NCBI RefSeq assembly: GCF_022370755.2
Contig: NZ_CP092364.2
Span: forward strand, 4,712,001 to 4,776,000
Length of the DNA stretch: 64,000 nucleotides
Direction of reading: 5' to 3'
From: Mycolicibacterium goodii
Lineage (GTDB): Bacteria; Actinomycetota; Actinomycetes; Mycobacteriales; Mycobacteriaceae
In this document: positions 1 through 64,000 of the stretch, one piece after another
Numbering within the stretch: position 1 is the stretch's first letter
How the letters are laid out: every line of letters starts with the position of its first letter
Notes under the pieces: generated by a model
Seen by the model: the letters and a program-made list of their open reading frames with translations, nothing else
Told to the model about the DNA's origin: nothing
Databases searched by the model: none
Program-made: the position numbers and the translations under genes

Positions 1-883
1 CCTTCAACATCAGCGGAAGATTGGCACCGACGAATGCCAGTTGCGGTTCGATGCCGACCATGTGCGCGGCGAAACCCGGTTGACGCTGGACGAGTTCGTT
101 GAGCGACGGGTACACCTCATCGGAGATCGCCGACAGTTGGCGCACCACCTTGGCGATCGAGCCCATCGACTGCACCAGTTCGGGCCGGCGCGCCTCGAAC
201 GTCGCCACGACCGACTGGGCCTCCGAGACGATGTGGTCCAGGTCGTCGTTGTGGCGGGCCAGGTTGGCCGCCACGGCGTTCAGGTCGGTGATCACCGTGC
301 CGAGCTCCTCGTCGCGTCCGGCGAAGGCCTCGGTGAGCTCGGCCGTCTGGTCGATCAGGGCGGTGATGGACCCCTGGTCGCCCTGCAGTGATCGGATGAC
401 GCCCTCGGTGAGGTTGTTCGCGTACTTCGGGTCGAGCACGCTGAACAACGGCTCGTAGCCGTTGAGCAGAGTGCCGACGTCGAACGACGGGTCGGTGCGT
501 TCGATGGGAATCACGCTGCCGCCGGGCAACGGCGTGGGGTCACCCTCCTTGCCAAGGGACAGCCCGAGATACCGCTGCCCGACGATGTTCTGGTATGTCA
601 CCGACGCCACGGTGGTGCCGAAAACCTGCTGATCGGCCTGCACCACGAAGGACACTCTCGCGTGCTTGCCGTCGAGCTCGATCTTCTCCACGCGGCCGAC
701 GCGGACCCCGGCCATGCGCACGTCGTCTCCCTCGCGCAATCCGAACACGTCGGTGAACACCGCCGTGTACGGCACGGTCCGGCCGCCCACGTCCCGGCGC
801 AGCGTGACGTAGACCATCCACGTCAACGTCAGCGCCACCACCATGAACAACGACAGTCCGATGAGCGCGCCGCGGTATTTCAT
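1..883 (-). CDS. Mce family protein, second mce gene of the operon (partial, 3' end outside window)
   Basis: This is an Mce-family (MlaD-like) cell-envelope protein, expected to form part of a periplasm-spanning lipid or sterol importer with the YrbE permeases. Translating the minus strand from the ATG at 883 gives an open frame of 294 codons to the window edge. It opens with a membrane anchor (about residues 8-28) and then the MlaD/MCE domain, including the motifs FTDVFGLREGDDVRMAGVRV and TVASVTYQNIVGQRYLGL. A helical region follows. Its ATG overlaps the stop of the preceding mce gene by four bases (ATGA), so translation is probably coupled. Position in the operon makes it the B-type gene. 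The substrate cannot be told from sequence. Confidence 0.88.
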   Translation of the reverse strand, partial: MKYRGALIGLSLFMVVALTLTWMVYVTLRRDVGGRTVPYTAVFTDVFGLREGDDVRMAGVRVGRVEKIELDGKHARVSFVVQADQQVFGTTVASVTYQNIVGQRYLGLSLGKEGDPTPLPGGSVIPIERTDPSFDVGTLLNGYEPLFSVLDPKYANNLTEGVIRSLQGDQGSITALIDQTAELTEAFAGRDEELGTVITDLNAVAANLARHNDDLDHIVSEAQSVVATFEARRPELVQSMGSIAKVVRQLSAISDEVYPSLNELVQRQPGFAAHMVGIEPQLAFVGANLPLMLK

Positions 884-2511
884 CGGGGCTCCTCTCCTGC
901 AGCCGGTTCGGCGAGCGACACCGTCATCCCGCGTGCGACCGGCCCAAGCAGCAGCTGGGTGGCCGTGCTGGCCGGTTGACCGGTGATCACACTGAGCGTC
1001 ACACGTTCCTGCTCACTGCCGACGGGGCCGACGTTGCCCCCGAACGATGCGGCCGCGGCTTCGGCCGCCATCGGCCCCGCCTGCACGGGAGCGGCCGGAG
1101 CCGGTGGCGGCCCACCCGGTTTCGGTGCGACCGGCGCCAACGGCGACTGGTTGACACCGGGCGGCGGCGTGGACGGCAGCCCGGGATTCGCCGAGCCAGC
1201 TGCCGGCGGTGCCGGCAGCATCCCCGGTGGCAATGGCGGATTCGGGTCGGCCAGACTCGGATTCGGGTTGATCAGCGGCGGGCCGACCGCGACCAGGTTC
1301 CCGTTCTCACCGACGACGGTGCCCGGCGGGGGCGCGAGATCCTTGGGCGGTTGGTAGTTTCGCGGCAGCATCTGGTCCGGCAGCGCGGGTCGCGTCACCA
1401 CGAGCGGCGCGGTGAAACAGCTGGGCCCTTTGAGTTCCCCGTACTGCGGGCAATCGGCGCGGGTGTAGGTGTGGCTCGGGGTGAACGACAGGTTCATCCG
1501 CATGTTGCCGACGTTGCTTTCGGGCCGCCAGACCTCCTGGAAGAACTTGTCGGACAGTTGGTTCAGTTTGACGAACGCCGGCAGCCAGTGGTGCGATGTG
1601 TCGGCCAGGTTGCCCACCACCGGCGTCAGCTCAGAGGTGATCGTCACCATCCGGTCGGTGTGGTTGTTCAGCGCGGTACGGGTGGTGTCGAGGGTTTTCA
1701 TGCCTGCGCTGATCAGGGAGTCGAGTTGGGACCGCTGCTCCACGAGCGTCTGCATCGGACGGACGGCCGTGTGCAGGGCGTCGACCAACTCGGGCGCGGT
1801 TTGCTGCAGACCGCGGGTGGCCTCGATGAGTGCCGACATCGTGGTGGGACCCGCCGGGTCGGTCGCCACGATGGAATCGACCTCGTCGATGAGGCGATTC
1901 AATTGCGCGCCGCTGGTGAGCAATTCGTTGCGGCGCCCTTCGGTGGCAGCGTTGACCGCGGCGAGCAGACCCACGGTGTGGTCCTCGCGGCCGCGGCCGG
2001 TGGCGGCGAGGATGTCGCGCAGCTTGCTGATGGTGGTTTGGAACAACACCGTCGGCAGTTCGGTGTCCTCGGGGATGTGCGCCCCGGCCGCGATTGCCGG
2101 GGCACGGCTCGAAACACTGGCCGATCCGTCGGCGCGGTCGACCAGTTGCACCGACGACACCGCGAACACATTGCTCGGCACCACGCGGGCGGTCACGGTG
2201 CTCGGGATGGACGACGCGTATTCGGGGTCGAGGTTGATGTGGACGTAGTTCGGCTCACCGTGGGCGGCCGGGGTGACGTCCTCGACCATGCCGACCAGCA
2301 CGCCGTGGTACTTGACATCGGAGCGTTGCGGCAGGCCGTCACCGACGTTGACCAGTGCGGCCACGACCCGCACGTACGGGTCCAGCCGCCCGGTCGCCTT
2401 CACCAGCAGGACCGTCGAGATGATCCCTGCGACAACGAGAACGGCGAGGCCACAGGCCAACAGCTGTCGCTCGGATGGCCCCCGGCCGTCGAGTTCGATG
2501 GAATTCCCCAT
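880..2511 (-). CDS. Mce family protein, first mce gene of the operon (MceA type)
   Basis: This 543-residue Mce protein has an N-terminal membrane segment (about residues 20-42, LLACGLAVLVVAGIISTVLL), an MlaD/MCE domain (about 45-130), a long helical middle and a proline/alanine-rich tail (about 390-500). Rich tails of this kind are common in actinobacterial Mce proteins. I chose the ATG at 2511 because it lies one base after the upstream yrbE stop and has GGCGG just before it; a TTG further upstream is unlikely. The gene order yrbE-yrbE-mce-mce is the standard start of an mce operon, which encodes an envelope lipid transport system. Fast-growing mycobacteria carry several such operons, and which one this is cannot be decided from the sequence alone. 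Confidence 0.88.
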   Translation of the reverse strand: MGNSIELDGRGPSERQLLACGLAVLVVAGIISTVLLVKATGRLDPYVRVVAALVNVGDGLPQRSDVKYHGVLVGMVEDVTPAAHGEPNYVHINLDPEYASSIPSTVTARVVPSNVFAVSSVQLVDRADGSASVSSRAPAIAAGAHIPEDTELPTVLFQTTISKLRDILAATGRGREDHTVGLLAAVNAATEGRRNELLTSGAQLNRLIDEVDSIVATDPAGPTTMSALIEATRGLQQTAPELVDALHTAVRPMQTLVEQRSQLDSLISAGMKTLDTTRTALNNHTDRMVTITSELTPVVGNLADTSHHWLPAFVKLNQLSDKFFQEVWRPESNVGNMRMNLSFTPSHTYTRADCPQYGELKGPSCFTAPLVVTRPALPDQMLPRNYQPPKDLAPPPGTVVGENGNLVAVGPPLINPNPSLADPNPPLPPGMLPAPPAAGSANPGLPSTPPPGVNQSPLAPVAPKPGGPPPAPAAPVQAGPMAAEAAAASFGGNVGPVGSEQERVTLSVITGQPASTATQLLLGPVARGMTVSLAEPAAGEEPR

Positions 2512-2512
2512 G

Positions 2513-3370
2513 TCAACCGCCGAACCGTGCGCCCGCGTCAACCGACCACAACGCCATGGTCAGCAGCATGTTGACGATGATCACCACGGTGATGCTGGCC
2601 CGCATGGCGTGACCGGCCGCGACGCCCACACCCACCGGACCGCCGGACGCGTAGAACCCGTAGTAGCACTGCACCGTGGAGGCGATCCACACGAAGATGA
2701 TGGTTTTGAGCAGCGAGTAGACGATGTCCTGTCCGGACAGCATCAGGGTGAAGTAGTGCAGATACGAACCCGTCGATGCGCCGCTGATCAAAAACACCAC
2801 GGTTTGCGTGGTCAGGTAGCTCACCGCCAGGCACATCACGTACAGCGGGATCACCGCGACCACCGCCGCCATCAGCCGCGTCGTCACGAGGTACGGAATC
2901 GGCCGGATCGCAATGGAATCCAGCGCGTCGATCTCCTCGGCGATGCGCATCGATCCGAGTTGCGCGGTGAAGCGGCAACCCGCCTGGGTGGCGAACGCCA
3001 GGGATGCGGCAATCGGCGCGAGTTCACGGGTGTTGACCAGCGCCGAGATGATGCCGGTCGCGGGTCCCAGACCGAGCAGGTCGAGGAAGTTGTAGCCCTC
3101 GATGCCGACGAGGGCGCCGACGGTGATGCCCAGGACCACGGCGACGCCGGCGGTCCCGCCACCGACAACGAGAGACCCGTTGCCCCAGGCGATGTCGGAG
3201 AGCAGACGAACGAACTCACCGCGGTAGTGCCGCAGCACGATCGGGATAGCCGCCACGGCGCGCACGAAGAACACGAGCATGTGTCCGAGGCGGATGACCG
3301 GCTTGGAGGCGCGCTGCGCGAAGCGCACCCACGGGGCGAGCAGTGTCGGGACGTATGACGAGGCGGTCAT
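2513..3370 (-). CDS. YrbE/MlaE-type permease of the mce operon (second copy)
   Basis: A 285-residue integral membrane protein of the MlaE/YrbE permease family, the membrane subunit that works with Mce proteins and an MceG-type ATPase. About five to six hydrophobic segments are visible. The cytoplasmic loop carries the family signature EEIDALDSI (around residue 145), the expected ATPase-coupling EExDALE-type motif. The ATG lies one base after the stop of the first yrbE gene, so the two are transcribed together. No ATPase gene is visible nearby; in mycobacteria the MceG ATPase is usually encoded elsewhere. Confidence 0.9.
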   Translation of the reverse strand: MTASSYVPTLLAPWVRFAQRASKPVIRLGHMLVFFVRAVAAIPIVLRHYRGEFVRLLSDIAWGNGSLVVGGGTAGVAVVLGITVGALVGIEGYNFLDLLGLGPATGIISALVNTRELAPIAASLAFATQAGCRFTAQLGSMRIAEEIDALDSIAIRPIPYLVTTRLMAAVVAVIPLYVMCLAVSYLTTQTVVFLISGASTGSYLHYFTLMLSGQDIVYSLLKTIIFVWIASTVQCYYGFYASGGPVGVGVAAGHAMRASITVVIIVNMLLTMALWSVDAGARFGG

Positions 3371-3371
3371 G

Positions 3372-4241
3372 TCACAGGCCCACCCGCGGGAACAGCATGA
3401 TGTAGAGCTGGCTGATCGCGACGTTGACGATCATCAGCAGCAGGATCGATTCGACGACGGCGGCGTTGACCGAGTTGGCCACCCCGGTCGGCCCACCCAC
3501 GGTGGACAGACCCTTCTGGCAGGCGACCACCGCGACGATGGCGCCGAAGATCACCGCCTTGATCAACGCCACGATCATGTCGCCGGTCGTCGCGAACGAT
3601 GCGAAGGTCGCGACAAAGCTCCCCGGCGCACCGTCCTGGAAGTAGACGTTGAACAGGAAGCTCGCGAGGAATCCGACGAAGCACACGACCCCGGTCAGCG
3701 CGACACCGATCATGATGGCCGCGGCGAAGCGCGGGACGACCAGCCGTCTGATCACCGAGACACCCATGACCTCCATGGCGTCGGTTTCTTCGCGCATCTT
3801 GCGCGAACCGAGGTCGGCGGTGATGGCCGAGCCGACCGCGGCGGCCATGAGGACGGCCGCGGTCAGCGATGCGGCCTGACGGATGACGGCCAGGCCGCTG
3901 GCCGCACCGGCCAGTGACGTCGCACCCACCTGTCCGGCCAGCAGTGCGAACTGGATGGAGAGCGTGACACCGATGGGAAGGGCCACCAACACGGTCGGCA
4001 CGACGGCGGTGCCCGCCATGAACGCACCCTGGCGGATGAACTCCTGCCACTGAAACCGCCCGCTGAACAGCTCGGTGAACAGGTACTGGACCGTACGCAC
4101 CCCGAGCACGAACTGATCGCCGACGGTGGTCAGCGAGGCGATCGGATGGCGCCGGACGTAGCCGGTCGCCCACTTCCCGATCGCCTCGGGTCCGCTCGGG
4201 AGTGCTCCCCCCTCCGACACACGTTCAGGTGACGCGGTCAT
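3372..4241 (-). CDS. YrbE/MlaE-type permease of the mce operon (first copy)
   Basis: A 289-residue permease of the MlaE/YrbE family and the first gene of the mce operon. It has a roughly 30-residue polar N-terminus, several membrane segments and the loop motif EETDAMEVMGV (around residue 165), matching the EExDAxE signature of this family. It lies one base from the next yrbE gene. About 436 bases without a gene separate it from the ArsR gene upstream, which is where the operon promoter should lie. Confidence 0.9.
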   Translation of the reverse strand: MTASPERVSEGGALPSGPEAIGKWATGYVRRHPIASLTTVGDQFVLGVRTVQYLFTELFSGRFQWQEFIRQGAFMAGTAVVPTVLVALPIGVTLSIQFALLAGQVGATSLAGAASGLAVIRQAASLTAAVLMAAAVGSAITADLGSRKMREETDAMEVMGVSVIRRLVVPRFAAAIMIGVALTGVVCFVGFLASFLFNVYFQDGAPGSFVATFASFATTGDMIVALIKAVIFGAIVAVVACQKGLSTVGGPTGVANSVNAAVVESILLLMIVNVAISQLYIMLFPRVGL

Positions 4242-4677
4242 CCGATCCCGTCACGCGTAGACACCATCATTCCTCCCGGTAACGAGACGCCCCCACGGGT
4301 AACTCGCGGTGGTTGGCACCGTAGCTGCGGCCGTCTCGCGGCGTCAACAGTCCGCCGAATAATCATTCACTTATCGGAGTTTCACGACGCAATCCGCAGC
4401 GTGCGCGTCACGGGCTCGCGTTTTCCTCCGCGCCGAGGTGGTCAACCGACCGACAATTGACGACAGTGTAAACCAAGGGGTATCAACGCATTTGACAACT
4501 CTCGTCGGCCGGCGCGAACCACACCTCGTGCGCACGGACGTCCCACGCACTGCAGAGCGGTCCACATCCCCGGTTTGCATGCAGAGTATGCACGTTAACT
4601 TCAGGCTTGTACGCCGAATCGGAAAAATCGCCGCCAGGGGTTTGCCAGACGGTTCCCGTACAGCCTCGGACCCGCCG
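4242..4677. other. 436-bp intergenic region upstream of the mce operon
   Basis: No convincing gene is present; the open frames here lack a ribosome-binding site and family features. It must contain the mce operon promoter. A possible -10 on the minus strand is TACACT (near 4466-4471). A small inverted repeat, TGCAT-N7-ATGCA, at 4576-4592 could be a repressor site. Both are weak guesses. Confidence 0.35.
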
Positions 4678-5013
4678 TCAGGCGTCGTGACCGGCTTCGC
4701 GGTTGGCCTGCGCGACGATCGAACCAAGCACGCCGGGTAGCGCGGCCTCGATCTCGAGCATGCGCAGCTGCTGACATACATATCCGTCGACCACGTGGCG
4801 TTCCATCAGCCCCGCGTCGCGCAGCAGATTGAAGTGGTGCGTCGCGGTGGACTTGCTGATGCCGTCGTAGAGGTCGACGCACCGCACCGGCCCGCCGGCA
4901 TTGGCCAGGCGCCGCACGATCTCGAGCCGGATCGGGTCCTGAAGCGCGCCCAGGACCTGATGAATGGGCGCGACGGGTCGGCTCACCTCCGCGACGGTCG
5001 TGCGTTCACCCAT
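4678..5013 (-). CDS. ArsR family winged-helix transcriptional regulator
   Basis: A 111-residue ArsR/SmtB-type repressor with a single winged-helix domain. The DNA-recognition part is near CVDLYDGISKSTATHHFNLL, preceded by the typical opening QDPIRLEIVRRLANAGGPVR. I do not see a clear metal-binding CxC set, so the signal may be organic or oxidative. I chose the ATG at 5013 because GGGGG precedes it. Upstream starts (ATG at 5025, TTG at 5055) are possible, but the furthest would put the operator palindrome at 5041-5056 inside the gene. It is divergent from an MFS transporter and probably represses both genes. Confidence 0.85.
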   Translation of the reverse strand: MGERTTVAEVSRPVAPIHQVLGALQDPIRLEIVRRLANAGGPVRCVDLYDGISKSTATHHFNLLRDAGLMERHVVDGYVCQQLRMLEIEAALPGVLGSIVAQANREAGHDA

Positions 5014-5040
5014 GACAGCCCCCATGAAACACCGGCGCGG

Positions 5041-5093
5041 TTTGATGATCATCAAACCGGCGCTATTCTGAACCGAGTTCGATATCCATCAAA
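5041..5093. promoter_or_regulatory. Double ArsR-type operator over the MFS promoter
   Basis: A perfect 16-bp palindrome TTTGATGATCATCAAA (5041-5056) is followed 37 bp later, centre to centre, by a related site TTCGATATCCATCAAA (5078-5093). Both fit TTYGAT-N4-ATCAAA. A candidate promoter for the MFS gene, TTGATG (5042-5047), N16, TATTCT (5064-5069), is bracketed by them: one site covers the -35 and the other the start point. Confidence 0.65.
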
Positions 5094-5113
5094 CTACGCC
5101 ACGAGGAGTGACG

Positions 5114-6325
5114 ATGGCATCCGTTACGGCGGATCACCCGGTCCACACGGATACGCAACGCTGGGCCTACCCACTGCTCCTTGTTCTCTGCGGCGTGGCG
5201 CTCGGCGTCTCGGGTGTGCCCGCGCCGCTGTACCACCTCTATGAGACGACGTGGCACCTGACACCGCTGGCCACCACCGTCGTCTTCGCGTCCTATGCCG
5301 TCGCCGCGCTCGCCGCGGTGCTCATCTCAGGACGCATCTCCGACGTCGTCGGCCGCAAGCCCGTTCTGGTCGGCGCACTCGTCGCGATGATCGTGGGCCT
5401 CGGAGTGTTCCTGGTGGCCGACGACATCACGCTGCTGCTGGTCGCCCGGACCATCCACGGCGCGGCGGTCGGGTCGATCGTCGTGGTGGCAGCCGCGGCC
5501 CTACTCGATCTGCGTCCGCACCTCGGCCCGCGAACCGGACAACTCAGCGGGGTGGCGTTCAACATCGGCATGACCATCGCGATCGTCGGGTCGGCGATGC
5601 TGGCGCAGTACGCGCCGTACCCGTTGCGCACACCCTATGCCGCGGTGGCCGTCGTGTGCGCGATCGTCGGCGTCGGCGTCATCCTGCTACGCGAGACCCA
5701 CACCGCGCGGGCCGCAGGACGGATCCGGATCACCAAACCCGCCGTCGCCCAGGAGATCCGGTCGGACTTCTGGTTCTCGGCCCTCGGCGCGATGGCGTCG
5801 TGGTCGGTGCTGGGCGTGCTGCTGTCGCTGTACCCGTCGCTGGCCGCGCGCCAGACGCACATCGACAACCTGCTGTTCGGCGGCGGTGTCGTCGGGGTCA
5901 CGGCCTTCTCCGCGGCGCTGGCACAACTCGCCGCCACACGCATACCCGCGCATCGCGCGGCGATCATCGGTGACATCGGCATGGCCGTCGCCCTGCTGGT
6001 GACCGTGCCGGTGCTGCTGACGCACTCGTGGCCGCTGGTGTTCGCGGCAGCGGCACTGCTCGGCGTGACATTCGGGATCGGGTTCGGCGGATCGCTGCGC
6101 CACCTGTCCCAGGTGGTGCCGCCGGACCAGCGGGGCGAGACGATGTCGGCGTTCTACGTCCTGGCCTACACCGCGATGACGGTGCCCACCCTGGTGGCCG
6201 GATGGGCCGCGACCCGCTGGGACATCGCGGTGGTGTTCCCGTGGTTCGCCGGTGCCGTGGCAGTCGCGTGCGTGGCCGCGGCCGTGATCGGGGCGCGCAG
6301 CATGCGGGTCTCGCAACGCAGTTGA
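5114..6325 (+). CDS. Major facilitator superfamily exporter
   Basis: A 403-residue MFS transporter with about 12 membrane segments. The loop after helix 2 carries the family motif as GRISDVVGRKPVLVG (around residue 75). The size and architecture suit a drug or small-molecule exporter of the DHA1 type, but the substrate is not visible. The ATG at 5114 has AGGAG five bases upstream; a GTG at 5108 is in frame but overlaps that ribosome-binding site. Divergent pairing with an ArsR repressor and the double operator point to inducible efflux. Confidence 0.85.
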   Translation: MASVTADHPVHTDTQRWAYPLLLVLCGVALGVSGVPAPLYHLYETTWHLTPLATTVVFASYAVAALAAVLISGRISDVVGRKPVLVGALVAMIVGLGVFLVADDITLLLVARTIHGAAVGSIVVVAAAALLDLRPHLGPRTGQLSGVAFNIGMTIAIVGSAMLAQYAPYPLRTPYAAVAVVCAIVGVGVILLRETHTARAAGRIRITKPAVAQEIRSDFWFSALGAMASWSVLGVLLSLYPSLAARQTHIDNLLFGGGVVGVTAFSAALAQLAATRIPAHRAAIIGDIGMAVALLVTVPVLLTHSWPLVFAAAALLGVTFGIGFGGSLRHLSQVVPPDQRGETMSAFYVLAYTAMTVPTLVAGWAATRWDIAVVFPWFAGAVAVACVAAAVIGARSMRVSQRS

Positions 6326-6370
6326 CGAACTCCCGGTCAGCGACGGTCTTCCGGCAATACGCTGATCGCC

Positions 6371-7396
6371 ATGTCAGCATCGCAACGCGTACCCAAAGTC
6401 GTCGTGCTCGGCGGGGGCTCCTGGGGCACCACGGTCGCCTCGATATGCGCGCGACGCGGGCCCACACTGCAGTGGGTGCGGTCGGAGGAAACCGCGAAAG
6501 ACATCAACGAGAACCACCGCAACTCGCGGTATCTCGGTGACGAGGTCGCCCTGCCCGAAACTCTCAAGGCCACCAACGATTTCGGCGAGGCCGCCAACTG
6601 CGCCGATGTCATCGTGATGGGTGTGCCCTCGCACGGCTTCCGCGGCGTCCTACAGGAACTCGCACGCGAACTGCGACCGTGGGTGCCGGTGGTGTCCCTG
6701 GTCAAGGGTTTGGAGCAGGGCACCAACATGCGGATGAGCCAGATCGTCGACGAGGTGCTGCCCGGACACCCGGCCGGCATCCTTGCCGGGCCCAACATCG
6801 CCCGCGAGGTCGCCGAGGGCTACGCCGCAGCCGCGGTGCTGGCCATGCCCGACCAGCACCTCGCCGCGAAACTCGCAGAGCTGTTCCGCACCAAGCGGTT
6901 CCGCACCTACACCACCGACGACGTGACCGGCGTCGAGATGGCCGGTGCGCTCAAGAACGTCTACGCGATCGCGGTCGGCATGGGCTACTCCCTGGGGATC
7001 GGGGAGAACACCCGCGCCATGGTCATCGCCCGCGCCGTGCGGGAGATGGCCAAGATGGGCGAGGCCGCGGGCGGACAACGCGATACGTTCGCCGGGCTCG
7101 CGGGCATGGGCGATCTCATCGTCACCTGCACCAGCCAGCGCAGCCGCAACCGCCACGTCGGCGAACAGCTCGGGGCGGGCAAGAAGATCGACGAGATCAT
7201 CGCGTCGATGAACCAGGTTGCCGAGGGCGTGAAAGCGGCCAGCGTCATCATGGAGTTCGCCGACCAGTACGGGCTGAACATGCCGATCGCCAGGGAGGTC
7301 GACGCCGTGATCAACCACGGGTCGACCGTGGAGCAGGCCTACCGCGGACTCATGGCCGAGAAGACCGGCCACGAGGTGCACAGCTCGGGGTTCTGA
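6371..7396 (+). CDS. gpsA: NAD(P)-dependent glycerol-3-phosphate dehydrogenase
   Basis: This enzyme makes sn-glycerol-3-phosphate from dihydroxyacetone phosphate for phospholipid synthesis. The 341-residue protein has the N-terminal Rossmann motif VVLGGGSWGTTVASICARRG (residues 10-29). Further motifs are SLVKGLE, LAGPNIAREVAEG, the catalytic-lysine region EMAGALKNVYAIAVGMG, and GLAGMGDLIVTCTSQRSRNR, all typical of GpsA. Length matches the family. Its place before htpX-grcC1 resembles gpdA1 of M. tuberculosis. Fast growers often carry a second gpsA copy, so this may be one of two. Confidence 0.95.
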   Translation: MSASQRVPKVVVLGGGSWGTTVASICARRGPTLQWVRSEETAKDINENHRNSRYLGDEVALPETLKATNDFGEAANCADVIVMGVPSHGFRGVLQELARELRPWVPVVSLVKGLEQGTNMRMSQIVDEVLPGHPAGILAGPNIAREVAEGYAAAAVLAMPDQHLAAKLAELFRTKRFRTYTTDDVTGVEMAGALKNVYAIAVGMGYSLGIGENTRAMVIARAVREMAKMGEAAGGQRDTFAGLAGMGDLIVTCTSQRSRNRHVGEQLGAGKKIDEIIASMNQVAEGVKAASVIMEFADQYGLNMPIAREVDAVINHGSTVEQAYRGLMAEKTGHEVHSSGF

Positions 7397-7398
7397 TC

Positions 7399-7968
7399 TC
7401 AGCTGCCACGTACCGCAGCGCTGAAGTCCTCGGCTCCGACCGGGGGTGCGATGGTCCACAGCACCTCGGCTTCCCCCGCGGTCGGGTTGTGCCAGTCGTG
7501 TAGCTGCGTGGCCCCGAAGGTGAGGCAGTCACCGACGTTCAACAGCACGGTCTCACCGTCGACGGTGATGCTGAGGGCACCGCGCAACACGTAGGCCACG
7601 ATCGTCGCGGCATCGAGTCGGTAGGCACCGCCCGACCCTCCCCCTGGCCGCATCACGGTCCGCATGACCTGGACGTGGTGCTCGGTTTTCGGGGTGAGCA
7701 ACTCTTCGCGGACGCCGTGACCGCCCATCTCCAGCGGTGCTCCGGCACCGCTGCGGACGATCGGTGCGGCGGGGTACTCGAAGAGGTCGCCGATGCCGAT
7801 TCCGAGAGCGTCGCAGATCCGCATCAACACCGGGACCGAGACGTTGGTCATGCCGCGTTCGGCCAGGCTGAGGAACCCCTTGGTCACCTCGGCCTTTGCC
7901 GCCACATCCGTCAGGCTCATACCGCGTTCACGGCGGAACTGTCGCAGTCTTCGGCCTGCGCGGCTCAT
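7399..7968 (-). CDS. XRE family regulator with C-terminal cupin domain
   Basis: A DNA-binding helix-turn-helix of the Cro/C1 type (about residues 5-60, RERGMSLTDVAAKAEVTKG) is followed by a cupin sensor domain (about 95-180, with RGALSITVDGETVLLNVGDC). Such regulators usually control neighbouring catabolic or transport genes in response to a small metabolite. I chose the ATG at 7968 (189 residues), which fits the usual length and puts the HTH at the N-terminus. In-frame GTG at 8031 and TTG at 8058 are alternatives; the latter falls inside a palindrome. It is divergent from the dehydrogenase-permease pair it probably regulates. Confidence 0.83.
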   Translation of the reverse strand: MSRAGRRLRQFRRERGMSLTDVAAKAEVTKGFLSLAERGMTNVSVPVLMRICDALGIGIGDLFEYPAAPIVRSGAGAPLEMGGHGVREELLTPKTEHHVQVMRTVMRPGGGSGGAYRLDAATIVAYVLRGALSITVDGETVLLNVGDCLTFGATQLHDWHNPTAGEAEVLWTIAPPVGAEDFSAAVRGS

Positions 7969-8043
7969 CCCCGACTCTGCGCTGCCCGTCAATGCATCCC
8001 TCGATCGGTCGTCGCCAACGTTGACGATCACTTGTTTAGTGGT

Positions 8044-8068
8044 ATAAAACACCCGCAAGCTGTTTTAT
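8044..8068. promoter_or_regulatory. Inverted repeat, probable operator of the XRE-cupin regulator
   Basis: Perfect 8-bp arms ATAAAACA (8044-8051) and TGTTTTAT (8061-8068) are separated by 9 bases. They sit in the intergenic region between the regulator and the dehydrogenase. The A+T-rich symmetry in a GC-rich genome supports a regulatory role. Confidence 0.55.
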
Positions 8069-8119
8069 GGCACTGAACGATACCTGTGACGTGCCTCTCG
8101 AACACAGAAAGGCCATGCG

Positions 8120-9262
8120 GTGTCCGCACCTGACAACACCCAGGACCATCCCGCCTCGACGAGCATCCGGGCCGCCGTGTTCGACGGCGCCATCTCTGTC
8201 GAGTCGGTCGAACTCGCAGCCCCCCGGCCCGGCGAGGTGCGCGTGAAGATCGCCGCCGCGGGCGTCTGCCATTCCGATCTGCATGTCACCACCGGCGCCT
8301 GGGATGTACCTGCTCCCGTGGTGCTCGGGCACGAGGGTTCCGGGGTCGTCACCGCGGTCGGCGAAGGGGTCGACGATCTCGAACCAGGCGATCACGTGGT
8401 GCTGAGCTGGGTGCCGGGCTGCGGACAGTGCCGGTACTGCCAGGCCGGACGGCCCGCTCAGTGCTCGCTCGTGGCCAATGTGGTCGCCGGCCGTGGCACC
8501 CTGTACGACGGCACCACACGGTTGTCCAATGAACGCGGGACCATCCATCACTACCTCGGTGTGTCCTCGTATGCCGAGCAGGTCGTGGTTCCTCGCAGTG
8601 GGGCCATCAAGGTCCGCAAGGACGCGCCGCTGGAGGACATCGCGATCGTCGGTTGCGCGATCGCGACCGGGGTCGGCGCGGTGCGCAACACCGCGGGTGT
8701 CGAGCCGGGTTCGACGGTGGCGGTGATCGGCTGCGGCGGTGTGGGCCTGGCCTGCGTGCAGGGAGCCCGCCTCGCCGGCGCATCGCGCATCGTCGCCATC
8801 GATGTCGTCTCCGAAAAACTGGAACTGGCAACGAAACTCGGCGCGACCGACACGATCGACGCCGCGGCGAGCGAGGACGTCGTCGCCGCCATGCGCGCGA
8901 TCGAAGCCGACGGCTACGACTACGTGTTCGATGCCATCGGCAAGATCACGACCACCGAACAAGCCATTGCTGCACTGGGTCTCGGCGGAGCCGCGGTCAT
9001 CGTCGGCCTGCCCCCGCAGGGTGAGCGCGCCAGCTTCGACCCGCTGGCCCTTGCCGAGGGCGATCAGCGGATCCTCGGGTCCAACTATGGCTCCGCGGTG
9101 CCCGAGCGCGACATCCCCGCGCTGGTCGACGAGGTCATGGCCGGAAACCTCGACCTCGCCTCGATGATCTCCGGACGCCGGCCGCTCGAAGAGGCCGCCG
9201 CCGCGCTCGACGATCTCGCAGCCGGACACGCGCTGCGACAACTCCTCATCCCTTCCGCCTGA
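8120..9262 (+). CDS. Zinc-dependent alcohol dehydrogenase (MDR superfamily)
   Basis: A 380-residue medium-chain zinc dehydrogenase that oxidises an alcohol or hydroxylated compound with NAD(P). The catalytic zinc region is AGVCHSDLHV with GHEGSG. The structural-zinc cysteines appear in CGQCRYCQAGRPAQC. The nucleotide-binding glycines are in GCGGVGLACVQGARLAG. The start is the GTG at 8120, with AGAAAGG seven bases upstream. It is followed 18 bases later by an APC permease, so the pair probably takes up and oxidises one substrate under the divergent XRE-cupin regulator. The substrate is unknown; an amino alcohol would fit the permease type. Confidence 0.9.
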   Translation: MSAPDNTQDHPASTSIRAAVFDGAISVESVELAAPRPGEVRVKIAAAGVCHSDLHVTTGAWDVPAPVVLGHEGSGVVTAVGEGVDDLEPGDHVVLSWVPGCGQCRYCQAGRPAQCSLVANVVAGRGTLYDGTTRLSNERGTIHHYLGVSSYAEQVVVPRSGAIKVRKDAPLEDIAIVGCAIATGVGAVRNTAGVEPGSTVAVIGCGGVGLACVQGARLAGASRIVAIDVVSEKLELATKLGATDTIDAAASEDVVAAMRAIEADGYDYVFDAIGKITTTEQAIAALGLGGAAVIVGLPPQGERASFDPLALAEGDQRILGSNYGSAVPERDIPALVDEVMAGNLDLASMISGRRPLEEAAAALDDLAAGHALRQLLIPSA

Positions 9263-9280
9263 CCGGAATCGAGAACCACT

Positions 9281-10720
9281 GTGTCCGAATCTCTTCAGAC
9301 CGATCCCCGCTCCGACACCGGCGACGCCGGGCTGCGTCGGGGCGTGATGGGTGGCGGCGAGCTCGCCGCCCAGGCCATCGCCAACATCGCGCCGAGCGCC
9401 GTGATCGCGTTCACCGCCGCAGCGATCTACACCACCGCAAGCGGCGGCACGTGGATCTCCTTCGCCCTTGCCACCGTCGTGATCCTGTCGGTCGGCTACT
9501 GCATATCGCAGTTCGCCAAACGACGTTCGTCGGCGGGTTCGCTGTACAGTTATGCCGCTACCGCGCTCGGCCCCTTCGGTGCGTACCTGACCGGCGTGAG
9601 CCTGATGATCGGGTGCTTCGGTATCGCGGCCGGATCGCTCAGCGGCGCGGTGGCCTACACCGCGACGCTGCTCAATCAGCTCGGGATGCCGGTCCACGGA
9701 CTGGGCGCCCAAATGGTGCTCGCGGTACTGCTCGGAGCGCTGGCGACGCTGTTCACCATCCGCGGGATTCGGCTTTCCGCACGGGTTTCACTTGTGCTGG
9801 AACTGATTTCGGTGTCGATCATCACGCTGTTGCTGGTCGTCACGATGATTCACCTCGGCCCGCGAGCCTTCGACGCCGGCCAGTTCACCTTCGATGACCT
9901 CCAACCGTCGGGCATCGCCGTCGGCATGGTGTTGGCGATCTTGGGGTTCGTCGGCTTCTCCAGCGCCGATGCGCTCGCCCGTGAGGCCAAGGATCCCTAC
10001 CGTGCGGTTCCCCGCGCGATCATGTGGAGCGCCGCAGGCGTCGGTGTGCTCTACGTGTTCGCCGCCTACACGCAGGTCGCCGCGCTCGGCCCGGCGCTCG
10101 GAGAGTCCGCACAACCCCTCGACGACATCGCGACGCTGGTCGGTATGCCGACGTGGTTCAACCCGATCCTCAACTTCGGAATCGCGGCATCGTTCTTCGC
10201 CGTCGTGGTCGCGCCGATGAACGTGATCGGCCGAATCCTCTACGTCATGGGCAAAGAGGGTGTGGTCCCGTCGGCCATCGGCCGCACCCACCCCACCCAC
10301 CTGACCCCGCACCGGGCCCTGCTCTCGGTGGGACCGCTGGTCATCGCCGTCCCGGTCGTGCTGTATCTGTGCGACGTCGACGCCATGGATGTCGTCACCT
10401 GGGTGGACACCTACGGCACGTACGGCTACATGGTGGCGTATGCGGCGGCCGCGCTGGCCACGGTCGTCTACCTGCGCAGCATCAACGCCCGGGTTCCTCT
10501 GGTCTGGCCTGCCGCCACGGTGGCCATCGTGTCGATGGCGTACGTGTTCTACGCGAATGTGTATCCGGTTCCGCCGTTCCCGCTCAACATCATCCCGTGG
10601 CTGTTCATCGCCACGATCGTGGTGGCTCTCGCGTGGTACGGAACCCTGCGCAGGCGTTCGCCGCACGTCATCTCCAGAATCGGCACCAGCGACGTGGAGA
10701 CGCTCGAGGGCGTCGGCTGA
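9281..10720 (+). CDS. APC family amino acid/amine permease
   Basis: A 479-residue membrane transporter with about 12 hydrophobic segments, assigned to the APC superfamily. It begins with a polar leader and then the first helix carrying GELAAQAIANIAPSAVIAFT. Helix 6-8 motifs such as GFSSADALAREAKDPYRAVP are characteristic of amino acid permeases. It starts at a GTG 18 bases after the dehydrogenase stop, so the two are likely one operon. The substrate is probably an amino acid, amine or amino alcohol that the dehydrogenase then oxidises; this is inference. Confidence 0.88.
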   Translation: MSESLQTDPRSDTGDAGLRRGVMGGGELAAQAIANIAPSAVIAFTAAAIYTTASGGTWISFALATVVILSVGYCISQFAKRRSSAGSLYSYAATALGPFGAYLTGVSLMIGCFGIAAGSLSGAVAYTATLLNQLGMPVHGLGAQMVLAVLLGALATLFTIRGIRLSARVSLVLELISVSIITLLLVVTMIHLGPRAFDAGQFTFDDLQPSGIAVGMVLAILGFVGFSSADALAREAKDPYRAVPRAIMWSAAGVGVLYVFAAYTQVAALGPALGESAQPLDDIATLVGMPTWFNPILNFGIAASFFAVVVAPMNVIGRILYVMGKEGVVPSAIGRTHPTHLTPHRALLSVGPLVIAVPVVLYLCDVDAMDVVTWVDTYGTYGYMVAYAAAALATVVYLRSINARVPLVWPAATVAIVSMAYVFYANVYPVPPFPLNIIPWLFIATIVVALAWYGTLRRRSPHVISRIGTSDVETLEGVG

Positions 10721-10722
10721 TA

Positions 10723-11247
10723 TCAGCCGATCTGGAACGTCGGCTTGAAGTCCGACTCCTGCTGGCCGATGACGAAGCTGCCGGTCGGGCTGATCACGAA
10801 GCCCGACTGGTTGCGCCCGTCGATGCAGGCCGTGGTCACGCCGTCGGTGCCGCAGCTGATCGTCTGATAACTCAGGCGCGTGTTGGGCGGCAGCGGCTTG
10901 GCGTCGCCGACGACGGCGAAGACCGGCGCCGGCGAGCTCGCGAAGCCCGGCACGCCCGGTCCGCCGCTGACCAGGTTGGCACCGTTGGGTGCCGCGGGAA
11001 TCGGTCCGCTGCACCCGTAGCTGCCGGTGCGCTGCAGGACGCAGGTGATGCCCTCGCCGATGCTGAAGGCGTACCAGTTGTTGTCCATCACGGCGTATTC
11101 CGAGGTCTTGACCGGCGGATAGGCGTTGACGTTGGGGACGGTGGGAGGCGGCGGGTCGGCCAGCGGATCAGCCGCGGCCACACCAGGAACGCTCATCGCT
11201 GCCGCCCCCGCGGCGCTTACCAGCCCAACCAGCAGTCTGCTCAGCAC
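10723..11247 (-). CDS. Secreted protein of unknown function
   Basis: A 174-residue protein with a clear signal peptide (hydrophobic core LLVGLVSAAGAAAMSVPGVA, probable cleavage after AAA around residue 26). The mature part is proline-rich at its start and contains four cysteines that could form two disulfides. I recognise no domain. It resembles the many small exported proteins of mycobacteria. It converges with the permease gene, whose stop is only two bases away. Confidence 0.75.
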   Translation of the reverse strand: MLSRLLVGLVSAAGAAAMSVPGVAAADPLADPPPPTVPNVNAYPPVKTSEYAVMDNNWYAFSIGEGITCVLQRTGSYGCSGPIPAAPNGANLVSGGPGVPGFASSPAPVFAVVGDAKPLPPNTRLSYQTISCGTDGVTTACIDGRNQSGFVISPTGSFVIGQQESDFKPTFQIG

Positions 11248-11293
11248 GCCGCTACCCTAACCCGGGCCTGGGCAGTGGGCCAGCGGTCTGGTG

Positions 11294-11593
11294 TCAGCCA
11301 CATTTGAGGTCGACGTACACCGTGGTGTAGCGGACGAACTCCTCGGTGTTGCCGCGCGCCGACGGCCTCAGTTCGGTGATGTTGCGACCGGGACGCACGG
11401 CGCTCACCGAGCAGTTGTCGGAGGAACCGCTGCCGACGCGGGTCTGGATGACGCGATAACCCTCGGCCTGCAACTGTCGAATGGTTTCATCTGCCGACGT
11501 GTCACCCGTGGGCGCGGCGCCGGCGGACCCGGCGAGAGCCATGCCGGTGAGGGCGAGGCCTGCGGTGACTGTGGCGAGAATTGTGGTTCGCAT
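11294..11593 (-). CDS. Small secreted protein of unknown function
   Basis: A 99-residue protein with an N-terminal signal peptide (ILATVTAGLALTGMALAGSA, likely cleaved near residue 26). The short mature domain contains two cysteines, one in SSDNCSVSAVRPG and one near the end (DLKCG), which could form a disulfide. A purine-rich ribosome-binding site (GAAAGAAAGG) precedes the ATG. The family is not recognised; similar small exported proteins are common in mycobacteria. It lies between another secreted protein and the two-component system. Confidence 0.75.
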   Translation of the reverse strand: MRTTILATVTAGLALTGMALAGSAGAAPTGDTSADETIRQLQAEGYRVIQTRVGSGSSDNCSVSAVRPGRNITELRPSARGNTEEFVRYTTVYVDLKCG

Positions 11594-11720
11594 CGGAATT
11601 GCCTTTCTTTCTCGACTGAATGTGATTTCAGCCTATGGAAGCAATTCGCGATATTCCAGGAAGTCATACCGAAACCAAACATTTCAATTCGCCATGAAAT
11701 TCATAGCGAATTCATATTTC

Positions 11721-13211
11721 TCACCAGGTCCGTTTCGACGACGCCGCGGCCGTCTCCTCGGCCTGCGCCGAAGGGAGCCGGACCGTGAACACCGTGGCAA
11801 CTTCGTCGGAATCCACACGGACAGAACCATTGTGAGCCTCCACGATCGACGCGACGATCGCCAGGCCCAGCCCGGTGCTGCCCAGCTCCCGCGAACGGGC
11901 CTTGTCGGCGCGCACAAATCGACCGAACAGATTGGGAATAATCTCGGCGTCAATTCCCGGGCCATTGTCGGCCACCGTGAGTTCGACGAATTCACCGGCT
12001 GTGGCCAACGTCACCGTTACGGTCACCCCTGGCGGAGTGTGAATGCGCGCGTTGGTCATCAGATTGCTGAGCACCTGGTGTAGCCGGGCCCGGTCGCCGC
12101 GTACCCATACCGGATCGTCGGGTACCGATATGACCCAGTGGTGCGTGGGGGCCGATACCGCCACGTCGTTGGCCACGTCGACCACGAGATCGCCGAGATC
12201 GACGTCGTCGGTCTCCAGTTCCTGCCCCTCGCCCAACCGGGACAGCAGCAGCATGTCATCGACCAGCCTGGTCATCCTGCGCGCCTCGGATTCGATCCTG
12301 GCCAGCGCGTACTCGGTGGTCGGCGGCAACGCGGCGCTGTCCTGCCGGGTGAGTTCGGCGTACCCCTGGATCGCCGCGAGCGGTGTACGCAGTTCGTGGC
12401 TCGCATCGGTGAGGAACTGCCGGGTGCGCCGGTCGGATGAGGCAAGTTCGGCCAGCGCACTGTCGACGTGACTGAGCAGTCGGTTGAGCGTGGTACCCAC
12501 GATGCCGACCTCGCTGCCGGGGTCGGTGTCCTGCTCGCGCACCCGCACCGTGATCCGATGATCGTCGCCGTCGAGGCGCAGCGTCGCCACCTCGGCCGCG
12601 GCCGCAGCCACCCGGCGCAGCGGACGTAGCGCGAACCGCACCACCGCGACGGTGCCTGCCGCCGTGACGATCAGCGCAACGATGACGATCGCCGCCACCA
12701 ATCCCGACTTACGGGCGATCAGCAGGTTCGCCCGGTCGAGGGCCACACCGCACAGCAGAACATCACCGTCCCCGACGGATTGGCTTCCTAGCCGGTACGA
12801 ACCGAGGCCTGGCAGTTTGACCGTCCGCGTCTGGCCGTCGCTCCAGTCCTGCGCATCGAGTGCGGCCGTCACCTCCGGTGATGCCTGACGCGGTTCCCCG
12901 TCGGAGAACAACGCCGACTGCACCACCTCACCGTCGTGCACGACCGCGATCAGATTGCCCGGGGCCTGCCCGACGTAGGCCGTCAGCCCCTCGTCATCGT
13001 CGGGTAGACCACGCTGATGCTTGGCATACGAATGCCCGAATGCCGCAAGCGACCGCGACACCTCGGTGTCGCTCATCGTCGAGACGTAGTTCTGCAGGCT
13101 GTACACCGACAGCGTGCCGACCGCGAGCAACACCACCGTGACGATCGCGGTCACCCCGAGCACGAGTTGCCGACGCAGTGACCGTGGCCACCATCTTCTC
13201 CCCCATGACAT
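11721..13211 (-). CDS. Two-component sensor histidine kinase
   Basis: A 496-residue membrane sensor kinase. Two membrane segments (about 17-38 and 160-185) enclose an extracellular sensor domain of about 120 residues. A HAMP linker follows, then the HisKA box with the phosphorylated histidine in TDASHELRTPLAAIQGYAEL. The ATP-binding N, G1 and G2 boxes are NLMTNARIHT, VADNGPGIDAEI and STGLGLAIV. It starts three bases after the response-regulator stop, so the pair is co-transcribed and probably partners. The stimulus is unknown. It resembles TcrY/TrcS-type kinases, but I do not assign a name. Confidence 0.92.
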   Translation of the reverse strand: MSWGRRWWPRSLRRQLVLGVTAIVTVVLLAVGTLSVYSLQNYVSTMSDTEVSRSLAAFGHSYAKHQRGLPDDDEGLTAYVGQAPGNLIAVVHDGEVVQSALFSDGEPRQASPEVTAALDAQDWSDGQTRTVKLPGLGSYRLGSQSVGDGDVLLCGVALDRANLLIARKSGLVAAIVIVALIVTAAGTVAVVRFALRPLRRVAAAAAEVATLRLDGDDHRITVRVREQDTDPGSEVGIVGTTLNRLLSHVDSALAELASSDRRTRQFLTDASHELRTPLAAIQGYAELTRQDSAALPPTTEYALARIESEARRMTRLVDDMLLLSRLGEGQELETDDVDLGDLVVDVANDVAVSAPTHHWVISVPDDPVWVRGDRARLHQVLSNLMTNARIHTPPGVTVTVTLATAGEFVELTVADNGPGIDAEIIPNLFGRFVRADKARSRELGSTGLGLAIVASIVEAHNGSVRVDSDEVATVFTVRLPSAQAEETAAASSKRTW

Positions 13212-13214
13212 CGA

Positions 13215-13988
13215 TCAGTCGGCAGGCTTGAGCATGTACCCCACACCCCGAACCGTCTGGATCATCGGTTCGCGTCCGGCGTCGATCTTCTTGCGCAGAT
13301 AGGAGATGTAGAGATCCACGACGCTGGACTTGCCGCCGAATCCGTAGTTCCACACCCGGTCCAGGATCTCGGCGCGGCTCAACGCCCTTCGGGGATTGCG
13401 CATCAGGTAACGCAACAACTCGAACTCTGTGGCGGTCAACGAGATCGGCTCACCACCACGCGTGACACCCCGACTCGCACCGTCGAGGACCATGTCGCCC
13501 ACCTTGAGCACTTCGTCGGCGGGTGGCGTGGTGTGCGTGGAACGTCTGAGCAGACCGCGCAGCCTGGCCACCAACTCCTCCAGACTGAACGGCTTTGTCA
13601 TGTAGTCATCGGCACCGGCGGTCAAGCCAGAAACCCTGTCCAGCACGGAATCTCGTGCGGTGAGGAACAAGGTGGGGGTATAGCCGTCGGACTGGCGCAC
13701 GCGTTGCAGAACCTGCAGACCATCGACGTCAGGCAGCATGATGTCGAGAACGACCACATCCGGGTCGATTTCGTTGAACTTGGCCACGGCGTCACGCCCG
13801 TTGTGGGCGACGTCGACCGTCCAGCCCTCGTAGTGCAACGCCATCTTGACCAGATTGGTCAGTGCCGGCTCGTCATCGACGAGCAACACCCGGATCGGTG
13901 ATCCGTCCGCTCGCTGGATACGCGGCAACTGTCCGAGGATGGCCTGGCGCGGTCGCGGGGATTGTTCGGATACCGACATGGCCGTCAT
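13215..13988 (-). CDS. OmpR/PhoB family response regulator
   Basis: A 257-residue response regulator. An N-terminal extension of about 28 residues precedes the receiver domain, with the phospho-accepting aspartate in DVVVLDIMLPDVDGLQVL, the DDE pocket in LLVDDEPALT and the lysine in DDYMTKPFSLEELVARLRGL. The C-terminal winged helix has TATEFELLRYLMRNPRRALS and ILDRVWNYGFGG. The start could be ATG 13988 or ATG 13979. It is the first gene of the regulator-kinase operon. Resemblance to TcrX/TrcR regulators is noted but not used for naming. Confidence 0.92.
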   Translation of the reverse strand: MTAMSVSEQSPRPRQAILGQLPRIQRADGSPIRVLLVDDEPALTNLVKMALHYEGWTVDVAHNGRDAVAKFNEIDPDVVVLDIMLPDVDGLQVLQRVRQSDGYTPTLFLTARDSVLDRVSGLTAGADDYMTKPFSLEELVARLRGLLRRSTHTTPPADEVLKVGDMVLDGASRGVTRGGEPISLTATEFELLRYLMRNPRRALSRAEILDRVWNYGFGGKSSVVDLYISYLRKKIDAGREPMIQTVRGVGYMLKPAD

Positions 13989-14437
13989 ACGCCCATTGTG
14001 CGGAGCGCGCAGCAAGTTGTCACTAAGTTCATAACGACTTCTCAGGTATTGCCTATCCGCGATCGCTATGACGCACGTCACGTCGCAATTGCCTTTGTTG
14101 CCTGGATCAGAACGGTTGTGAGGCAATTATTTCCAACCGCCGCCGTCAATATTCTCGTCGTCGCTGTCCGGAATAGATAACGCCTCATCGCTGTTGCGGC
14201 GCGCCCGTGTGACGAAAAGATTTGGGTTCTCTATGCGTCGCACCAAGTTCCTTGACCAGCGTGAAACACGATAAATACTCTCGCCCTTAGCGATTGGACA
14301 GTGACTCGCGGTTCAACGTTCATACATTGACGTATATCGCTGTCTCACAGCATCTTTCACTGACAACAATGTCGCACCATCCTCCGAACCGGCAACGGCG
14401 CCGGCTTCGGCCGCATCCTCTTCGACGGGAGTTCGAC
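13989..14437. promoter_or_regulatory. Divergent intergenic region with candidate promoter for the SulP-CA gene
   Basis: No gene is supported here. It separates the two-component operon from the SulP-carbonic anhydrase gene. A good candidate sigma-A promoter on the plus strand is TTGACC (14252-14257), an 18-base spacer and TACTCT (14276-14281), giving a leader of about 150 bases. AATTGCCT (14087-14094) and AGGCAATT (14121-14128) form a spaced inverted repeat upstream of the regulator gene. Confidence 0.4.
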
Positions 14438-16609
14438 ATGCAGCAGCAAATCCTTCAGCAGCGGGCGAAGGCGGTGATGCGCTACGACGTGCCTGCATCG
14501 CTGGTGGTGTTCCTGGTGGCGTTGCCGCTGTCGCTGGGCATCGCGGTGGCATCCGGGGCGCCGGTGTTGGCCGGCCTGATCGCCGCCATCGTCGGCGGTA
14601 TCGTCGTCGGCGCGCTCGGCGGCTCGCCACTTCAGGTCAGTGGTCCGGCCGCCGGGCTCACCGTGATCGTCGCGGGCCTGGTGGCCGAGTTCGGTTGGGC
14701 CGTCACGTGCGCGATCACCGTCGCCGCGGGACTCGTGCAGGTACTGCTCGGGATGAGCCGCGTGGCGCGGGCCGCACTGGCGATCTCACCGGTCGTCGTG
14801 CACGCGATGCTCGCCGGCATCGGCATCACCATCGCGCTGCAGCAGGTGCACGTCCTGCTCGGTGGTGAGTCCAACAGTTCGGCCTGGGCCAACCTCACCG
14901 AACTTCCCGCGCAGCTGGGATCCGTGCACGGTGCGGGCCTGCTCCTCGGTGCTCTTGTCATCGCGATCCTGGTGGGATGGCGCTGGCTGCCGGCACCCGT
15001 CCGACGGGTCCCTGGCCCGCTCGTCGCGATCGCCGGAGTCACCGCGCTGAGCGTCGTCCTGCCGTTCGACGTCGCGCGCATCCGGCTCGACGGCTCCCTG
15101 CTCGACGCGATCGCACTGCCGAGCCTGCCCGACGGCAACTGGGGTGCGTTCGCGATGGGTGTGCTGACCGTCGCACTGATCGCGAGCGTGGAGAGCCTGT
15201 TGTCGGCGGTGTCCGTCGACCGCATGCACACCGGACCGCGCACCGACTTCGACCGGGAGATGATCGGACAGGGCGCGGCCAACATGGCCTCGGGTGCGCT
15301 CGGTGGCCTGCCGGTCACGGGCGTGATCGTGCGCAGCTCCGCCAATGTCGCGTCCGGGGCGCGCACCCGCGCGTCGACGATCCTGCACGGCGTGTGGCTG
15401 CTCATGTTCGCGCTGCCGTTCGCCGGCTTGATCGAGCTGATCCCCACGGCGGCGCTCGCCGGCCTGCTGATCGTCATCGGCTGCCAGTTGGTCAAGCGCG
15501 CCCACATCGAAAAAGCCCGGCGTACAGGCGATTTCGCGGTGTACGCGGTGACGCTGATCGGTGTGGTGTTCCTCAACCTGCTGGAGGGTGTGCTGATCGG
15601 CCTCGCGCTCGCGATCGCGCTGACCGTGTGGCGGGTGGTCCGCGCGAAGATCGTCGCCGAACCCACCGGCGCGGACTCGTGGCGTGTCACGATCGAAGGC
15701 TCGTGCACATTCCTGTCCCTGCCCAAACTGGCCGGCGCGCTCGCCACGGTGCCCGCGGGCGTGCACGTCACGGTCGAACTGTCGGTCGACTTCCTCGACC
15801 ACGCCGCGCACGACACGATCGACGAATGGCGTCGTCAACACATCGCCACCGGCGGCACGGTCGACATCCACGATGTCGGCGCGGTCGAACTCGCCAGCGC
15901 GGTGAGCGGCCCGCCGGTCCGCGGCTTCACGCCGTTCGACAAGCGGTCGGGCGTGGTGCCGTGGAGCACCTGGCATCAGCGCGACGACTCGACCTCCGTG
16001 CTGCACGGGCTCGCGGCCTACCACCGGCGGACGGCGCCGGTTTTGCGTCCGCACATGCAGGAACTCGCCCATGCGCAGCGGCCCGAGACGCTGTTCATCA
16101 CGTGCACCGATTCGCGCATCGTGCCCAACGTCATCACCAGCAGCGGGCCCGGCGACCTGTTCACGGTCCGCAACGTCGGCAACCTGATCCCGGCCGGGCA
16201 GGCCGACGCGTCGATGGAGGCCGCGATCGCGTTCGCGGTGGACCGTCTGCACGTCAGGTCGGTGGTGGTGTGCGGACACTCCAGTTGCGGTGCGATGAAC
16301 GCCCTGCTCAACGACGCTCCGCCGCGCAGCGCCGGCGACGAGCACCTGAAGGCGTGGCTGTCCGAGGGGCAGCGGACGCTCGAGGCGTTCGACGGTGGGA
16401 ACCATCCGGTGGCGCAGTCAGCTGCTGCCGCGGGCTTCGGCACCGTCGACCAACTGGCCATGGTGAACATCGCCGTGCAGGTCCAGACACTCCGCGAGCA
16501 TCCACTCACCCGCGATGTCGAGGTGATCGGGCTGTTCTACGACATTCCGACCGCTGCGGTGCTCCAGGTGACGCCGACCATGGTGGAGACCCTCACAGAC
16601 GCAGCCTGA
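14438..16609 (+). CDS. SulP family anion transporter fused to a beta-carbonic anhydrase
   Basis: A 723-residue fusion. Residues about 15-420 form a SulP/SLC26 membrane transporter (10-14 segments, for example GGSPLQVSGPAAGLTVIVAG and the GGLPVTGVIVRSSANV motif). A STAS-like segment follows (about 430-510). The last 200 residues are a beta-class carbonic anhydrase with zinc ligands in CTDSRIVPN and CGHSSCGAM. The combination suggests coupled bicarbonate transport and CO2 hydration. The ATG at 14438 is preceded by GGGAG at good spacing; upstream starts would add unlikely sequence. A similar fusion is known in M. tuberculosis (Rv3273). Confidence 0.93.
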   Translation: MQQQILQQRAKAVMRYDVPASLVVFLVALPLSLGIAVASGAPVLAGLIAAIVGGIVVGALGGSPLQVSGPAAGLTVIVAGLVAEFGWAVTCAITVAAGLVQVLLGMSRVARAALAISPVVVHAMLAGIGITIALQQVHVLLGGESNSSAWANLTELPAQLGSVHGAGLLLGALVIAILVGWRWLPAPVRRVPGPLVAIAGVTALSVVLPFDVARIRLDGSLLDAIALPSLPDGNWGAFAMGVLTVALIASVESLLSAVSVDRMHTGPRTDFDREMIGQGAANMASGALGGLPVTGVIVRSSANVASGARTRASTILHGVWLLMFALPFAGLIELIPTAALAGLLIVIGCQLVKRAHIEKARRTGDFAVYAVTLIGVVFLNLLEGVLIGLALAIALTVWRVVRAKIVAEPTGADSWRVTIEGSCTFLSLPKLAGALATVPAGVHVTVELSVDFLDHAAHDTIDEWRRQHIATGGTVDIHDVGAVELASAVSGPPVRGFTPFDKRSGVVPWSTWHQRDDSTSVLHGLAAYHRRTAPVLRPHMQELAHAQRPETLFITCTDSRIVPNVITSSGPGDLFTVRNVGNLIPAGQADASMEAAIAFAVDRLHVRSVVVCGHSSCGAMNALLNDAPPRSAGDEHLKAWLSEGQRTLEAFDGGNHPVAQSAAAAGFGTVDQLAMVNIAVQVQTLREHPLTRDVEVIGLFYDIPTAAVLQVTPTMVETLTDAA

Positions 16610-16621
16610 GCTGACATCGGC

Positions 16622-16695
16622 TCGCCTCGCCGCGCGTAACGCCACGGCGGAAGATCCCGCTCACGATCGCCACCGCGTTACGTGCGGCGAGGCGA
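16622..16695. repeat. Long hairpin, repeat family 1, copy 1 (probable terminator)
   Basis: Arms of about 22 bp start with TCGCCTCGCCGC at 16622 and return as GCGGCGAGGCGA ending at 16695, with two mismatches. It lies 12 bases after the SulP-CA stop, so it probably ends that transcript. Its 60-bp core (16629-16688) matches copy 2 at about 52 of 60 positions. Confidence 0.7.
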
Positions 16696-16806
16696 TTGCA
16701 CGTTCACGACGGTGATATGCCGTCTCCGGGTCAGTGATGAGACGCGTTGTCGGCTACGGGTGTGAATGGCAGGGTCGTCCCCTTTCATGCCAAGGAAGCA
16801 GACACC

Positions 16807-16872
16807 ATGGTTACCGTTCTCGCCGGCTACACGAGCGCCGGTATCCGACACTCCGTGTGTGGCAGCAGACCG
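16807..16872 (+). other. Possible gene-start remnant between two palindromic repeats
   Basis: AAGGAAG precedes an ATG at 16807 that opens with MVTVLAGYTSAGIRH, a hydrophobic strand followed by GYT, like the first strand of universal-stress-type proteins. The coding character stops where the second family-1 hairpin begins (16875), and the frame then runs into repeats. It could be the stub of a lost gene or chance. There is no other gene in 16610-17065. Confidence 0.25.
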
Positions 16873-16874
16873 CG

Positions 16875-16936
16875 CGCCGCGCGTAACGCCACGGCGGAAA
16901 AACACGCTCAGAGCCGCCACCGCGTTACGCGCGGCG
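16875..16936. repeat. Long hairpin, repeat family 1, copy 2
   Basis: Arms of 23 bp (16875-16897 and 16914-16936) begin CGCCGCGCGTAACGC and pair with GCGTTACGCGCGGCG, with about three mismatches. It is a direct repeat of copy 1, 247 bp away, and lies between the convergent SulP-CA and htpX genes. Confidence 0.7.
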
Positions 16937-16976
16937 AACAGCGGTACACGCATGCGCGCACCCGCCGCGCACACGA

Positions 16977-17060
16977 ACGCACGCTCAGGCGTCGCGAGCG
17001 TGCGTCAAATGCCGACCGCGAGCGGCGTGTTGTGGAACAGACACGCACGCTCGCGGTGCA
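16977..17060. repeat. Repeat family 2, copy A (84 bp, 3' end of htpX)
   Basis: A perfect 10-bp hairpin ACGCACGCTC / GAGCGTGCGT with a 9-base loop (16977-17005) is followed 18 bases later by CGGCGTGT and a segment ending in CGCACGCTCGCGGTGCA. The same 84-bp arrangement with identical spacing occurs at 24075-24158. It ends five bases from the htpX stop and probably terminates htpX transcription. Confidence 0.7.
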
Positions 17061-17065
17061 AGGGA

Positions 17066-17965
<900 letters not shown>

Positions 17966-18039
17966 TCAGCTAGAAACTGGGAAAGTCCCCGGCAGTTACT
18001 CCGACAGATCAACGTTCGGCAAGTCGCTGGGGTTCCGGT

Positions 18040-19047
18040 TCAGCCCTCGCGGCTGACCGTGTAGTCCACCAGCACCGCGAGCGCCCGACGGCCAGGGCCC
18101 TCCGGCAGGTGCGACAACTCGTCACGGGCCTGCGCCGCGTACGACGCGACGGTCTCCTTGGCGCGTGTGAGGCCCGGTGACCTGCGCAGCAGGCCCAGCG
18201 CCTCGGCCACGTCCTCGTCACGCTCGACGGGTCCGGCCAAGAGCTCACGCAGCCGATCAGCCTCCGGCCCGGTCTCGCGCAGCGCGTACAGCACCGGCAG
18301 GGTGTGCACACCTTCACGCAGGTCCGTGCCGGGCACCTTGCCCGACTCGTCCGGATCGCTGTCGATGTCGATGATGTCGTCGGCGATCTGGAACGCCGTA
18401 CCGACGATCCCGCCGAGGCGGCTCAGCCGCTCGATCTGCTCGTCGTCGGCTCCGGAGAACGTCGCACCGAACCGGCCCGAGGCCGCGATCAGGCATGCGG
18501 TCTTCTCGTAGACGACCTTGAGGTAGTGGTCGATGGAGTCGACGTTCTCGGCGGCGCCGCGCGTCTCCCGCATCTGGCCGGTGACCAGCTGCGCGAATGT
18601 GTCGGCGATCACACGCACCGCATCGGGTCCCAGCCGCGACACCAACCGCGACGCCGTGGCGAACAGATAGTCGCCGGCGAGGATGGCGATGTTGTTGCCC
18701 CAGCGGGCATTGGCGCTCTGCGCACCGCGACGCATCTGCGCCTCGTCCATGACGTCGTCGTGGTACAGCGTCGCCAGATGGACGAGTTCGATGACCGCAC
18801 CGGCCACCGTGACCTGCCAGGCATCCGGATGCGGGCCCAGTTGAGCCGACAGCACCGTGAACAGGGGGCGGAAGCGTTTGCCACCGGCCTGGAACAGGTG
18901 CTGGACGGCCTCGGCCATCAACTCATCGGCTTTGCCCAGCTCATCGGACATCAGGTCCTCGATGCGGGCCACACCGTCGCGGACGTCGGCGGCGAATGCC
19001 GGATCGCCGAAGTCAACGCCTGCCACCACGGTCGCTGGGGTACTCAC
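18040..19047 (-). CDS. grcC1: Polyprenyl diphosphate synthase (trans-prenyltransferase)
   Basis: The enzyme elongates allylic diphosphates with isopentenyl diphosphate, here probably to make the isoprenoid side chain of menaquinone. The 335-residue protein has the first aspartate-rich motif in LATLYHDDVMDEAQMRRG and the second in FQIADDIIDIDSD, plus GGKRFRPLFTVLSAQLG. I chose the GTG at 19047: TATGTT lies at -12 to -7, suggesting a leaderless transcript. It is divergent from menJ across only 21 bases, and the pair matches Rv0562/Rv0561c of M. tuberculosis. Confidence 0.92.
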   Translation of the reverse strand: MSTPATVVAGVDFGDPAFAADVRDGVARIEDLMSDELGKADELMAEAVQHLFQAGGKRFRPLFTVLSAQLGPHPDAWQVTVAGAVIELVHLATLYHDDVMDEAQMRRGAQSANARWGNNIAILAGDYLFATASRLVSRLGPDAVRVIADTFAQLVTGQMRETRGAAENVDSIDHYLKVVYEKTACLIAASGRFGATFSGADDEQIERLSRLGGIVGTAFQIADDIIDIDSDPDESGKVPGTDLREGVHTLPVLYALRETGPEADRLRELLAGPVERDEDVAEALGLLRRSPGLTRAKETVASYAAQARDELSHLPEGPGRRALAVLVDYTVSREG

Positions 19048-19068
19048 TCTGCCAACATACTGGGAATC
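19048..19068. promoter_or_regulatory. Shared divergent leaderless promoter of grcC1 and menJ
   Basis: Only 21 bases separate the two divergent start codons. On the minus strand TATGTT (19059-19054) is at -12 to -7 of the grcC1 GTG. On the plus strand CATACT (19056-19061) is at -13 to -8 of the menJ ATG. The two -10 elements overlap by four bases. Confidence 0.55.
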
Positions 19069-20334
19069 ATGAGAGATGCGGCGGGCAGGAGCGGAGCGAC
19101 CCGGGGAAGCACCAAGGCCGACGTGGTCGTGGTGGGCGCCGGGCCGGCGGGTTCGGCGGCCGCCGCATGGGCTGCGCGGGCAGGCCGCGACGTGGTGGTC
19201 GTCGACGCCGCGCAGTTCCCACGGGACAAGGCGTGTGGCGACGGGCTGACGCCCCGTGCCGTGGCGGAACTCCGGCGCCTCGGGATGACGCCGTGGCTCG
19301 ACACCCGGATCCGCCACCACGGTTTGCGGATGTCCGGGTTCGGCGCCGACGTCGAGATCCCATGGCCGGGTCCGTCATTCCCGGCGACCAGCAGCGCGGT
19401 GCCGCGCACCGAGCTCGACGACCGGATCCGCTCGGTCGCCGCCGACGACGGCGCCAAGATGATATTGGGCGTGAAAGTTGTTGGGGTAAATCATGATTCG
19501 AGCGGCCGAGTGGACACCGTGACACTCGAGGACGGCAGTACCATCAGCTGCGACCAACTGATCGTGGCCGACGGCGCCCGCTCCACGTTGGGCCGCACGC
19601 TGGGGCGCACATGGCACAAAGAGACGGTGTACGGCGTGGCGATCCGCGGTTACATCGCCAGTCCGCGCGCCGCCGAGCCGTGGATCACGTCCCACCTCGA
19701 ACTGCGTTCCCCGCAGGGAAAGGTGCTGCCCGGCTACGGGTGGATCTTCCCGCTGGGCAACGGCGAGGTGAACATCGGCGTCGGTGCGTTGGCGACCGCG
19801 AAACGGCCCGCCGACGCGGCGCTGCGACCCCTGATGTCCTTTTACACCGACCTGCGCCGCGAGGAGTGGGGCCTGGTCGGCGAGCCGCGCGCCGCGTTGT
19901 CGGCACTACTGCCGATGGGCGGCGCAGTGTCGGGTGTGGCCGGTCCGAACTGGATGCTGATCGGCGACGCAGCCGCATGTGTGAACCCACTCAACGGTGA
20001 GGGCATCGACTACGGCCTGGAGACCGGCCGACTCGCCGCCGAGCTGCTGATCTCCGGCGGAGTGACCGACTACTCCGTGGCGTGGCCGAGCCTGCTGCAG
20101 GAGCACTACGCACGCGGCTTCTCGGTGGCGCGCAGGCTCGCGTTACTGCTGACGCTGCCGCGTTTCCTGCCTGCGACCGGGCCCGTGGCCATGCGGTCGA
20201 CGAAGCTGATGACGATCGCGGTGCGGGTGATGGGCAACCTCGTCACCGACGAGGACGCCGACTGGATCGCGCGGGTGTGGCGCACCGCCGGTCTCGCGTC
20301 GCGGCGAATCGATCAGCGCATGCCGTTCAGCTGA
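19069..20334 (+). CDS. menJ: Menaquinone side-chain reductase (geranylgeranyl reductase family flavoprotein)
   Basis: MenJ reduces one isoprene unit of menaquinone to give MK-9(II-H2) in mycobacteria. The 421-residue protein starts with a short leader and the FAD-binding motif VVVVGAGPAGSAAAAWAARAG (residues 18-38 region). It continues with FPRDKACGDGLTPRAVAELR, which is typical of geranylgeranyl reductases, and the second FAD motif around LIGDAAACVNPLNGEGIDYG. The ATG at 19069 is 21 bases from the divergent grcC1 start. The gene order matches Rv0561c. A hairpin follows the stop. Confidence 0.92.
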   Translation: MRDAAGRSGATRGSTKADVVVVGAGPAGSAAAAWAARAGRDVVVVDAAQFPRDKACGDGLTPRAVAELRRLGMTPWLDTRIRHHGLRMSGFGADVEIPWPGPSFPATSSAVPRTELDDRIRSVAADDGAKMILGVKVVGVNHDSSGRVDTVTLEDGSTISCDQLIVADGARSTLGRTLGRTWHKETVYGVAIRGYIASPRAAEPWITSHLELRSPQGKVLPGYGWIFPLGNGEVNIGVGALATAKRPADAALRPLMSFYTDLRREEWGLVGEPRAALSALLPMGGAVSGVAGPNWMLIGDAAACVNPLNGEGIDYGLETGRLAAELLISGGVTDYSVAWPSLLQEHYARGFSVARRLALLLTLPRFLPATGPVAMRSTKLMTIAVRVMGNLVTDEDADWIARVWRTAGLASRRIDQRMPFS

Positions 20335-20350
20335 TTCTCGCGCGTCGACC

Positions 20351-20396
20351 GTGCGTCCACGGCGGAACCCGGGGGCAGATTCCGCCCTCGACGCAC
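20351..20396. terminator. Hairpin terminator between menJ and the TspO-like gene
   Basis: Arms GTGCGTCCACGGCGGAA (20351-20367) and TTCCGCCCTCGACGCAC (20380-20396) pair with two mismatches around a 12-base loop. It sits 16 bases after the menJ stop and 6 bases before the convergent tspO stop, so it can serve both. Confidence 0.6.
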
Positions 20397-20402
20397 ACTC
20401 GC

Positions 20403-20924
20403 TCAGCGCTTGCGGTTGAGCATCCAGATCCGCGTGGACAACACCGTCGCGAACGCGCACCACAGCGGGTACGGCGCGAGGATCGCGCCGCGTGGGCCCT
20501 GCGCGTCCACCGCGCGGCGGGTGAGATCGGCACTGCTGGCGGCGAGGGCGCCCGCAGCGATGGCCGCGGTGCCGAGCTTGCCCCGGTTGAAGAAGATCCA
20601 CGACCAACTCGCGTTGAGGATCAGATCGGCGGCCAGGGCCGCGGAGTAGGCACGGGCCTTGTCGTCGCGGTTCTGTTCCTGGAACTTGTCGATGGTGTGC
20701 GCCGACGTCGACGCGATATCGGCGTACAACAGGTTCCAGGCGATCGGGAACGCCACGGGCGGCGGCTGGAACGACGGCTTGCGCAGCGACTGGTACCAGG
20801 CGGTCTGTGAGCCGCGGCTCGCGAGTCCGCCGACGACGCCGGTTGCTATGACAGCCGATGCCGTCTTGGCCAAGGTGATCGGTCGCATGCGTGGCCGTTT
20901 ACCCGGTTTGTGCGCATCTGACAC
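20403..20924 (-). CDS. tspO: TspO/MBR family membrane protein
   Basis: A 173-residue membrane protein of the TspO/translocator-protein family, which binds porphyrins, haem or sterols. The family hallmark is clear: WYQSLRKPSFQPPPVAFPIA followed by WNLLYADIAS. Five hydrophobic segments follow, with NASWSWIFFNRGKLG matching the conserved NxxWxxxFF region. A basic leader of about 20 residues precedes the first segment. Its function here is unknown. It has no M. tuberculosis counterpart in this position, so it is probably an insertion in the men block. Confidence 0.85.
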   Translation of the reverse strand: MSDAHKPGKRPRMRPITLAKTASAVIATGVVGGLASRGSQTAWYQSLRKPSFQPPPVAFPIAWNLLYADIASTSAHTIDKFQEQNRDDKARAYSAALAADLILNASWSWIFFNRGKLGTAAIAAGALAASSADLTRRAVDAQGPRGAILAPYPLWCAFATVLSTRIWMLNRKR

Positions 20925-20990
20925 GTGCAGCGTCGGCCGTACGCGCCCACCGACACACGCACCGCCGGAGATGACGCATGGCCGGAAGAC

Positions 20991-21017
20991 GTAATACCTT
21001 GCGACACTGCGTATTAC
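20991..21017. promoter_or_regulatory. Inverted repeat upstream of tspO, candidate operator
   Basis: GTAATAC (20991-20997) and GTATTAC (21011-21017) are perfect 7-bp arms with a 13-base spacer, about 67-93 bases upstream of the tspO start. The half sites are 20 bp apart, two helical turns, which suits a dimeric repressor. Confidence 0.4.
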
Positions 21018-21036
21018 CGATCCGATGACTCACCGT

Positions 21037-21094
21037 CCAGCGTGGGCCTCGCGCACGCTTCTGCGGCCAAACGTGTGCATGGAACCCACGCTGG
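21037..21094. terminator. Long hairpin after the flavin oxidoreductase gene
   Basis: Perfect 10-bp arms CCAGCGTGGG (21037-21046) and CCCACGCTGG (21085-21094) enclose a second inner pairing (GCGCACG with CGTGTGC). It lies 36 bases past the stop of the minus-strand oxidoreductase and probably ends its transcript. Confidence 0.6.
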
Positions 21095-21129
21095 GGCTGA
21101 ACGGGCAGTCCGACCAACGGGACACCGCC

Positions 21130-22404
21130 TCAGGGGATGTCGGCACCCGTTCGGCGTAACGGGTCGAACGGGCGCAGGGCTTCCGGTTGCTTGCCGGTGG
21201 TGATGTACTCGGCCAGCAGGCGGCCGGTCACCGGGCCGTGCGCCAGTCCCCACATGCCGTGTCCGCCGGCGAGGTAGACGCCGCGGGACATCTCCCCGAT
21301 CAAGGGACGCCCGTCCGCGGTGAGAGCGCCTGGGCCGACCCAGATGTCGCTGCGTTCGTCCCAACGCACCCCGTCGAGTAGCGGGCCGGCGGCCGTGACG
21401 ATGGCGCCGATCCGTGTCGGTATTGCCGGCTCGTACGGGTCACGTAGTTCGGTGGCGCCCGTGACGCGCAGGGCACCCTTGTGGGGCGTGCACGCGATTC
21501 CGGCCTCGGGTAGGTAGACGGGGCCGGGGATGGGACGGTCCACAGGCACGGTGAAGGAGTACCGGCGGGCCGCCTGTACCGGCACCGAGACCCGCCTACC
21601 GGCCAGTCGTGACAGCCATGCGCCCGTGGCGACCACCGCGACGTCGGCCGTCAGCCACTTGCCGATGCGCGGGTACACCTGAACTCCGTCGCCAGAGCTC
21701 TGCACATCGGAGACCTCCATCGTGCGTATCGTCGCACCGCGCTCCTCGACCGCGTGTCGCAGCGCCTGCAGGAACCGGCCCGGATCGACGTAGCGCTGGC
21801 CGTTGATGTTCAGCGCCGCGGCGGCCGCCTGCGACGCCAGCGGGACCTGTTCGCGCAGCGCCTCACTCGACAGTCCGCTGACAGAAATCGCCTGCCCGGC
21901 CTCTTCGAGTGCACGCAGATCACGCATCAGACGTTCGGCCTCCGCAGTGGTGCTGAACAACGCGGTGACGGGTGCGTCGGTCAACGGCGCGTCGACGCCG
22001 TTGGCGGACAGCACGTCGAAGGCTTCGAGGCACTCCTCGTTGAGCGGCGCGTTGGCGCGCATCGCCCGCCTCCATGACGAGCGACGACAGTTGGCGGCGA
22101 ACTGGATCAGGAAGTTGGCGAGTTCGGAGTCCGCGGCCAGCGGGATGTGCAGCGGCGCCTGGGAATCGAACAGTGATCGCACCCCGTCGCGCAGCATCGC
22201 CGGCGAGTTCACAGGGACGGTCAACGCCGGCGCGATCCACCCGGCATTGCCCCACGACGCGCCGGTGCCGACGCCGACGCGGTCGACGACCGTGACAGCG
22301 ACGCCACGTTCCTGCAGGAACCACGCCGTCGACAACCCGACCGTCCCTGCGCCGACCACAATCGCCGACCGTGGCCCACCGTCGATGCGCCCGAAGCCGA
22401 CCAC
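21130..22404 (-). CDS. FAD-dependent D-amino acid dehydrogenase/oxidase (DadA-like)
   Basis: A 424-residue flavoenzyme of the DAO superfamily. The N-terminal dinucleotide fold is AIVVGAGTVGLSTAWFLQER (about residues 13-32), followed by the family-typical GTGASWGNAGWIAPALTVPV. The C-terminal FAD-contact region is LAGGHGMWGLAHGPVTGRLL. It probably oxidatively deaminates D-amino acids or a related amine, delivering electrons to the respiratory chain. The start is a GTG at 22404 with a near-perfect GGAGGT ribosome-binding site. It stands alone, divergent from a 39-residue gene. Confidence 0.88.
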   Translation of the reverse strand: MVGFGRIDGGPRSAIVVGAGTVGLSTAWFLQERGVAVTVVDRVGVGTGASWGNAGWIAPALTVPVNSPAMLRDGVRSLFDSQAPLHIPLAADSELANFLIQFAANCRRSSWRRAMRANAPLNEECLEAFDVLSANGVDAPLTDAPVTALFSTTAEAERLMRDLRALEEAGQAISVSGLSSEALREQVPLASQAAAAALNINGQRYVDPGRFLQALRHAVEERGATIRTMEVSDVQSSGDGVQVYPRIGKWLTADVAVVATGAWLSRLAGRRVSVPVQAARRYSFTVPVDRPIPGPVYLPEAGIACTPHKGALRVTGATELRDPYEPAIPTRIGAIVTAAGPLLDGVRWDERSDIWVGPGALTADGRPLIGEMSRGVYLAGGHGMWGLAHGPVTGRLLAEYITTGKQPEALRPFDPLRRTGADIP

Positions 22405-22608
22405 ATTACCTCCATTTTCGAAGAATTCCTGTTCGTAAATTCATTCTTCGTGCGCACGCGGGGAAAGGGTTGCGAAAACCGGACAACGGACCCACGCTCC
22501 GTTGTGCGAATCCGACAAGAAAATGCAGAAGAACGCGGCGACTGGATTTTTATTTTTTCTGAAGTATGGTCGGGCCCAGCAGTTGCCACTTCGAAAACAG
22601 GAGCGCAA

Positions 22609-22728
22609 ATGGCTGACAAATCCGGCAAGACCCCTCGAAAACCCGCGCTGTCACTGAAGGAGCGGCGGGCGATCAAGCGTGCCAAGGCCGAAGAGTCGAC
22701 GCCGATCATCCGCAAGCGCAAGGGCTGA
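22609..22728 (+). CDS. Small basic protein (39 residues), function unknown
   Basis: A 39-residue, strongly basic protein rich in Lys, Arg, Pro and Ser (MADKSGKTPRKPALS to the end IIRKRKG). AGGAG lies six bases upstream of the ATG at 22609. A -10 box TATGGT (22565-22570) sits about 40 bases before it. A run of T-rich sequence precedes the promoter. The composition suggests a nucleic-acid-binding or ribosome-associated role, but that is a guess. It probably belongs to the small conserved proteins of mycobacteria. A strong terminator lies 150 bases downstream. Confidence 0.75.
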   Translation: MADKSGKTPRKPALSLKERRAIKRAKAEESTPIIRKRKG

Positions 22729-22878
22729 CGCGTTTTCACCATCTCGCGACAGGTTTTCTGCCGCTTCACCGCGGACGCCGGAGAAATCCCGAATCGCGTC
22801 CAGGACTGTTACGGCGACCATTCTCCAAGGCCACCTCGACGCGCCCCATAATTCGCAGATCGCTGCGGGCGGGTGCAC

Positions 22879-22927
22879 GGAGTACCGGCGCAGTCTGGGT
22901 TCCTGCGCCGGTACTCCCTCTTTTTTC
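22879..22927 (+). terminator. Canonical Rho-independent terminator with T-tract
   Basis: A perfect 15-bp stem GGAGTACCGGCGCAG (22879-22893) / CTGCGCCGGTACTCC (22903-22917) with a 9-base loop is followed by CTCTTTTTTC. It is the only element in the window with a textbook T-run. It would end the transcript of the 39-residue gene. The 150 bases between that gene and the stem (22729-22878) hold no recognisable gene. Confidence 0.75.
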
Positions 22928-22935
22928 AGGCGATG

Positions 22936-23013
22936 CGCCGATTTCTGCATGAGGGTCGTGATCGTGGACTTGAAACCGCCGGAGATATCACGACCCTGGT
23001 GCAGAAATCGGCG
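22936..23013. terminator. 78-bp hairpin at the 3' end of the CobW-like gene
   Basis: Arms of 27 bp (22936-22962, starting CGCCGATTTCTGCA, and 22987-23013, ending TGCAGAAATCGGCG) pair with two mismatches around a 24-base loop. It lies 9 bases from the stop of the minus-strand GTPase and probably terminates it. Confidence 0.6.
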
Positions 23014-23021
23014 GGGAAACG

Positions 23022-24029
23022 TCAGTCGGTGTAGCGCAGCACGCCGAGGATGGCCTGCCCGTCGGCGGGTTCGCCGGTCGCGCAAGCCTGCAGGGCTGCC
23101 AGTGCGGCCGCCTCGTCGATGCCGGTGCCGATCAGCACGAGTGACGTCTGGCGGGCCTCGCCGCGGTCCCAGCGCCGACGTTCGAATCGCAGTGAGCCAC
23201 CGACGAGTTGCAGCACGAATTTCCGGCCGTCGCCCGCATCACCGAAGTCGACGAATCCCTTGGCGCGATACATTCCGGCGGGGCGGTTCTTGAGAAAATC
23301 CATGAACCGACGCGGATCGACGGGCACCACGGAGGTGAACGCCACGCTCTGGAACCGCGCGTGGTCGTGATGGTCGTGTTCGTGTGTCTCCCAGAGCAAC
23401 TCGTCGAGGCTCAGCTGTGCGGCCCGGGGAATCTGCTGCGGCGGGTCGATGAGCAGTTCCGGGTCGATCCGCCCGAATTCGGTGGGGAGCACGGGAACCC
23501 GATCATTGATGGCCGCGATCTTGGCGCGCACGGCCTCCAGTTCGGCGTCGCTGACCTGATCGGCCTTGTTGACGACGACGAGGTCGGCCACCTGGACGTT
23601 GTTGCCCAGCTCGGCACGGGTGGATTCGACGGCGTCGACGACGAGCACCAGCCCCGCGTAGTGGTAGCGCTTGTCGTCGGCCATGGCGATGGTCCGCGCG
23701 AGCGCGGCGGGCTCGGCGAGCCCGCTGGCCTCCACCACGATGAGGTCGAGACGCGGCTTCACCGCCGCGAGCTTGCCGAGCATCTCCCCCGCCTCGTCGG
23801 CGTCCACGGCACAGCAGATGCACCCGTTGGTCAGCCCCGCCATCGCGTCGACCTGACCCGCCACCAGCATGGCGTCGATGTTCACCGCGCCGAAGTCGTT
23901 CACCAGGGCGCCGATGCGCACGCCTCGGCTGTTACGCAGCAGGTGGTTGAGCAGAGTGGTCTTGCCTGCCCCCAGATATCCGGCGAGGGCCAGCACGGGT
24001 ACCGATCCGGTTGTCCTCACGCCGCCCAT
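23022..24029 (-). CDS. CobW/COG0523 family metal-chaperone GTPase
   Basis: A 335-residue G3E GTPase of the CobW/ZNG1/Nha3 group, which inserts or handles metals, commonly zinc. The Walker A motif is GYLGAGKTT (residues 17-25). The metal-binding CxCC lies in TNGCICCAVD (C70, C72, C73). The Walker B/base-recognition NKAD is in VVNKADQVSD, and a His-rich linker (HEHDHHDHARF) comes before the C-terminal CobW domain. I chose the ATG at 24029. A Zur-like box lies just upstream. It has no counterpart at this spot in M. tuberculosis. Confidence 0.88.
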   Translation of the reverse strand: MGGVRTTGSVPVLALAGYLGAGKTTLLNHLLRNSRGVRIGALVNDFGAVNIDAMLVAGQVDAMAGLTNGCICCAVDADEAGEMLGKLAAVKPRLDLIVVEASGLAEPAALARTIAMADDKRYHYAGLVLVVDAVESTRAELGNNVQVADLVVVNKADQVSDAELEAVRAKIAAINDRVPVLPTEFGRIDPELLIDPPQQIPRAAQLSLDELLWETHEHDHHDHARFQSVAFTSVVPVDPRRFMDFLKNRPAGMYRAKGFVDFGDAGDGRKFVLQLVGGSLRFERRRWDRGEARQTSLVLIGTGIDEAAALAALQACATGEPADGQAILGVLRYTD

Positions 24030-24040
24030 CGTAGGGTTGT

Positions 24041-24055
24041 TGGGAACTGTTTTCA
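24041..24055 (-). promoter_or_regulatory. Possible zinc-uptake-regulator (Zur) box
   Basis: On the minus strand TGAAAACAGTTCCCA matches about 10 of 15 positions of the mycobacterial Zur-type palindrome TGAAAATCATTTTCA. It ends 12 bases before the GTPase start. The family of the gene makes zinc control plausible, but the match is imperfect. Confidence 0.3.
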
Positions 24056-24074
24056 GTAAGCGGGGTGGCGGTCT

Positions 24075-24158
24075 GCGCACGCTCGGCAGCGGTGAGCGTG
24101 CGCCGAGTGCTGCTGATTGGCGGCGTGTCGGGGAGCAGACCCGCACGCTCGCGGTGCA
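24075..24158. repeat. Repeat family 2, copy B (84 bp, 3' end of menG)
   Basis: A perfect 10-bp hairpin GCGCACGCTC / GAGCGTGCGC with a 9-base loop (24075-24103) is followed after 17 bases by CGGCGTGTCGGGGAGCAGAC and CGCACGCTCGCGGTGCA. Layout and spacing equal copy A at 16977-17060. It lies 40 bases past the menG stop on the minus strand. Confidence 0.7.
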
Positions 24159-24197
24159 GAGTGCCAGACCTGCACACTCGGGCGTGCCGATACAGAT

Positions 24198-24887
24198 CTA
24201 CGCGGGCTTGACCGCGGCGTGCAGGGCGACGATGCCGCCGGTGAGGTTGCGCCAACGGACCTGTGACCAGCCGGCCTCGCCGACCTGTCGCGCGAGTTCG
24301 GCCTGGGTGGGCCAGGCGCGGATGGACTCGGCGAGGTACACGTAGGCCTCGGGATTGCTCGACACCGCCGTTGCCATGGCCGGCAATGCCTTCATCAGGT
24401 ACTCCTTGTAGATCGTCGCGAACAGGCCATTGGTGGGGGTGGAGAACTCGCACACCACCAGCCGGCCACCCGGCTTGGTCACGCGTGCCATCTCACGCAG
24501 GCCGGCCCTGTGGTCGACGACGTTGCGCAGGCCGAAGCTGATGGTGACGGCGTCGAACACCTCGTCGGCGAACGGCAGCTTCGTCGCGTCGCCGGCAACC
24601 TTGGGCACCTGGCGCGCGGCGCCGGCGGCCAACATACCGACCGAGAAGTCCGCGGCGACGCACCACGCCCCCGACTTGGCGAGCTCGACGGTCGACACCG
24701 CGGTACCCGCGGCCAGGTCCAGCACCTTGTCCCCCGGTCCGATCCGCAGGGCCGACTTGGTCTCGCGGCGCCAGAACCGATCCTGACCGAGCGAGAGCAC
24801 CGTGTTGGTCAGGTCGTAGCGCTTCGCGACGGCGTCGAACATCGACGCCACTTCGTGGGGGTTCTTCTCCAGGCTCGCTCGACTCAC
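24198..24887 (-). CDS. menG: Demethylmenaquinone methyltransferase
   Basis: MenG (UbiE family) methylates demethylmenaquinone with S-adenosylmethionine, the last ring step of menaquinone synthesis. The 229-residue protein has the SAM-binding motif [19 protein letters not shown] and the family signatures [20 protein letters not shown] and [21 protein letters not shown] chose the GTG at 24887, which begins [18 protein letters not shown]. It corresponds to Rv0558 in the syntenic block. A divergent SDR gene starts 151 bases away. A family-2 repeat follows the stop. Confidence 0.94.
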
Positions 24888-25038
24888 GACGCCGACGCTA
24901 CCGGGCGGCCGGCAACAGACTGACGATGACCGAAACTCTGGCCCGGTCCGGATTCTTTCTGTGAACATCCTTGCGCCGGGAATGGGCACCCATCCCGCAT
25001 GCCTTGAACCGCACAGATCGAAAAGGGAGAAGGTTGAG

Positions 25039-25863
25039 ATGAGTGAGAAAGTCTGGTTCGTCACGGGTGCGTCGCGAGGCTTCGGCCGGGAGTGGGCGAT
25101 AGGTGCCCTCGATCGTGGCGACAAGGTGGCCGCCACCGCACGCGATACGGCGACGCTGGCCGATCTGACCGACAAGTACGGCGACGCACTGCTGCCGTTG
25201 CAACTCGACGTCAACGATCGTGCCGCCGACTTCGCCGCGGTCAAACAGGCCCACGAGCACTTCGGGCGTCTGGACATCGTCGTGAACAACGCCGGGTACG
25301 GGCAGTTCGGGTTCATCGAGGAGCTGTCGGAGGCCGAGGCCCGCGACCAGATCGAGACCAACGTGTTCGGCGCGCTGTGGGTCACGCAGGCCGCGCTTCC
25401 GTTCCTGCGGGCACAACGCAGCGGACACATCATCCAGGTGTCGTCGATCGGCGGAATCACGGCGTTCCCCCTCGTCGGCATCTACCACGCGTCGAAGTGG
25501 GCGCTCGAGGGCTTCTCGCAGGCGCTGGCGCAGGAGGTCGCGTCGTTCGGAATCCATGTCACGCTCATCGAGCCGGGCGGGTTCTCCACCGACTGGGCCG
25601 GACCCTCGGCCAAACATGCGGCACCGCTTTCCGACTACGACGAGGTGCGCGACGCCACACTCAAGGCGCGGGCCCAGCGCAACGCCAAGCCGGGCGATCC
25701 GAAGGCGTCGGCCTCGGCGGTTCTGAAGATCGTCGACGCCGAGAAGCCACCGCTGCGTGTGTTCTTCGGCGAGCGTCCGCTGGAGATCGCCAAGGCGGAC
25801 TACGAGAGCCGGCTGCGGCTCTGGGAGGAGTGGCAGCCGGTCGCCGTCGAGGCGCAGGGCTGA
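25039..25863 (+). CDS. Short-chain dehydrogenase/reductase
   Basis: A 274-residue SDR oxidoreductase. The cofactor motif is [20 protein letters not shown] (starting near residue 8), followed by NNAGYG. The catalytic Ser is in QVSSIGG, and the YxxxK is in [18 protein letters not shown]. The substrate is unknown. The ATG at 25039 has GGGAGAAGG upstream. A strong hairpin follows the stop, so it is probably a single-gene transcript divergent from menG. It is not part of the M. tuberculosis block. Confidence 0.9.
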
Positions 25864-25867
25864 TGTT

Positions 25868-25934
25868 TGCGCCGACGCTACGGTTTCTTGCCTGAAATGC
25901 TCGAATTTGCGCGAGAAACCGTAGCCTCGGCGCA
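25868..25934. terminator. Near-perfect 21-bp hairpin after the SDR gene
   Basis: Arms TGCGCCGACGCTACGGTTTC(T) (25868-25888) and AGAAACCGTAGCCTCGGCGC(A) (25914-25934) pair with one mismatch and a 25-base loop. It begins 5 bases after the SDR stop, marking the 3' end of that transcript and excluding the upstream start of the next gene. Confidence 0.65.
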
Positions 25935-25947
25935 GTACTGTGTTCCG

Positions 25948-26784
25948 GTGCCGATCATCACGACCTCCGACGACGTCGACATCTTCTACAAGGACTGGGG
26001 TTCCGGTCAGCCGATCGTGTTCAGCCACGGCTGGCCGCTGTCGTCCGACGACTGGGACGCCCAGATGCTGTTCTTCCTGTCGCACGGGTACCGCGTCATC
26101 GCGCATGACCGGCGGGGCCACGGCCGCTCCACGCAGGTCGCCGACGGCCACGACATGGACCACTACGCCGACGATCTCGCCGCAGTCGTCGAGCACCTCG
26201 ACCTGCACGACGCCATCCACGTCGGGCACTCCACGGGTGGCGGCGAAGTGGCGCACTACCTCGCGCGACACGGTCAGGACCGTGCCGCCAAGGCCGTGCT
26301 GATGAGCGCCGTCCCCCCGATCATGGTCCAGACCGACAACAATCCGGGCGGCCTGCCCAAGTCGGTGTTCGACGATCTGCAGGCGCAGTTGGCCGCCAAC
26401 CGTTCGGTGTTCTACCGCGCCCTGCCCTCTGGTCCGTTCTACGGGTTCAACCGGCAACAAAACGAAACCGCGCAACCCGATCGGGAGGCGATCATCGCCA
26501 ACTGGTGGCGGCAGGGCATGATGGGCGGCGCCAAGGCGCACTACGACGGGATCGTCGCGTTCTCGCAGACCGATTTCACCGAGGACCTCAAGGCCATCAC
26601 GATCCCGGTGCTGGTGATGCACGGCGACGACGATCAGATTGTGCCGTACGAGGATTCGGGTCCACTGTCGGCGGAGTTGCTGCCCAACGGCACGCTCAAG
26701 ACCTACCCCGGATACCCGCACGGCATGCTGACCACCCACGCCGACGTGATCAACGCCGACCTGTTGGAGTTCATCCGCGCCTAG
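25948..26784 (+). CDS. Alpha/beta hydrolase, non-haem chloroperoxidase type
   Basis: A 278-residue alpha/beta hydrolase close to bacterial non-haem chloroperoxidases/perhydrolases. The oxyanion loop is [12 protein letters not shown]. The nucleophile elbow is [18 protein letters not shown], and the acid and base are in [16 protein letters not shown] and [17 protein letters not shown] chose the GTG at 25948 because starts further upstream would fall inside the hairpin at 25868-25934. True activity may be esterase or lactonase rather than halogenation. Confidence 0.88.
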
Positions 26785-26834
26785 GGCAGTGGCGGGGTTG
26801 TTTCAGCCCAGGACAAGCCGGGAAGCCTGGGTAG

Positions 26835-28784
26835 ATGCGGGAGAGTGTCACCCAGAAGCTGATCGGATCGCATCTCGTCTCCGGGAACATGACACCTGGA
26901 GACGAGATCGCCCTCCGCATTGATCAGACGCTGACACAAGACGCCACCGGCACGTTGGTCATGCAGGAACTGGAGGCGTTGGGCCTCGACCGGGCCCGCA
27001 CCGAGGTAAGCGTGCAGTATGTCGACCACAATCTGCTGCAGACCGACGAGAAGAACGCCGAAGACCACGAGTACCTGCGCACGGCGGCGCAACGTTTCGG
27101 CCTGTGGTTCTCCAAGCCGGGGAACGGGGTGTCGCACCCCACCCACATGCAAAGGTTCGGGGTTCCGGGCAAGACGATGGTCGGCTCCGACTCGCACACC
27201 CCGGCGGCCGGCTCACTCGGCATGCTGGCGATCGGGGTCGGCGGTCTTGAGGTGGCATTGGCCATCACCGGTGAGCCATTGCACCTGCGGATGCCCGAGG
27301 TGTGGGGTATCCGATTGGAAGGCGAACTGCCGCAATGGTGTTCGGCCAAGGACGTCATTCTGGAGATGCTGCGCCGCCACGATGTGAAAGGCGGGGTCAA
27401 CCGGATCTTGGAGTACCACGGACCCGGCCTGGCAGGCCTGTCGGCGATGGACCGTCACGTCATCGCCAACATGGGCGCCGAACTCGGAGCCACCACCACG
27501 GTGTTCCCCAGCGACGAGGCGGTGCGCGAGTTCTTGATCGCCGAGGACCGCGGCGACGACTGGGTCGAGTTGCTCGCCGACGACGGTGCCGACTATGACC
27601 TCGACGAGGTCATCGACCTCTCCGCGATCGAACCGCTCATCGCCAAGCCCTCGTCCCCGGGCAACGTGGTTCCCGTCGCCGAGGTTGCCGGTGAACCCAT
27701 CTCCCAGGTGGTGATCGGCTCAAGCGCCAATCCGGGACTGCGGGACTTCGCGATCGCAGCGGCGATGGTGCGAGGCCGCCAGACCGCGCCCGAAGTCAGC
27801 TTCGATGTCAACCCGACCTCGCGGGAAACCCTCACCGACCTGACGAAGATGGGTGCGACGACCGAGCTGGTGATCAGCGGGGCGCGCATCCACCAGGCCG
27901 GGTGCATGGGCTGCATCGGCATGGGACAGGCCCCCGCCACGGGCCGCAACTCACTTCGCACCATGCCCCGCAACTTTCCGGGCCGGTCGGGCACCAGGGA
28001 GGATTCCGTGTGGCTGTGCTCGCCGGAAACGGCTGCGGCGTCGGCGATCACCGGCACGATCACCGATCCACGGCAGTGGGCGAAAGACGCAGGCGTCGAC
28101 TACCCGACCCTGGACCTACCGTCCCACCACAGCGTCAACACGGCGATGCTGGTGGCTCCACCCGAACCCGAGCAGGCCCTGACGGTCGAGGTGGTGAAGG
28201 GTCCCAACATCTCTGATCTCCCCGACCTGACGCCATTGCCGGACGACATCGAGGCGCCCGTCCTGCTCAAGGTGGGTGACAACATCTCCACCGACGAGAT
28301 CTCCCCAGCCGGCGCCAGGGCACTGCCGTTCCGGTCGAACATCCCGAAGCTCGCGATGTTCAGCTTCACGCAGATCGACGAAACCTATCCGGAGCGTGCA
28401 CAATCCACCGCGCGGGGTCACATCATCGTCGGCGGGGAGAACTACGGACAGGGCTCGTCACGTGAACATGCGGCGATCGCGCCACGCCACCTGGGGTTGC
28501 TGGCGGTCATCGCCAAATCGTTCGCCCGCATCCATTGGCAGAACCTGGCCAATTTCGGGGTGCTGGCGTTGGAATTCGTCGACGCCGACGATTACGACGG
28601 CATCGATCGGGACGACGTACTCGCGCTGTCCGACGCGCGCCAGGCGTTGAGCGACAACCAGCCGCTCACCGTCACCAACGCCACGAAGAACACCAGTTTT
28701 CCGGTACGGCACCGGCTTTCGCCCCGCCAGATCGAGCATGTGCTCTCCGGTGGCCTGATCCCCTGGCTGGCAACCCGGAAGTGA
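26835..28784 (+). CDS. Aconitase family hydro-lyase (649 residues, shorter type)
   Basis: An aconitase-superfamily enzyme with the large N-terminal catalytic region and C-terminal swivel domain (GDNISTDEISPAG, GENYGQGSSREHAA). Length is well below the 900-residue AcnA and resembles the roughly 650-residue anaerobic/mitochondrial-like group. Catalytic motifs include GSDSHTPAAGSLGMLAIGVG. Two of the usual three iron-sulfur ligands are present (C357 and C360 in AGCMGCIGMG). The position 60 residues earlier, normally Cys in GSCTN, is Ser297 in IGSSANPG. That raises doubt about classical aconitase chemistry. It is absent from the M. tuberculosis block. Confidence 0.88.
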   Translation: MRESVTQKLIGSHLVSGNMTPGDEIALRIDQTLTQDATGTLVMQELEALGLDRARTEVSVQYVDHNLLQTDEKNAEDHEYLRTAAQRFGLWFSKPGNGVSHPTHMQRFGVPGKTMVGSDSHTPAAGSLGMLAIGVGGLEVALAITGEPLHLRMPEVWGIRLEGELPQWCSAKDVILEMLRRHDVKGGVNRILEYHGPGLAGLSAMDRHVIANMGAELGATTTVFPSDEAVREFLIAEDRGDDWVELLADDGADYDLDEVIDLSAIEPLIAKPSSPGNVVPVAEVAGEPISQVVIGSSANPGLRDFAIAAAMVRGRQTAPEVSFDVNPTSRETLTDLTKMGATTELVISGARIHQAGCMGCIGMGQAPATGRNSLRTMPRNFPGRSGTREDSVWLCSPETAAASAITGTITDPRQWAKDAGVDYPTLDLPSHHSVNTAMLVAPPEPEQALTVEVVKGPNISDLPDLTPLPDDIEAPVLLKVGDNISTDEISPAGARALPFRSNIPKLAMFSFTQIDETYPERAQSTARGHIIVGGENYGQGSSREHAAIAPRHLGLLAVIAKSFARIHWQNLANFGVLALEFVDADDYDGIDRDDVLALSDARQALSDNQPLTVTNATKNTSFPVRHRLSPRQIEHVLSGGLIPWLATRK

Positions 28785-28817
28785 CTGTCGCAGTAGGAAC
28801 GAGATCGTGCAACGAAG

Positions 28818-29945
28818 TCAAGCGGCGCGGAGGCTGCGTTGGCCCAGCACGGCCTCGTAGTGGCCGATGAGCTCATCGCAGATCGCGGGCCAGGTGCGGG
28901 TGAGCACGCTGCGCCTGGCGGCGACCGCATAGCGCGGCCGCTCGGCGATCAGGTGGTCGACCGCTGTGGGCAGGGCCTTCTCGAACTCGTCGACGTCGAG
29001 CAGCAGGCCGGTTCGGTACGGCGCCACCAGATCCCTTGGACCGCCTGCGTTGGGTGCGATCACCGGAACTCCCGACGCCATTGCCTCCTGCACGGCCTGG
29101 CAGAACGTCTCGTGCTCGCCGGGATGGACGAAGACATCCATGCTGGCGTACGCCGCCGCCAGCTCGGCACCGCGCAGTTCACCGGTGAAAACCGCTGAGG
29201 GAAGCGTGGATTCGAGCTTGGGACGGTCGATCCCGTCGCCGACGATGACAAGCTGAAGGTCCGGCCGTGCCGCGAGCACCGCGAGCCGTTCGACGTGCTT
29301 CTCCGGTGCGAGCCTGCCGACAAAGCCCACGATCGGCTTGCCGGCCGGTGACCACGCGGCGCGCAACAGCTCGTCGCGGGCCGACGGCGCGAAACCGGTG
29401 ATGTCCACGCCGCGCCCCCACCGGTGCACACGGGGGATCCGATGCGCGGCAAGATTTTCCATCGCCGAGGTGGATGGTGCCAGCGTGCGGTCGGCGCGGC
29501 TGTGCAGGTGCCGGGTCCAGGCCCACGCCGCGCGGGACGCCGCGCCGATGCCGTAGCTTTCGGCGAAACCGGCGACATCGGTCTGGAACACCGCGACGGT
29601 GGGCACGCCGAGATGGCGGGCCGCGTGCAGACCGCCGTATCCCAACAGCGCCGGCGATGCCAGGTGCACGACGTCGGGGTCGAAGCCGCGCAGCACGCCG
29701 ACCATGCGCGGGCGGGGAATGCCCAACGGCAGTGACGTGATCTTCGGGAACATCCGCGATGGCACACGGTGCACGCGCACCCCGTCGTGGATGCGTTCGG
29801 CGGGCGGTTCACTGCGGGGCGTGTCCGGGGCGATGACGAGCACCTCATGGCCGGTGCGGCGGAGATGCTCGATCACCCGCAGCACCGAGTTGGTGACGCC
29901 GTTGACGTTCGGGAGAAAGGACTCTGCGACGATGGCAACGCGCAC
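28818..29945 (-). CDS. mgtA: GDP-mannose-dependent alpha-mannosyltransferase (GT4)
   Basis: A 375-residue glycosyltransferase of the GT4/GT-B fold. The N-terminus [20 protein letters not shown] binds the acceptor. The donor domain carries [20 protein letters not shown] and the E-x7-E motif in [20 protein letters not shown]. Orthologues in mycobacteria (Rv0557) transfer mannose in glycolipid and lipoglycan assembly. The GTG at 29945 gives a length close to the 378 of the M. tuberculosis protein. It is divergent from a thioredoxin-fold lipoprotein. Confidence 0.9.
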
Positions 29946-30053
29946 GTCACGATGGTCTCCGACGCAGCTTGCGCCGAGGTTGCGGCCCGGGATACGACAC
30001 CCAAAAACCTGATGCCCGCGAGGGAGGGAGCGCACCCCGCTAAGGTTGCCGCC

Positions 30054-30731
30054 ATGCGGGTGACGCGGGTGTTCGGTGTGGTGCTGGCGATTGCCGTTCT
30101 CGCCACGGCCGGTTGCGCGAGGGTGGTCGAGGGCACACCTCAGGCCAACACCGACCCACCCGGCAGCGAGATCACCGAGGACGGCTCGGGAATCCTCATC
30201 GGATATCACGCCGCGCCGGTGCGGATCGAGATCTTCGCCGAACCGCAGTGCCCGCCGTGCGGTCGGCTGCAGCGTGACTACGGCGACGAGATCGCCGAAT
30301 ACGTCGGCGAGGGTCGCCTCGCGGTGATCTACCGGCCCATGACGTTCCTGGACCTCGACGGGTTCGGTTATTCGGCGCGCGTGAGCAATGCGCTGTTCCT
30401 GGCGGCGGGCCCGGACACCGACGCCACCACGTTCCAGAAGTTCGTGCAGGACGTGTGGTCGCATCAGGAGCCCGAGGGCGGACCCGGGCCCACCGACGAC
30501 GAGCTGGCGGACATGGCCGCGGAGAGCGGGGTTCAGGCCGACCTCGTCGACCGCATCCGGGCCGGCGACGAGGGTGTCGACGTCGACGAGATGGCCCAGC
30601 AGAATGTCGATTTGCTCACCGACGCCGCCGGGGCCGTCGCGACGCCCGCGGTCTACGACCTGGTCGAGGACGATCTCGTGCTGCTGCGCGACGAGTGGTT
30701 GTCGGATCTCATGCTGGGCCTGGGATCGTAG
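30054..30731 (+). CDS. Thioredoxin-fold (DsbA-like) lipoprotein
   Basis: A 225-residue exported lipoprotein. The signal peptide ends in a lipobox LATAGC, with Cys21 as the lipidation site. A thioredoxin-fold domain carries the redox motif CPPC at residues 66-69 ([12 protein letters not shown]) and a cis-Pro region at VATPAVYD. This architecture fits a DsbA/DsbG-like disulfide oxidase or isomerase anchored outside the membrane. It converges with the Rv0556-like gene, whose stop is four bases away. Confidence 0.88.
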
Positions 30732-30735
30732 ATTT

Positions 30736-31233
30736 TCAGGTCTGTCGCTGCAGCAGCCACAGACCGACCAGCGCGACACCGGCGATCATCCACCCCACGA
30801 CGGCGATCGACCCGGCCGGGATGATCGCGAGCGCGGCGTTACGGTCGCGCACGCGGACCAGGTCCGGGTTGTTCTTGTCGTACTCGACGTAGATGCGCAT
30901 GCCGGTGTCGAGTTCGCTCGGGTACAGCACGCCGAGCTCGGGCCGATAGGTCACGCGGTCGGGCGTGACGAACTCGATGGTCGACCGGCGCGGACCCGCG
31001 CTGAGCACCTCGGCCGCGGCCACGCCCATGTTGCGCTCGATCTGCCGGTCGTTGCGCCAGGCGCCGAGCACCAGCAGCACCGACTGCAGCGTCACCAGGC
31101 AGGCCACGATGACGATGCCGATACGTACCCGCCGGATGATGCGCTGGCGGCGGGTCTCACCGGGCTCGCCGTAGAGATGCGGGATCACCGCCTGCGCGAT
31201 CGCCCGCACCCGTTCGGTGCCGGGCACCCTCAC
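30736..31233 (-). CDS. Conserved mycobacterial membrane protein (Rv0556-like)
   Basis: A 165-residue protein with two hydrophobic segments (about 35-55 and 135-158) flanking an exposed domain of about 80 residues with [20 protein letters not shown]. This resembles a DUF3592-type fold, though I am not certain. The start is the GTG at 31233, overlapping the menD stop by four bases (GTGA), so translation is coupled. The location after menD and before mgtA matches Rv0556. Its function is unknown; constant linkage to menD suggests a role near the quinone pathway or membrane. Confidence 0.82.
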
Positions 31234-32873
31234 AGGGCCGCCTTGATCGACGCGTGCAGCGAGCGCAGCGATGACCGGTCGGCCTTCACCTCCAACACCC
31301 GCATGCCCTGGAATGGTTCCTCGAGCGCCGCCCCGAGCGCGTCGACCTCGATCTGGTGGTAGTCGACGTGGTAGGCCCGGCACAGCGCGCCGATGTTCAC
31401 GTCGTGCGGTGTTCCGAAGACCCGCGACGACACGTCGGAGAAGCGGGGATCGCCCTGTTCGAGAAGCTCGAAGATGCCGCCGCCGTTGTCGTTGGACACC
31501 ACGACGGTGAGGCTGCGCGGCGTCGGCTCGGTCGGCCCGATGAGCAGACCGGAGCTGTCGTGCACAAAGGTCAGATCACCGATGAGCGCCACGGTCCGGC
31601 CGTCGTGGGCCAGGGCGGCCCCGATCGCCGTCGACACGGTCCCGTCGATACCGGCGACGCCGCGGTTGGACCGCACCTTGATGCCGTGGGGCCTCAACCC
31701 CACCAGCGCCGCATCGCGCACCGGATTCGACGCACCCAGCACCAGCTGATCACCTGGCCGCAGCGCATCGGCCACAGCCGCGGCGACGTGCAGGCCGGTG
31801 GTCATCGGATGCGCCGCCAGCTGCTGGCGGACCGCGGTGACCGCGTGGTCGTTGAGCTCGGCGCACTTACGCAGCCAGGCCGGGTTCGGGGTGCCGCTGG
31901 TGACGGCGCGGGTGCCGGTGGCCTGCGAGTTTCCCGACACGTCGGGCCAGCGGGGACCCGTGGTGAGCGCGTACACCGGCACCGACGGATCGGCCAGCAG
32001 CGCCGACACCGGCCTGTGCAGCGTGGGGCGGCCCAGCATGATGACCTGTTTGGGGTGCGCGAGGCGCAACGCGAGCGGGTGCAGCGGATTGGCGGCAGGC
32101 GGTGCGGTGGGCTCGGCGACCGTCGGCAACTCGGCCAGGTTCTGGTGCGCACCGGCGCCGTGCCCGGCGATCACGACGGTGTCCGGCGTGAGGTCGATGT
32201 CCAGCGGCTGGTCGAACGTCACCGGCGGGGTGTGCGTCCACGACCTGCCGTCGGTCCGGCCCGCTGGGATCGTCCCGGCGGCCGGCTCGGTGGGATCCGG
32301 TACCAGCGGCTCGCGCAGCGGGATGTCGAACTGCACCGGGCCGGCGTTGGCGCTGCGTGCACCGGTCGCGGCAACCAGGACGCGGCACGTCGCCGAGCGC
32401 CACTGGGCGTTGAGGGTCTCGATATCGGCCGCGTTCGGACCGGTCAGATCGGGCGCCAGGCCGAGGCTGATGGCGGCGCGGACCTGTGTGCCGAAGTAGC
32501 CGAGCTGCTCGAAGGTCTGGTTGGCTCCGGTGCCGAGCATCTCGTAGGGCCGGTTGGCGCTGAGCACGATCAGCGGAACCCGCGCATAGTTGGCCTCCAC
32601 CACCGCGGGACCCAGGTTGGCCACCGCGGTGCCCGAGGTCATCGCGACACACACCGGGGCACGTTCGGCCACCGCGAGCCCGATCGCCAGATAACCGGCC
32701 GTGCGCTCGTCGATGCGCACGTGCAGCCGGATCCGCCCGGCCCGGTCGGCGTCGGACAACGCAAACGCCAGCGGTGCGTTGCGTGAGCCGGGGCACAGGA
32801 CCACGTCGCGGACACCGCCGCGGATGAGTTCGTCGACGACGACGCGGGCCTGTGTCGTCGATGGGTTCACCAC
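31230..32873 (-). CDS. menD: 2-succinyl-5-enolpyruvyl-6-hydroxy-3-cyclohexene-1-carboxylate synthase
   Basis: MenD is the thiamine-diphosphate enzyme that joins isochorismate and 2-oxoglutarate in menaquinone synthesis. The 547-residue protein has the N-terminal [15 protein letters not shown] and the catalytic glutamate region [20 protein letters not shown]. The ThDP-binding motif runs from [14 protein letters not shown] to SNDNGGGIF. Its GTG start overlaps the last base of the bpoC stop, and its own stop overlaps the next gene, so three genes (bpoC-menD-Rv0556-like) form a tight operon. The order equals M. tuberculosis Rv0554-Rv0556. Confidence 0.95.
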
Positions 32874-33691
32874 TACAGCTTATTCGCCAGCAAGTTCGTC
32901 ACCTTCTTGCCGCCGTGCTCGGCGAAGAAGTTCAAGATCACCGAGTTGACCTCCTGCGGCTTCTCGATGAAGCCCAGATGACCGGTGTCGGCGATCTCCA
33001 CATACCGCCCGTTCGGGATCGCGTCGGCGACCTCGCGGCCCAGGTGCGCGGGTAGGACGACGTCGTCGGCGAACCCGATGACGAGTACCGGCTGGGTGAT
33101 GGACCGGTAGGCGGGCAGCCGATTGGTCTCGGGCCCGACGTCGAGCTGTGTGCGCAGGCCGGGGGTCTGCTTGGTGGGCCACATGGTGAACATCTCGCTC
33201 CAGTCCCGCACGAACGCGTCGTCGTTCAGGGTCTTCGGCGAAAAGCTCTCCAGCATGCGGACTTTCGCGTCGAATGCGGGCGGCAACTCGACACCAGACA
33301 ACGCCAGGTCACGTTCGGCACCACGGAAGAACTCGCGTGCGTGGTCGTGGCGGCCGCGGGTGGCCATCAACGCCGCCGAGTGCACCAGATCGGGACGGGC
33401 CACCATGAGTTCCTGCGCGATGAACGAACCCATCGACACCCCGACGAGGCGCGCGGGTGCGGCGTCGAGCTTCTCGATGAGCGCGGCGGTGTCGGCGACC
33501 ATCTGGTCGGTGCCGAAGCCCTCGGCGTTCTCGGTGGCGCCCACGCCGCGATTGTCGAAGGTGATGACGCGGTAGCCGGCCCGCTGGAAGTCCGGCACCT
33601 GGTTCAGATGCCAGGTGCGGCCGGCCCCACCGCGGCCGGCGATGAACAGCACCGCGTCGCCTTTACCTCGGTCGTCGTAAGCCAAGTTCAC
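32873..33691 (-). CDS. bpoC: Alpha/beta hydrolase BpoC
   Basis: A 272-residue alpha/beta hydrolase. The nucleophile elbow is [15 protein letters not shown]. The acid is probably the Asp in GFADDVVLP and the base the His in [12 protein letters not shown]. The loop [18 protein letters not shown] forms the oxyanion hole. It overlaps menD and is syntenic with Rv0554, long labelled a bromoperoxidase. Its location suggests it could be the missing MenH-like step, though that is inference. The GTG at 33691 is the start. Confidence 0.88.
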
Positions 33692-33723
33692 CTGGCTGAC
33701 GCTACTTGATGGCGGTCAGTGCA

Positions 33724-34455
33724 TCAGCTCACGCGGTGCGCCATGCCCCGCCCGCGTACTTTGCGGATCGCCTGGTCCCAGGCCAGCAGCACGCTCGCCT
33801 TGAGCGCATCGGGTTTCATCATGTCCCGGCTGAGCAGCGCGGTGGCGGTGGCCTTTGTGGTGGCCGACGCCTTCGACATGTGACCTGAGTCGAACGGTGG
33901 CTGCGGGTCGTACTCGATCAGCAACTGGATGGCCTTGGCCTTGGCCTCGCCGGCGATCTGCCCGGCCAGCCACATCCCCAGGTCGATCCCGGCCGACACC
34001 CCCGCGGCGGTGATCACTTTGTCGTCGGCCCGCACGATGCGCTCGTCGCTGACCGGGGTGACGCCGAGCACCTCGAGTGCACTGAGCGCAGCCCAGTGCG
34101 ACGTCGCGCGTTTCCCGTCGAGCAGACCGGCCGATGCGAGCACCATCGAACCCGAGCACACCGACGCCACCCAGGTGGCACCGGGATGGACAGCGCGCAG
34201 CCACTCGAGCACGCGTTCGTCGCGCGCGGTCGCCGAACTGCCGGGGCCGCCGGGCACCAACACCACGTCCGGCGACGGCGTCTCGTCGAAGGTGTGGGTC
34301 GCACCGACCAGCAGGGCACCCGAGTCGGCGGCGATCGGACCCGGTTCGTGCCAGACGAACCGCACCTCGGCGTTGGGTAGGTTCCGTAACACCTCGTATG
34401 GGCCGATGAAATCCAGCGCGGTGAACATGGGGTACAACACGATGGCGATCTGCAT
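33724..34455 (-). CDS. DJ-1/PfpI family protein (isonitrile hydratase-like)
   Basis: A 243-residue class I glutamine amidotransferase-like protein of the DJ-1/PfpI group. The nucleophile cysteine is in VASVCSGSMVLASAGLLDGK, and the strand IAIVLYPMFTALDFIGPYEV resembles isocyanide hydratase. The ATG at 34455 has GAGGAG five bases upstream. It follows the AraC-type gene by 10 bases, so the two are an operon. The enzyme may process an isonitrile or electrophile sensed by its partner. Confidence 0.85.
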   Translation of the reverse strand: MQIAIVLYPMFTALDFIGPYEVLRNLPNAEVRFVWHEPGPIAADSGALLVGATHTFDETPSPDVVLVPGGPGSSATARDERVLEWLRAVHPGATWVASVCSGSMVLASAGLLDGKRATSHWAALSALEVLGVTPVSDERIVRADDKVITAAGVSAGIDLGMWLAGQIAGEAKAKAIQLLIEYDPQPPFDSGHMSKASATTKATATALLSRDMMKPDALKASVLLAWDQAIRKVRGRGMAHRVS

Positions 34456-34465
34456 GATTGCTCCT

Positions 34466-35434
34466 CTAGGCGAACGTTTTCCGGTACTGATCGGGCGAGA
34501 TCCCGAGACGGCGGATGAAGTTGCGCCGCATCGTCTCGGCGGTGCCGAAGCCGCAGCGCGCGGCGATGGCGGTGACGGTGTCGTCGCTTTCCTCGAGTTG
34601 ACGACGCGCCGCGTCGATGCGGATGCGCTCCACATACGCCCCCGGCGGCTCCCCCACCTCTTCGGTGAACACCCGGGTGAAGTGCCGAGGGCTCATCGCG
34701 GCGCGCTGCGCGAGGGCCGAAATGCTGTGCACGCCTCCGGGTTCGGCTTCGATGGCTTCCTGAACAGCGCGGATCGGCAGCCGCTTGGCCCTGGGCATCC
34801 ACACCGGTGCGGCGAACTGCGTCTGCCCGCCGGGGCGGCGCAGGTACAGCACGAGCCAGCGGGCGACGTTCTGCGCGACGTCGGTGCCGTGGTCGTCCTC
34901 GACGAGCGACAGGGCCAGGTCGATGCCCGCGGTGACCCCGGCCGCGGTCCAGATGCGATCCGAGCTGCGCACGAAGATCGGTTCCGGATCCACTGCCACC
35001 GAAGGGAATTCGTCGGCAAGACGCCGGGCCGAGGCCCAGTGTGTGGTGGCCGGGCAGCCGTCGAGCAGTCCGGCCTCGGCCGCCAAGAACGCACCCGTGC
35101 ACACCGTGACCACGCGCCGGGCGTGATCGGCCGCGGTCTTGATCCAGTTGATGATGTCCCTGTTGCGCCGGGCTTCCTCGACGCCGATCCCGCCGGGGAT
35201 GACGACGGTGTCGATGTCGTCCCGCGGGTCGGGCGGCGGCACGGCGACGAACTCGAGCCCGGTCATCGTGGTGACCGGCGCACCGTCGGCAGAGGTGAGC
35301 ATGACCGTGTAAGCCTGGTGGGCACCCTTATGACCGGCGAGCCACAGTGCGGCGCTGGTGAACACGTCGAACGGGCCCACCACGTCCAACGCCTGGACAC
35401 CGGAGTACCCGAGGATCACCACCGACCGCGTCAC
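34466..35434 (-). CDS. GlxA family regulator (DJ-1/PfpI domain plus AraC HTH)
   Basis: A 322-residue transcriptional regulator. Residues about 5-185 are a DJ-1/PfpI-type sensor (VVTVCTGAFLAAEAGLLDGC retains the cysteine). Residues about 215-320 are an AraC-type double helix-turn-helix (ISALAQRAAMSPRHFTRVFT, IAARCGFGTAETMRRNFIRR). I chose the GTG at 35434; a further ATG upstream adds about 14 residues. It heads a two-gene operon with a paralogous DJ-1 enzyme, probably regulating it. This pair is absent from the M. tuberculosis block. Confidence 0.88.
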   Translation of the reverse strand: MTRSVVILGYSGVQALDVVGPFDVFTSAALWLAGHKGAHQAYTVMLTSADGAPVTTMTGLEFVAVPPPDPRDDIDTVVIPGGIGVEEARRNRDIINWIKTAADHARRVVTVCTGAFLAAEAGLLDGCPATTHWASARRLADEFPSVAVDPEPIFVRSSDRIWTAAGVTAGIDLALSLVEDDHGTDVAQNVARWLVLYLRRPGGQTQFAAPVWMPRAKRLPIRAVQEAIEAEPGGVHSISALAQRAAMSPRHFTRVFTEEVGEPPGAYVERIRIDAARRQLEESDDTVTAIAARCGFGTAETMRRNFIRRLGISPDQYRKTFA

Positions 35435-35566
35435 GACTTCAGTGTCGAGCAGCCGCCCTCTGGCGTCTACGCCATGCATCCCACAGATCAGGACATATTG
35501 CGCTGTGCGCGTTCGAGCGGTGTTGTCACGGAAGCGGGTGCCGCGTGATCGCTGGCCGCAAGCTCG

Positions 35567-35622
35567 CGTGTGTAACGCCACGGCGGATTTTCGGGCATTT
35601 TTCCGCCGTGGCGTTACACACG
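35567..35622. repeat. Perfect 21-bp hairpin, repeat family 1, copy 3
   Basis: CGTGTGTAACGCCACGGCGG(A) (35567-35587) and its exact complement (35602-35622) enclose a 14-base AT-rich loop. The TAACGCCACGGCGGA core equals that in copies 1 and 2. It lies 77 bases past the menC stop (minus strand) and 130 bases upstream of the GlxA-type gene. The rest of 35435-35698 holds no gene. Confidence 0.7.
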
Positions 35623-35698
35623 GCGAACCGGGCGCTGGCCGAGCCGGCCCGGCCGAAATCCGTCGTGCAATACGGGAATTCGGGGCGGTGTGGGCGCC

Positions 35699-36661
35699 TC
35701 AGAGCAGGGCGTGGCACGCACGCACGCGGTCGATCCACCACTGCCTGCGCTGCGCGGGCGCGGCGAGGGCCTGCAGCCGAGCCGGATCCGGCACCGCGGG
35801 TTCGACTGTCAGGTGGCCGTCGGCCGGGACCCGTGGCTCGGAGACGTCGTCGACGAACAGTCCCCCGGTGCCCAGCCCGCACGCGTACCGCAACTCGGGT
35901 AGGGCGGCCGCGGCGAGCAGTCCCCGACCGATACCCACCGATGAATCCAGCGCGCTCGACACCACGATCGGGATGTCGATCTGCGCGGCGACGTCGAGCA
36001 TGCGGGCCACCCCACCCAGCGGTGCCACCTTGAGCACCGCGATGTCGGCGGCGTGCGCCCGGACCACCCGCAAGGGGTCCTCGGCCTTGCGGATCGATTC
36101 GTCGGCCGCAATCGGCACGTCGATCCGGGCACGCAGTGCCGCGAGCTCTTCGACTGTCGCACACGGTTGTTCGAGATACTCCAGCTCACCATCGGCGGTC
36201 AGGGCGGCGGCCGCCTCGACCGCCTCCTCCACGCTCCACCCGGCGTTGGCGTCGACGCGCACGACGGGCACCTGGGCGCGTACGGCATCGACCCGCGCGA
36301 CGTCGTCGGCCAGCGTCTGCCCCGGCTCGGCGACCTTGACCTTCGCGGTGCCCGCACCCGGGAACCGGGCGAGCACCTCCGGCACCCGTTCGGCGGGGAC
36401 CGCGGGCACGGTCGCGTTGATCGGCACCCGGTCGCGGCGCGCGGCGGGCGCGGGCCGGTACGCGGCTTCCAGGGCCGAGGCCAGCCAGGCCGACGCCTCA
36501 GGCGGCTCGTACTCGACGAACGCCCCGAACTCGCCCCATCCGGCCGGTCCGTCGATCAACGCGAGTTCACGCACCGTGATACCGCGGAACCGCACCCGCA
36601 TCGGCAGGGCCACCACGTGCAGACGCTCCAGGATGTCATCAAGCGCAGGCACGTGTGTCAC
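35699..36661 (-). CDS. menC: o-Succinylbenzoate synthase
   Basis: MenC dehydrates SHCHC to o-succinylbenzoate in menaquinone synthesis. The 320-residue protein belongs to the enolase superfamily. The catalytic lysines sit in TAKVKVAEPGQTLADD and AVLKVAPLGGVA. The metal ligands sit in VRVDANAGWS, YLEQPCATVEE and AADESIRKAEDP. It starts with GTG (MTHVPALDDILERLHVVALP). The synteny is Rv0553. An Ag85-like gene ends 25 bases upstream on the same strand. Confidence 0.94.
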   Translation of the reverse strand: MTHVPALDDILERLHVVALPMRVRFRGITVRELALIDGPAGWGEFGAFVEYEPPEASAWLASALEAAYRPAPAARRDRVPINATVPAVPAERVPEVLARFPGAGTAKVKVAEPGQTLADDVARVDAVRAQVPVVRVDANAGWSVEEAVEAAAALTADGELEYLEQPCATVEELAALRARIDVPIAADESIRKAEDPLRVVRAHAADIAVLKVAPLGGVARMLDVAAQIDIPIVVSSALDSSVGIGRGLLAAAALPELRYACGLGTGGLFVDDVSEPRVPADGHLTVEPAVPDPARLQALAAPAQRRQWWIDRVRACHALL

Positions 36662-36686
36662 GGCGTCAATGATGCCCGCACCGGAA

Positions 36687-37742
<1,056 letters not shown>

Positions 37743-37774
37743 TCATCGGGCAATTGCGGTGTGTGCAAACGAAA

Positions 37775-39385
37775 TCAGCTGACGGCCGGGTACACCTGCC
37801 GTCCCGCCAGGAACGTGGCCCGCACCTCGAGGTCGGCGATCTTCTCGGGGTCGGTGGTGCGCGGGTCGGCTGACAGCACCACCAGATCGGCGTACTTGCC
37901 CACCTCGAGGGATCCGATCACGTCGTCGGAGAACAACTGCCACGCCGCGTCGATGGTCTGCGCACGGATCGCCTGCTCGACGGTGATGCACTGCTCGGGG
38001 GCGAGCACGCGGCCGCTGGGCGCGGTGCGGGTCGCGGCGACGGCGATGTTGCGCAGCGGCTCCTCGGGTGTGACGGGCGGATCGTTGTGCAACGAGATTC
38101 GCATGCCGGTGGCCACCGCCGAACCGGCGGGCATCCAGCGTTCACCACGTTCCGGGCCGAACAGGCCGTCGACGATGATGTCGCCCCAATAGTGGATCTG
38201 GTCGACGAACAGGCTGCACGTCACCCCGAGGTCGTGGGCCCGCTGCAACTGCAGCGGTGTGATCGCGCCGACGTGTTCGAGCCGCAGGCGGTGGTCGTCG
38301 CGGGGCCAGCGGCGCAGGGCCTGCTCGTAGACGTCGAGGATGGTGTCGACGCCGGCGTCGCCGTGCACGTGGCACGCCAGCTGCCAGCCCTGCGGATAGA
38401 AGGTGTCGACGATCTCGGCGAGCTGTTCGGGCGTGTAGTTGGCGTGTCCGCACGATCCGGGAACGACGCCGATGGTGCGGGTCGCGTCGGTGTCCAGGTA
38501 CGGAAAGGTCAGATCGATGTTGCCGATCCAGGGTGACCCGTCAACCCAGATCTTGATGCCGACCTGACGCACGATGTCGTCACCTTCGAACGGTCGCGCA
38601 TCGGTGTGCAGTGCCGCGGTGGACATTTCATACGTGCGCAGCCGCACCGTCAGCTGATCGCGCAGTTGCGCGAGTAGCGGCCGGAACATCGGGTCGAACG
38701 CCATCTCCGAACACGTCGTGAGTCCGGCGCGGTTGAGCCGCGCACACTCGGCGCGCAGCATCGCCGGATAGTCGGCGACCGAGATGGCACCGCCCAGCAG
38801 GGTGAACACGGCCGCGCTCTCCTCGGCGGTCCCGTCGAGGTCACCGTTGGCGTCGCGACCGTACTTGGCGCCCTTGGGGTCTGGTGTGTCACGCGTGAGC
38901 CCCACGGCACGTGCGGCCGCGGAGTTGAAGAACGCCTTGTGTCCCGAGTTGTGCAGGATCACCAGCGGATGCGCGGGCGCGATCCCGTCCAGCCACGCCA
39001 GCGTCGGCTCCGGCAGGCCGACCTGCAGCAGCGGGTCCCAGCCGTTCAGATACGCACCGGCGGCGCCACGTTTGGCCACCTCGGCGTGGATGGCGTCCAC
39101 GACGGCGTCGGCGGTGCGGAGGGTGACCGGCCGGATGTCGACGATACGGTCAGACAGCGCCACCGCCTCCATCAACGGATGGCCGTGCGCCTCAACGAAA
39201 CCGGGTGCCACGCAGGCATTCCCGAGCTCGCGCACGTCGGTGCCGGGACCGACCCACGGCGCGACGTCGGTGCGGTCGCCGACGGCGACGATCCGTCCCG
39301 CCGACACCGCGAGCGCCTCGGCGGTCGGTCTCGCGGGGTCGACCGTCATCACGGTCCCGAAGATCACCAGGTCTGCTGCGGGCAT
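37775..39385 (-). CDS. Amidohydrolase family protein (Rv0552-like)
   Basis: A 536-residue amidohydrolase of the YtcJ/NfdA-like group (amidohydrolase_3). The metal-binding HxH is in GFVEAHGHPLMEAVALSD. Further ligands are suggested by CHVHGDAGVDT and LEHVGAITPLQL, and the C-terminal small domain has GSLEVGKYADLVVLSADPR. The reaction is hydrolysis of an amide or cyclic amide; the substrate is unknown. It is syntenic with Rv0552. The start is ATG at 39385. Confidence 0.88.
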   Translation of the reverse strand: MPAADLVIFGTVMTVDPARPTAEALAVSAGRIVAVGDRTDVAPWVGPGTDVRELGNACVAPGFVEAHGHPLMEAVALSDRIVDIRPVTLRTADAVVDAIHAEVAKRGAAGAYLNGWDPLLQVGLPEPTLAWLDGIAPAHPLVILHNSGHKAFFNSAAARAVGLTRDTPDPKGAKYGRDANGDLDGTAEESAAVFTLLGGAISVADYPAMLRAECARLNRAGLTTCSEMAFDPMFRPLLAQLRDQLTVRLRTYEMSTAALHTDARPFEGDDIVRQVGIKIWVDGSPWIGNIDLTFPYLDTDATRTIGVVPGSCGHANYTPEQLAEIVDTFYPQGWQLACHVHGDAGVDTILDVYEQALRRWPRDDHRLRLEHVGAITPLQLQRAHDLGVTCSLFVDQIHYWGDIIVDGLFGPERGERWMPAGSAVATGMRISLHNDPPVTPEEPLRNIAVAATRTAPSGRVLAPEQCITVEQAIRAQTIDAAWQLFSDDVIGSLEVGKYADLVVLSADPRTTDPEKIADLEVRATFLAGRQVYPAVS

Positions 39386-39543
39386 GCCCGGATGCTATGG
39401 CGTGGTGCCGTCGGCGCGGGCGTGTCCTCGGAAATCGGTGTGGCGGCTCCGGGTCATCGTCACCGGCCGTCGGCCGGAAGTTGAGGGCGGCCGGGACGAA
39501 TCTCATGACCGACGTGCCGCGAGCGGGATCGAGAGGCTCTCTG

Positions 39544-39589
39544 GTGGGCCTCTCCCCGGCGGTCCCCTCTGCCGCCGGGGAGTGCCCAC
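39544..39589 (-). terminator. Strong hairpin after the 74-residue gene
   Basis: A perfect 11-bp stem CTCCCCGGCGG (39552-39562) / CCGCCGGGGAG (39572-39582) is extended outward by GTGGGC / GCCCAC. It lies five bases past the stop of the small minus-strand gene and supports that gene as a real transcription unit. The remainder of 39386-39593 holds nothing recognisable. Confidence 0.6.
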
Positions 39590-39593
39590 CCCG

Positions 39594-39818
39594 TCACGGA
39601 TGGCACAGGTCGCCGGTCGCGGCGATGGCGCCGACGGGCGGTGCGGCCACGAGATTCGCGTCGGCGGTGATCGGCTGCGCGCACGAGGTGGCACGGTGCG
39701 TCCATGAGGGGTCCTGCATGGCGAGCATGACCGCGGCGGCCGCCAGTGCGCCGAACACGGTGCACAGCGCCGCGTCGTAAGGGGTGATCGCCACATATCG
39801 GCGCTTCGTGTTCGCCAT
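39594..39818 (-). CDS. Small membrane protein (74 residues), function unknown
   Basis: A 74-residue protein beginning MANTKRRYVAITPYDAALCT with one hydrophobic helix (about residues 14-37, DAALCTVFGALAAAAVMLAM). A short outer tail with two cysteines could form a disulfide. A strong GGAGGA ribosome-binding site lies six bases before the ATG. A terminator hairpin follows the stop, so expression is likely. I do not recognise the family. It is divergent from fadD8. Confidence 0.7.
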   Translation of the reverse strand: MANTKRRYVAITPYDAALCTVFGALAAAAVMLAMQDPSWTHRATSCAQPITADANLVAAPPVGAIAATGDLCHP

Positions 39819-39937
39819 GTCCGGTCCTCCTTCATCCAGGTGTGACGTTAGGGAAGTCTCCGCGGGGCGACAGGCGTAGTGGACTACCTGCTTTGTGCGT
39901 CTCGGCCCGAGATCAGGGGGATCGGCTACACCATTTC

Positions 39938-39955
39938 TGGAACACGTTCTAATCT
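39938..39955. promoter_or_regulatory. KstR-type box overlapping the -10 of fadD8
   Basis: TGGAACACGTTCTA (39938-39951) fits the KstR consensus TNNAACNNGTTNNA of the cholesterol regulon exactly. It overlaps TAATCT (39950-39955), a -10 element placed at -13 to -8 of the fadD8 ATG, consistent with a leaderless, KstR-repressed transcript. Confidence 0.6.
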
Positions 39956-39962
39956 GGTCCTC

Positions 39963-41582
39963 ATGACCCAGGTGAAAAGCTCCTCGCCCGATCTGCTGCG
40001 TCACCCCACCCACTCCGGCCATCTGACCGTGGCGGCGCTCAAGCGCAACCGCGACAAGCCGGTGCTGTTCCTCGGCGACACCACACTGACCGGCGGAGAA
40101 CTCGCCGACCGCATCAGCCAGTACATCCAGGCCTTCGAGGCGCTCGGCGCGGGTGCCGGCGAGGGCGTCGGCCTGCTGTCGCTCAACCGGCCCGAGGTGT
40201 TGATGATCATCGGCGCCGGCCAGACGCAGGGCTACCGGCGCACCGCGCTGCACCCACTGGGTTCCCTCGACGACCACGCCTACGTGCTGTCCGACGCCGA
40301 GGTGACGACGCTGATCATCGACCCCACCCCGGCCTTCGTCGAACGCGCGCTCGGCCTGCTGGAGAAGGTCCCGACGCTACGCCAGATCCTCACCATCGGA
40401 CCGGTGCCCGAGGCGCTGGCCGGGGTGGCCACCGACCTGAGCGCCGAAGCCGCGAAGTACCCGGCGAAGCCGCTCGTCGCCGCCGAACTGCCGCCCGATC
40501 ACATCGGCGGGCTGACCTACACCGGCGGTACGACCGGTAAGCCCAAGGGCGTGATGGGCACGGTGCGGTCGATCACCACGATGACCACGATCCAGCTCGC
40601 CGAATGGGAGTGGCCCGAGAACCCCCGCTTTTTGATGTGCACGCCGCTGTCGCACGCGGGTGCGGCGTTCTTCGTGCCGACGATCGTCAAGGGCGGCGAG
40701 ATGATCGTGCTGCCGAAGTTCGATCCGGGTGAGGTGCTGCGCGTCATCGAGGAGCGCCGCATCACCGCGACCATGCTGGTGCCGTCGATGCTCTACGCGC
40801 TGCTGGACCATCCCGATTCGCACACGCGGGACCTGTCGTCGCTGGAGACCGTGTACTACGGCGCGTCCGCGATGAACCCGGTGCGGTTGGCCGAGGCGCT
40901 CAAGCGGTTCGGCCCGATCTTCGCGCAGTACTACGGCCAGTCCGAGGCCCCGATGGTGATCTCGTACCTGGGCAAGAAGGATCACGACGAGAAGCGGCTC
41001 ACCTCGTGCGGGCGGCCCACGATGTTCGCGCGCACCGCCTTGCTCGATCCCGAGGGCAACCCCGTACCGCAGGGCGAGGTCGGCGAGATCTGTGTGTCCG
41101 GTCCGTTGCTGGCCGGGGGCTACTGGAAGCTGCCCGAGGCAACCGCCGAGACTTTCTCCGGCGGCTGGCTGCGCACCGGCGACATGGCCCGTGAGGACGA
41201 GGACGGCTATTGGTTCATCGTCGACCGGGTCAAGGACATGATCGTCACCGGAGGGTTCAACGTGTTCCCGCGTGAGGTGGAAGACGTTGTCGCCGAACAT
41301 CCTTCGGTCGCGCAGGTGTGCGTGATCGGCACCCCCGACGAGAAGTGGGGCGAAGCGGTCACCGCGGTGATCGTGCTGCGGCCCGACGTGCCGTCCGACG
41401 AGGAAACGGTCGCGAAGATCACCGCCGAGATCCAGGCCTCGGTCAAGGAACGCAAGGGGTCGGTGCAGTCACCCAAGCAGGTGATCGTCGTCGATTCGGT
41501 GCCGGTGACCGCGCTGGGCAAACCTGACAAGAAGGCCGTGCGCGCCCAGTTCTGGGAGGGCGCGGCGCGCGCGGTCGGCTGA
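39963..41582 (+). CDS. fadD8: Fatty-acid-CoA ligase FadD8
   Basis: A 539-residue acyl-CoA synthetase of the ANL superfamily, activating a fatty or steroid-derived acid with ATP and CoA. Motifs are YTGGTTGKPKGVMGT (AMP-binding), YYGQSEAPM, the hinge GDMAREDEDGYWFIVDRVKD and the C-terminal lysine region ALGKPDKKAVRA. Synteny is Rv0551c. The ATG at 39963 has a -10 at leaderless spacing, overlapping a KstR-type palindrome that suggests induction on cholesterol. A hairpin follows the stop. Confidence 0.93.
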   Translation: MTQVKSSSPDLLRHPTHSGHLTVAALKRNRDKPVLFLGDTTLTGGELADRISQYIQAFEALGAGAGEGVGLLSLNRPEVLMIIGAGQTQGYRRTALHPLGSLDDHAYVLSDAEVTTLIIDPTPAFVERALGLLEKVPTLRQILTIGPVPEALAGVATDLSAEAAKYPAKPLVAAELPPDHIGGLTYTGGTTGKPKGVMGTVRSITTMTTIQLAEWEWPENPRFLMCTPLSHAGAAFFVPTIVKGGEMIVLPKFDPGEVLRVIEERRITATMLVPSMLYALLDHPDSHTRDLSSLETVYYGASAMNPVRLAEALKRFGPIFAQYYGQSEAPMVISYLGKKDHDEKRLTSCGRPTMFARTALLDPEGNPVPQGEVGEICVSGPLLAGGYWKLPEATAETFSGGWLRTGDMAREDEDGYWFIVDRVKDMIVTGGFNVFPREVEDVVAEHPSVAQVCVIGTPDEKWGEAVTAVIVLRPDVPSDEETVAKITAEIQASVKERKGSVQSPKQVIVVDSVPVTALGKPDKKAVRAQFWEGAARAVG

Positions 41583-41591
41583 TTTCTGTTC

Positions 41592-41652
41592 CGCGAACAG
41601 ACGCGGAAGTACCCCAAACCCCTCGATTGGGGGACTTCCGCGTCTGCTCGCG
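41592..41652. terminator. 24-bp hairpin between fadD8 and the GT2 gene
   Basis: Arms CGCGAACAGACGCGGAAGT (from 41592) and ACTTCCGCGTCTGCTCGCG (ending 41652) form 24 pairs with two mismatches around a 13-base loop. It lies between convergent genes, 9 bases from either stop. The GAGCAGACGC core is a common theme in mycobacterial intergenic hairpins. Confidence 0.65.
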
Positions 41653-41662
41653 CAGAGGAGGG

Positions 41663-42346
41663 TCAGGCGGGGGCGCCGAGTTCGGTCGGCACCGGGGTAC
41701 GTGCCAGTTCGCGCAGGTAGTCGGCGAAGCCGTCGGGGGCGCGGCCGGAACGGCGGGCCGATGTCTCCACGGAAAGGTCGCCGTCACGGTGGACCGACAG
41801 GCCGTGGGCCTCGAACCGCTCGGCGAGCTCGGCGTCCTCACTGGTCTTCAGCGCGCGGAAGCCACCGACAGACCAGTACGCGTCGGCTCGGAAGCCCATG
41901 TTGGCTCCGTGGACGTGGTCGTTGCTCTGGCTGAAGTCATGCCCGCCGGGCACGTGGACTCCGCCGAGCACCATGTCGGCACCCACTTCGGCGGCCGTGG
42001 TCGTCATCTCGACGAGCCAGTCGGCGGGCACAGCGGTATCGGCGTCGGAGGTGGCATACCAGGTGCGGGCGGTCTCCGGACGCAGCAGGCGGGCGTATGC
42101 GAAGCCCGCGGCACGTGCGGCACCCACGTTGCCGGCGTCGATCGACACAAAGTGCACATCCGAACCGAAATCCCCGGCGAGGTCCTCACTGCCGTCGGTG
42201 CATGCGTCGAGAACTACGACGATCTGCACGGGCACCGGTACACACATCGCGGCGGTGATCATTGCGCGAAGCGACATCGGCAGGTGGGCACGCTCGTTGT
42301 GAGCGGGGATGACGACGGCGATCTGATCGACTTGGCTCTCCAGCAT
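41663..42346 (-). CDS. Family 2 glycosyltransferase
   Basis: A 227-residue GT-A glycosyltransferase. The nucleotide-sugar fold opens with IAVVIPAHNERAHLPMSLRA. The metal-binding DxD is in YATSDADTAVPADWL, and the acceptor loop region is DAELAERFEAHGLSVHRDGD. There is no membrane segment. It lies downstream of ureD with a 35-base gap on the same strand and may be read through from the urease operon or transcribed alone. Its acceptor is unknown. Confidence 0.85.
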   Translation of the reverse strand: MLESQVDQIAVVIPAHNERAHLPMSLRAMITAAMCVPVPVQIVVVLDACTDGSEDLAGDFGSDVHFVSIDAGNVGAARAAGFAYARLLRPETARTWYATSDADTAVPADWLVEMTTTAAEVGADMVLGGVHVPGGHDFSQSNDHVHGANMGFRADAYWSVGGFRALKTSEDAELAERFEAHGLSVHRDGDLSVETSARRSGRAPDGFADYLRELARTPVPTELGAPA

Positions 42347-42381
42347 GCGTGCTTAGTAGCCCGTCCGTGACCTTTTCACAC

Positions 42382-43224
42382 CTACTTCCTGCTCACTTCA
42401 TGCTCACTCCGCGCCGAAACGGCGTTCCGTCGGGAAGGTGCGAGTGAATCCAGGCGGGCGGTGATCGCCGAGACGGCGTTGCGCAGGACTCCTCCGTCGG
42501 CGGCGGCGATGCGAACGGCCCAGCCGGCCTCGTTCGGCAGGTCGCTGATCCCGACGTACACGGTTCGGCCGGACATAGTCGTGAGGGATTCGAGTTCGGG
42601 CGTCGCCGCGGTGAGGGCGGTATCGAAACCGGTGCCGACCAGGTAGACGGTGCCGAACGCGGTGAACCGCTCCGTGGCGGGCGGATCGTCGAGCAGTTGG
42701 GTGTCCAGGGCCAGCAGTACGCCGTCGGGCGCGCGGACCGTCACCATGGACTCGAGGCTGCCGAACGCAGTGTCCCCGCCGGCGAGCTCGGGGTGCAGCA
42801 CGATGGCGTCGACGACGACGGCACACCCGCCTGGTTCGACACACACCTCGGTGCGCTGGCGATGGCGGGCGTGCGTGGTGAGGATGCGCGGTGACGGATC
42901 GAACCGCAGGTGGCTGCCGGCGTCGACGAACAACCGTGTTTCCTCGACCGATACATCACCGTCGGGAACACCGCTGACGAGCGTGGCGCCCTGCCCCATG
43001 ACCGTGGCCCAGGCCCCGTCGACCACGTCGATGCGCGCCCTGATCACGTCGCCGGGGATGACGGTGCCCGCGGCGTTCTGCAGCGTCAGCGCACCGCGGC
43101 CCGGGTGGTCGTCGAAGACGCGGCCGATCACGACGGGCCAGCGGTGACGGCGCCGGGTCAGTACGGTGTGGGCGCCGACGCGTGCGAACCGCAGATCGGC
43201 GGCGAGACGGTCGCCGAGGTTCAC
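42382..43224 (-). CDS. ureD: Urease accessory protein UreD (UreH)
   Basis: UreD is the scaffold that binds apo-urease and recruits UreF and UreG for nickel insertion. The 280-residue protein has the recognisable N-terminus, a middle with [20 protein letters not shown] and [20 protein letters not shown], and no catalytic motif, as expected. Its ATG overlaps the ureG stop by four bases (ATGA). It is the last gene of the 14-gene operon. Confidence 0.88.
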
Positions 43225-43847
43225 ATGAACAGCACTTCGCGCTCGAGAACGTCCATCAGCTCGTCGATGCCGAGGCCGTTGCGTGCACTGATCGCGACAA
43301 CCGTTCTGCCGCCGCGCACTTCGTCGGCTTCACGGCGCATGCGGTCGAGATCGACGCCGACGTGCGGGGCCAGGTCGACCTTGTTGATCACCAGCAGATC
43401 GCAGCGCAGCACGCCGGGCCCGCGTTTGCGTGGGATGTCGTCGCCGCCCGCCACGTCGATCACGAAGAGCCAGTAGTCCACCAGATCCCGCGAGAACGTC
43501 GACGCCAGGTTGTCGCCGCCGGATTCCAGCAGAATCATCTCGGTGTCGGGAAATTCGGCTTCGAGCGCATCGGCCGCGGCCATGTTGAGGGACGGGTCCT
43601 CACGGATCACCGTGTGGGGGCACCCGCCGGCCTCGACCGCCCGGACGCGCCGCGGGTCGATCAGCCCCGAGCGGCGGACCCGTTCGGCGTCCTCGGTGGT
43701 GACGAGGTCGTTGGTGATCACCGAGACGCAGCGGCCGCGCCGCGCGAAACCGGCGAGCAGCGCCTCGACCAGCGCGGTCTTGCCCGAGCCGACCGGGCCG
43801 CCGATGCCGATCCGCGCCGCCTTGAGGGCTTTGAAGGCTGTGGTCAT
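43221..43847 (-). CDS. ureG: Urease accessory GTPase UreG
   Basis: UreG is the GTPase that drives nickel insertion into urease. The 208-residue protein has the P-loop [20 protein letters not shown] and the metal-site motif [20 protein letters not shown] (the CPH motif). It also has [20 protein letters not shown] and [10 protein letters not shown], all UreG hallmarks. It overlaps ureC and ureD at both ends by four bases. Confidence 0.95.
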
Positions 43848-45550
43848 CGCAACAGGTACTTTCTTGAAAACGGCACGGTGGCAACCGGTTCTGCGGTGAG
43901 CAGCACACCGTCGGCGCGCACGTCGAAGGTTCGCGGGTCGACCTCGACATGCGGGAGGGCGTCGTTGCGCACCATGTCCTTCTTGCGCAGGCCGCGCACC
44001 GATCTGATCGGCAGAACGTTCTTGCGCAGGCCGAGGCGTTCGGGCACACCGGCGTCGACGGCGAGCGACGACATGAACACGAAACCGCCGTCTGCGGCCG
44101 CGTCACCCAGCGCCGCCCAGTTGGGACGCTGAATGATCGGTTCGGACGACGAGATCGACCCTGCCGCGTCGCCGAGCGCCGCCCACGCGATGTACCCGTT
44201 CTTCAGCACCACCTGGGGTTTGACGCCGAAGAACGCGGGTTTCCAGATCACCAGATCGGCGACCTTGCCGACCTCGACCGACCCGATGTGGTCATCGGCG
44301 CCGACCGAGATGGCCGGGTTGATGGTCAGTTTCGCGATGTAGCGTTTGACCCGCTCGTTGTCGGACGCAGTGGTCGTCTCCTCCGGCAGGCGCCCGATGC
44401 GCTGCTTCATCACCGCGGCCAGTTGCCAACAGCTGGCGATGTTCTCGGCGACGCGGCCCATCCCCTGGGTGTCGCTGCCGAAGATCGAGATGGCGCCCAT
44501 GTCGTGCAGGAAATCCTCGGCCACCATGGTCTGCGGGCGGATCCGCGCCTCGGCGAACGCGATGTCCTCGGGCGCTTCCCAGTTCATGAGATGTGCGGCC
44601 ATCGTCATGGGCACGCCCTCGTCGAGACCGCCCAGGGTGTACGGGTTGGTGGGGTTTGTGGTCCCCGGGATGACGTTGTCGTAGCTCACGCACCGGATCA
44701 GGTCGGGCGCGTGCCCACCGCCTGCGCCTTCGACGTGGTACAGGTGGATGGTCCGGTCACCGATCGTCAGCATCGTCGTCTCGGAGAACCCGAACTCGTT
44801 GATCGAGTCGGTGTGCAGGTGCACCGCGAAATCCGCGGAATCGGCTGCCTGCAACGTCTTGTCGATGATGTCGGGCGAGGCGCCGAAGTCCTCGTGGATC
44901 TTGACCGCACCCGCGCCGGCGGCCACCATCTCCAGTACCGCGGCCGGATCCGACGATCCACGCCCGAACGGCACGTAGTTCATCGGCGTGTAGTCACCGG
45001 CCTTGAGGAACATGCCGAGGTTACGCGGTCCGCCGGTGGCGACCTCGAACGACGGACCCAGCGAACCACCGATGAGCGTGGTGGTGCCGGTGGACAGCGC
45101 ATGTTCGGTCTGCTGCGGCGAGATCAGATGGGCGTGGGTCTCGATGGCACCCGCCGTGACGATCATGCCCTCGGCCGGGATGGGGGTGGTGGCGGTGCCC
45201 ACGATCATGTTCTCGGTGACGCCGGGCATGGTGTCCGGGTTGCCGGCCTTGCCGATACCGACGATGCGTCCGTCACGGATACCGATGTCGCATTTGATGA
45301 TCCCGGTGACCGCGTCGATGATGACGGCATTGACGATGACGTAGTCGAGCGCGCCGTCCGAGCGCTTCGACGATGGCCGGTACCCCTCGCCGTCACGCAC
45401 CGACTTCCCTGCCCCGCTGAGCAACTCGTAGCCCGGCACGGTGTGGTCGTGCTCGACCTCGACGAACAGGTCCGAATCGGCGAGCCGGATCCGGTCACCC
45501 TTGGTTGGCCCGAACATCCGGGCATAGGCGCGGCGGTCGATCGTCGTCAC
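43844..45550 (-). CDS. ureC: Urease alpha subunit, divergent at the flap
   Basis: The catalytic subunit of a nickel-dependent urease-type amidohydrolase, 568 residues from the GTG at 45550. Nickel ligands and the carbamylated lysine are present: H139/H141 ([11 protein letters not shown]), K217 and H219 (AVKIHEDFG), H246, H272 ([13 protein letters not shown]) and D360 ([11 protein letters not shown]). Several of these fall on the same numbers as in Klebsiella urease. In the mobile flap, residue 319 is Ala instead of Cys, H320 is kept, and 321 is Leu instead of His. Nearby pocket segments ([18 protein letters not shown] for ICPQ) also differ. The substrate may be urea or a related compound. Confidence 0.9.
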
Positions 45551-45551
45551 G

Positions 45552-46199
45552 TCACGCTCCCTTCTGCTCGGTGAGCGCATCGAGCGGGCCGTTCACCAGG
45601 CCGGAAAAACCTTGCACGATCCGCGCACCGCCCATCGGGACGAGTTGGACCTCGACCGGGATGCCGGGTTCGAACCTGACACCCCCACCGGAGGCGATGT
45701 CGAGTTTGTATCCCCAGGCCGCGCGGCGGTCGAACTCCAACGCCGAATTTGTCTCGTAGAAGTGGGATTGGCTGCGTACCTGGATGTCCCGATCGCCCCG
45801 GTTCACGACGGTGAGGGTGACACGCTCGGCGCCGGGGAACAGCTCGACGGGTTCGTCGCCGACGATGATCTCTCCGGGCCGGATGTCGTTCTCCGCGGGC
45901 GTGATCGGGTCGATCAACGTGACGAGCTTGGTGCCGTCGGGAAACGGCGCGTCGACCATCACCATGCGCACCATGTCGGGTACACCGGGCTCGCAGTCCT
46001 CGGCCTGCAGGAGGTTCGCGCCGTGATCGACGACCTCGTCGTAGGCCAGGTTCTTGCGTGCGGCCAGCATCACCTCGTCGGTGAGCAGCGCCACGGCCTC
46101 CGGGTGGCTCAGCGGCACCCCTTCGCGCAGGTTACGCCGCGCCAACTCGGCCGCGGTGTAGACCGTGAGGCGTTCGAGTTCGGTGGGTGTCAGGTTCAC
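45552..46199 (-). CDS. ureAB: Fused urease gamma and beta subunits
   Basis: A 215-residue fusion of UreA (gamma, about residues 1-100, NLTPTELERLTVYTAAELAR, REGVPLSHPEAVALLTDEVM) and UreB (beta, about 105-215, PGEIIVGDEPVELFPGAERV and SQSHFYETNSALEFDRRAAW). M. tuberculosis encodes these as separate genes; fusion is seen in Helicobacter and some actinobacteria. The start is the GTG at 46199 with GGAGAT five bases before. It ends one base before ureC. Confidence 0.92.
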   Translation of the reverse strand: MNLTPTELERLTVYTAAELARRNLREGVPLSHPEAVALLTDEVMLAARKNLAYDEVVDHGANLLQAEDCEPGVPDMVRMVMVDAPFPDGTKLVTLIDPITPAENDIRPGEIIVGDEPVELFPGAERVTLTVVNRGDRDIQVRSQSHFYETNSALEFDRRAAWGYKLDIASGGGVRFEPGIPVEVQLVPMGGARIVQGFSGLVNGPLDALTEQKGA

Positions 46200-46209
46200 G
46201 GAATCTCCT

Positions 46210-46875
46210 TCAACTGGCGAACAGTCGCGCACCGTCGCGGCGGCGTTGCGCGGCGATGTCGGCGTAAGCGGTGAATGTGGCGGGCACGGTGGGCGGTTCG
46301 CGGTTCAGCACGTTCAGCATGGGCGCGGTGAGGTCACCGAGAATGCGTTGCGCGCCGAGGTGCCCACAGATCCCGAGCCGCAGGGCTGCGCCGGTGATGC
46401 CCGATACCACCTGCCACGCCGCGACGGCCTCGGCGGTCGGCAACGTCAGGCCGGCGGCCCGGAAGCTGATCGCCTGCGCCACCGGCAGGTGGCCCGGGGC
46501 GTCGCCGGCGAGCACCCGCATCCGGTACCACGTGAGGTTGTCGACTCCTTCCACGATCGCGGCGAACGTCGACAGCGTCGCGGCGCCGGCGCGTCGGGAC
46601 GCCTCCCGCAGCACCGACATCGTCGCGACCGCCTCCGCAAGCGCGTCGACGTCGACCGGGTCGTCGACGGCCCACGCCATGCGCAGCAGCACGCGGTCGC
46701 CGCGGTGCCACCGGCAGGTCAACTGCTCGGCGGCGAACGCGGCGGCATCCCGCTCGTCGCGCACCAGCCCGTCACGGCACGCACCCTCCAGACCTGATGA
46801 GAACGCGAACCCTCCCGAGGGAAATGCGCTGTCCCCGAACCGGATCCCGGCGAGGAGTTGTCCCGGATCGATCAT
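46210..46875 (-). CDS. ureF: Urease accessory protein UreF
   Basis: UreF is the activator that connects UreD with UreG during urease maturation. The 221-residue, largely helical protein has the characteristic GIRFGDSAFPSGGFAFSSGL near the N-terminus and a C-terminal half typical of UreF. Its ATG overlaps the ureE stop by four bases, and ureAB starts 10 bases after its stop. Placement between ureE and ureAB differs from the ureABCFGD order of M. tuberculosis. Confidence 0.92.
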   Translation of the reverse strand: MIDPGQLLAGIRFGDSAFPSGGFAFSSGLEGACRDGLVRDERDAAAFAAEQLTCRWHRGDRVLLRMAWAVDDPVDVDALAEAVATMSVLREASRRAGAATLSTFAAIVEGVDNLTWYRMRVLAGDAPGHLPVAQAISFRAAGLTLPTAEAVAAWQVVSGITGAALRLGICGHLGAQRILGDLTAPMLNVLNREPPTVPATFTAYADIAAQRRRDGARLFAS

Positions 46876-47330
46876 GTGAGCTCGACGCGCCCGCTCGACA
46901 GCAGGTCGGCGATGCGTGCGGTGTAGTCGTCCTGCGGGGCTTGCAGCCGCACGACCATGGTGTCGCCGTGCTGATCGACCTTCCAGTGCAGGTGGCCGGC
47001 CACGAAGCCGAGTCGCAGTGCCGCGGCTGTGTCGACGGCCCGCAGGGTCAACGTCTGCGGTGCGCCGGCGCGCACCACGACCGCGCGGTCGTCGTCGAGA
47101 AGCAGCACCGCGCCGTCGGCGAGCGTCGCGTCGCGCGGCAGCACGATCGCATACGCGGTGCCGACGTCCGTTGACACGCGTAACCGCTTGCGGTCCAGAT
47201 CGTGCGCGTCGAGGTGCACGTACTCGACCGCGCCGCGGTGCTGCAGCTCGTGCAACCGGCCTGCGATGGCCGCGTCGGTGGCCCAGCCGACGATGCCGTC
47301 GAGGATCCGCAGGCCGGTGCCGAGCGCCAT
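46872..47330 (-). CDS. ureE: Urease accessory nickel chaperone UreE
   Basis: UreE delivers nickel to the urease maturation complex. The 152-residue protein has the UreE two-domain pattern (HDLDRKRLRVSTDVGTAYAI, LLLDDDRAVVVRAG) and a histidine-containing motif at GFVAGHLHWKV where the conserved metal-binding His lies. There is no histidine-rich C-terminal tail. It begins two bases after the amidase stop. The call rests on overall pattern and context. Confidence 0.85.
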   Translation of the reverse strand: MALGTGLRILDGIVGWATDAAIAGRLHELQHRGAVEYVHLDAHDLDRKRLRVSTDVGTAYAIVLPRDATLADGAVLLLDDDRAVVVRAGAPQTLTLRAVDTAAALRLGFVAGHLHWKVDQHGDTMVVRLQAPQDDYTARIADLLSSGRVELT

Positions 47331-47332
47331 GC

Positions 47333-48739
47333 TCAGCCCACCTTCGCCAGGACCGGTGCGATCCTGCCCACCGCGTCGGTGTTCTGCTCCAGCGCGTAGC
47401 CGAACGTCAGGATCTCGGGTTCGGCGAACGGCTTCCCGATGATCTGCACACCCAGCGGCAGGCCGTCGGAGGTGAACGCCGCGGGCACCGACAGCGACGG
47501 CAGGCCCGTGACGTTGGCCGGCGCCGACAGCCGCACGTAGGCGGCGGTCGCGGCCTCCACGGTGCCGTCATCCCACCGGACGAACGGGTCGGAGCGCAGG
47601 GTCGCCGGCGCCACGACGGTCGGGGCCAGCAGTACGTCGATGCCCACGAACATCTCTTTCCACGCGGCCTGGATCAGGGTGCGCCGCCGCAGGGCGTTGA
47701 CGTAGTCGGTGGCGGGTTGCACGGCACCCACCTCGAGCAGTGTCCGCACCTCGTCGGTGTACTGCTCGGGCGAATTGCGCAGGTAGTCCTGGTGGTAGGC
47801 GGTGGCTTCCGGCATCATGATCGCCCACTCGGTCGGCACGATGTGCTCGGCCAGGGGGATCTCGACCTCGACGAGTTCGGCACCGAGTTCGGAGAACTTG
47901 GCGGCGGCCACCCGCGCGGCCTCGGCGGCCTCGGGTGCTACCTGGTCGGTGAAGTAGTTGACCGGGATGCCGATCTTCTTGCCCGCCACGCCGGCGTCGA
48001 TGCCCGAAACCATGTCCGGCACCGGCACATCGGCCGTTCCCGGATCGCGACGGTCGTAGCCCGACATGGCCGCCATCACCAGGGCCGAGTCGGTCACGTT
48101 GCGGCTGAGCGGTCCGACGTGGTCGAGTGACCAGGACAGCGATGCGACGCCCACCCGCGACGCGCGGCCGTACGTCGGCTTGAGGCCGACGGTCCCGCAC
48201 AGCGCGGCGGGGATCCGGATCGAACCGCCGGTGTCGCTGCCGAGCGCGACGTGCACGACGCCGGCAGCAACCGCCGCACCGGAGCCACCGCTCGATCCGC
48301 CGGGGGTACGGTCGGGTGCCCACGGGTTGCCGGTGGTGGGCGTGGTTGCACCGTAGGCGAACTCGTGTGTGTGGGTCTTGCCGATGAGGATCATGCCTGC
48401 GTCGTACAGCTTGGCCACCGAGGCCGAATCGGCGTCGGGGATGTAGTCGGCCCGTTGCGCCGAGCTCGACGTGGTCTTGATGCCCGCGGTGTCGTAGAGA
48501 TCCTTGACGCCCAGCGGGATACCGTGCAGTGGACCGCGGTACTTGCCGTCGGCGATCTCCTGTTCGGCGATCTTGGCCTGCTCAAGGGCGACCTCGGGGG
48601 TGACCGTCGCGAAGGCGGTCAGCACCGGTTCGACCTCTTCCAATCGAGCCAGGGACGATTCGGCGACCTCGACCGGTGACACCTCCCTGGTGCGGATCTT
48701 CTCGGCGATGTCGATGAGCGGAAGTTCGTAGAGTTCCAT
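47333..48739 (-). CDS. Amidase signature family hydrolase (second amidase of operon)
   Basis: A 468-residue amidase. The Ser-cisSer-Lys triad is visible: the Lys in PLGVKDLYDTAGIKT, the cis-Ser in GGSSGGSGAAVAAG and the nucleophile in LGSDTGGSIRIPAALCGTVG. It resembles the AtzE/GatA branch. It follows the small AtzG-like gene by 48 bases and precedes ureE by two, so it is in the operon. It may release urea, carbamate or ammonia from an imported amide for the urease downstream. The substrate is not known. Confidence 0.9.
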   Translation of the reverse strand: MELYELPLIDIAEKIRTREVSPVEVAESSLARLEEVEPVLTAFATVTPEVALEQAKIAEQEIADGKYRGPLHGIPLGVKDLYDTAGIKTTSSSAQRADYIPDADSASVAKLYDAGMILIGKTHTHEFAYGATTPTTGNPWAPDRTPGGSSGGSGAAVAAGVVHVALGSDTGGSIRIPAALCGTVGLKPTYGRASRVGVASLSWSLDHVGPLSRNVTDSALVMAAMSGYDRRDPGTADVPVPDMVSGIDAGVAGKKIGIPVNYFTDQVAPEAAEAARVAAAKFSELGAELVEVEIPLAEHIVPTEWAIMMPEATAYHQDYLRNSPEQYTDEVRTLLEVGAVQPATDYVNALRRRTLIQAAWKEMFVGIDVLLAPTVVAPATLRSDPFVRWDDGTVEAATAAYVRLSAPANVTGLPSLSVPAAFTSDGLPLGVQIIGKPFAEPEILTFGYALEQNTDAVGRIAPVLAKVG

Positions 48740-48787
48740 AGCTGGTCCTTCCCAAGTCTTTTCAGGTCAAACGGGGTCCGGGCGATG

Positions 48788-48985
48788 TCAGTCCCAGTGC
48801 GCCTTGAAACCCACTGCAGGCACGGTCTCCCCCAACCCGGGTGTCGAGACGTTGCGGATCAAAGCCAGCGTGTCGGCGTAGGTGGTGTAGTTCTCCGTCA
48901 CTCGCTCGGCAGGCACGGGCAGCCCGGCATACTCGAACGCCGCGGCGATCTGGCCCTGCGACGGCAGGAATTCATTGTCGGACAT
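48788..48985 (-). CDS. AtzG-like small protein (DUF4089 type), amidase partner
   Basis: A 65-residue protein without signal or membrane segment, beginning MSDNEFLPSQGQIAAAFEYA. Size and the opening helix resemble AtzG, the GatC-like subunit that stabilises the AtzE amidase in cyanuric acid degradation. AGGAG precedes the ATG at 48985 (GTG 48988 is alternative). It sits between two amidase genes, 22 bases after one and 48 before the other, which supports a role as partner of one or both. Confidence 0.7.
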   Translation of the reverse strand: MSDNEFLPSQGQIAAAFEYAGLPVPAERVTENYTTYADTLALIRNVSTPGLGETVPAVGFKAHWD

Positions 48986-49007
48986 CACATCTCCTGGTGG
49001 TCGGTGG

Positions 49008-50408
49008 TCAAAGAGTGGGTGTGCGGTTCACGAAACCGGCAATCCCCTCGAACGCGCGGCCCGCTGCGAGCACCGTCGCGTCCGCCCCCGGCCGGCCCAT
49101 GAACTGTAGGCCGATGGGCAGTCCGTCACTGCCGAATCCGGCGGGTACGGTCAGCGCAGGCATACCGGTCACGTTGGCCGGGACGGTCAGTGCGTTGATC
49201 CCGGCGAGCACCGGAACGGTGCGGCCGCCGAGTTCGACGTGTGTGGACCCGTACGGTGGTGCGGTCATGGCGATCGTGGGCGAGATCAACAGATCCGGGC
49301 CGGAGTCGAACATCGCGTTCATCCCGGCGATCACGGCGCACCGCGCGCGGCGGGCCTCCAGGTACTCCACCCCGGTGTAGGACGCGCCGACGCGCAACGC
49401 GTCCTGGACCTCCGCGCCGAACCACTCCGGCGCCATACCGGTTTGCGCGGCATGCCAGGCCGCGGCCTCGACACCGCACACCACGTCGACAATCCGGGGG
49501 CACAGGTCGACGTCGGTGAACTGCACCGAGGTGACGGTGGCACCGGCGCGTTCGAGGGTGTGGATCGCGTCCGTGAAGGCCGCGGCGACGTCGGGGGCGA
49601 GCCGGTCGCAGAAGTACGGTTCGGCCACTCCTACGGTGAGACCGGTGAATGCCCTGCCGAATTCGGCGCGGAAGTCCGGGATCGGGGCGGCCGAGCTGTA
49701 CGGGTCGGCCGGGTCGTGCCCGGCGATCACCTCCAGCAGGGCGACCGTGTCGTCGACCGTGCGACCCAGCGGTCCGGTGTGGTCCAGCGTCGAACTCAGG
49801 GCGCTGACGCCACGGCGGCTCACCAGTCCGAACGTCGGCTTGTGGCCCGTGACACCGCACAGGGCGGCCGGGATGCGGATCGAGCCGCCGGTGTCGGTAC
49901 CCAGACCGGCCGCCGTGACACCCGCGGCGATCGCCGCGCCGGTGCCGCCGCTGGAACCTCCCGGAATGCGGTCGAGTGACCACGGGTTGCGGGTTGGCGG
50001 GGTCGTGACGCCGTAGGCGTATTCGTGGGTGGTCGCCTTGCCGAGGATGATCGCCCCGGCCGCGCGTAGCCGACGCACGGCCTCGGCGTCACGCGGCGCC
50101 GGATGCTCTGGCGCACCGAGGGATCCGTTGCCGGTGCGGTAACCGGCCACGTCGTAGATGTCCTTGACGACAACCGGGATGCCCCACAGTGGACCGGACT
50201 GCAGCGAGCTCTCCTGCGCCACCGCGAGCGCCTCTTCGGCGAAGACCGCTGCGAACGCCTGGATCTCGTCTTCGACCTGCGCGATCCGCGCCAGGGCACG
50301 ACGCACCAGCCCGACAGGGGTGATCTCGCCGCCTTCGAGTTGCGCGCGCAGCTGCGGGATGGTCTCGATGGCGGGTTCTACCGCTGATTCGGTGACTGCC
50401 TCGGTCAT
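49008..50408 (-). CDS. Amidase signature family hydrolase (first amidase of operon)
   Basis: A 466-residue amidase with the complete signature: Lys in PVVVKDIYDVAGYRTG, cis-Ser in GGSSGGTGAAIAAG and nucleophile Ser in LGTDTGGSIRIPAALCGVTG. It shares its domain plan with the second amidase but differs through most of its length, so the two may act on successive or different amide bonds. Its ATG overlaps the ATPase stop (ATGA), tying uptake and hydrolysis. Context suggests it acts on the compound imported by the ABC system. Confidence 0.9.
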   Translation of the reverse strand: MTEAVTESAVEPAIETIPQLRAQLEGGEITPVGLVRRALARIAQVEDEIQAFAAVFAEEALAVAQESSLQSGPLWGIPVVVKDIYDVAGYRTGNGSLGAPEHPAPRDAEAVRRLRAAGAIILGKATTHEYAYGVTTPPTRNPWSLDRIPGGSSGGTGAAIAAGVTAAGLGTDTGGSIRIPAALCGVTGHKPTFGLVSRRGVSALSSTLDHTGPLGRTVDDTVALLEVIAGHDPADPYSSAAPIPDFRAEFGRAFTGLTVGVAEPYFCDRLAPDVAAAFTDAIHTLERAGATVTSVQFTDVDLCPRIVDVVCGVEAAAWHAAQTGMAPEWFGAEVQDALRVGASYTGVEYLEARRARCAVIAGMNAMFDSGPDLLISPTIAMTAPPYGSTHVELGGRTVPVLAGINALTVPANVTGMPALTVPAGFGSDGLPIGLQFMGRPGADATVLAAGRAFEGIAGFVNRTPTL

Positions 50409-51223
50409 ATTGCGGCCTCCAGCTCGGGTTCCAGCACGGCATCGACGAGTTTGCGGGTGATCTCGGTGCTGGGTTCGGTGAGCAGCCGGTCCACCGGGCC
50501 GGCCTCGACGAGCTTGCCGTGGTCGAGCACCCCGGCGTGCTCGCACATGTGCTCGACGAGGGCGAGGTTGTGTGTGATCAGCAGCATCGTGAGTTTCCGT
50601 TCGAGCTGAAGGTCCTTGAGCAGGTTGAGGATCTGCGCCTGCACCGACACGTCGAGCGCGGCCGTCGGCTCGTCGAGCACGATGAAGTCCGGATCGGTGA
50701 TCAGTGCGCGGGCGATGCCGAGACGTTGCCGCTGGCCCCCGGAGAACTCGTGGATGTAGCGGTCGTAGTGCGAGGACAGCATGCCGACGCGGTCGAGCAG
50801 TTCGAGGGTCTTTTCGCGGGCCTCGTCGGGTGTTGCGAGACGGAACAGCTTGAGCGGGTAGGCGATCTGGGCTCCGACGCTGCGGCGCGGGTTGAAGGCC
50901 GATCCAGAGTCCTGGAACACGATCTGGATGTGGCGCCGGTAGCGGCGCATCGCGAGGTCCGAGAGCCCGACGAGTTCGTTGCCCTCGAATGTGATCGATC
51001 CGGACGTGGGGGCCTCCAGGCCAAGCACCATGCGTCCCGTGGTGGTCTTTCCCGAGCCCGATTCGCCGATGAGCCCGAAGGTCTCGCCGCGCTGAATGTC
51101 GAAGCACACGCTGTCGACCGCGGTGAACTCGCTGCGCTTGCCGTCCTCCCCGCGGACCGTGAACACCTTGGTGAGATCGGTGACCGAGATGAGCGGTTCT
51201 GGATGTGCGGATTCAGGCGACAT
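50405..51223 (-). CDS. Peptide-type ABC transporter ATPase (OppF/DppF-like)
   Basis: A 272-residue ABC ATPase. Walker A is [20 protein letters not shown], the signature is [20 protein letters not shown] and Walker B is [16 protein letters not shown]. The C-terminal oligopeptide/dipeptide transporter extension is shortened. The ATG at 51223 overlaps the end of the preceding ATPase gene by 11 bases. It energises the importer encoded by the next upstream genes. Confidence 0.92.
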
Positions 51224-52091
51224 CGGTGACCTCCTTGGTGGTGTCGCCGTGGAACTCGAACAACCGCCGGTCCGCCCGCGGTATCCCACGGGTCATGGGG
51301 TCGAGGTGCAGGCGGGGCACGGCCCGCATGAGTCCCTGGGTGTACGGGTGCTGCGGGTTGTTGAGCACCTGATCGGCCGTTCCCGATTCGAGGACGTCGC
51401 CGCGTCGCATGACCGTGACATCGGTGCACACGTGGGCGACGACGCCGAAATCATGCGTGACCAACAGGATCGACGTGCCGAGCTCTTTGTTGATCTCCAG
51501 CAGCAGATCGAGGATTTGCTTCTGCACCGTCGCGTCGAGTGCGGTGGTCGGTTCGTCGGCGAGCAACAGTTCGGGCCGGCAGGACAGCGCGATCGCGATC
51601 ACGACGCGCTGCCGTTGGCCGCCCGACAACTCGTGGGGATATGCCTTCATGCGGCGCTTCGGGTCCGGCAGTGCCACGAGTTCGAGGGCTTCGAGCGCCT
51701 TGGCACGTGCGGTCGGCCGGTCGACACCCTGGTGCAGCCGTATCACCTCCATGAGCTGAGACCCGATCGGGAACGACGGGTCGAGCGCCGACAGCGCGTT
51801 CTGCGACACCATCCCGATATGCGAGCCACGGATGGCGCGCATCTCCTTGTCGGACTTGTCGAGAAGGTTCTCACCGCGGAACAGGATCTCGCCGCCGGCG
51901 ATTCTGGCCCGGCCGGCCAGCAGGCGCAGCACGGCCAGTGAGGTGACGGACTTGCCGGAGCCGGATTCTCCCACCAGACCGAGGATTCCGCCTTCGCGGA
52001 CGCAGATGTCGGCGTCCTTGACCGCGTGGACCACACCGTTGTCGGTGTGGAAGTCCACGGACAGGTTCTTGACCTCCAGGGCGTGCGTCAT
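51213..52091 (-). CDS. Peptide-type ABC transporter ATPase (OppD/DppD-like)
   Basis: A 292-residue ABC ATPase with Walker A GLVGESGSGKSVTSLAVLRL, signature ELSGGQRQRVVIAIALSCRP and Walker B LLLADEPTTALDATVQ. The OppD-type C-terminal segment HPYTQGLMRAVPRLH is present; in this family that region can bind an iron-sulfur cluster, but I see no clear cysteines. Its ATG shares one base with the permease stop. It works as a heterodimer with the OppF-like ATPase. Confidence 0.92.
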   Translation of the reverse strand: MTHALEVKNLSVDFHTDNGVVHAVKDADICVREGGILGLVGESGSGKSVTSLAVLRLLAGRARIAGGEILFRGENLLDKSDKEMRAIRGSHIGMVSQNALSALDPSFPIGSQLMEVIRLHQGVDRPTARAKALEALELVALPDPKRRMKAYPHELSGGQRQRVVIAIALSCRPELLLADEPTTALDATVQKQILDLLLEINKELGTSILLVTHDFGVVAHVCTDVTVMRRGDVLESGTADQVLNNPQHPYTQGLMRAVPRLHLDPMTRGIPRADRRLFEFHGDTTKEVTDVA

Positions 52092-53026
52092 CAGTTCGTC
52101 TGCTTCCGGGGATCGAGGGCATCGCGGATGCCGTCGCCGACGAGGTTGAACGCCAGCGAGACGACGAGGATGAGAAGGCCGGGAATGGTTGCCACGTGGT
52201 AGATGCCTTCGAGCAGCACATTCTTGCCGTCGGCGGTCATGATCCCCCAGTCCGGTGTGGGTGGGATGACACCGACGCCGAGGAAGCTCAATCCTGACGC
52301 GACGACGATCATCAGGCCGCACAACGTGGTGGAGTACACCAGCAGTTGTACGACGACGTTGGGCATGAGTTCGCGGAACATCAGCAGTAGCGGGTTCGCC
52401 CCGTACGCGCGGGCGGCCTCGATGTAGTCCTTGTTCGCCTCGGACACCGTGGCGGTGTAGGCCACGCGGGCCATGTAGGGAATGAGCGTGATGCCGATCG
52501 CGAGCATCACGTTGCCGAGCCCGGCCCCGAGCACCGCCGACAGCGCAATGGCCAGCAGCACGAGCGGAAAGGCGAACAGCACGTCGAGGATGCGCATCAA
52601 CACCTCACCGGCGCGGCTGCGCCGGTATCCGGCGAACAGACCGATCATCAGTGCCAGGGGGAACACCACCAACACCGGGACCACCGCGGTCATGAGTGAG
52701 TTGCGACCGCCGTAGAGCAGGCGCGTCCAGATGTCGCGGCCCTGTCCGTCGAGCCCCAGCAGGTGGCCCTCGGTGCCGATACCGGCGAGGCGGTTCACCG
52801 GGTCACCGGCGGTGGGGCTGTACGGCGTCAGCAGCGGCGCGAACACCGCCGCAAGCGTCACCACGATCAGCACGGCCAGCGACACCACCGCCATCTTGTC
52901 GCGGCTGAAAGCGCGGATCGCCAGGCGCCACTGCGGCTTCGGGGCATCGGTCTCGACCGGGACGGGTCCGCCGGCCGACGATCGGCGAACCCGCGGGAAC
53001 GTGCGCCCTGCGACCAGTGTGCTCAT
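52091..53026 (-). CDS. Peptide-type ABC transporter permease (DppC-like)
   Basis: A 311-residue inner membrane permease with an N-terminal cytoplasmic region of about 40 residues and six membrane segments. The permease loop carries the EAA motif as DYIEAARAYGANPLLLMFRE, which contacts the ATPases. The segment LGLDGQGRDIWTRLLYGGRN is typical of DppC. It overlaps the DppB-like gene by four bases. Confidence 0.92.
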   Translation of the reverse strand: MSTLVAGRTFPRVRRSSAGGPVPVETDAPKPQWRLAIRAFSRDKMAVVSLAVLIVVTLAAVFAPLLTPYSPTAGDPVNRLAGIGTEGHLLGLDGQGRDIWTRLLYGGRNSLMTAVVPVLVVFPLALMIGLFAGYRRSRAGEVLMRILDVLFAFPLVLLAIALSAVLGAGLGNVMLAIGITLIPYMARVAYTATVSEANKDYIEAARAYGANPLLLMFRELMPNVVVQLLVYSTTLCGLMIVVASGLSFLGVGVIPPTPDWGIMTADGKNVLLEGIYHVATIPGLLILVVSLAFNLVGDGIRDALDPRKQTN

Positions 53027-53982
53027 GCTCCGACCTTCCTTCTCGTACGCGGATCCAGCAGTCCGACCGCACCGTCGGCAAGGAGGTTGATGATCACGAA
53101 CGCCAGCGCGATGAACAGCACACCGGCCTGGACCACCGGGATGTCACGCTGGGTGATCGACGTGTACAACTGCTGCCCGAGCCCGGGCCAGCCGAAGACC
53201 ACCTCGACGAACACCACACCGCCGAGCAGGTACCCGACCTGGAGGCCGATGATGTTGACGATGGGCGGCAGGGCGTTTCGCAGCGCGTGACGCCACAACA
53301 CCGAGTTCGTCGAGAGCCCCGAGGCGCGCAGTGTGCGGATGTAGTCCTGCTGAAGGATGTCGATCATCACGCTGCGCGTCATCCGCGCGATCACCGCGAG
53401 CGGCACGAGTGCCGCGGCGATCGCGGGAAGCACCAGATGTGCCAACAGGTCTGTGAGCCCGCCCGGGAAACGCGGGTTGTACATGCCGGAGGTGGGCAGC
53501 CAACCGAGGGTGACGGCGAACGCGCCGATCAAGAGCAGTCCGAACCAGTACACCGGGACGCTCGCGCCGGCCAGCGACACGATCATCGAGACGCGGTCGA
53601 AGATGCTGTACTGCTTGTGCGCCGCGATGACGCCGAGGGGAACGGCTACCACGATGCACAGCAGCAACGCCGCGCCCGTGAGGATTATCGTGTTGGCGAA
53701 CCTCGGCAGCATGATGTCGGTGACCGGGGCGTTGACGGTCAGGGATCGGCCCAGATCGCCGCGCACCAGACCACCGAGGTAGTCGAAGAACTGGATGGGC
53801 AGTGCGCGGTCCAGGCCGAGTTCGCTGCGCAGTGCGGCCACCGCCTCGGCCGTCGCACCCGAGCCGAGGATCGTGACAGCCGGATCGCCAGGGACCAACT
53901 GCAGGAGCAGGAAGACGATCAGGCTCACCCCGAACAACACGAGAAGAGTTGACAATAAACGGTTTCGGATGGTGGCAGTCAC
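53023..53982 (-). CDS. Peptide-type ABC transporter permease (DppB-like)
   Basis: A 319-residue permease with six membrane segments. The N-terminal LLVLFGVSLIVFLLLQLVPG and the EAA loop QQDYIRTLRASGLSTNSVLW are typical of DppB. The start is the GTG at 53982, whose first bases overlap the stop of the binding-protein gene (GTGA), and its end overlaps the DppC-like gene. It pairs with the DppC-like protein. Confidence 0.92.
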   Translation of the reverse strand: MTATIRNRLLSTLLVLFGVSLIVFLLLQLVPGDPAVTILGSGATAEAVAALRSELGLDRALPIQFFDYLGGLVRGDLGRSLTVNAPVTDIMLPRFANTIILTGAALLLCIVVAVPLGVIAAHKQYSIFDRVSMIVSLAGASVPVYWFGLLLIGAFAVTLGWLPTSGMYNPRFPGGLTDLLAHLVLPAIAAALVPLAVIARMTRSVMIDILQQDYIRTLRASGLSTNSVLWRHALRNALPPIVNIIGLQVGYLLGGVVFVEVVFGWPGLGQQLYTSITQRDIPVVQAGVLFIALAFVIINLLADGAVGLLDPRTRRKVGA

Positions 53983-55595
53983 TGGTTGAGCCTCACTCCC
54001 GTCAAGTCGTACCACTCCTCGCTCGCCGATACGAAGCCCGAGACGTACGGCGCCAACATGTACGGCGCCTTGTCGTTGACGATGGGGACCAGCGCTGCGT
54101 CGTCGCTGACGATGTTGTTGGCGCGACGCCACCACTGTTCGGCCTCCTGCGGGTCGAGGGCGGTGATCGCGTTGTTCATCGCCTTGTCCAGTGCCGGATT
54201 GGAGTAGTAACCGACGTTGGGACCGTTGGGCGCCTGCAACTCAGAGGAGGTCACGATGTACAGCCAGTACGGGCTCGTCATCCCCCAGGACATCTGGGCC
54301 ATGCCGACACCGTCCTGCATGCCGCGCGCCCACACACCCAGATACGAGATCCACTCCTGCGTCTGAATGTTCATCTTGATGCCGATCTCGGCGAGGTTCT
54401 GCTGGATGAACTCGGCCATCTGCGCAGGCATGATCTGCCCGGACCCGTCGGTCGAGGTGATCAGCGTGGTCTCGAAGCCGTCGGCCAACCCCACCGAGGC
54501 CAGCAGTTGGCGGGCCTTGTCGAGATTGCGTTCGTAGATGTCCTTGCGCTCGACGTAACCGCCGGCCGACAGGGCCTGCACGCCCCACGCCGGCGTCACC
54601 GAGCCCCGCAGCATGTCTCTCGCCATGCCCTCGCGGTCGACCGCCAGATTGATCGCCTGGCGCACCTCGGGAATCGAGGTGTAGCGATCCTTCATGTTGA
54701 ACGACAGGTACCACGTGTGTGGCGGCGTGCCTTCCGAGAGTTGATAGCCCTCGGCGACCAGGTTGTCGATGCTGTCCGGGTTGGGCACCGCGATCATGTC
54801 GACGTCGCCGGAGCGCAGCGCGGCGGTGCGGGCCGACGGGTCGGGCAGTGGGCGGAACACCACGCCGTCGATGTACGGCACCTTGCCCCAGTAGTCGTCG
54901 TTGCGCACCAGATCGATGCGTTCGCCGCGGATGCGTTCGGAGAACTTGAACGGCCCGGTGCCCACGGGATGGTCGGCCACGTCGGCGCCGTAGGTCTGCA
55001 GCGCGGTGGGGCTCATGATTGCCGTCGACCCGTTGCCGCCCTGCGCGAGCATGCGAAGGAACTCCGAGAACGGCTGTCGCAGACGCAGTCTCAGGGTGTG
55101 GTCATCGACCGTCTGCACCGAGTCGAGGAACTTCCAGACGAAGCTGGTCTGCCCCGCGGCGCGCGCGTTGTACATCGGCGACGACTTGTCCCACATGCGC
55201 CGGATGTTGTACTCCACGGCCTGGGCATCCAGCGGTGTGCCGTCGTGGAACTTCACGCCGCGGCGGATGTGGAACGTGTACTCGAGCCCGTCGTCGCTGA
55301 TATCCCACGACTCGGCGAGACCGGGACGCAGCGGAGGCACCGTCGCGTCCGCGGACGGGATCGACAGGTCCTCGTCGACAAGCGGTTCGAAGATCTGGCG
55401 GTTGATCCGCCAGCTCACCCAGCCGCCGGCGACCTGCGGGTCGAGGATGTCGGCCTCGGACTCGATCGCGATGACCAAGACATTGCCGGTCTGCACCGGC
55501 CCGCGCGAACAGCCGGCCAGTGCGGCGACTGTGACGATGACCGTCGCCGTCACGGCCAGCAGACGGTGTAGCGGTCGGATCACCGGCCACCGCAT
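53979..55595 (-). CDS. Substrate-binding lipoprotein of peptide-type ABC importer (SBP family 5)
   Basis: A 538-residue extracytoplasmic solute-binding protein of the DppA/OppA (family 5) class. It is lipidated at the Cys in VAALAGCSRG. The domain has the family pattern YTFHIRRGVKFHDGTPLDAQ and KFSERIRGERIDLVRNDDYW. Members bind oligopeptides, dipeptides, nickel chelates, opines or small amides, so the ligand here is open. The ATG at 55595 is the best fit; an upstream start at 55661 would precede the signal with a polar stretch. It is the first gene of the 14-gene operon. Confidence 0.9.
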   Translation of the reverse strand: MRWPVIRPLHRLLAVTATVIVTVAALAGCSRGPVQTGNVLVIAIESEADILDPQVAGGWVSWRINRQIFEPLVDEDLSIPSADATVPPLRPGLAESWDISDDGLEYTFHIRRGVKFHDGTPLDAQAVEYNIRRMWDKSSPMYNARAAGQTSFVWKFLDSVQTVDDHTLRLRLRQPFSEFLRMLAQGGNGSTAIMSPTALQTYGADVADHPVGTGPFKFSERIRGERIDLVRNDDYWGKVPYIDGVVFRPLPDPSARTAALRSGDVDMIAVPNPDSIDNLVAEGYQLSEGTPPHTWYLSFNMKDRYTSIPEVRQAINLAVDREGMARDMLRGSVTPAWGVQALSAGGYVERKDIYERNLDKARQLLASVGLADGFETTLITSTDGSGQIMPAQMAEFIQQNLAEIGIKMNIQTQEWISYLGVWARGMQDGVGMAQMSWGMTSPYWLYIVTSSELQAPNGPNVGYYSNPALDKAMNNAITALDPQEAEQWWRRANNIVSDDAALVPIVNDKAPYMLAPYVSGFVSASEEWYDLTGVRLNQ

Positions 55596-55785
55596 GGATA
55601 CTCGCAGAACTTCATCGTGGGCCCTCCGGATCACTGGAGAAGGTCGTCCGTCCGCCATCACGCCGCGGCGAGCGATGACTTCGACGAATCAGTGGTTTGA
55701 AGGTATGGGCCCGCGGGAAGAGAAGGAATACGTCAACCTACGTAATTCATTGTGCATCAATAATTTTCATGTCCGCAGCACGAAG

Positions 55786-55811
55786 CCCGGGCGCCCTGTC
55801 GGACACCCGGG
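55786..55811 (-). terminator. Hairpin terminator after the LuxR-type gene
   Basis: On the minus strand CCCGGGTGTCC pairs with GGGCGCCCGGG across a four-base loop, with two G-U pairs, 15 bases after the LuxR-type stop. The following AT-rich stretch (55731-55770) probably contains the promoter of the ABC-amidase-urease operon, separating it from the dmf genes. Confidence 0.5.
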
Positions 55812-55826
55812 AACAGCCGGCCGGCG

Positions 55827-56561
55827 CTACGGGAGCGGGTCGCGGGCCACGTCGAGAAGTTCGAGCTCGGTGGCCTGGACCGCGGCCGCCACCCGGTTGG
55901 CGACTCCGAGCTTGCGCAGCACGCGTTCGACGTGGGTACTGACGGTGCGCGGCGAGAGGTACAGCCGGTCGCTGATCTCGGCGTTCGACAGACCACTGCG
56001 CAGCAGCGCCAGGATCTCCTGTTCACGCGGCGTCAAGCGAGCCCGCGCTCGCGTGCGCATGCGGGTGACGTACTTGGTGAACAGTGGTCGGACGGTCTCC
56101 ACCGTCGAGCGGCTGCGCGGCGTGAACTCGGGCCGCTCCATGTTGCCCTGACACAGCCCGACCACCTCGCCGGCGCTGTCGTGCAGCACCATGAGGAACC
56201 CGTTCGTGAAGCCCTCTGGCCGCAGCACCTTGGCACCGCTGTAGGAGTCGTAGAACTCGGGCACGTCGCCCCAGTCCCACACCCGCGTCTTGTCGGCGAA
56301 CTGTCGCGTGAATTCCGGCTTCGCCTCGATGTCCGACGTCAGATACTGCGCGACAGATTCGGAGTAGCCGATCGAGGTGATGAGGTCGAAGCCTCGGGTG
56401 CCAGGCGTCTTGTACGCGAGCAGGAACGTGTCACAACGGGCCTCGATCCGCAGGAAGTCGACCGCACCGCGTACGCGCACCGCGGTGTCGGTCGACGCCA
56501 TGTCGGCGGCGATCGAGGCGAAATCGCGCGGCGCGTTCAGCACTGTCATCTGTCCTGCCAT
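55827..56561 (-). CDS. LuxR family transcriptional regulator (DmfR candidate)
   Basis: A 244-residue regulator with an N-terminal sensor region (about 1-170) of no clear family and a C-terminal LuxR helix-turn-helix (about 175-235, LTPREQEILALLRSGLSNAE, LYLSPRTVSTHVERVLRKLG). There is no receiver aspartate pattern, so it is probably ligand-driven. In DMF-degrading proteobacteria a LuxR-type gene controls the dimethylformamidase genes, which supports a DmfR-like role. It lies between dmfA1A2 and the ABC operon. Confidence 0.85.
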   Translation of the reverse strand: MAGQMTVLNAPRDFASIAADMASTDTAVRVRGAVDFLRIEARCDTFLLAYKTPGTRGFDLITSIGYSESVAQYLTSDIEAKPEFTRQFADKTRVWDWGDVPEFYDSYSGAKVLRPEGFTNGFLMVLHDSAGEVVGLCQGNMERPEFTPRSRSTVETVRPLFTKYVTRMRTRARARLTPREQEILALLRSGLSNAEISDRLYLSPRTVSTHVERVLRKLGVANRVAAAVQATELELLDVARDPLP

Positions 56562-56634
56562 CTCGCCCCCTTTCCCGGTGATGTGCGTGGGAGGCAGTGA
56601 CAGACAGTTGACTACACAAGCGCGTCAGCCAGGT

Positions 56635-57396
56635 TCAGCTTCTGTTTCGACGCCGTAAATCACGACCGATATGCAGTGAGTTGCCCCACACTCGCGCCGC
56701 TCGCCGCTTAGGAGGGACGAACTCTGCCCACACGACGGTGCTCCGGTGCTTGCCCGAGGGCCGGCTGTACACCACCAGCAGGCCGGGATCGTCGCGTATC
56801 ACGACCGCGTTGGGGTGGATTTCCAACAGACCGGCACCACCGCGGGTACCGGTCATGCGTGCGGCCGTACGCGCCGGGGTCTCCAGCCAGTTTCCTGCGA
56901 CGATCTGCGATCCGCTGTCGACGACCTCCAATCCGTCCCACTTCACGTCGGGTACGGGCAGATCCGGGGGTTGCCGCATCGTGACGTTCACGAACAACAA
57001 CGAACCCCATTGTGCGAGCGGTAGTTCGACCGTGCGCCGGCCGACGAATTCGGCACGTGCGGTGCCCGTCGGGTCCGTCCGGTGATCGAGCACTCCGCCG
57101 TCCTCACTGAACGCGCAGGCCCGATGCGGGCACCTCACGTTGCGGGTGCTGCCGCAGTGCACCGGGACCGAGAGACATCCGCCGAACGGCCGTGCGTTCA
57201 AGGCCGCCACCAGGCCGTCATCCGTGCGTCGCACATGGGCGGCGTGGTGACCGATGGTCGCCGGGAGCACCGCGCCCACCTCCGTGAGTTGCTCGACCAG
57301 GCCGACGCACACCCAGATACCGGTCCAGTCGGTGACGTCCGCTGCCGGGTGACGGCCGGACGACACTGCGGTGAGCACCAGGTCCACGGCCGTCAT
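56635..57396 (-). CDS. Degenerate Rieske oxygenase-like protein
   Basis: A 253-residue protein that follows the layout of Rieske non-haem oxygenase alpha subunits. In the Rieske region the second motif reads RCPHRACAFSEDGG in place of the usual CPYHxWxF.xDG. The first C-x-H motif appears as ALNARPFGGCL, so three of four cluster ligands are missing. WGSLLFVNV and GNWLETPARTAAR echo the catalytic domain, but the iron-site pattern is not recognisable. It is probably not an active oxygenase; a binding or scaffolding role, or decay, is possible. It lies between dmfA2 and the LuxR gene. Confidence 0.55.
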   Translation of the reverse strand: MTAVDLVLTAVSSGRHPAADVTDWTGIWVCVGLVEQLTEVGAVLPATIGHHAAHVRRTDDGLVAALNARPFGGCLSVPVHCGSTRNVRCPHRACAFSEDGGVLDHRTDPTGTARAEFVGRRTVELPLAQWGSLLFVNVTMRQPPDLPVPDVKWDGLEVVDSGSQIVAGNWLETPARTAARMTGTRGGAGLLEIHPNAVVIRDDPGLLVVYSRPSGKHRSTVVWAEFVPPKRRAARVWGNSLHIGRDLRRRNRS

Positions 57397-57475
57397 CGCC
57401 GGGACCGACGATGATGTCGTTTCGCGTGTGCGCCTCCGACGTTTTCGTCGATCTCGAGCGCCACGAGCGGACAGA

Positions 57476-59917
57476 TCACGAGCCGACCTCCTCGGGCAGG
57501 TGATAGTTCAACTCCGGTGTCGACTCGAACCGGCCCCGCGGACGAACCGCCTCGGCAGGCGGGGCCGGAAGCGGCCCGTCCTGCATGAAGTGGTTGAGGA
57601 CGTTCGCGGTGAGCTTGGAGATGTTGTTGTCGTAGCCGTTGTGGGACAGGCTGCCGCAGTAGGAGATCGAACTGAACGACCACACCGCGCCGCCATTCGG
57701 TGTTTCGTGGAATGCCATGTCGGCGCGGACACGGGGATGCTGGGTGCCGGTTACGCCCGGTGAATTGGTGAGGATCAGTTCGGTCACGAGCAAATAGGCG
57801 TCGGTGTGCAGGCCTGCCGACGTCGCAACCAGCAGGGTGTGCGGAGGGGATCCCAGCGTGGTGTCGACGGTGTCCAGTTCGGCGCCGGCCGCTCCGCCAC
57901 CCACCAGTCCGAAGTCGCCGAGCCGTTCGTCGTAGGTGATGCCGCGGAAAGCCCAGGCCACCCGCAGATCTTCGCTCTCGGGGGTGCGCTTGAAATACGT
58001 CGATATGTCGAAACCCTGTGCCACCATCGATGTTCCGCTCACGGCCGCCATGTCGCGGCCGAGGAACCTCCACATGCCGCCGAGTCTGCCGTCGCTCTGG
58101 TGGTGATACTCCCCCGGCTGCGCCTGCCAGGGCCGGATCCCCGATTCGCAACGCCGCATCTCGGTGATCTCGCCGCGTCCGTAGGCGGGATGGAAGGTGT
58201 GCCGCCAGTAGAACCCGTCACCGCCCATGTACATGAACCGCCCACCACGCTCCTTGTAGGCGTGGATCGCGTCGAGATAGGCGCCGTCCTTGTGTTCGGG
58301 GTGCGAACCGGTGATCAGGACGTTGTAGCCTTCGATCCGCTCCAGACCGTCGTAGCTGATGTCCTCGTCGGTGATGACATCGAACGCATAACCCATCTCG
58401 GTCAGCCAGTCGATCAGGTGCAGGTCGGCGTTGAACTGCCATGGTGCCTGCGTGAGCCAGGAATCGTATTTCGGCCGGAAGTTGAGGATCGGGCGCAGGC
58501 GCGACGACAGGTGCACGCCCGACCCGTCGCTGTGCGTGTCGTACAACGAGTAGCCGTACTCTCGGTGCACGCTCAGGAAGATGTTCTGCGGCGCCATGAT
58601 CGGGGTTCGGTAGATCAGTGCCTCGGCACTGCCGAAGTTGCTGGACTCGTGTTCGTTTGCGTACGCCATGTAGTCGATGGTCGACATGATGACGGCGATC
58701 TTCGCCTGTGGAGCGCCCAGCGGGGTGCGGACCATGAACGGGATGTAGTCCTCGTCGCCGTCGGTGGTTGTGAGCTTGATGGCGTACACCGCGCTGGGCA
58801 GATCCTCGGGTACACCGAGGGTGAAATCGACCGCCCAGCGCGCGTCGTCGACATCGTCGTCGTGGAAGTGGATCGCGCCGTACTCACGGTGGTCGACGCG
58901 CCACGACGTCTCGGTTCCACTCCAGTTGTGACCCGTCATCCCACGCGCGGGCAGGCCGACAAGCTCGCCGTCGAGTCGGTACGGGCCGCAGTCGACGATC
59001 CTGCGCGTCGGGATCTCGAGCGAGAAATCCCATGCCGCCACCATCGCCGGCGCAACCGCCGGGGACGGGCCGGCGCCGCGGCGCTCGTCCAGACCCGGCG
59101 CGGCACCGAGCTTCAATGTCTCGATCTCGAGCCGGTTCAGCGCACGCGAGCACAATCTCGGCGTGTCGATCTTGCCGTTGTAATGGCCCGTCATCACCCA
59201 GCCACCGGGTTGCAGTGACGTCGGATCCGGGTGTGCCGAAGTGGGGTGGGCGGCGAACGTGAACGGTGCGTCGGTGTGCGAGATGCGGTCGGTGAACACC
59301 GCCTCGACAGCGCCGGGTTCCGGATCGAGTGCGTAATGCAGTTGGGGTTCGTGAAACAGCACGGCGCTTCCGGAGGAGGCGTCGAACGTCGCGGCGACGA
59401 AGTGCCAGGCGCGATCGCGGACCGGATATGGTGCCCTCAGTACCTGGTCGTTGATCCGCAGGAAGACGTGGCCGTCGAGGTCGAGGAACAATCCGTAACC
59501 CCGACGCTGCGCCCACTTCCCCATGATCATCTGCTCGCCGGGGGCCCAGTACCCGTCGACCTTGGTGGGCATGGTGGGCCAGATCCAGCACTGCATGGTG
59601 AAGCTCTCGACCCGCAGCGGGCGGCGGTCGGCGACCATGGCGTAGGAGCCGGCGTGGATGCGCTGTGGACGGCCGGGATACGTCCCGTTGATGGGCGACT
59701 CGATGACCTTTTCCTTGAACCCCGGCCCGCCCGGGTGGGTGTCGCCGTGGATGAGCTTCACCAGTTCGGCGTGATAGGACGCCGGCCCATCGCAGTTGAC
59801 GTAGAAGTCGACGCAGTCGCCTTGTTCGACCGACCATTTGCTGCCATAGCCGGTGAGCCGCAACAGCGGCGGGTACATGTCCATCTCGGTTGGGTTCACA
59901 CCGTTGCCCGTGTTCAT
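57476..59917 (-). CDS. dmfA2: N,N-dimethylformamidase large (beta) subunit
   Basis: The catalytic subunit of dimethylformamidase, hydrolysing N,N-dimethylformamide to dimethylamine and formate. The 813-residue protein is longer than the roughly 760-residue Paracoccus enzyme. An N-terminal lectin-like (LamG/ConA) domain (about 95-270) is followed by the DMFA2 catalytic region. The characterised enzyme is a mononuclear iron protein with two Tyr and one Glu ligand. Matching candidates here are Y419 (DYMAYANEH), Y459 or a nearby Tyr (REYGYSLYDTH) and E541 with H539 (GSHPEHKDG). It overlaps dmfA1 by four bases. Confidence 0.85.
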   Translation of the reverse strand: MNTGNGVNPTEMDMYPPLLRLTGYGSKWSVEQGDCVDFYVNCDGPASYHAELVKLIHGDTHPGGPGFKEKVIESPINGTYPGRPQRIHAGSYAMVADRRPLRVESFTMQCWIWPTMPTKVDGYWAPGEQMIMGKWAQRRGYGLFLDLDGHVFLRINDQVLRAPYPVRDRAWHFVAATFDASSGSAVLFHEPQLHYALDPEPGAVEAVFTDRISHTDAPFTFAAHPTSAHPDPTSLQPGGWVMTGHYNGKIDTPRLCSRALNRLEIETLKLGAAPGLDERRGAGPSPAVAPAMVAAWDFSLEIPTRRIVDCGPYRLDGELVGLPARGMTGHNWSGTETSWRVDHREYGAIHFHDDDVDDARWAVDFTLGVPEDLPSAVYAIKLTTTDGDEDYIPFMVRTPLGAPQAKIAVIMSTIDYMAYANEHESSNFGSAEALIYRTPIMAPQNIFLSVHREYGYSLYDTHSDGSGVHLSSRLRPILNFRPKYDSWLTQAPWQFNADLHLIDWLTEMGYAFDVITDEDISYDGLERIEGYNVLITGSHPEHKDGAYLDAIHAYKERGGRFMYMGGDGFYWRHTFHPAYGRGEITEMRRCESGIRPWQAQPGEYHHQSDGRLGGMWRFLGRDMAAVSGTSMVAQGFDISTYFKRTPESEDLRVAWAFRGITYDERLGDFGLVGGGAAGAELDTVDTTLGSPPHTLLVATSAGLHTDAYLLVTELILTNSPGVTGTQHPRVRADMAFHETPNGGAVWSFSSISYCGSLSHNGYDNNISKLTANVLNHFMQDGPLPAPPAEAVRPRGRFESTPELNYHLPEEVGS

Positions 59918-60357
59918 GCTCCCCAGTTCTCCCCTCGCGCCTTCCAGGCCGGTGTGCAGTGTTCGGGCATCCCGTCTTCGGCGGGATACTGTGCAAGCCG
60001 CATCTTGAAGATCTCGGTCTGGGCGACCTGCTCGTCGGTGAAGACCCTGTCGTCGACGAATTTCGGTGCGACGCCACGAATTCCGGACAGGCGGGCGATG
60101 CGCCACTGCCGCTCCGGCTCGGTGCAGACGATGACGAGTTTGCCACCGAACGCTCCGACCGGTTGCATCCGCATGCGGGTGAGGACCCGGTCGAGTTGCA
60201 CGTCGTCCTGGATGCCGCCGTGCGCGCCGATCGCGCTGCCGGGCCGCTCGGTGCGCAGAACTGAGAAGCCGGGCACGCCGTGGAAGTCCTCGACACTGGC
60301 CTCGATCTCGGCGATCATCCGCTGCTGGGTGGAGTCGTCCTGGGGAATCGGGATCAT
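59914..60357 (-). CDS. dmfA1: N,N-dimethylformamidase small (alpha) subunit
   Basis: A 147-residue protein, similar in size to the 132-residue small subunit of dimethylformamidase. Its C-terminal half has IRGVAPKFVDDRVFTDEQVA and IFKMRLAQYPAEDG. It lies directly upstream of the large subunit and overlaps it by four bases, the usual dmfA1A2 layout. The small subunit has no catalytic residues and stabilises the large one. The first gene of the dmf operon, it is divergent from a HAD hydrolase. Confidence 0.78.
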   Translation of the reverse strand: MIPIPQDDSTQQRMIAEIEASVEDFHGVPGFSVLRTERPGSAIGAHGGIQDDVQLDRVLTRMRMQPVGAFGGKLVIVCTEPERQWRIARLSGIRGVAPKFVDDRVFTDEQVAQTEIFKMRLAQYPAEDGMPEHCTPAWKARGENWGA

Positions 60358-60391
60358 CCGCTCACGTTATGGACGCCTGAGCGTCACCACC

Positions 60392-60421
60392 ATCCGGCAA
60401 ATGACGGATATTTCGTCGAAA
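60392..60421. promoter_or_regulatory. Two small inverted repeats in the dmfA1/HAD divergent region
   Basis: ATCCG (60392-60396) and CGGAT (60405-60409) are separated by 8 bases, and TTTCGTCGAAA (60411-60421) is a 5-1-5 palindrome. Both fall in the 122-base divergent region and could bind the LuxR-type regulator. The sites are short and unproven. Confidence 0.3.
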
Positions 60422-60479
60422 AGTATTGGGGAGAAGCTCATTCAGAAACGTCGCGGAAATACTTCCACACCTCCGTAAC

Positions 60480-61169
60480 ATGGAGTTCATGGTGAAGGCG
60501 GTGTTGTTCGACTTTTCGGGGACCTTGTTCCGCCTCGAAGAAGACGAGAGCTGGTTCGAGGGGATGACCGTCGACGAACGAGAGGTCGACGGTCATGTGC
60601 AAGCCGAGTTGATGCGCAGACTCACGGCGCCGACCGGGCGTTCGGTGCAGATGACCGACGAGCAGTACCACGCGTGGGTGAACCGGGATCTGGCACCGCA
60701 TCTGCACCGCGAGGCGTACCTGCACGTGCTGCGTGAATCGGGGTTGGCCGATCCGCACGCCGAGAGCCTGTACGGCCGCGTGATCGACCCGGACAGCTGG
60801 ACGGCCTACCCCGACACCGCCACCGTGCTGAAAAGCCTTAAGCGACAAGAGATCAAGACCGCCGTGGTGTCCAACATCGCGTTCGACGTGCGGCCGGCGT
60901 TCACCACTCTCGGCATCGACGGCGACGTCGACGAGTTCATCCTGTCGTACGAGGTGGGTGCGGTGAAACCGGACGCCGCGATCTTCACGACCGCGCTGGA
61001 GCGGCTGGGGGTGGCGCCGGAGGACGCGCTGATGGTCGGTGACAGCGAGGAGGCCGACGGCGGTGCGAGGGCCGTGGGGTGTGCGTTCGCGCTGGTGGAC
61101 CCGTTGCCGACGGCCGAACGTCCGGACGGGCTCGTCGCGGCGGTGTCGTCGGTCGGCGTCGAGATCTAG
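60480..61169 (+). CDS. HAD superfamily hydrolase
   Basis: A 229-residue HAD phosphatase/dehalogenase-type protein. Motif I is VLFDFSGTLF, where the second position after the nucleophile Asp is Ser rather than Asp, as in dehalogenase-like members. Motif II is VVSNIAFDV, motif III has the Lys in VKPDAAIFTTALERLG and motif IV is MVGDSEEADGGARAVG. The ATG at 60480 or 60489 is the start. It is followed 9 bases later by a DUF385-type gene, so they are probably co-transcribed. Confidence 0.86.
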   Translation: MEFMVKAVLFDFSGTLFRLEEDESWFEGMTVDEREVDGHVQAELMRRLTAPTGRSVQMTDEQYHAWVNRDLAPHLHREAYLHVLRESGLADPHAESLYGRVIDPDSWTAYPDTATVLKSLKRQEIKTAVVSNIAFDVRPAFTTLGIDGDVDEFILSYEVGAVKPDAAIFTTALERLGVAPEDALMVGDSEEADGGARAVGCAFALVDPLPTAERPDGLVAAVSSVGVEI

Positions 61170-61178
61170 TCTGGGGCC

Positions 61179-61628
61179 ATGCCCTCCGAACGTGTCCGGC
61201 CGCCGTGGTGGCTCAAGTACGTCAACAAGGTGATGATCGGGTTGTCGAAGGTCGGCGTCGGCGGGGACAAGGGACCCGTGGTGCTGACCGTGCCGGGCCG
61301 CAAGTCCGGCAAACTGCGGTCGACACCGGTCACACCGATGACCGTGGACGGCAGACGTTACGTCGTCGGTGGGTTACCTGGCGCCGACTGGACGGCCAAC
61401 GTACGGGCCGCCAAGGAGGCGACGATCCATCAGGGGCGCCGTGCCCACCGTGTGCGGATGGTCGAAATGTCGCCCGGGGAGGCTCGACCGCTGCTGCGGG
61501 AGTTTCCCATCCTGGTGCCCACCGGAGTGAGCTTCATGAAGAATGCGGGTCTGGTCACCGGGCCCCATCCGGACGAATTCGAAGCTCTCGCCGGACGGTG
61601 CCCGGTGTTTCGTCTCGACCCGCTCTGA
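61179..61628 (+). CDS. F420-dependent (deazaflavin) nitroreductase family protein
   Basis: A 149-residue protein of the DDN/FDOR (DUF385) family, binding F420 or a flavin for reduction of nitro or quinone compounds. The core VVLTVPGRKSGKLRSTPVTP and VVGGLPGADWTANVRAAKEA match the family closely. It follows the HAD gene by nine bases. Mycobacteria carry many members; its substrate is unknown. Confidence 0.88.
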   Translation: MPSERVRPPWWLKYVNKVMIGLSKVGVGGDKGPVVLTVPGRKSGKLRSTPVTPMTVDGRRYVVGGLPGADWTANVRAAKEATIHQGRRAHRVRMVEMSPGEARPLLREFPILVPTGVSFMKNAGLVTGPHPDEFEALAGRCPVFRLDPL

Positions 61629-61633
61629 GCGCC

Positions 61634-61909
61634 TTACAGGTGCGGCGCTTCCTTGATCTTGCTGTCCTGTTTGCCTGCGGTCTGACAGAAGGCCTGCACC
61701 GACACGCGGGTACCGGTGATCTCCAGTTGCGCCGCGTCGGTGCCCTTCTCGTCCTTCAGCATCTTGGCGACCGCATCGTCCTGCGTCTTCTCGTCTTGGC
61801 CCAGGAAGTCCTCGCAGGTGGTGTCACCGCCGGTGACCGCTGGGGAGCAACCGACCACCATGAAGCCGGCCACCAACCCCGAGAACAACACGCCTGCTGT
61901 GCGCTTCAT
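61634..61909 (-). CDS. Small lipoprotein
   Basis: A 91-residue putative lipoprotein. The signal peptide VLFSGLVAGFMVVGCSPAVT contains a lipobox VVGC with the lipidation cysteine at about residue 21. A short mature part has two cysteines (TCEDFLGQ and AFCQTAGK) that could pair. AAAGGG lies before the ATG at 61909. The family is not recognised. It is divergent from menB and convergent with the deazaflavin gene. Confidence 0.75.
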   Translation of the reverse strand: MKRTAGVLFSGLVAGFMVVGCSPAVTGGDTTCEDFLGQDEKTQDDAVAKMLKDEKGTDAAQLEITGTRVSVQAFCQTAGKQDSKIKEAPHL

Positions 61910-61994
61910 CGAAGCCCTTTCTGTCCGCTGATGCGCGGTACGCATCATTGCGCCGGTTTCATACCCTTCGTCGGTACCGGTGAAACGTCCGCTC

Positions 61995-62000
61995 TACAGT
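61995..62000 (+). promoter_or_regulatory. -10 element of a probable leaderless menB promoter
   Basis: TACAGT (61995-62000) lies at -13 to -8 of the menB ATG (62008), matching the TANNNT pattern for a leaderless mRNA. GTTTCA (61956-61961) and TGAAAC (61981-61986) form a spaced inverted repeat just upstream. Confidence 0.45.
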
Positions 62001-62007
62001 CGAGCAA

Positions 62008-62937
62008 ATGAGCAGCCAAGCAGCGACGGACAACCCGTTCGACCCCACGATGTGGGAGCGGGTGCCCGGCTTCGATGATCTGACCGACATCACCTACCAC
62101 CGCCACGTCATCGACGATGCACGTCAACCCACCGTGCGGGTGGCTTTCGACCGTCCAGAGGTACGCAACGCCTTCCGGCCGCACACTGTCGACGAGTTGT
62201 ACCGCGTGCTCGACCACGCACGGATGTCGTCCGACGTCGGCGTCATCCTGCTCACCGGCAACGGCCCGTCACCCAAGGACGGCGGCTGGGCGTTCTGCTC
62301 GGGCGGTGATCAGCGCATCCGGGGCCGCTCGGGCTACCAGTACGCGTCGGGCGAGACCGCAGAGACCGTCGATCCGGCGCGCGCGGGACGATTGCACATC
62401 CTCGAGGTGCAGCGGCTCATCCGGTTCATGCCCAAAGTCGTGATCTGTCTGGTCAACGGGTGGGCCGCAGGCGGTGGACACAGCCTGCACGTCACGTGCG
62501 ACCTGACGCTGGCAAGCCGCCAGCATGCACGGTTCAAGCAGACCGACGCCGACGTGGGCAGCTTCGACGGCGGGTTCGGCAGCGCCTATCTCGCGCGTCA
62601 GACCGGGCAGAAGTTCGCTCGTGAGATCTTCTTTCTCGGCCGCGCCTACGACGCCGAGACCATGCACCAGATGGGTGCCGTCAACGATGTCGTCGACCAC
62701 GCCGACCTGGAGAAGGCCGGGTTGCAGTGGGCCGCCGAGATCAACGGCAAGTCCCCACAGGCGATTCGGATGCTCAAGTTCGCGTTCAACCTGATCGACG
62801 ACGGTCTGGTGGGCCAGCAGGTGTTCGCCGGTGAGGCGACACGTCTGGCGTACATGACCGACGAGGCCGTCGAAGGCCGCGACGCGTTCCTGGAGAAGCG
62901 CGACCCGGACTGGAGCGCGTTCCCCCGCTATTTCTGA
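62008..62937 (+). CDS. menB: 1,4-Dihydroxy-2-naphthoyl-CoA synthase
   Basis: MenB forms the naphthoquinol ring in menaquinone synthesis. The 309-residue crotonase-fold enzyme has RVAFDRPEVRNAFRPHTVDE, the oxyanion motif GWAFCSGGDQRIRG, the catalytic region ADVGSFDGGFGSAYLARQTG and VCLVNGWAAGGGHSLHVTCD-type glycine loop (reading ICLVNGWAAGGGHS). The order menB followed by an SDR matches Rv0548c-Rv0547c. The ATG has a leaderless-type -10. A long hairpin follows the stop. Confidence 0.95.
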   Translation: MSSQAATDNPFDPTMWERVPGFDDLTDITYHRHVIDDARQPTVRVAFDRPEVRNAFRPHTVDELYRVLDHARMSSDVGVILLTGNGPSPKDGGWAFCSGGDQRIRGRSGYQYASGETAETVDPARAGRLHILEVQRLIRFMPKVVICLVNGWAAGGGHSLHVTCDLTLASRQHARFKQTDADVGSFDGGFGSAYLARQTGQKFAREIFFLGRAYDAETMHQMGAVNDVVDHADLEKAGLQWAAEINGKSPQAIRMLKFAFNLIDDGLVGQQVFAGEATRLAYMTDEAVEGRDAFLEKRDPDWSAFPRYF

Positions 62938-62945
62938 CCCCTCTT

Positions 62946-63014
62946 CTCCGCCGAAACGTCATTCCAGCAGGGAAAGTGCGAGTAGAGGCCTGCTGGAATG
63001 GGGTTTCGGTGGAG
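62946..63014. terminator. 26-bp hairpin after menB
   Basis: Arms CTCCGCCGAAACGTC... from 62946 and ...GGGTTTCGGTGGAG to 63014 pair over 26 positions with three mismatches, with a 17-base loop. It begins 9 bases after the menB stop and probably separates it from the SDR gene. Confidence 0.65.
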
Positions 63015-63043
63015 GGAAACCGACCCCAATACACTCCGAAGGC

Positions 63044-63958
63044 ATGAGCAAACACCCACTGCGCCGGCTCACCGACAATTTGTTCCTGGCGAGTATGCGG
63101 CCGCCGGTGACCGACCAGTTGATCCAGCTGCGCGCGGCCCGTGAAGCGGTGAACCTGCGGGGCAAGCGGGTGCTGATCACCGGTGCGTCGTCGGGGATCG
63201 GCGCGTCCGCCGCGGTCAAGTTCGCCGAACGCGGCGCGCGGGTGATCGTGGTCGCGCGACGGGCCGAGCTGCTCGACGAGGTGGTCGGTCAGATCACCGC
63301 ATCCGGGGGTGAGGCGATGGCACGGCCGTGCGACCTGACCGACCTGGATGCGATCGACGCGCTGGTGGCCGAGATCGAGTCCGAGTACCGCGGGATCGAC
63401 ATCCTGGTGAACAACGCGGGCCACTCGATCCGCCGGCCACTGGCCGACTCGCTGGAGCGCTGGCACGACATCGAGCGGACCATGACGCTGAACTACTACT
63501 CGCCGTTGCGGTTGATCCGCGGGTTCGCGCCGGGCATGCGGGGGCGCGGTGCGGGGCACATCATCAACGTCTCGACATGGGGTGTGCTCAGCGAGGCGTC
63601 TCCGCTGTTCTCGGTGTATCAGGCCTCGAAGGCCGCGCTGAGCGCCGTCAGCCGCGTCATCGAAACCGAATGGGGCGACGGCGGTGTGCATTCAACGACG
63701 CTGTACTACCCGCTGGTGGACACCCCGATGATCAAACCGACCCGCGCGTTCGACGGACTGCCCGCGTTGTCGGCGGACGAGGCGGCCGACTGGATGATCA
63801 CCGCGGCGCGGTACCGGCCCGTGCAGATCGCGCCGCGCGTAGCCGTGGGCGCCCGGGCGCTCAACGCCGTGGCACCCGGTGTGGTGAACGCGGTGATGAA
63901 ACGTCAATCGGCGCAACCCGACGGGGTGGGCCGCAGGCCTATCTTCCCGGCGGGGTGA
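63044..63958 (+). CDS. Short-chain dehydrogenase (Rv0547c-like)
   Basis: A 304-residue SDR with an N-terminal extension of about 42 residues. The cofactor motif is VLITGASSGIGASAAVKFAE, then VNNAGHS. The catalytic Ser and YxxxK are in INVSTWG and YQASKAALSAVSRVIE. The position after menB matches Rv0547c. The substrate is unknown. The tail ends at 63958. Confidence 0.9.
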   Translation: MSKHPLRRLTDNLFLASMRPPVTDQLIQLRAAREAVNLRGKRVLITGASSGIGASAAVKFAERGARVIVVARRAELLDEVVGQITASGGEAMARPCDLTDLDAIDALVAEIESEYRGIDILVNNAGHSIRRPLADSLERWHDIERTMTLNYYSPLRLIRGFAPGMRGRGAGHIINVSTWGVLSEASPLFSVYQASKAALSAVSRVIETEWGDGGVHSTTLYYPLVDTPMIKPTRAFDGLPALSADEAADWMITAARYRPVQIAPRVAVGARALNAVAPGVVNAVMKRQSAQPDGVGRRPIFPAG

Positions 63959-64000
63959 TGCTGCGCGGGGTGAGACCCTGCCCGCGCACATGCTCGGCGA
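63939..64000 (-). CDS. Possible C-terminal end of a minus-strand gene (partial)
   Basis: Reading in from the right edge on the minus strand, one frame is open for 19 codons (ending LTPRSITPPGR) and stops with TAG at 63941-63939. It overlaps the SDR stop by about 20 bases. The start lies outside the window and no family can be told from so short a piece; it may be chance. Confidence 0.3.
   Translation of the reverse strand, partial: AEHVRGQGLTPRSITPPGR

Follow-up and report, generated by a model that had tools for sequence, protein, structure and literature searches.

Gene content and organization of the operon

The window analysed here is a 64,000-nucleotide stretch of the Mycolicibacterium goodii genome, in which 14 minus-strand genes run from position 55595 to 42382, all as intact open reading frames without internal stops (Table 1). 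From the binding-protein gene to ureD the successive junctions measure -4, -4, -1, -11, -4, +22, +48, +2, -4, +10, +1, -4 and -4 bp, and the initial annotation of 14 overlapping or closely spaced genes on one strand was therefore confirmed (-11 to +48 bp). Its assignment of a complete urease set likewise held, with UreE, UreF, a fused UreA-UreB, UreC, UreG and UreD each identified by family profiles. The start of the binding-protein gene was provisionally set at the ATG at 55595, which yields a lipoprotein signal (LAGC); further in-frame starts extend back to a GTG at 55661. The start of permease B was set by a GTGA overlap, and its Pfam match was scored on the reading from 54000. A glycosyltransferase gene lies 35 bp past ureD on the same strand and was seen in none of the other compared named loci.

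Table 1. Features of the operon and its upstream region, in window coordinates.
Feature	Position	Strand	Size	Remarks
GlnR-like triple half-site ACGGCGTCGAAACAGAAGCTGAAC	56633..56656	-		72-95 bp upstream of luxR
LuxR-type (GerE HTH) regulator	55827..56561	-	244 aa	Pfam GerE 1.5e-19
Conserved 20-mer TACGTAGGTTGACGTATTCC	55725..55744	-		gap between luxR and binding-protein gene
Binding lipoprotein, SBP_bac_5	53979..55595	-	538 aa	
ABC permease B, DppB/GsiC type	53023..53982	-	319 aa	Pfam BPD_transp_1
ABC permease C	52091..53026	-	311 aa	Pfam BPD_transp_1 + OppC_N
ABC ATPase D	51213..52091	-	292 aa	Pfam ABC_tran + oligo_HPY
ABC ATPase F	50405..51223	-	272 aa	Pfam ABC_tran
Amidase 1 (ami1), amidase-signature family	49008..50408	-	466 aa	Pfam Amidase 1.5e-109
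AtzG-like/GatC-like small protein	48788..48985	-	65 aa	C-terminal motif LGETxPAxxFxAxW
Amidase 2 (ami2), AtzE-like amidase-signature enzyme	47333..48739	-	468 aa	Pfam Amidase 1.7e-117
UreE	46872..47330	-	152 aa	NCBIfam UreE 185.6 bits, cut-off 162
UreF	46210..46875	-	221 aa	Pfam UreF 6.4e-24
UreAB, fused gamma-beta subunits	45552..46199	-	215 aa	NCBIfam NF009671 289.5 bits, cut-off 243
UreC, non-canonical clade (here: type III)	43844..45550	-	568 aa	TIGR01792 714.3 bits, cut-off 680
UreG GTPase	43221..43847	-	208 aa	TIGR00101 231 bits, cut-off 204
UreD	42382..43224	-	280 aa	Pfam UreD 9.5e-30

Conservation of gene order

A search for the same gene order elsewhere, as the initial annotation had suggested, recovered all 14 genes in identical order in 9 of 80 named loci anchored on the amidase, at 39–92% identity, which places the order beyond chance. 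The importer was present in 17 of these 80 loci, and in 12 it was accompanied by this kind of urease; importer, amidases and urease co-occur across distant genera. Across 394 genomes of the class, the binding protein (at least 72%) and this UreC (at least 79%) were found in the same three genomes, and all other UreC matches, among the matches listed, were at or below 51%. A urease match of any kind was obtained in 167 of the 394, the importer in only 3.

The gene set is nonetheless not one fixed unit, since ami1 is absent from the Saccharopolyspora (L023) and Kineococcus (L054) loci, and one metagenome contig (L024) holds just atzG-ami2-urease, with the importer absent. The linked chain proposed earlier thus stands as to its parts travelling together in distant genera and fails as to a single invariant module, and ami1 appears from these comparisons to be a dispensable member. 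In Dietzia the importer-amidase part and the urease part are divergently oriented. Orthologous importer and amidase genes with no urease detected occur in Sediminivirga luteola and a Micrococcaceae MAG (genome completeness not stated), which suggests that some hosts do without the urease step.

Amidases and the small protein

Both amidases pass the amidase signature family PF01425 (367 and 394 bits; cut-off 27), and the Lys-Ser-Ser motif of ami2 (K79, S149, S150, S173) was invariant in six sequences. The best NCBIfam family for ami2 is AtzE, with scores below the cut-offs (TIGR02715, 329.7 vs 425.75 bits; NF006631, 338 vs 461); ami1 also falls below them, at 280 and 299 bits. AtzD/barbiturase (PF09663) had no match in the genome, and control genomes were equally without a match.

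The 65-aa protein and its homologues form a single cluster that is represented in 17 of 30 selected loci, always ahead of an ami2-like gene, and tblastn added further members. An alignment of 17 sequences contained eight invariant columns. Its profile matched the GatC chain 2df4_C weakly (E 0.008), and the first three rows of a Foldseek search were GatC chains, at E values of 2.7–4.9. The label “AtzG-like” of the initial annotation is consistent with size, position and the GatC profile match, and is not accompanied by any Pfam or NCBIfam family match for the window's protein; the predicted relation to AtzG is accordingly a weak one.

The HpxWXYZ purine-ureide cluster offers a possible parallel of the AtzG/AtzE type. 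As far as the account in PMC6219798 goes, the AtzDGEHF cyanuric acid operon and the atzG-atzE-atzH clusters of Proteobacteria likewise carry a GatC-like small protein directly before an AtzE-like amidase. Compared with AtzDGEHF in that account, the 14 genes of the operon include no AtzH, AtzD or allophanate hydrolase, have a urease instead, and belong to Actinobacteria; the small protein, unlike the AtzG described there, has its own C-terminal motif and no Pfam family.

A urease clade with an altered substrate pocket

The urease had initially been treated as ordinary, a reading that we revise: its UreC falls in a separate clade with an altered substrate pocket. Nickel ligands, the carbamylated Lys and catalytic residues (SPU numbering: H137, H139, K220, H222, D224, H249, H275, H323, R339 and D363) were conserved in all 39 clade UreC compared. 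In the same 39 sequences Ala366 is replaced by Gly (Gly363 in the operon UreC) and the Ala170 loop is shortened. The loop has 11 residues in 37 of them and 8 in the other 2, whereas 12 of 13 canonical UreC have 15 residues and one has 14. The short loop of the operon UreC reads GPSFEVATG. Among the 120 best database relatives the loop had 8 or 11 residues and never the canonical 14–15, and clade relatives with a database name are called “urease subunit alpha” or ureC. Ala170 and Ala366 act in urea binding, according to the part of PMC7433671 that treats them. Judged by alignment, the canonical urea amine-binding site formed by the Ala170 loop and Ala366 is lacking in clade UreC.

Canonical urease operons, including that of the second urease in the same genome, likewise combine UreABC with UreE, F, G and D and retain the full nickel and catalytic set; canonical ureases were also typed in the host genomes G036, G616 and G620. 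The operon differs from them in its order EFABCGD, in a UreC identity of about 50%, in the shortened Ala170 loop and in Gly for Ala366, and the clade further differs in that flap Cys322 is mostly replaced by Ala or Gly, and in its associated amidase genes.

Intermediate ureases on plasmids of Methylobacterium, Aminobacter, Ancylobacter and Acinetobacter resemble the operon urease in their fused UreAB, Gly at 366 and partly shortened loop. They also share the order EFABCGD in four of five annotated loci (the first gene of the Acinetobacter locus being annotated “hypothetical”), with ABCGDEF on one Ancylobacter plasmid. Unlike the operon urease, most keep the CHH flap, and they adjoin branched-chain-type urea/amide (Urt-type) transporters. 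A four-residue loop deletion was found in three intermediate genes, of which one was examined for neighbours and had no amidase nearby. Because intermediate ureases beside Urt-type urea transporters share Gly at 366 and a loop three residues shorter, the pocket changes alone would not establish a new substrate.

Of seven clade loci found via UreC alone, four had an amidase-family gene at a distance of up to 7 kb, a limit of 9 kb raised this to five, and at 12 kb all seven had one, compared with 0 of 21 canonical ureases (7–10 kb flanks); an amidase-signature gene was near 1 of 12 intermediate loci, as a 23% match. The association (Fisher p 0.0017 for the 7-kb and 2e-4 for the 9-kb limit) is to be read with the seven loci not being independent, as two near-identical Rhizobium plasmids are among them, and it is weaker at matched flanks (4/7 at 7 kb). 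On these plasmids the amidase is 11 kb off, at the opposite end of the gene cluster, and the link is repeated with a UreC 65% and a binding protein only ∼32% identical. The association spans Actinobacteria and Alphaproteobacteria.

The importer

NikABCDE and DppABCDF are ABC importers of the same type, with the same binding-protein fold. Compared with these, the operon's binding protein is encoded beside amidases and scores below the curated cut-offs for NikA (TIGR02294, 186.5 bits vs 393) and DppA (NF043070, 162 bits vs 1005), its fold being similar to that of DppA. Profile comparison placed GsiB (256 bits) and DppA (232 bits) above NikA (163 and 147 bits). The initial annotation had set this dipeptide-type importer against the nickel or urea transporters usual for ureases. 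This contrast is not clean, because solved nickel-binding proteins (NikA, YntA and “nickel ABC transporter” proteins) belong to the same binding-protein family.

Regulation and the M. smegmatis counterpart

The upstream luxR gene belongs with the operon: it lies 5' of the binding-protein gene in 10 of 11 named loci with co-directional importer and urease, at 50–84% identity, the gene not being found in the Kineococcus locus. The triple half-site before luxR occurs once in the window, and its pattern, ACG-n5-GAAACAG-n5-GAAC, was found in 7/7 mycobacterial loci, starting 71–95 bp before the aligned luxR start; among four non-mycobacterial loci AC-n9-AC-n9-AC was present in L037 only. The site agrees with the GlnR motif published for M. 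smegmatis and with a ChIP peak at MSMEG1082 (PMC3662644), and we regard it as a predicted GlnR binding site that would place the operon in the GlnR regulon. The 20-mer between luxR and the binding-protein gene also has a single match in the window; its core [AT]TGACG[GT]AT[AT][CT]C is present in 7/7 mycobacterial loci, with TACGT in 6/7, and it is a candidate site for the LuxR protein.

M. smegmatis counterparts were assigned by gene order as msmeg_1082-1090, with luxR as msmeg_1082; one database UreC from M. smegmatis is 96% identical to the operon UreC. Table 1 of PMC4222082 gives msmeg_1082-1090 as GlnR-dependent under nitrogen starvation. The counterparts from luxR to ami2 are on that list, compiled at a 3-fold cut-off, and the tags that follow are not, which leaves expression of the importer, amidase and urease genes as one unit a prediction; msmeg_3626, a gene of the other M. 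smegmatis urease cluster, is also reported there as GlnR-dependent. For msmeg_1085 a role in the scavenging of peptides or amino-acid amides has been assumed (PMC4617892). Regulation of the operon is thus supported by the relevant parts of PMC4222082, PMC3662644 and PMC4617892, together with the conserved GlnR-like site.

Proposed pathway and alternatives

We infer a substrate class and a series of reactions from what was observed: the genes and the conservation of their order, the altered residues, and the tendency of this urease clade to lie near amidase genes. On balance we favour, with some reservation, a nitrogen-scavenging catabolic operon in which an amide-bearing ureide would be imported and cleaved by amidase, and its nitrogen freed by a modified urease. 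Nitrogen limitation would act through GlnR to switch on luxR, a step that published work on the M. smegmatis counterpart has shown in part, and the LuxR protein would activate the operon. The SBP_bac_5 importer would take in a small compound carrying an amide function together with a ureido or urea-like group, and the pair of ami2 and AtzG-like protein, joined in some species by ami1, would hydrolyse the amide bond, by analogy with the AtzEG complex acting on 1-carboxybiuret. The operon urease, its di-nickel machinery kept and the amine-binding side of its pocket remodelled, would then free ammonia and CO2 from a product resembling urea; an N-substituted urea or a ureide is the most probable candidate for this product, and free urea a possible one.

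The initial annotation had sketched amide or ureide import, amide cleavage and release of ammonia and CO2. The co-travelling genes and the nitrogen-starvation regulon membership reported for the counterpart of the importer and amidase part (PMC4222082) agree with this scheme, and the variable gene content does not fit a fixed unit. It had also named no described pathway with this exact gene set, and a full-text literature search found no description.

Canonical urease acts with high specificity. A bolder and more tentative proposal is that the clade urease is not primarily a urea hydrolase; it may instead be a nickel enzyme that acts on an N-substituted urea or ureide and, together with a dedicated importer and an AtzEG-type amidase operating in sequence with it, makes up an undescribed pathway for nitrogen shortage. 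If the clade keeps the metal chemistry and loses the urea-contacting loop, some annotated ureases would do something else. This would also bear on the puzzle of M. smegmatis, for which the relevant part of PMC4222082 reports a failure to grow on urea in spite of a urea transporter and two urease clusters.

Somewhat doubtful, in our view, is that the amidases free urea from an N-acylurea-type compound (e.g. oxalurate- or ureidomalonate-like) for an ordinary urease kept for co-regulation, the pocket having drifted neutrally. The intact nickel ligands and catalytic residues, the UreC score above the TIGR01792 cut-off, the urea transporters adjoining intermediate clades with partly similar changes, and the contig with only atzG-ami2-urease would all suit such an enzyme; however, the genome already has a canonical urease, the urea-contacting loop and Ala366 are altered in all 39 clade members, and urea gave M. 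smegmatis no growth support despite its two reported clusters (PMC4222082, in part).

It is unlikely that the importer and the amidases serve as a unit of their own for scavenging peptides or amino-acid amides, with the urease genes a separate unit that just lies next to it. The ami2-ureE junction is just 2 bp, the order is conserved across genera, this urease clade is amidase-associated in two phyla, and L024 has atzG-ami2-urease without the importer, although the operon urease genes are missing from the published GlnR-dependent list (PMC4222082, as far as tabulated), importer-amidase clusters without urease exist, and in Dietzia the two parts are transcribed away from each other. Most improbable is that the importer supplies nickel or a nickel chelate to the urease beside unrelated amidases: this nickel reading is weakened because the two genomes with orthologous importer-amidase clusters had no urease detected (completeness not stated), and it is further opposed by the 167 urease-bearing class genomes against 3 with the importer, by the sub-threshold nikA score with GsiB and DppA above NikA, and by the response of the M. 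smegmatis counterpart to nitrogen starvation in the data tabulated in PMC4222082.

Operon structure and host genome

The initial annotation had described 14 genes joining a peptide-type importer, two amidases, an AtzG-like protein and a urease set in a single operon; their existence, intactness and order were borne out, with neighbors overlapping by at most 11 bp and separated by at most 48 bp. This conserved operon is predicted to serve nitrogen scavenging from an amide-bearing compound, a role that is well supported for its amidase and importer part. Three further genes lie ahead of it (see table); the PF20254-type and 253-aa genes both recur upstream in the related loci L020, L022 and L026, and are absent from the flanks covered in L017, L018 and L021.

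Features upstream of the 14-gene operon (window positions)
Feature	Position	Strand	Location
LuxR-type regulator	55827-56561	(-)	upstream of the 14 genes
253-aa protein, unassigned	56635-57396	(-)	just upstream of luxR
Large protein, C-terminal domain N,N-dimethylformamidase beta-like (PF20254)	57476-60106	(-)	just upstream of luxR

The host genome, one contig of 6.74 Mb, carries two genes for urease alpha: the window copy and one of canonical type (C1:2197207, locus L016). Its EmbC is very near, yet not identical to, the EmbC of 7bvh, which we take to be the M. smegmatis protein. Given this nearness and the 96% identity between the window UreC and a database UreC named M. smegmatis (P0004), the host was taken as a close M. 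smegmatis relative. No NicO-type nickel permease was found in genome G000, despite its two encoded ureases.

Conservation and rarity of the gene order

Named genomes were scanned with the ami2 alignment; this gave 277 related stretches, and the best 80 became the locus set. The full order (luxR, binding protein, two permeases, two ATPases, ami1, small protein, ami2, ureE-F-AB-C-G-D) was kept in 9 of these 80, namely in the mycobacteria M. wolinskyi, M. vaccae, M. canariasense, Mycobacterium sp. AT1 and AZCC_0083 and Mycolicibacterium sp. P1-18, and outside them in Rhodococcoides kyotonense (two strains) and Rhodococcus yunnanensis. Saccharopolyspora soli has the same order without ami1. In Kineococcus rubinsiae, importer and urease are codirectional and small protein and ami2 divergent; ami1 and a luxR match are absent. 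In Dietzia the importer and amidases are divergent from the urease. Locus L024, from a Mycobacterium MAG, retains the small protein, ami2 and urease but lacks the importer and ami1. Sediminivirga, Dactylosporangium, Amycolatopsis and a Micrococcaceae MAG carry importer and amidases at a urease-free locus; whole-genome search found no urease in Sediminivirga or the Micrococcaceae MAG, two genomes whose completeness is not given.

Among the best 80 loci, the importer (binding protein at least 50% identical) was present in 17 and accompanied by a type III-kind urease in 12; four combined importer and amidase without urease, one (L036) had the importer with ureG as its only urease gene, in two (L041 and L090) the binding protein was less closely related (35% and 24%), and 57 had neither binding protein nor urease gene. 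Based on this tally, the usual core is importer, small protein and ami2, with urease in a large subset.

Three of the 80 loci (L035, L039 and L043; Blastococcus and a contig titled Bacillus sp. AZ43) hold a more divergent urease (45% UreC, FDV loop, NGMGR), oriented divergently to an amidase 1-amidase 2 pair; in L035 and L039 this pair is preceded by an importer ATPase. Close by is a copper amine oxidase-type gene. These loci may represent another lineage with this urease-amidase association.

The system is rare. Ami2 matches at E 1e-100 occurred in 6 of 251 family genomes (even draw, window's genome counted). The binding protein (72-100%) and window-type UreC (79-100%) were found in the same 3 of 394 class genomes, 167 of which had some UreC match at E 1e-100.

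Urease clade and substrate pocket

Among the class-search matches listed, UreC identity fell from 79% to 51% with nothing between. Alignment distinguished three kinds of UreC, labeled here types I, II and III (our own terms). Type I (canonical) has the loop GPAEG(S/T)KATTVTPG, flap LMVCHHLNP and QAMGR; type II (intermediate, a mixed group) has mostly a loop three residues shorter and QGMGR; type III (window) has the loop GPxF(E/D)V, four residues shorter, QGMGR, and a flap in which, of the CHH motif, most keep the catalytic His alone. A branch supported at 93% in a 62-sequence tree parts types I and II from type III and the long-branched Blastococcus sequences. The best 120 of 7,995 database relatives, which extend to Rhizobium, Kaistia, Devosia and Mesorhizobium, had loops of 11 (114) or 8 (6) residues, Gly at position 366 (118/118 covering sequences) and the catalytic His (119/119).

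All 39 type III sequences compared retain the nickel ligands and catalytic residues, and all 39 carry Ala366 to Gly and Leu319 to Thr, Ala or Gly; flap Cys322 is Ala/Gly in 34, Cys in four and Val in one. Ala170 and Ala366 are described as holding urea's Ni2-side nitrogen through their backbone carbonyls, and Gly280 and Ala366 as holding its distal nitrogen (PMC7433671). Type III has two of these three urea-holding residues altered and the catalytic set unaltered, from which we infer that its substrate may differ, part of the pocket change being shared with intermediate ureases adjoining urea transporters. The operon urease belongs to a distinct, amidase-associated clade with an altered pocket; it may be a substituted-urea or ureide hydrolase, which is directly testable.

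Intermediate ureases (Gly366, shortened loop) on Acinetobacter, Ancylobacter and Aminobacter plasmids (L140-L143; one is pMET1 of Aminobacter sp. NyZ550) neighbor ANTAR regulators and genes for transporters of urea or branched-chain type, and both Ancylobacter plasmids additionally have a nitrilase or aliphatic amidase gene beside the urease. The single genome of Kineococcus rubinsiae (G616) contains four matches to urease alpha; two share only 42-43% identity with the window UreC and have odd loops.

Amidase association of type III ureases

Since anchoring on an amidase biases this comparison, loci were also taken from the UreC search, which lessens the bias. The association could be tested at seven type III loci other than the window's own (L136, L011, L137, L138, L144, L168 and L171), with an eighth, located on a contig of 5.3 kb, excluded. 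Amidase-signature genes were called by tblastn (E 1e-8, 30% coverage). Such a gene lay within 7 kb of type III UreC in 4/7, within 9 kb in 5/7 and within 12 kb in 7/7, compared to 0/21 type I ureases (flanks 7-10 kb) and 1/12 intermediate ones. Fisher p values for type III versus type I were 0.0017 at 7 kb and 2e-4 at 9 kb, optimistic even at these matched flanks because the sequences are related and two Rhizobium plasmids near-identical; a value of 8e-7 is based on unequal flanks.

The Rhizobium tumorigenes cluster opens with a divergent amidase (45% to ami2) and its 66-aa neighbor, has an acetamidase/formamidase and an asparaginase-domain protein preceding ureE, and includes an Opp-type importer (binding protein ∼32% identical); Pleomorphomonas and genome G981 have a branched-chain-type importer. 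In the alphaproteobacterial L168 and L138, the type III urease lies beside two amide-type binding proteins or AmiC-like proteins, branched-chain-type ABC genes, an amidase and a small ABM-type protein.

Small AtzG-like protein

The small-protein cluster (62-117 aa, C-terminal motif LGETxPAxxFxAxW) had members in 17 of 30 selected loci, each preceding an ami2-like gene. The small protein matched no Pfam family, and the cluster's profile matched GatC weakly (E 0.008). AtzG is an obligate partner of AtzE, the 1-carboxybiuret amidohydrolase, and atzG-atzE-atzH clusters, some carrying ABC transporters, are common in Proteobacteria (PMC6219798). By analogy, the small protein likely plays an AtzG-like partner role toward its amidase.

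Regulation

A GlnR-like pattern, ACG-n5-GAAACAG-n5-GAAC (AC-n9-AC-n9-AC), precedes luxR in all seven mycobacterial loci, window included, beginning 71-95 bp ahead of the aligned luxR start, and occurs once within the window. Among the non-mycobacterial loci L023, L025, L028 and L037, AC-n9-AC-n9-AC was present in L037 alone.

The msmeg tags appear to correspond to window genes by order and annotation, with msmeg_1082-1090 matching luxR to ami2; the M. smegmatis urease genes presumably come next as msmeg_1091-1096. In M. smegmatis, a GlnR ChIP peak at MSMEG1082 accompanied a 277-fold expression change (PMC3662644), and expression of msmeg_1082 and 1084-1090 in wild type exceeded that in a glnR mutant by 4.6 to 52-fold (PMC4222082). 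Msmeg_1085, interpreted as a dipeptide transporter, was raised 7.7-fold (PMC4617892). According to PMC4222082, GlnR binding was not detected upstream of msmeg_1084 or 1090, and urea gave no growth. The GlnR-dependent list of that report (3-fold cut-off) omits tags 1083 and 1091-1096 but includes msmeg_3626 from the other urease cluster (PMC4222082), which counts against a single transcript.

A conserved 20-mer in the gap between luxR and the binding-protein gene is a candidate LuxR site.
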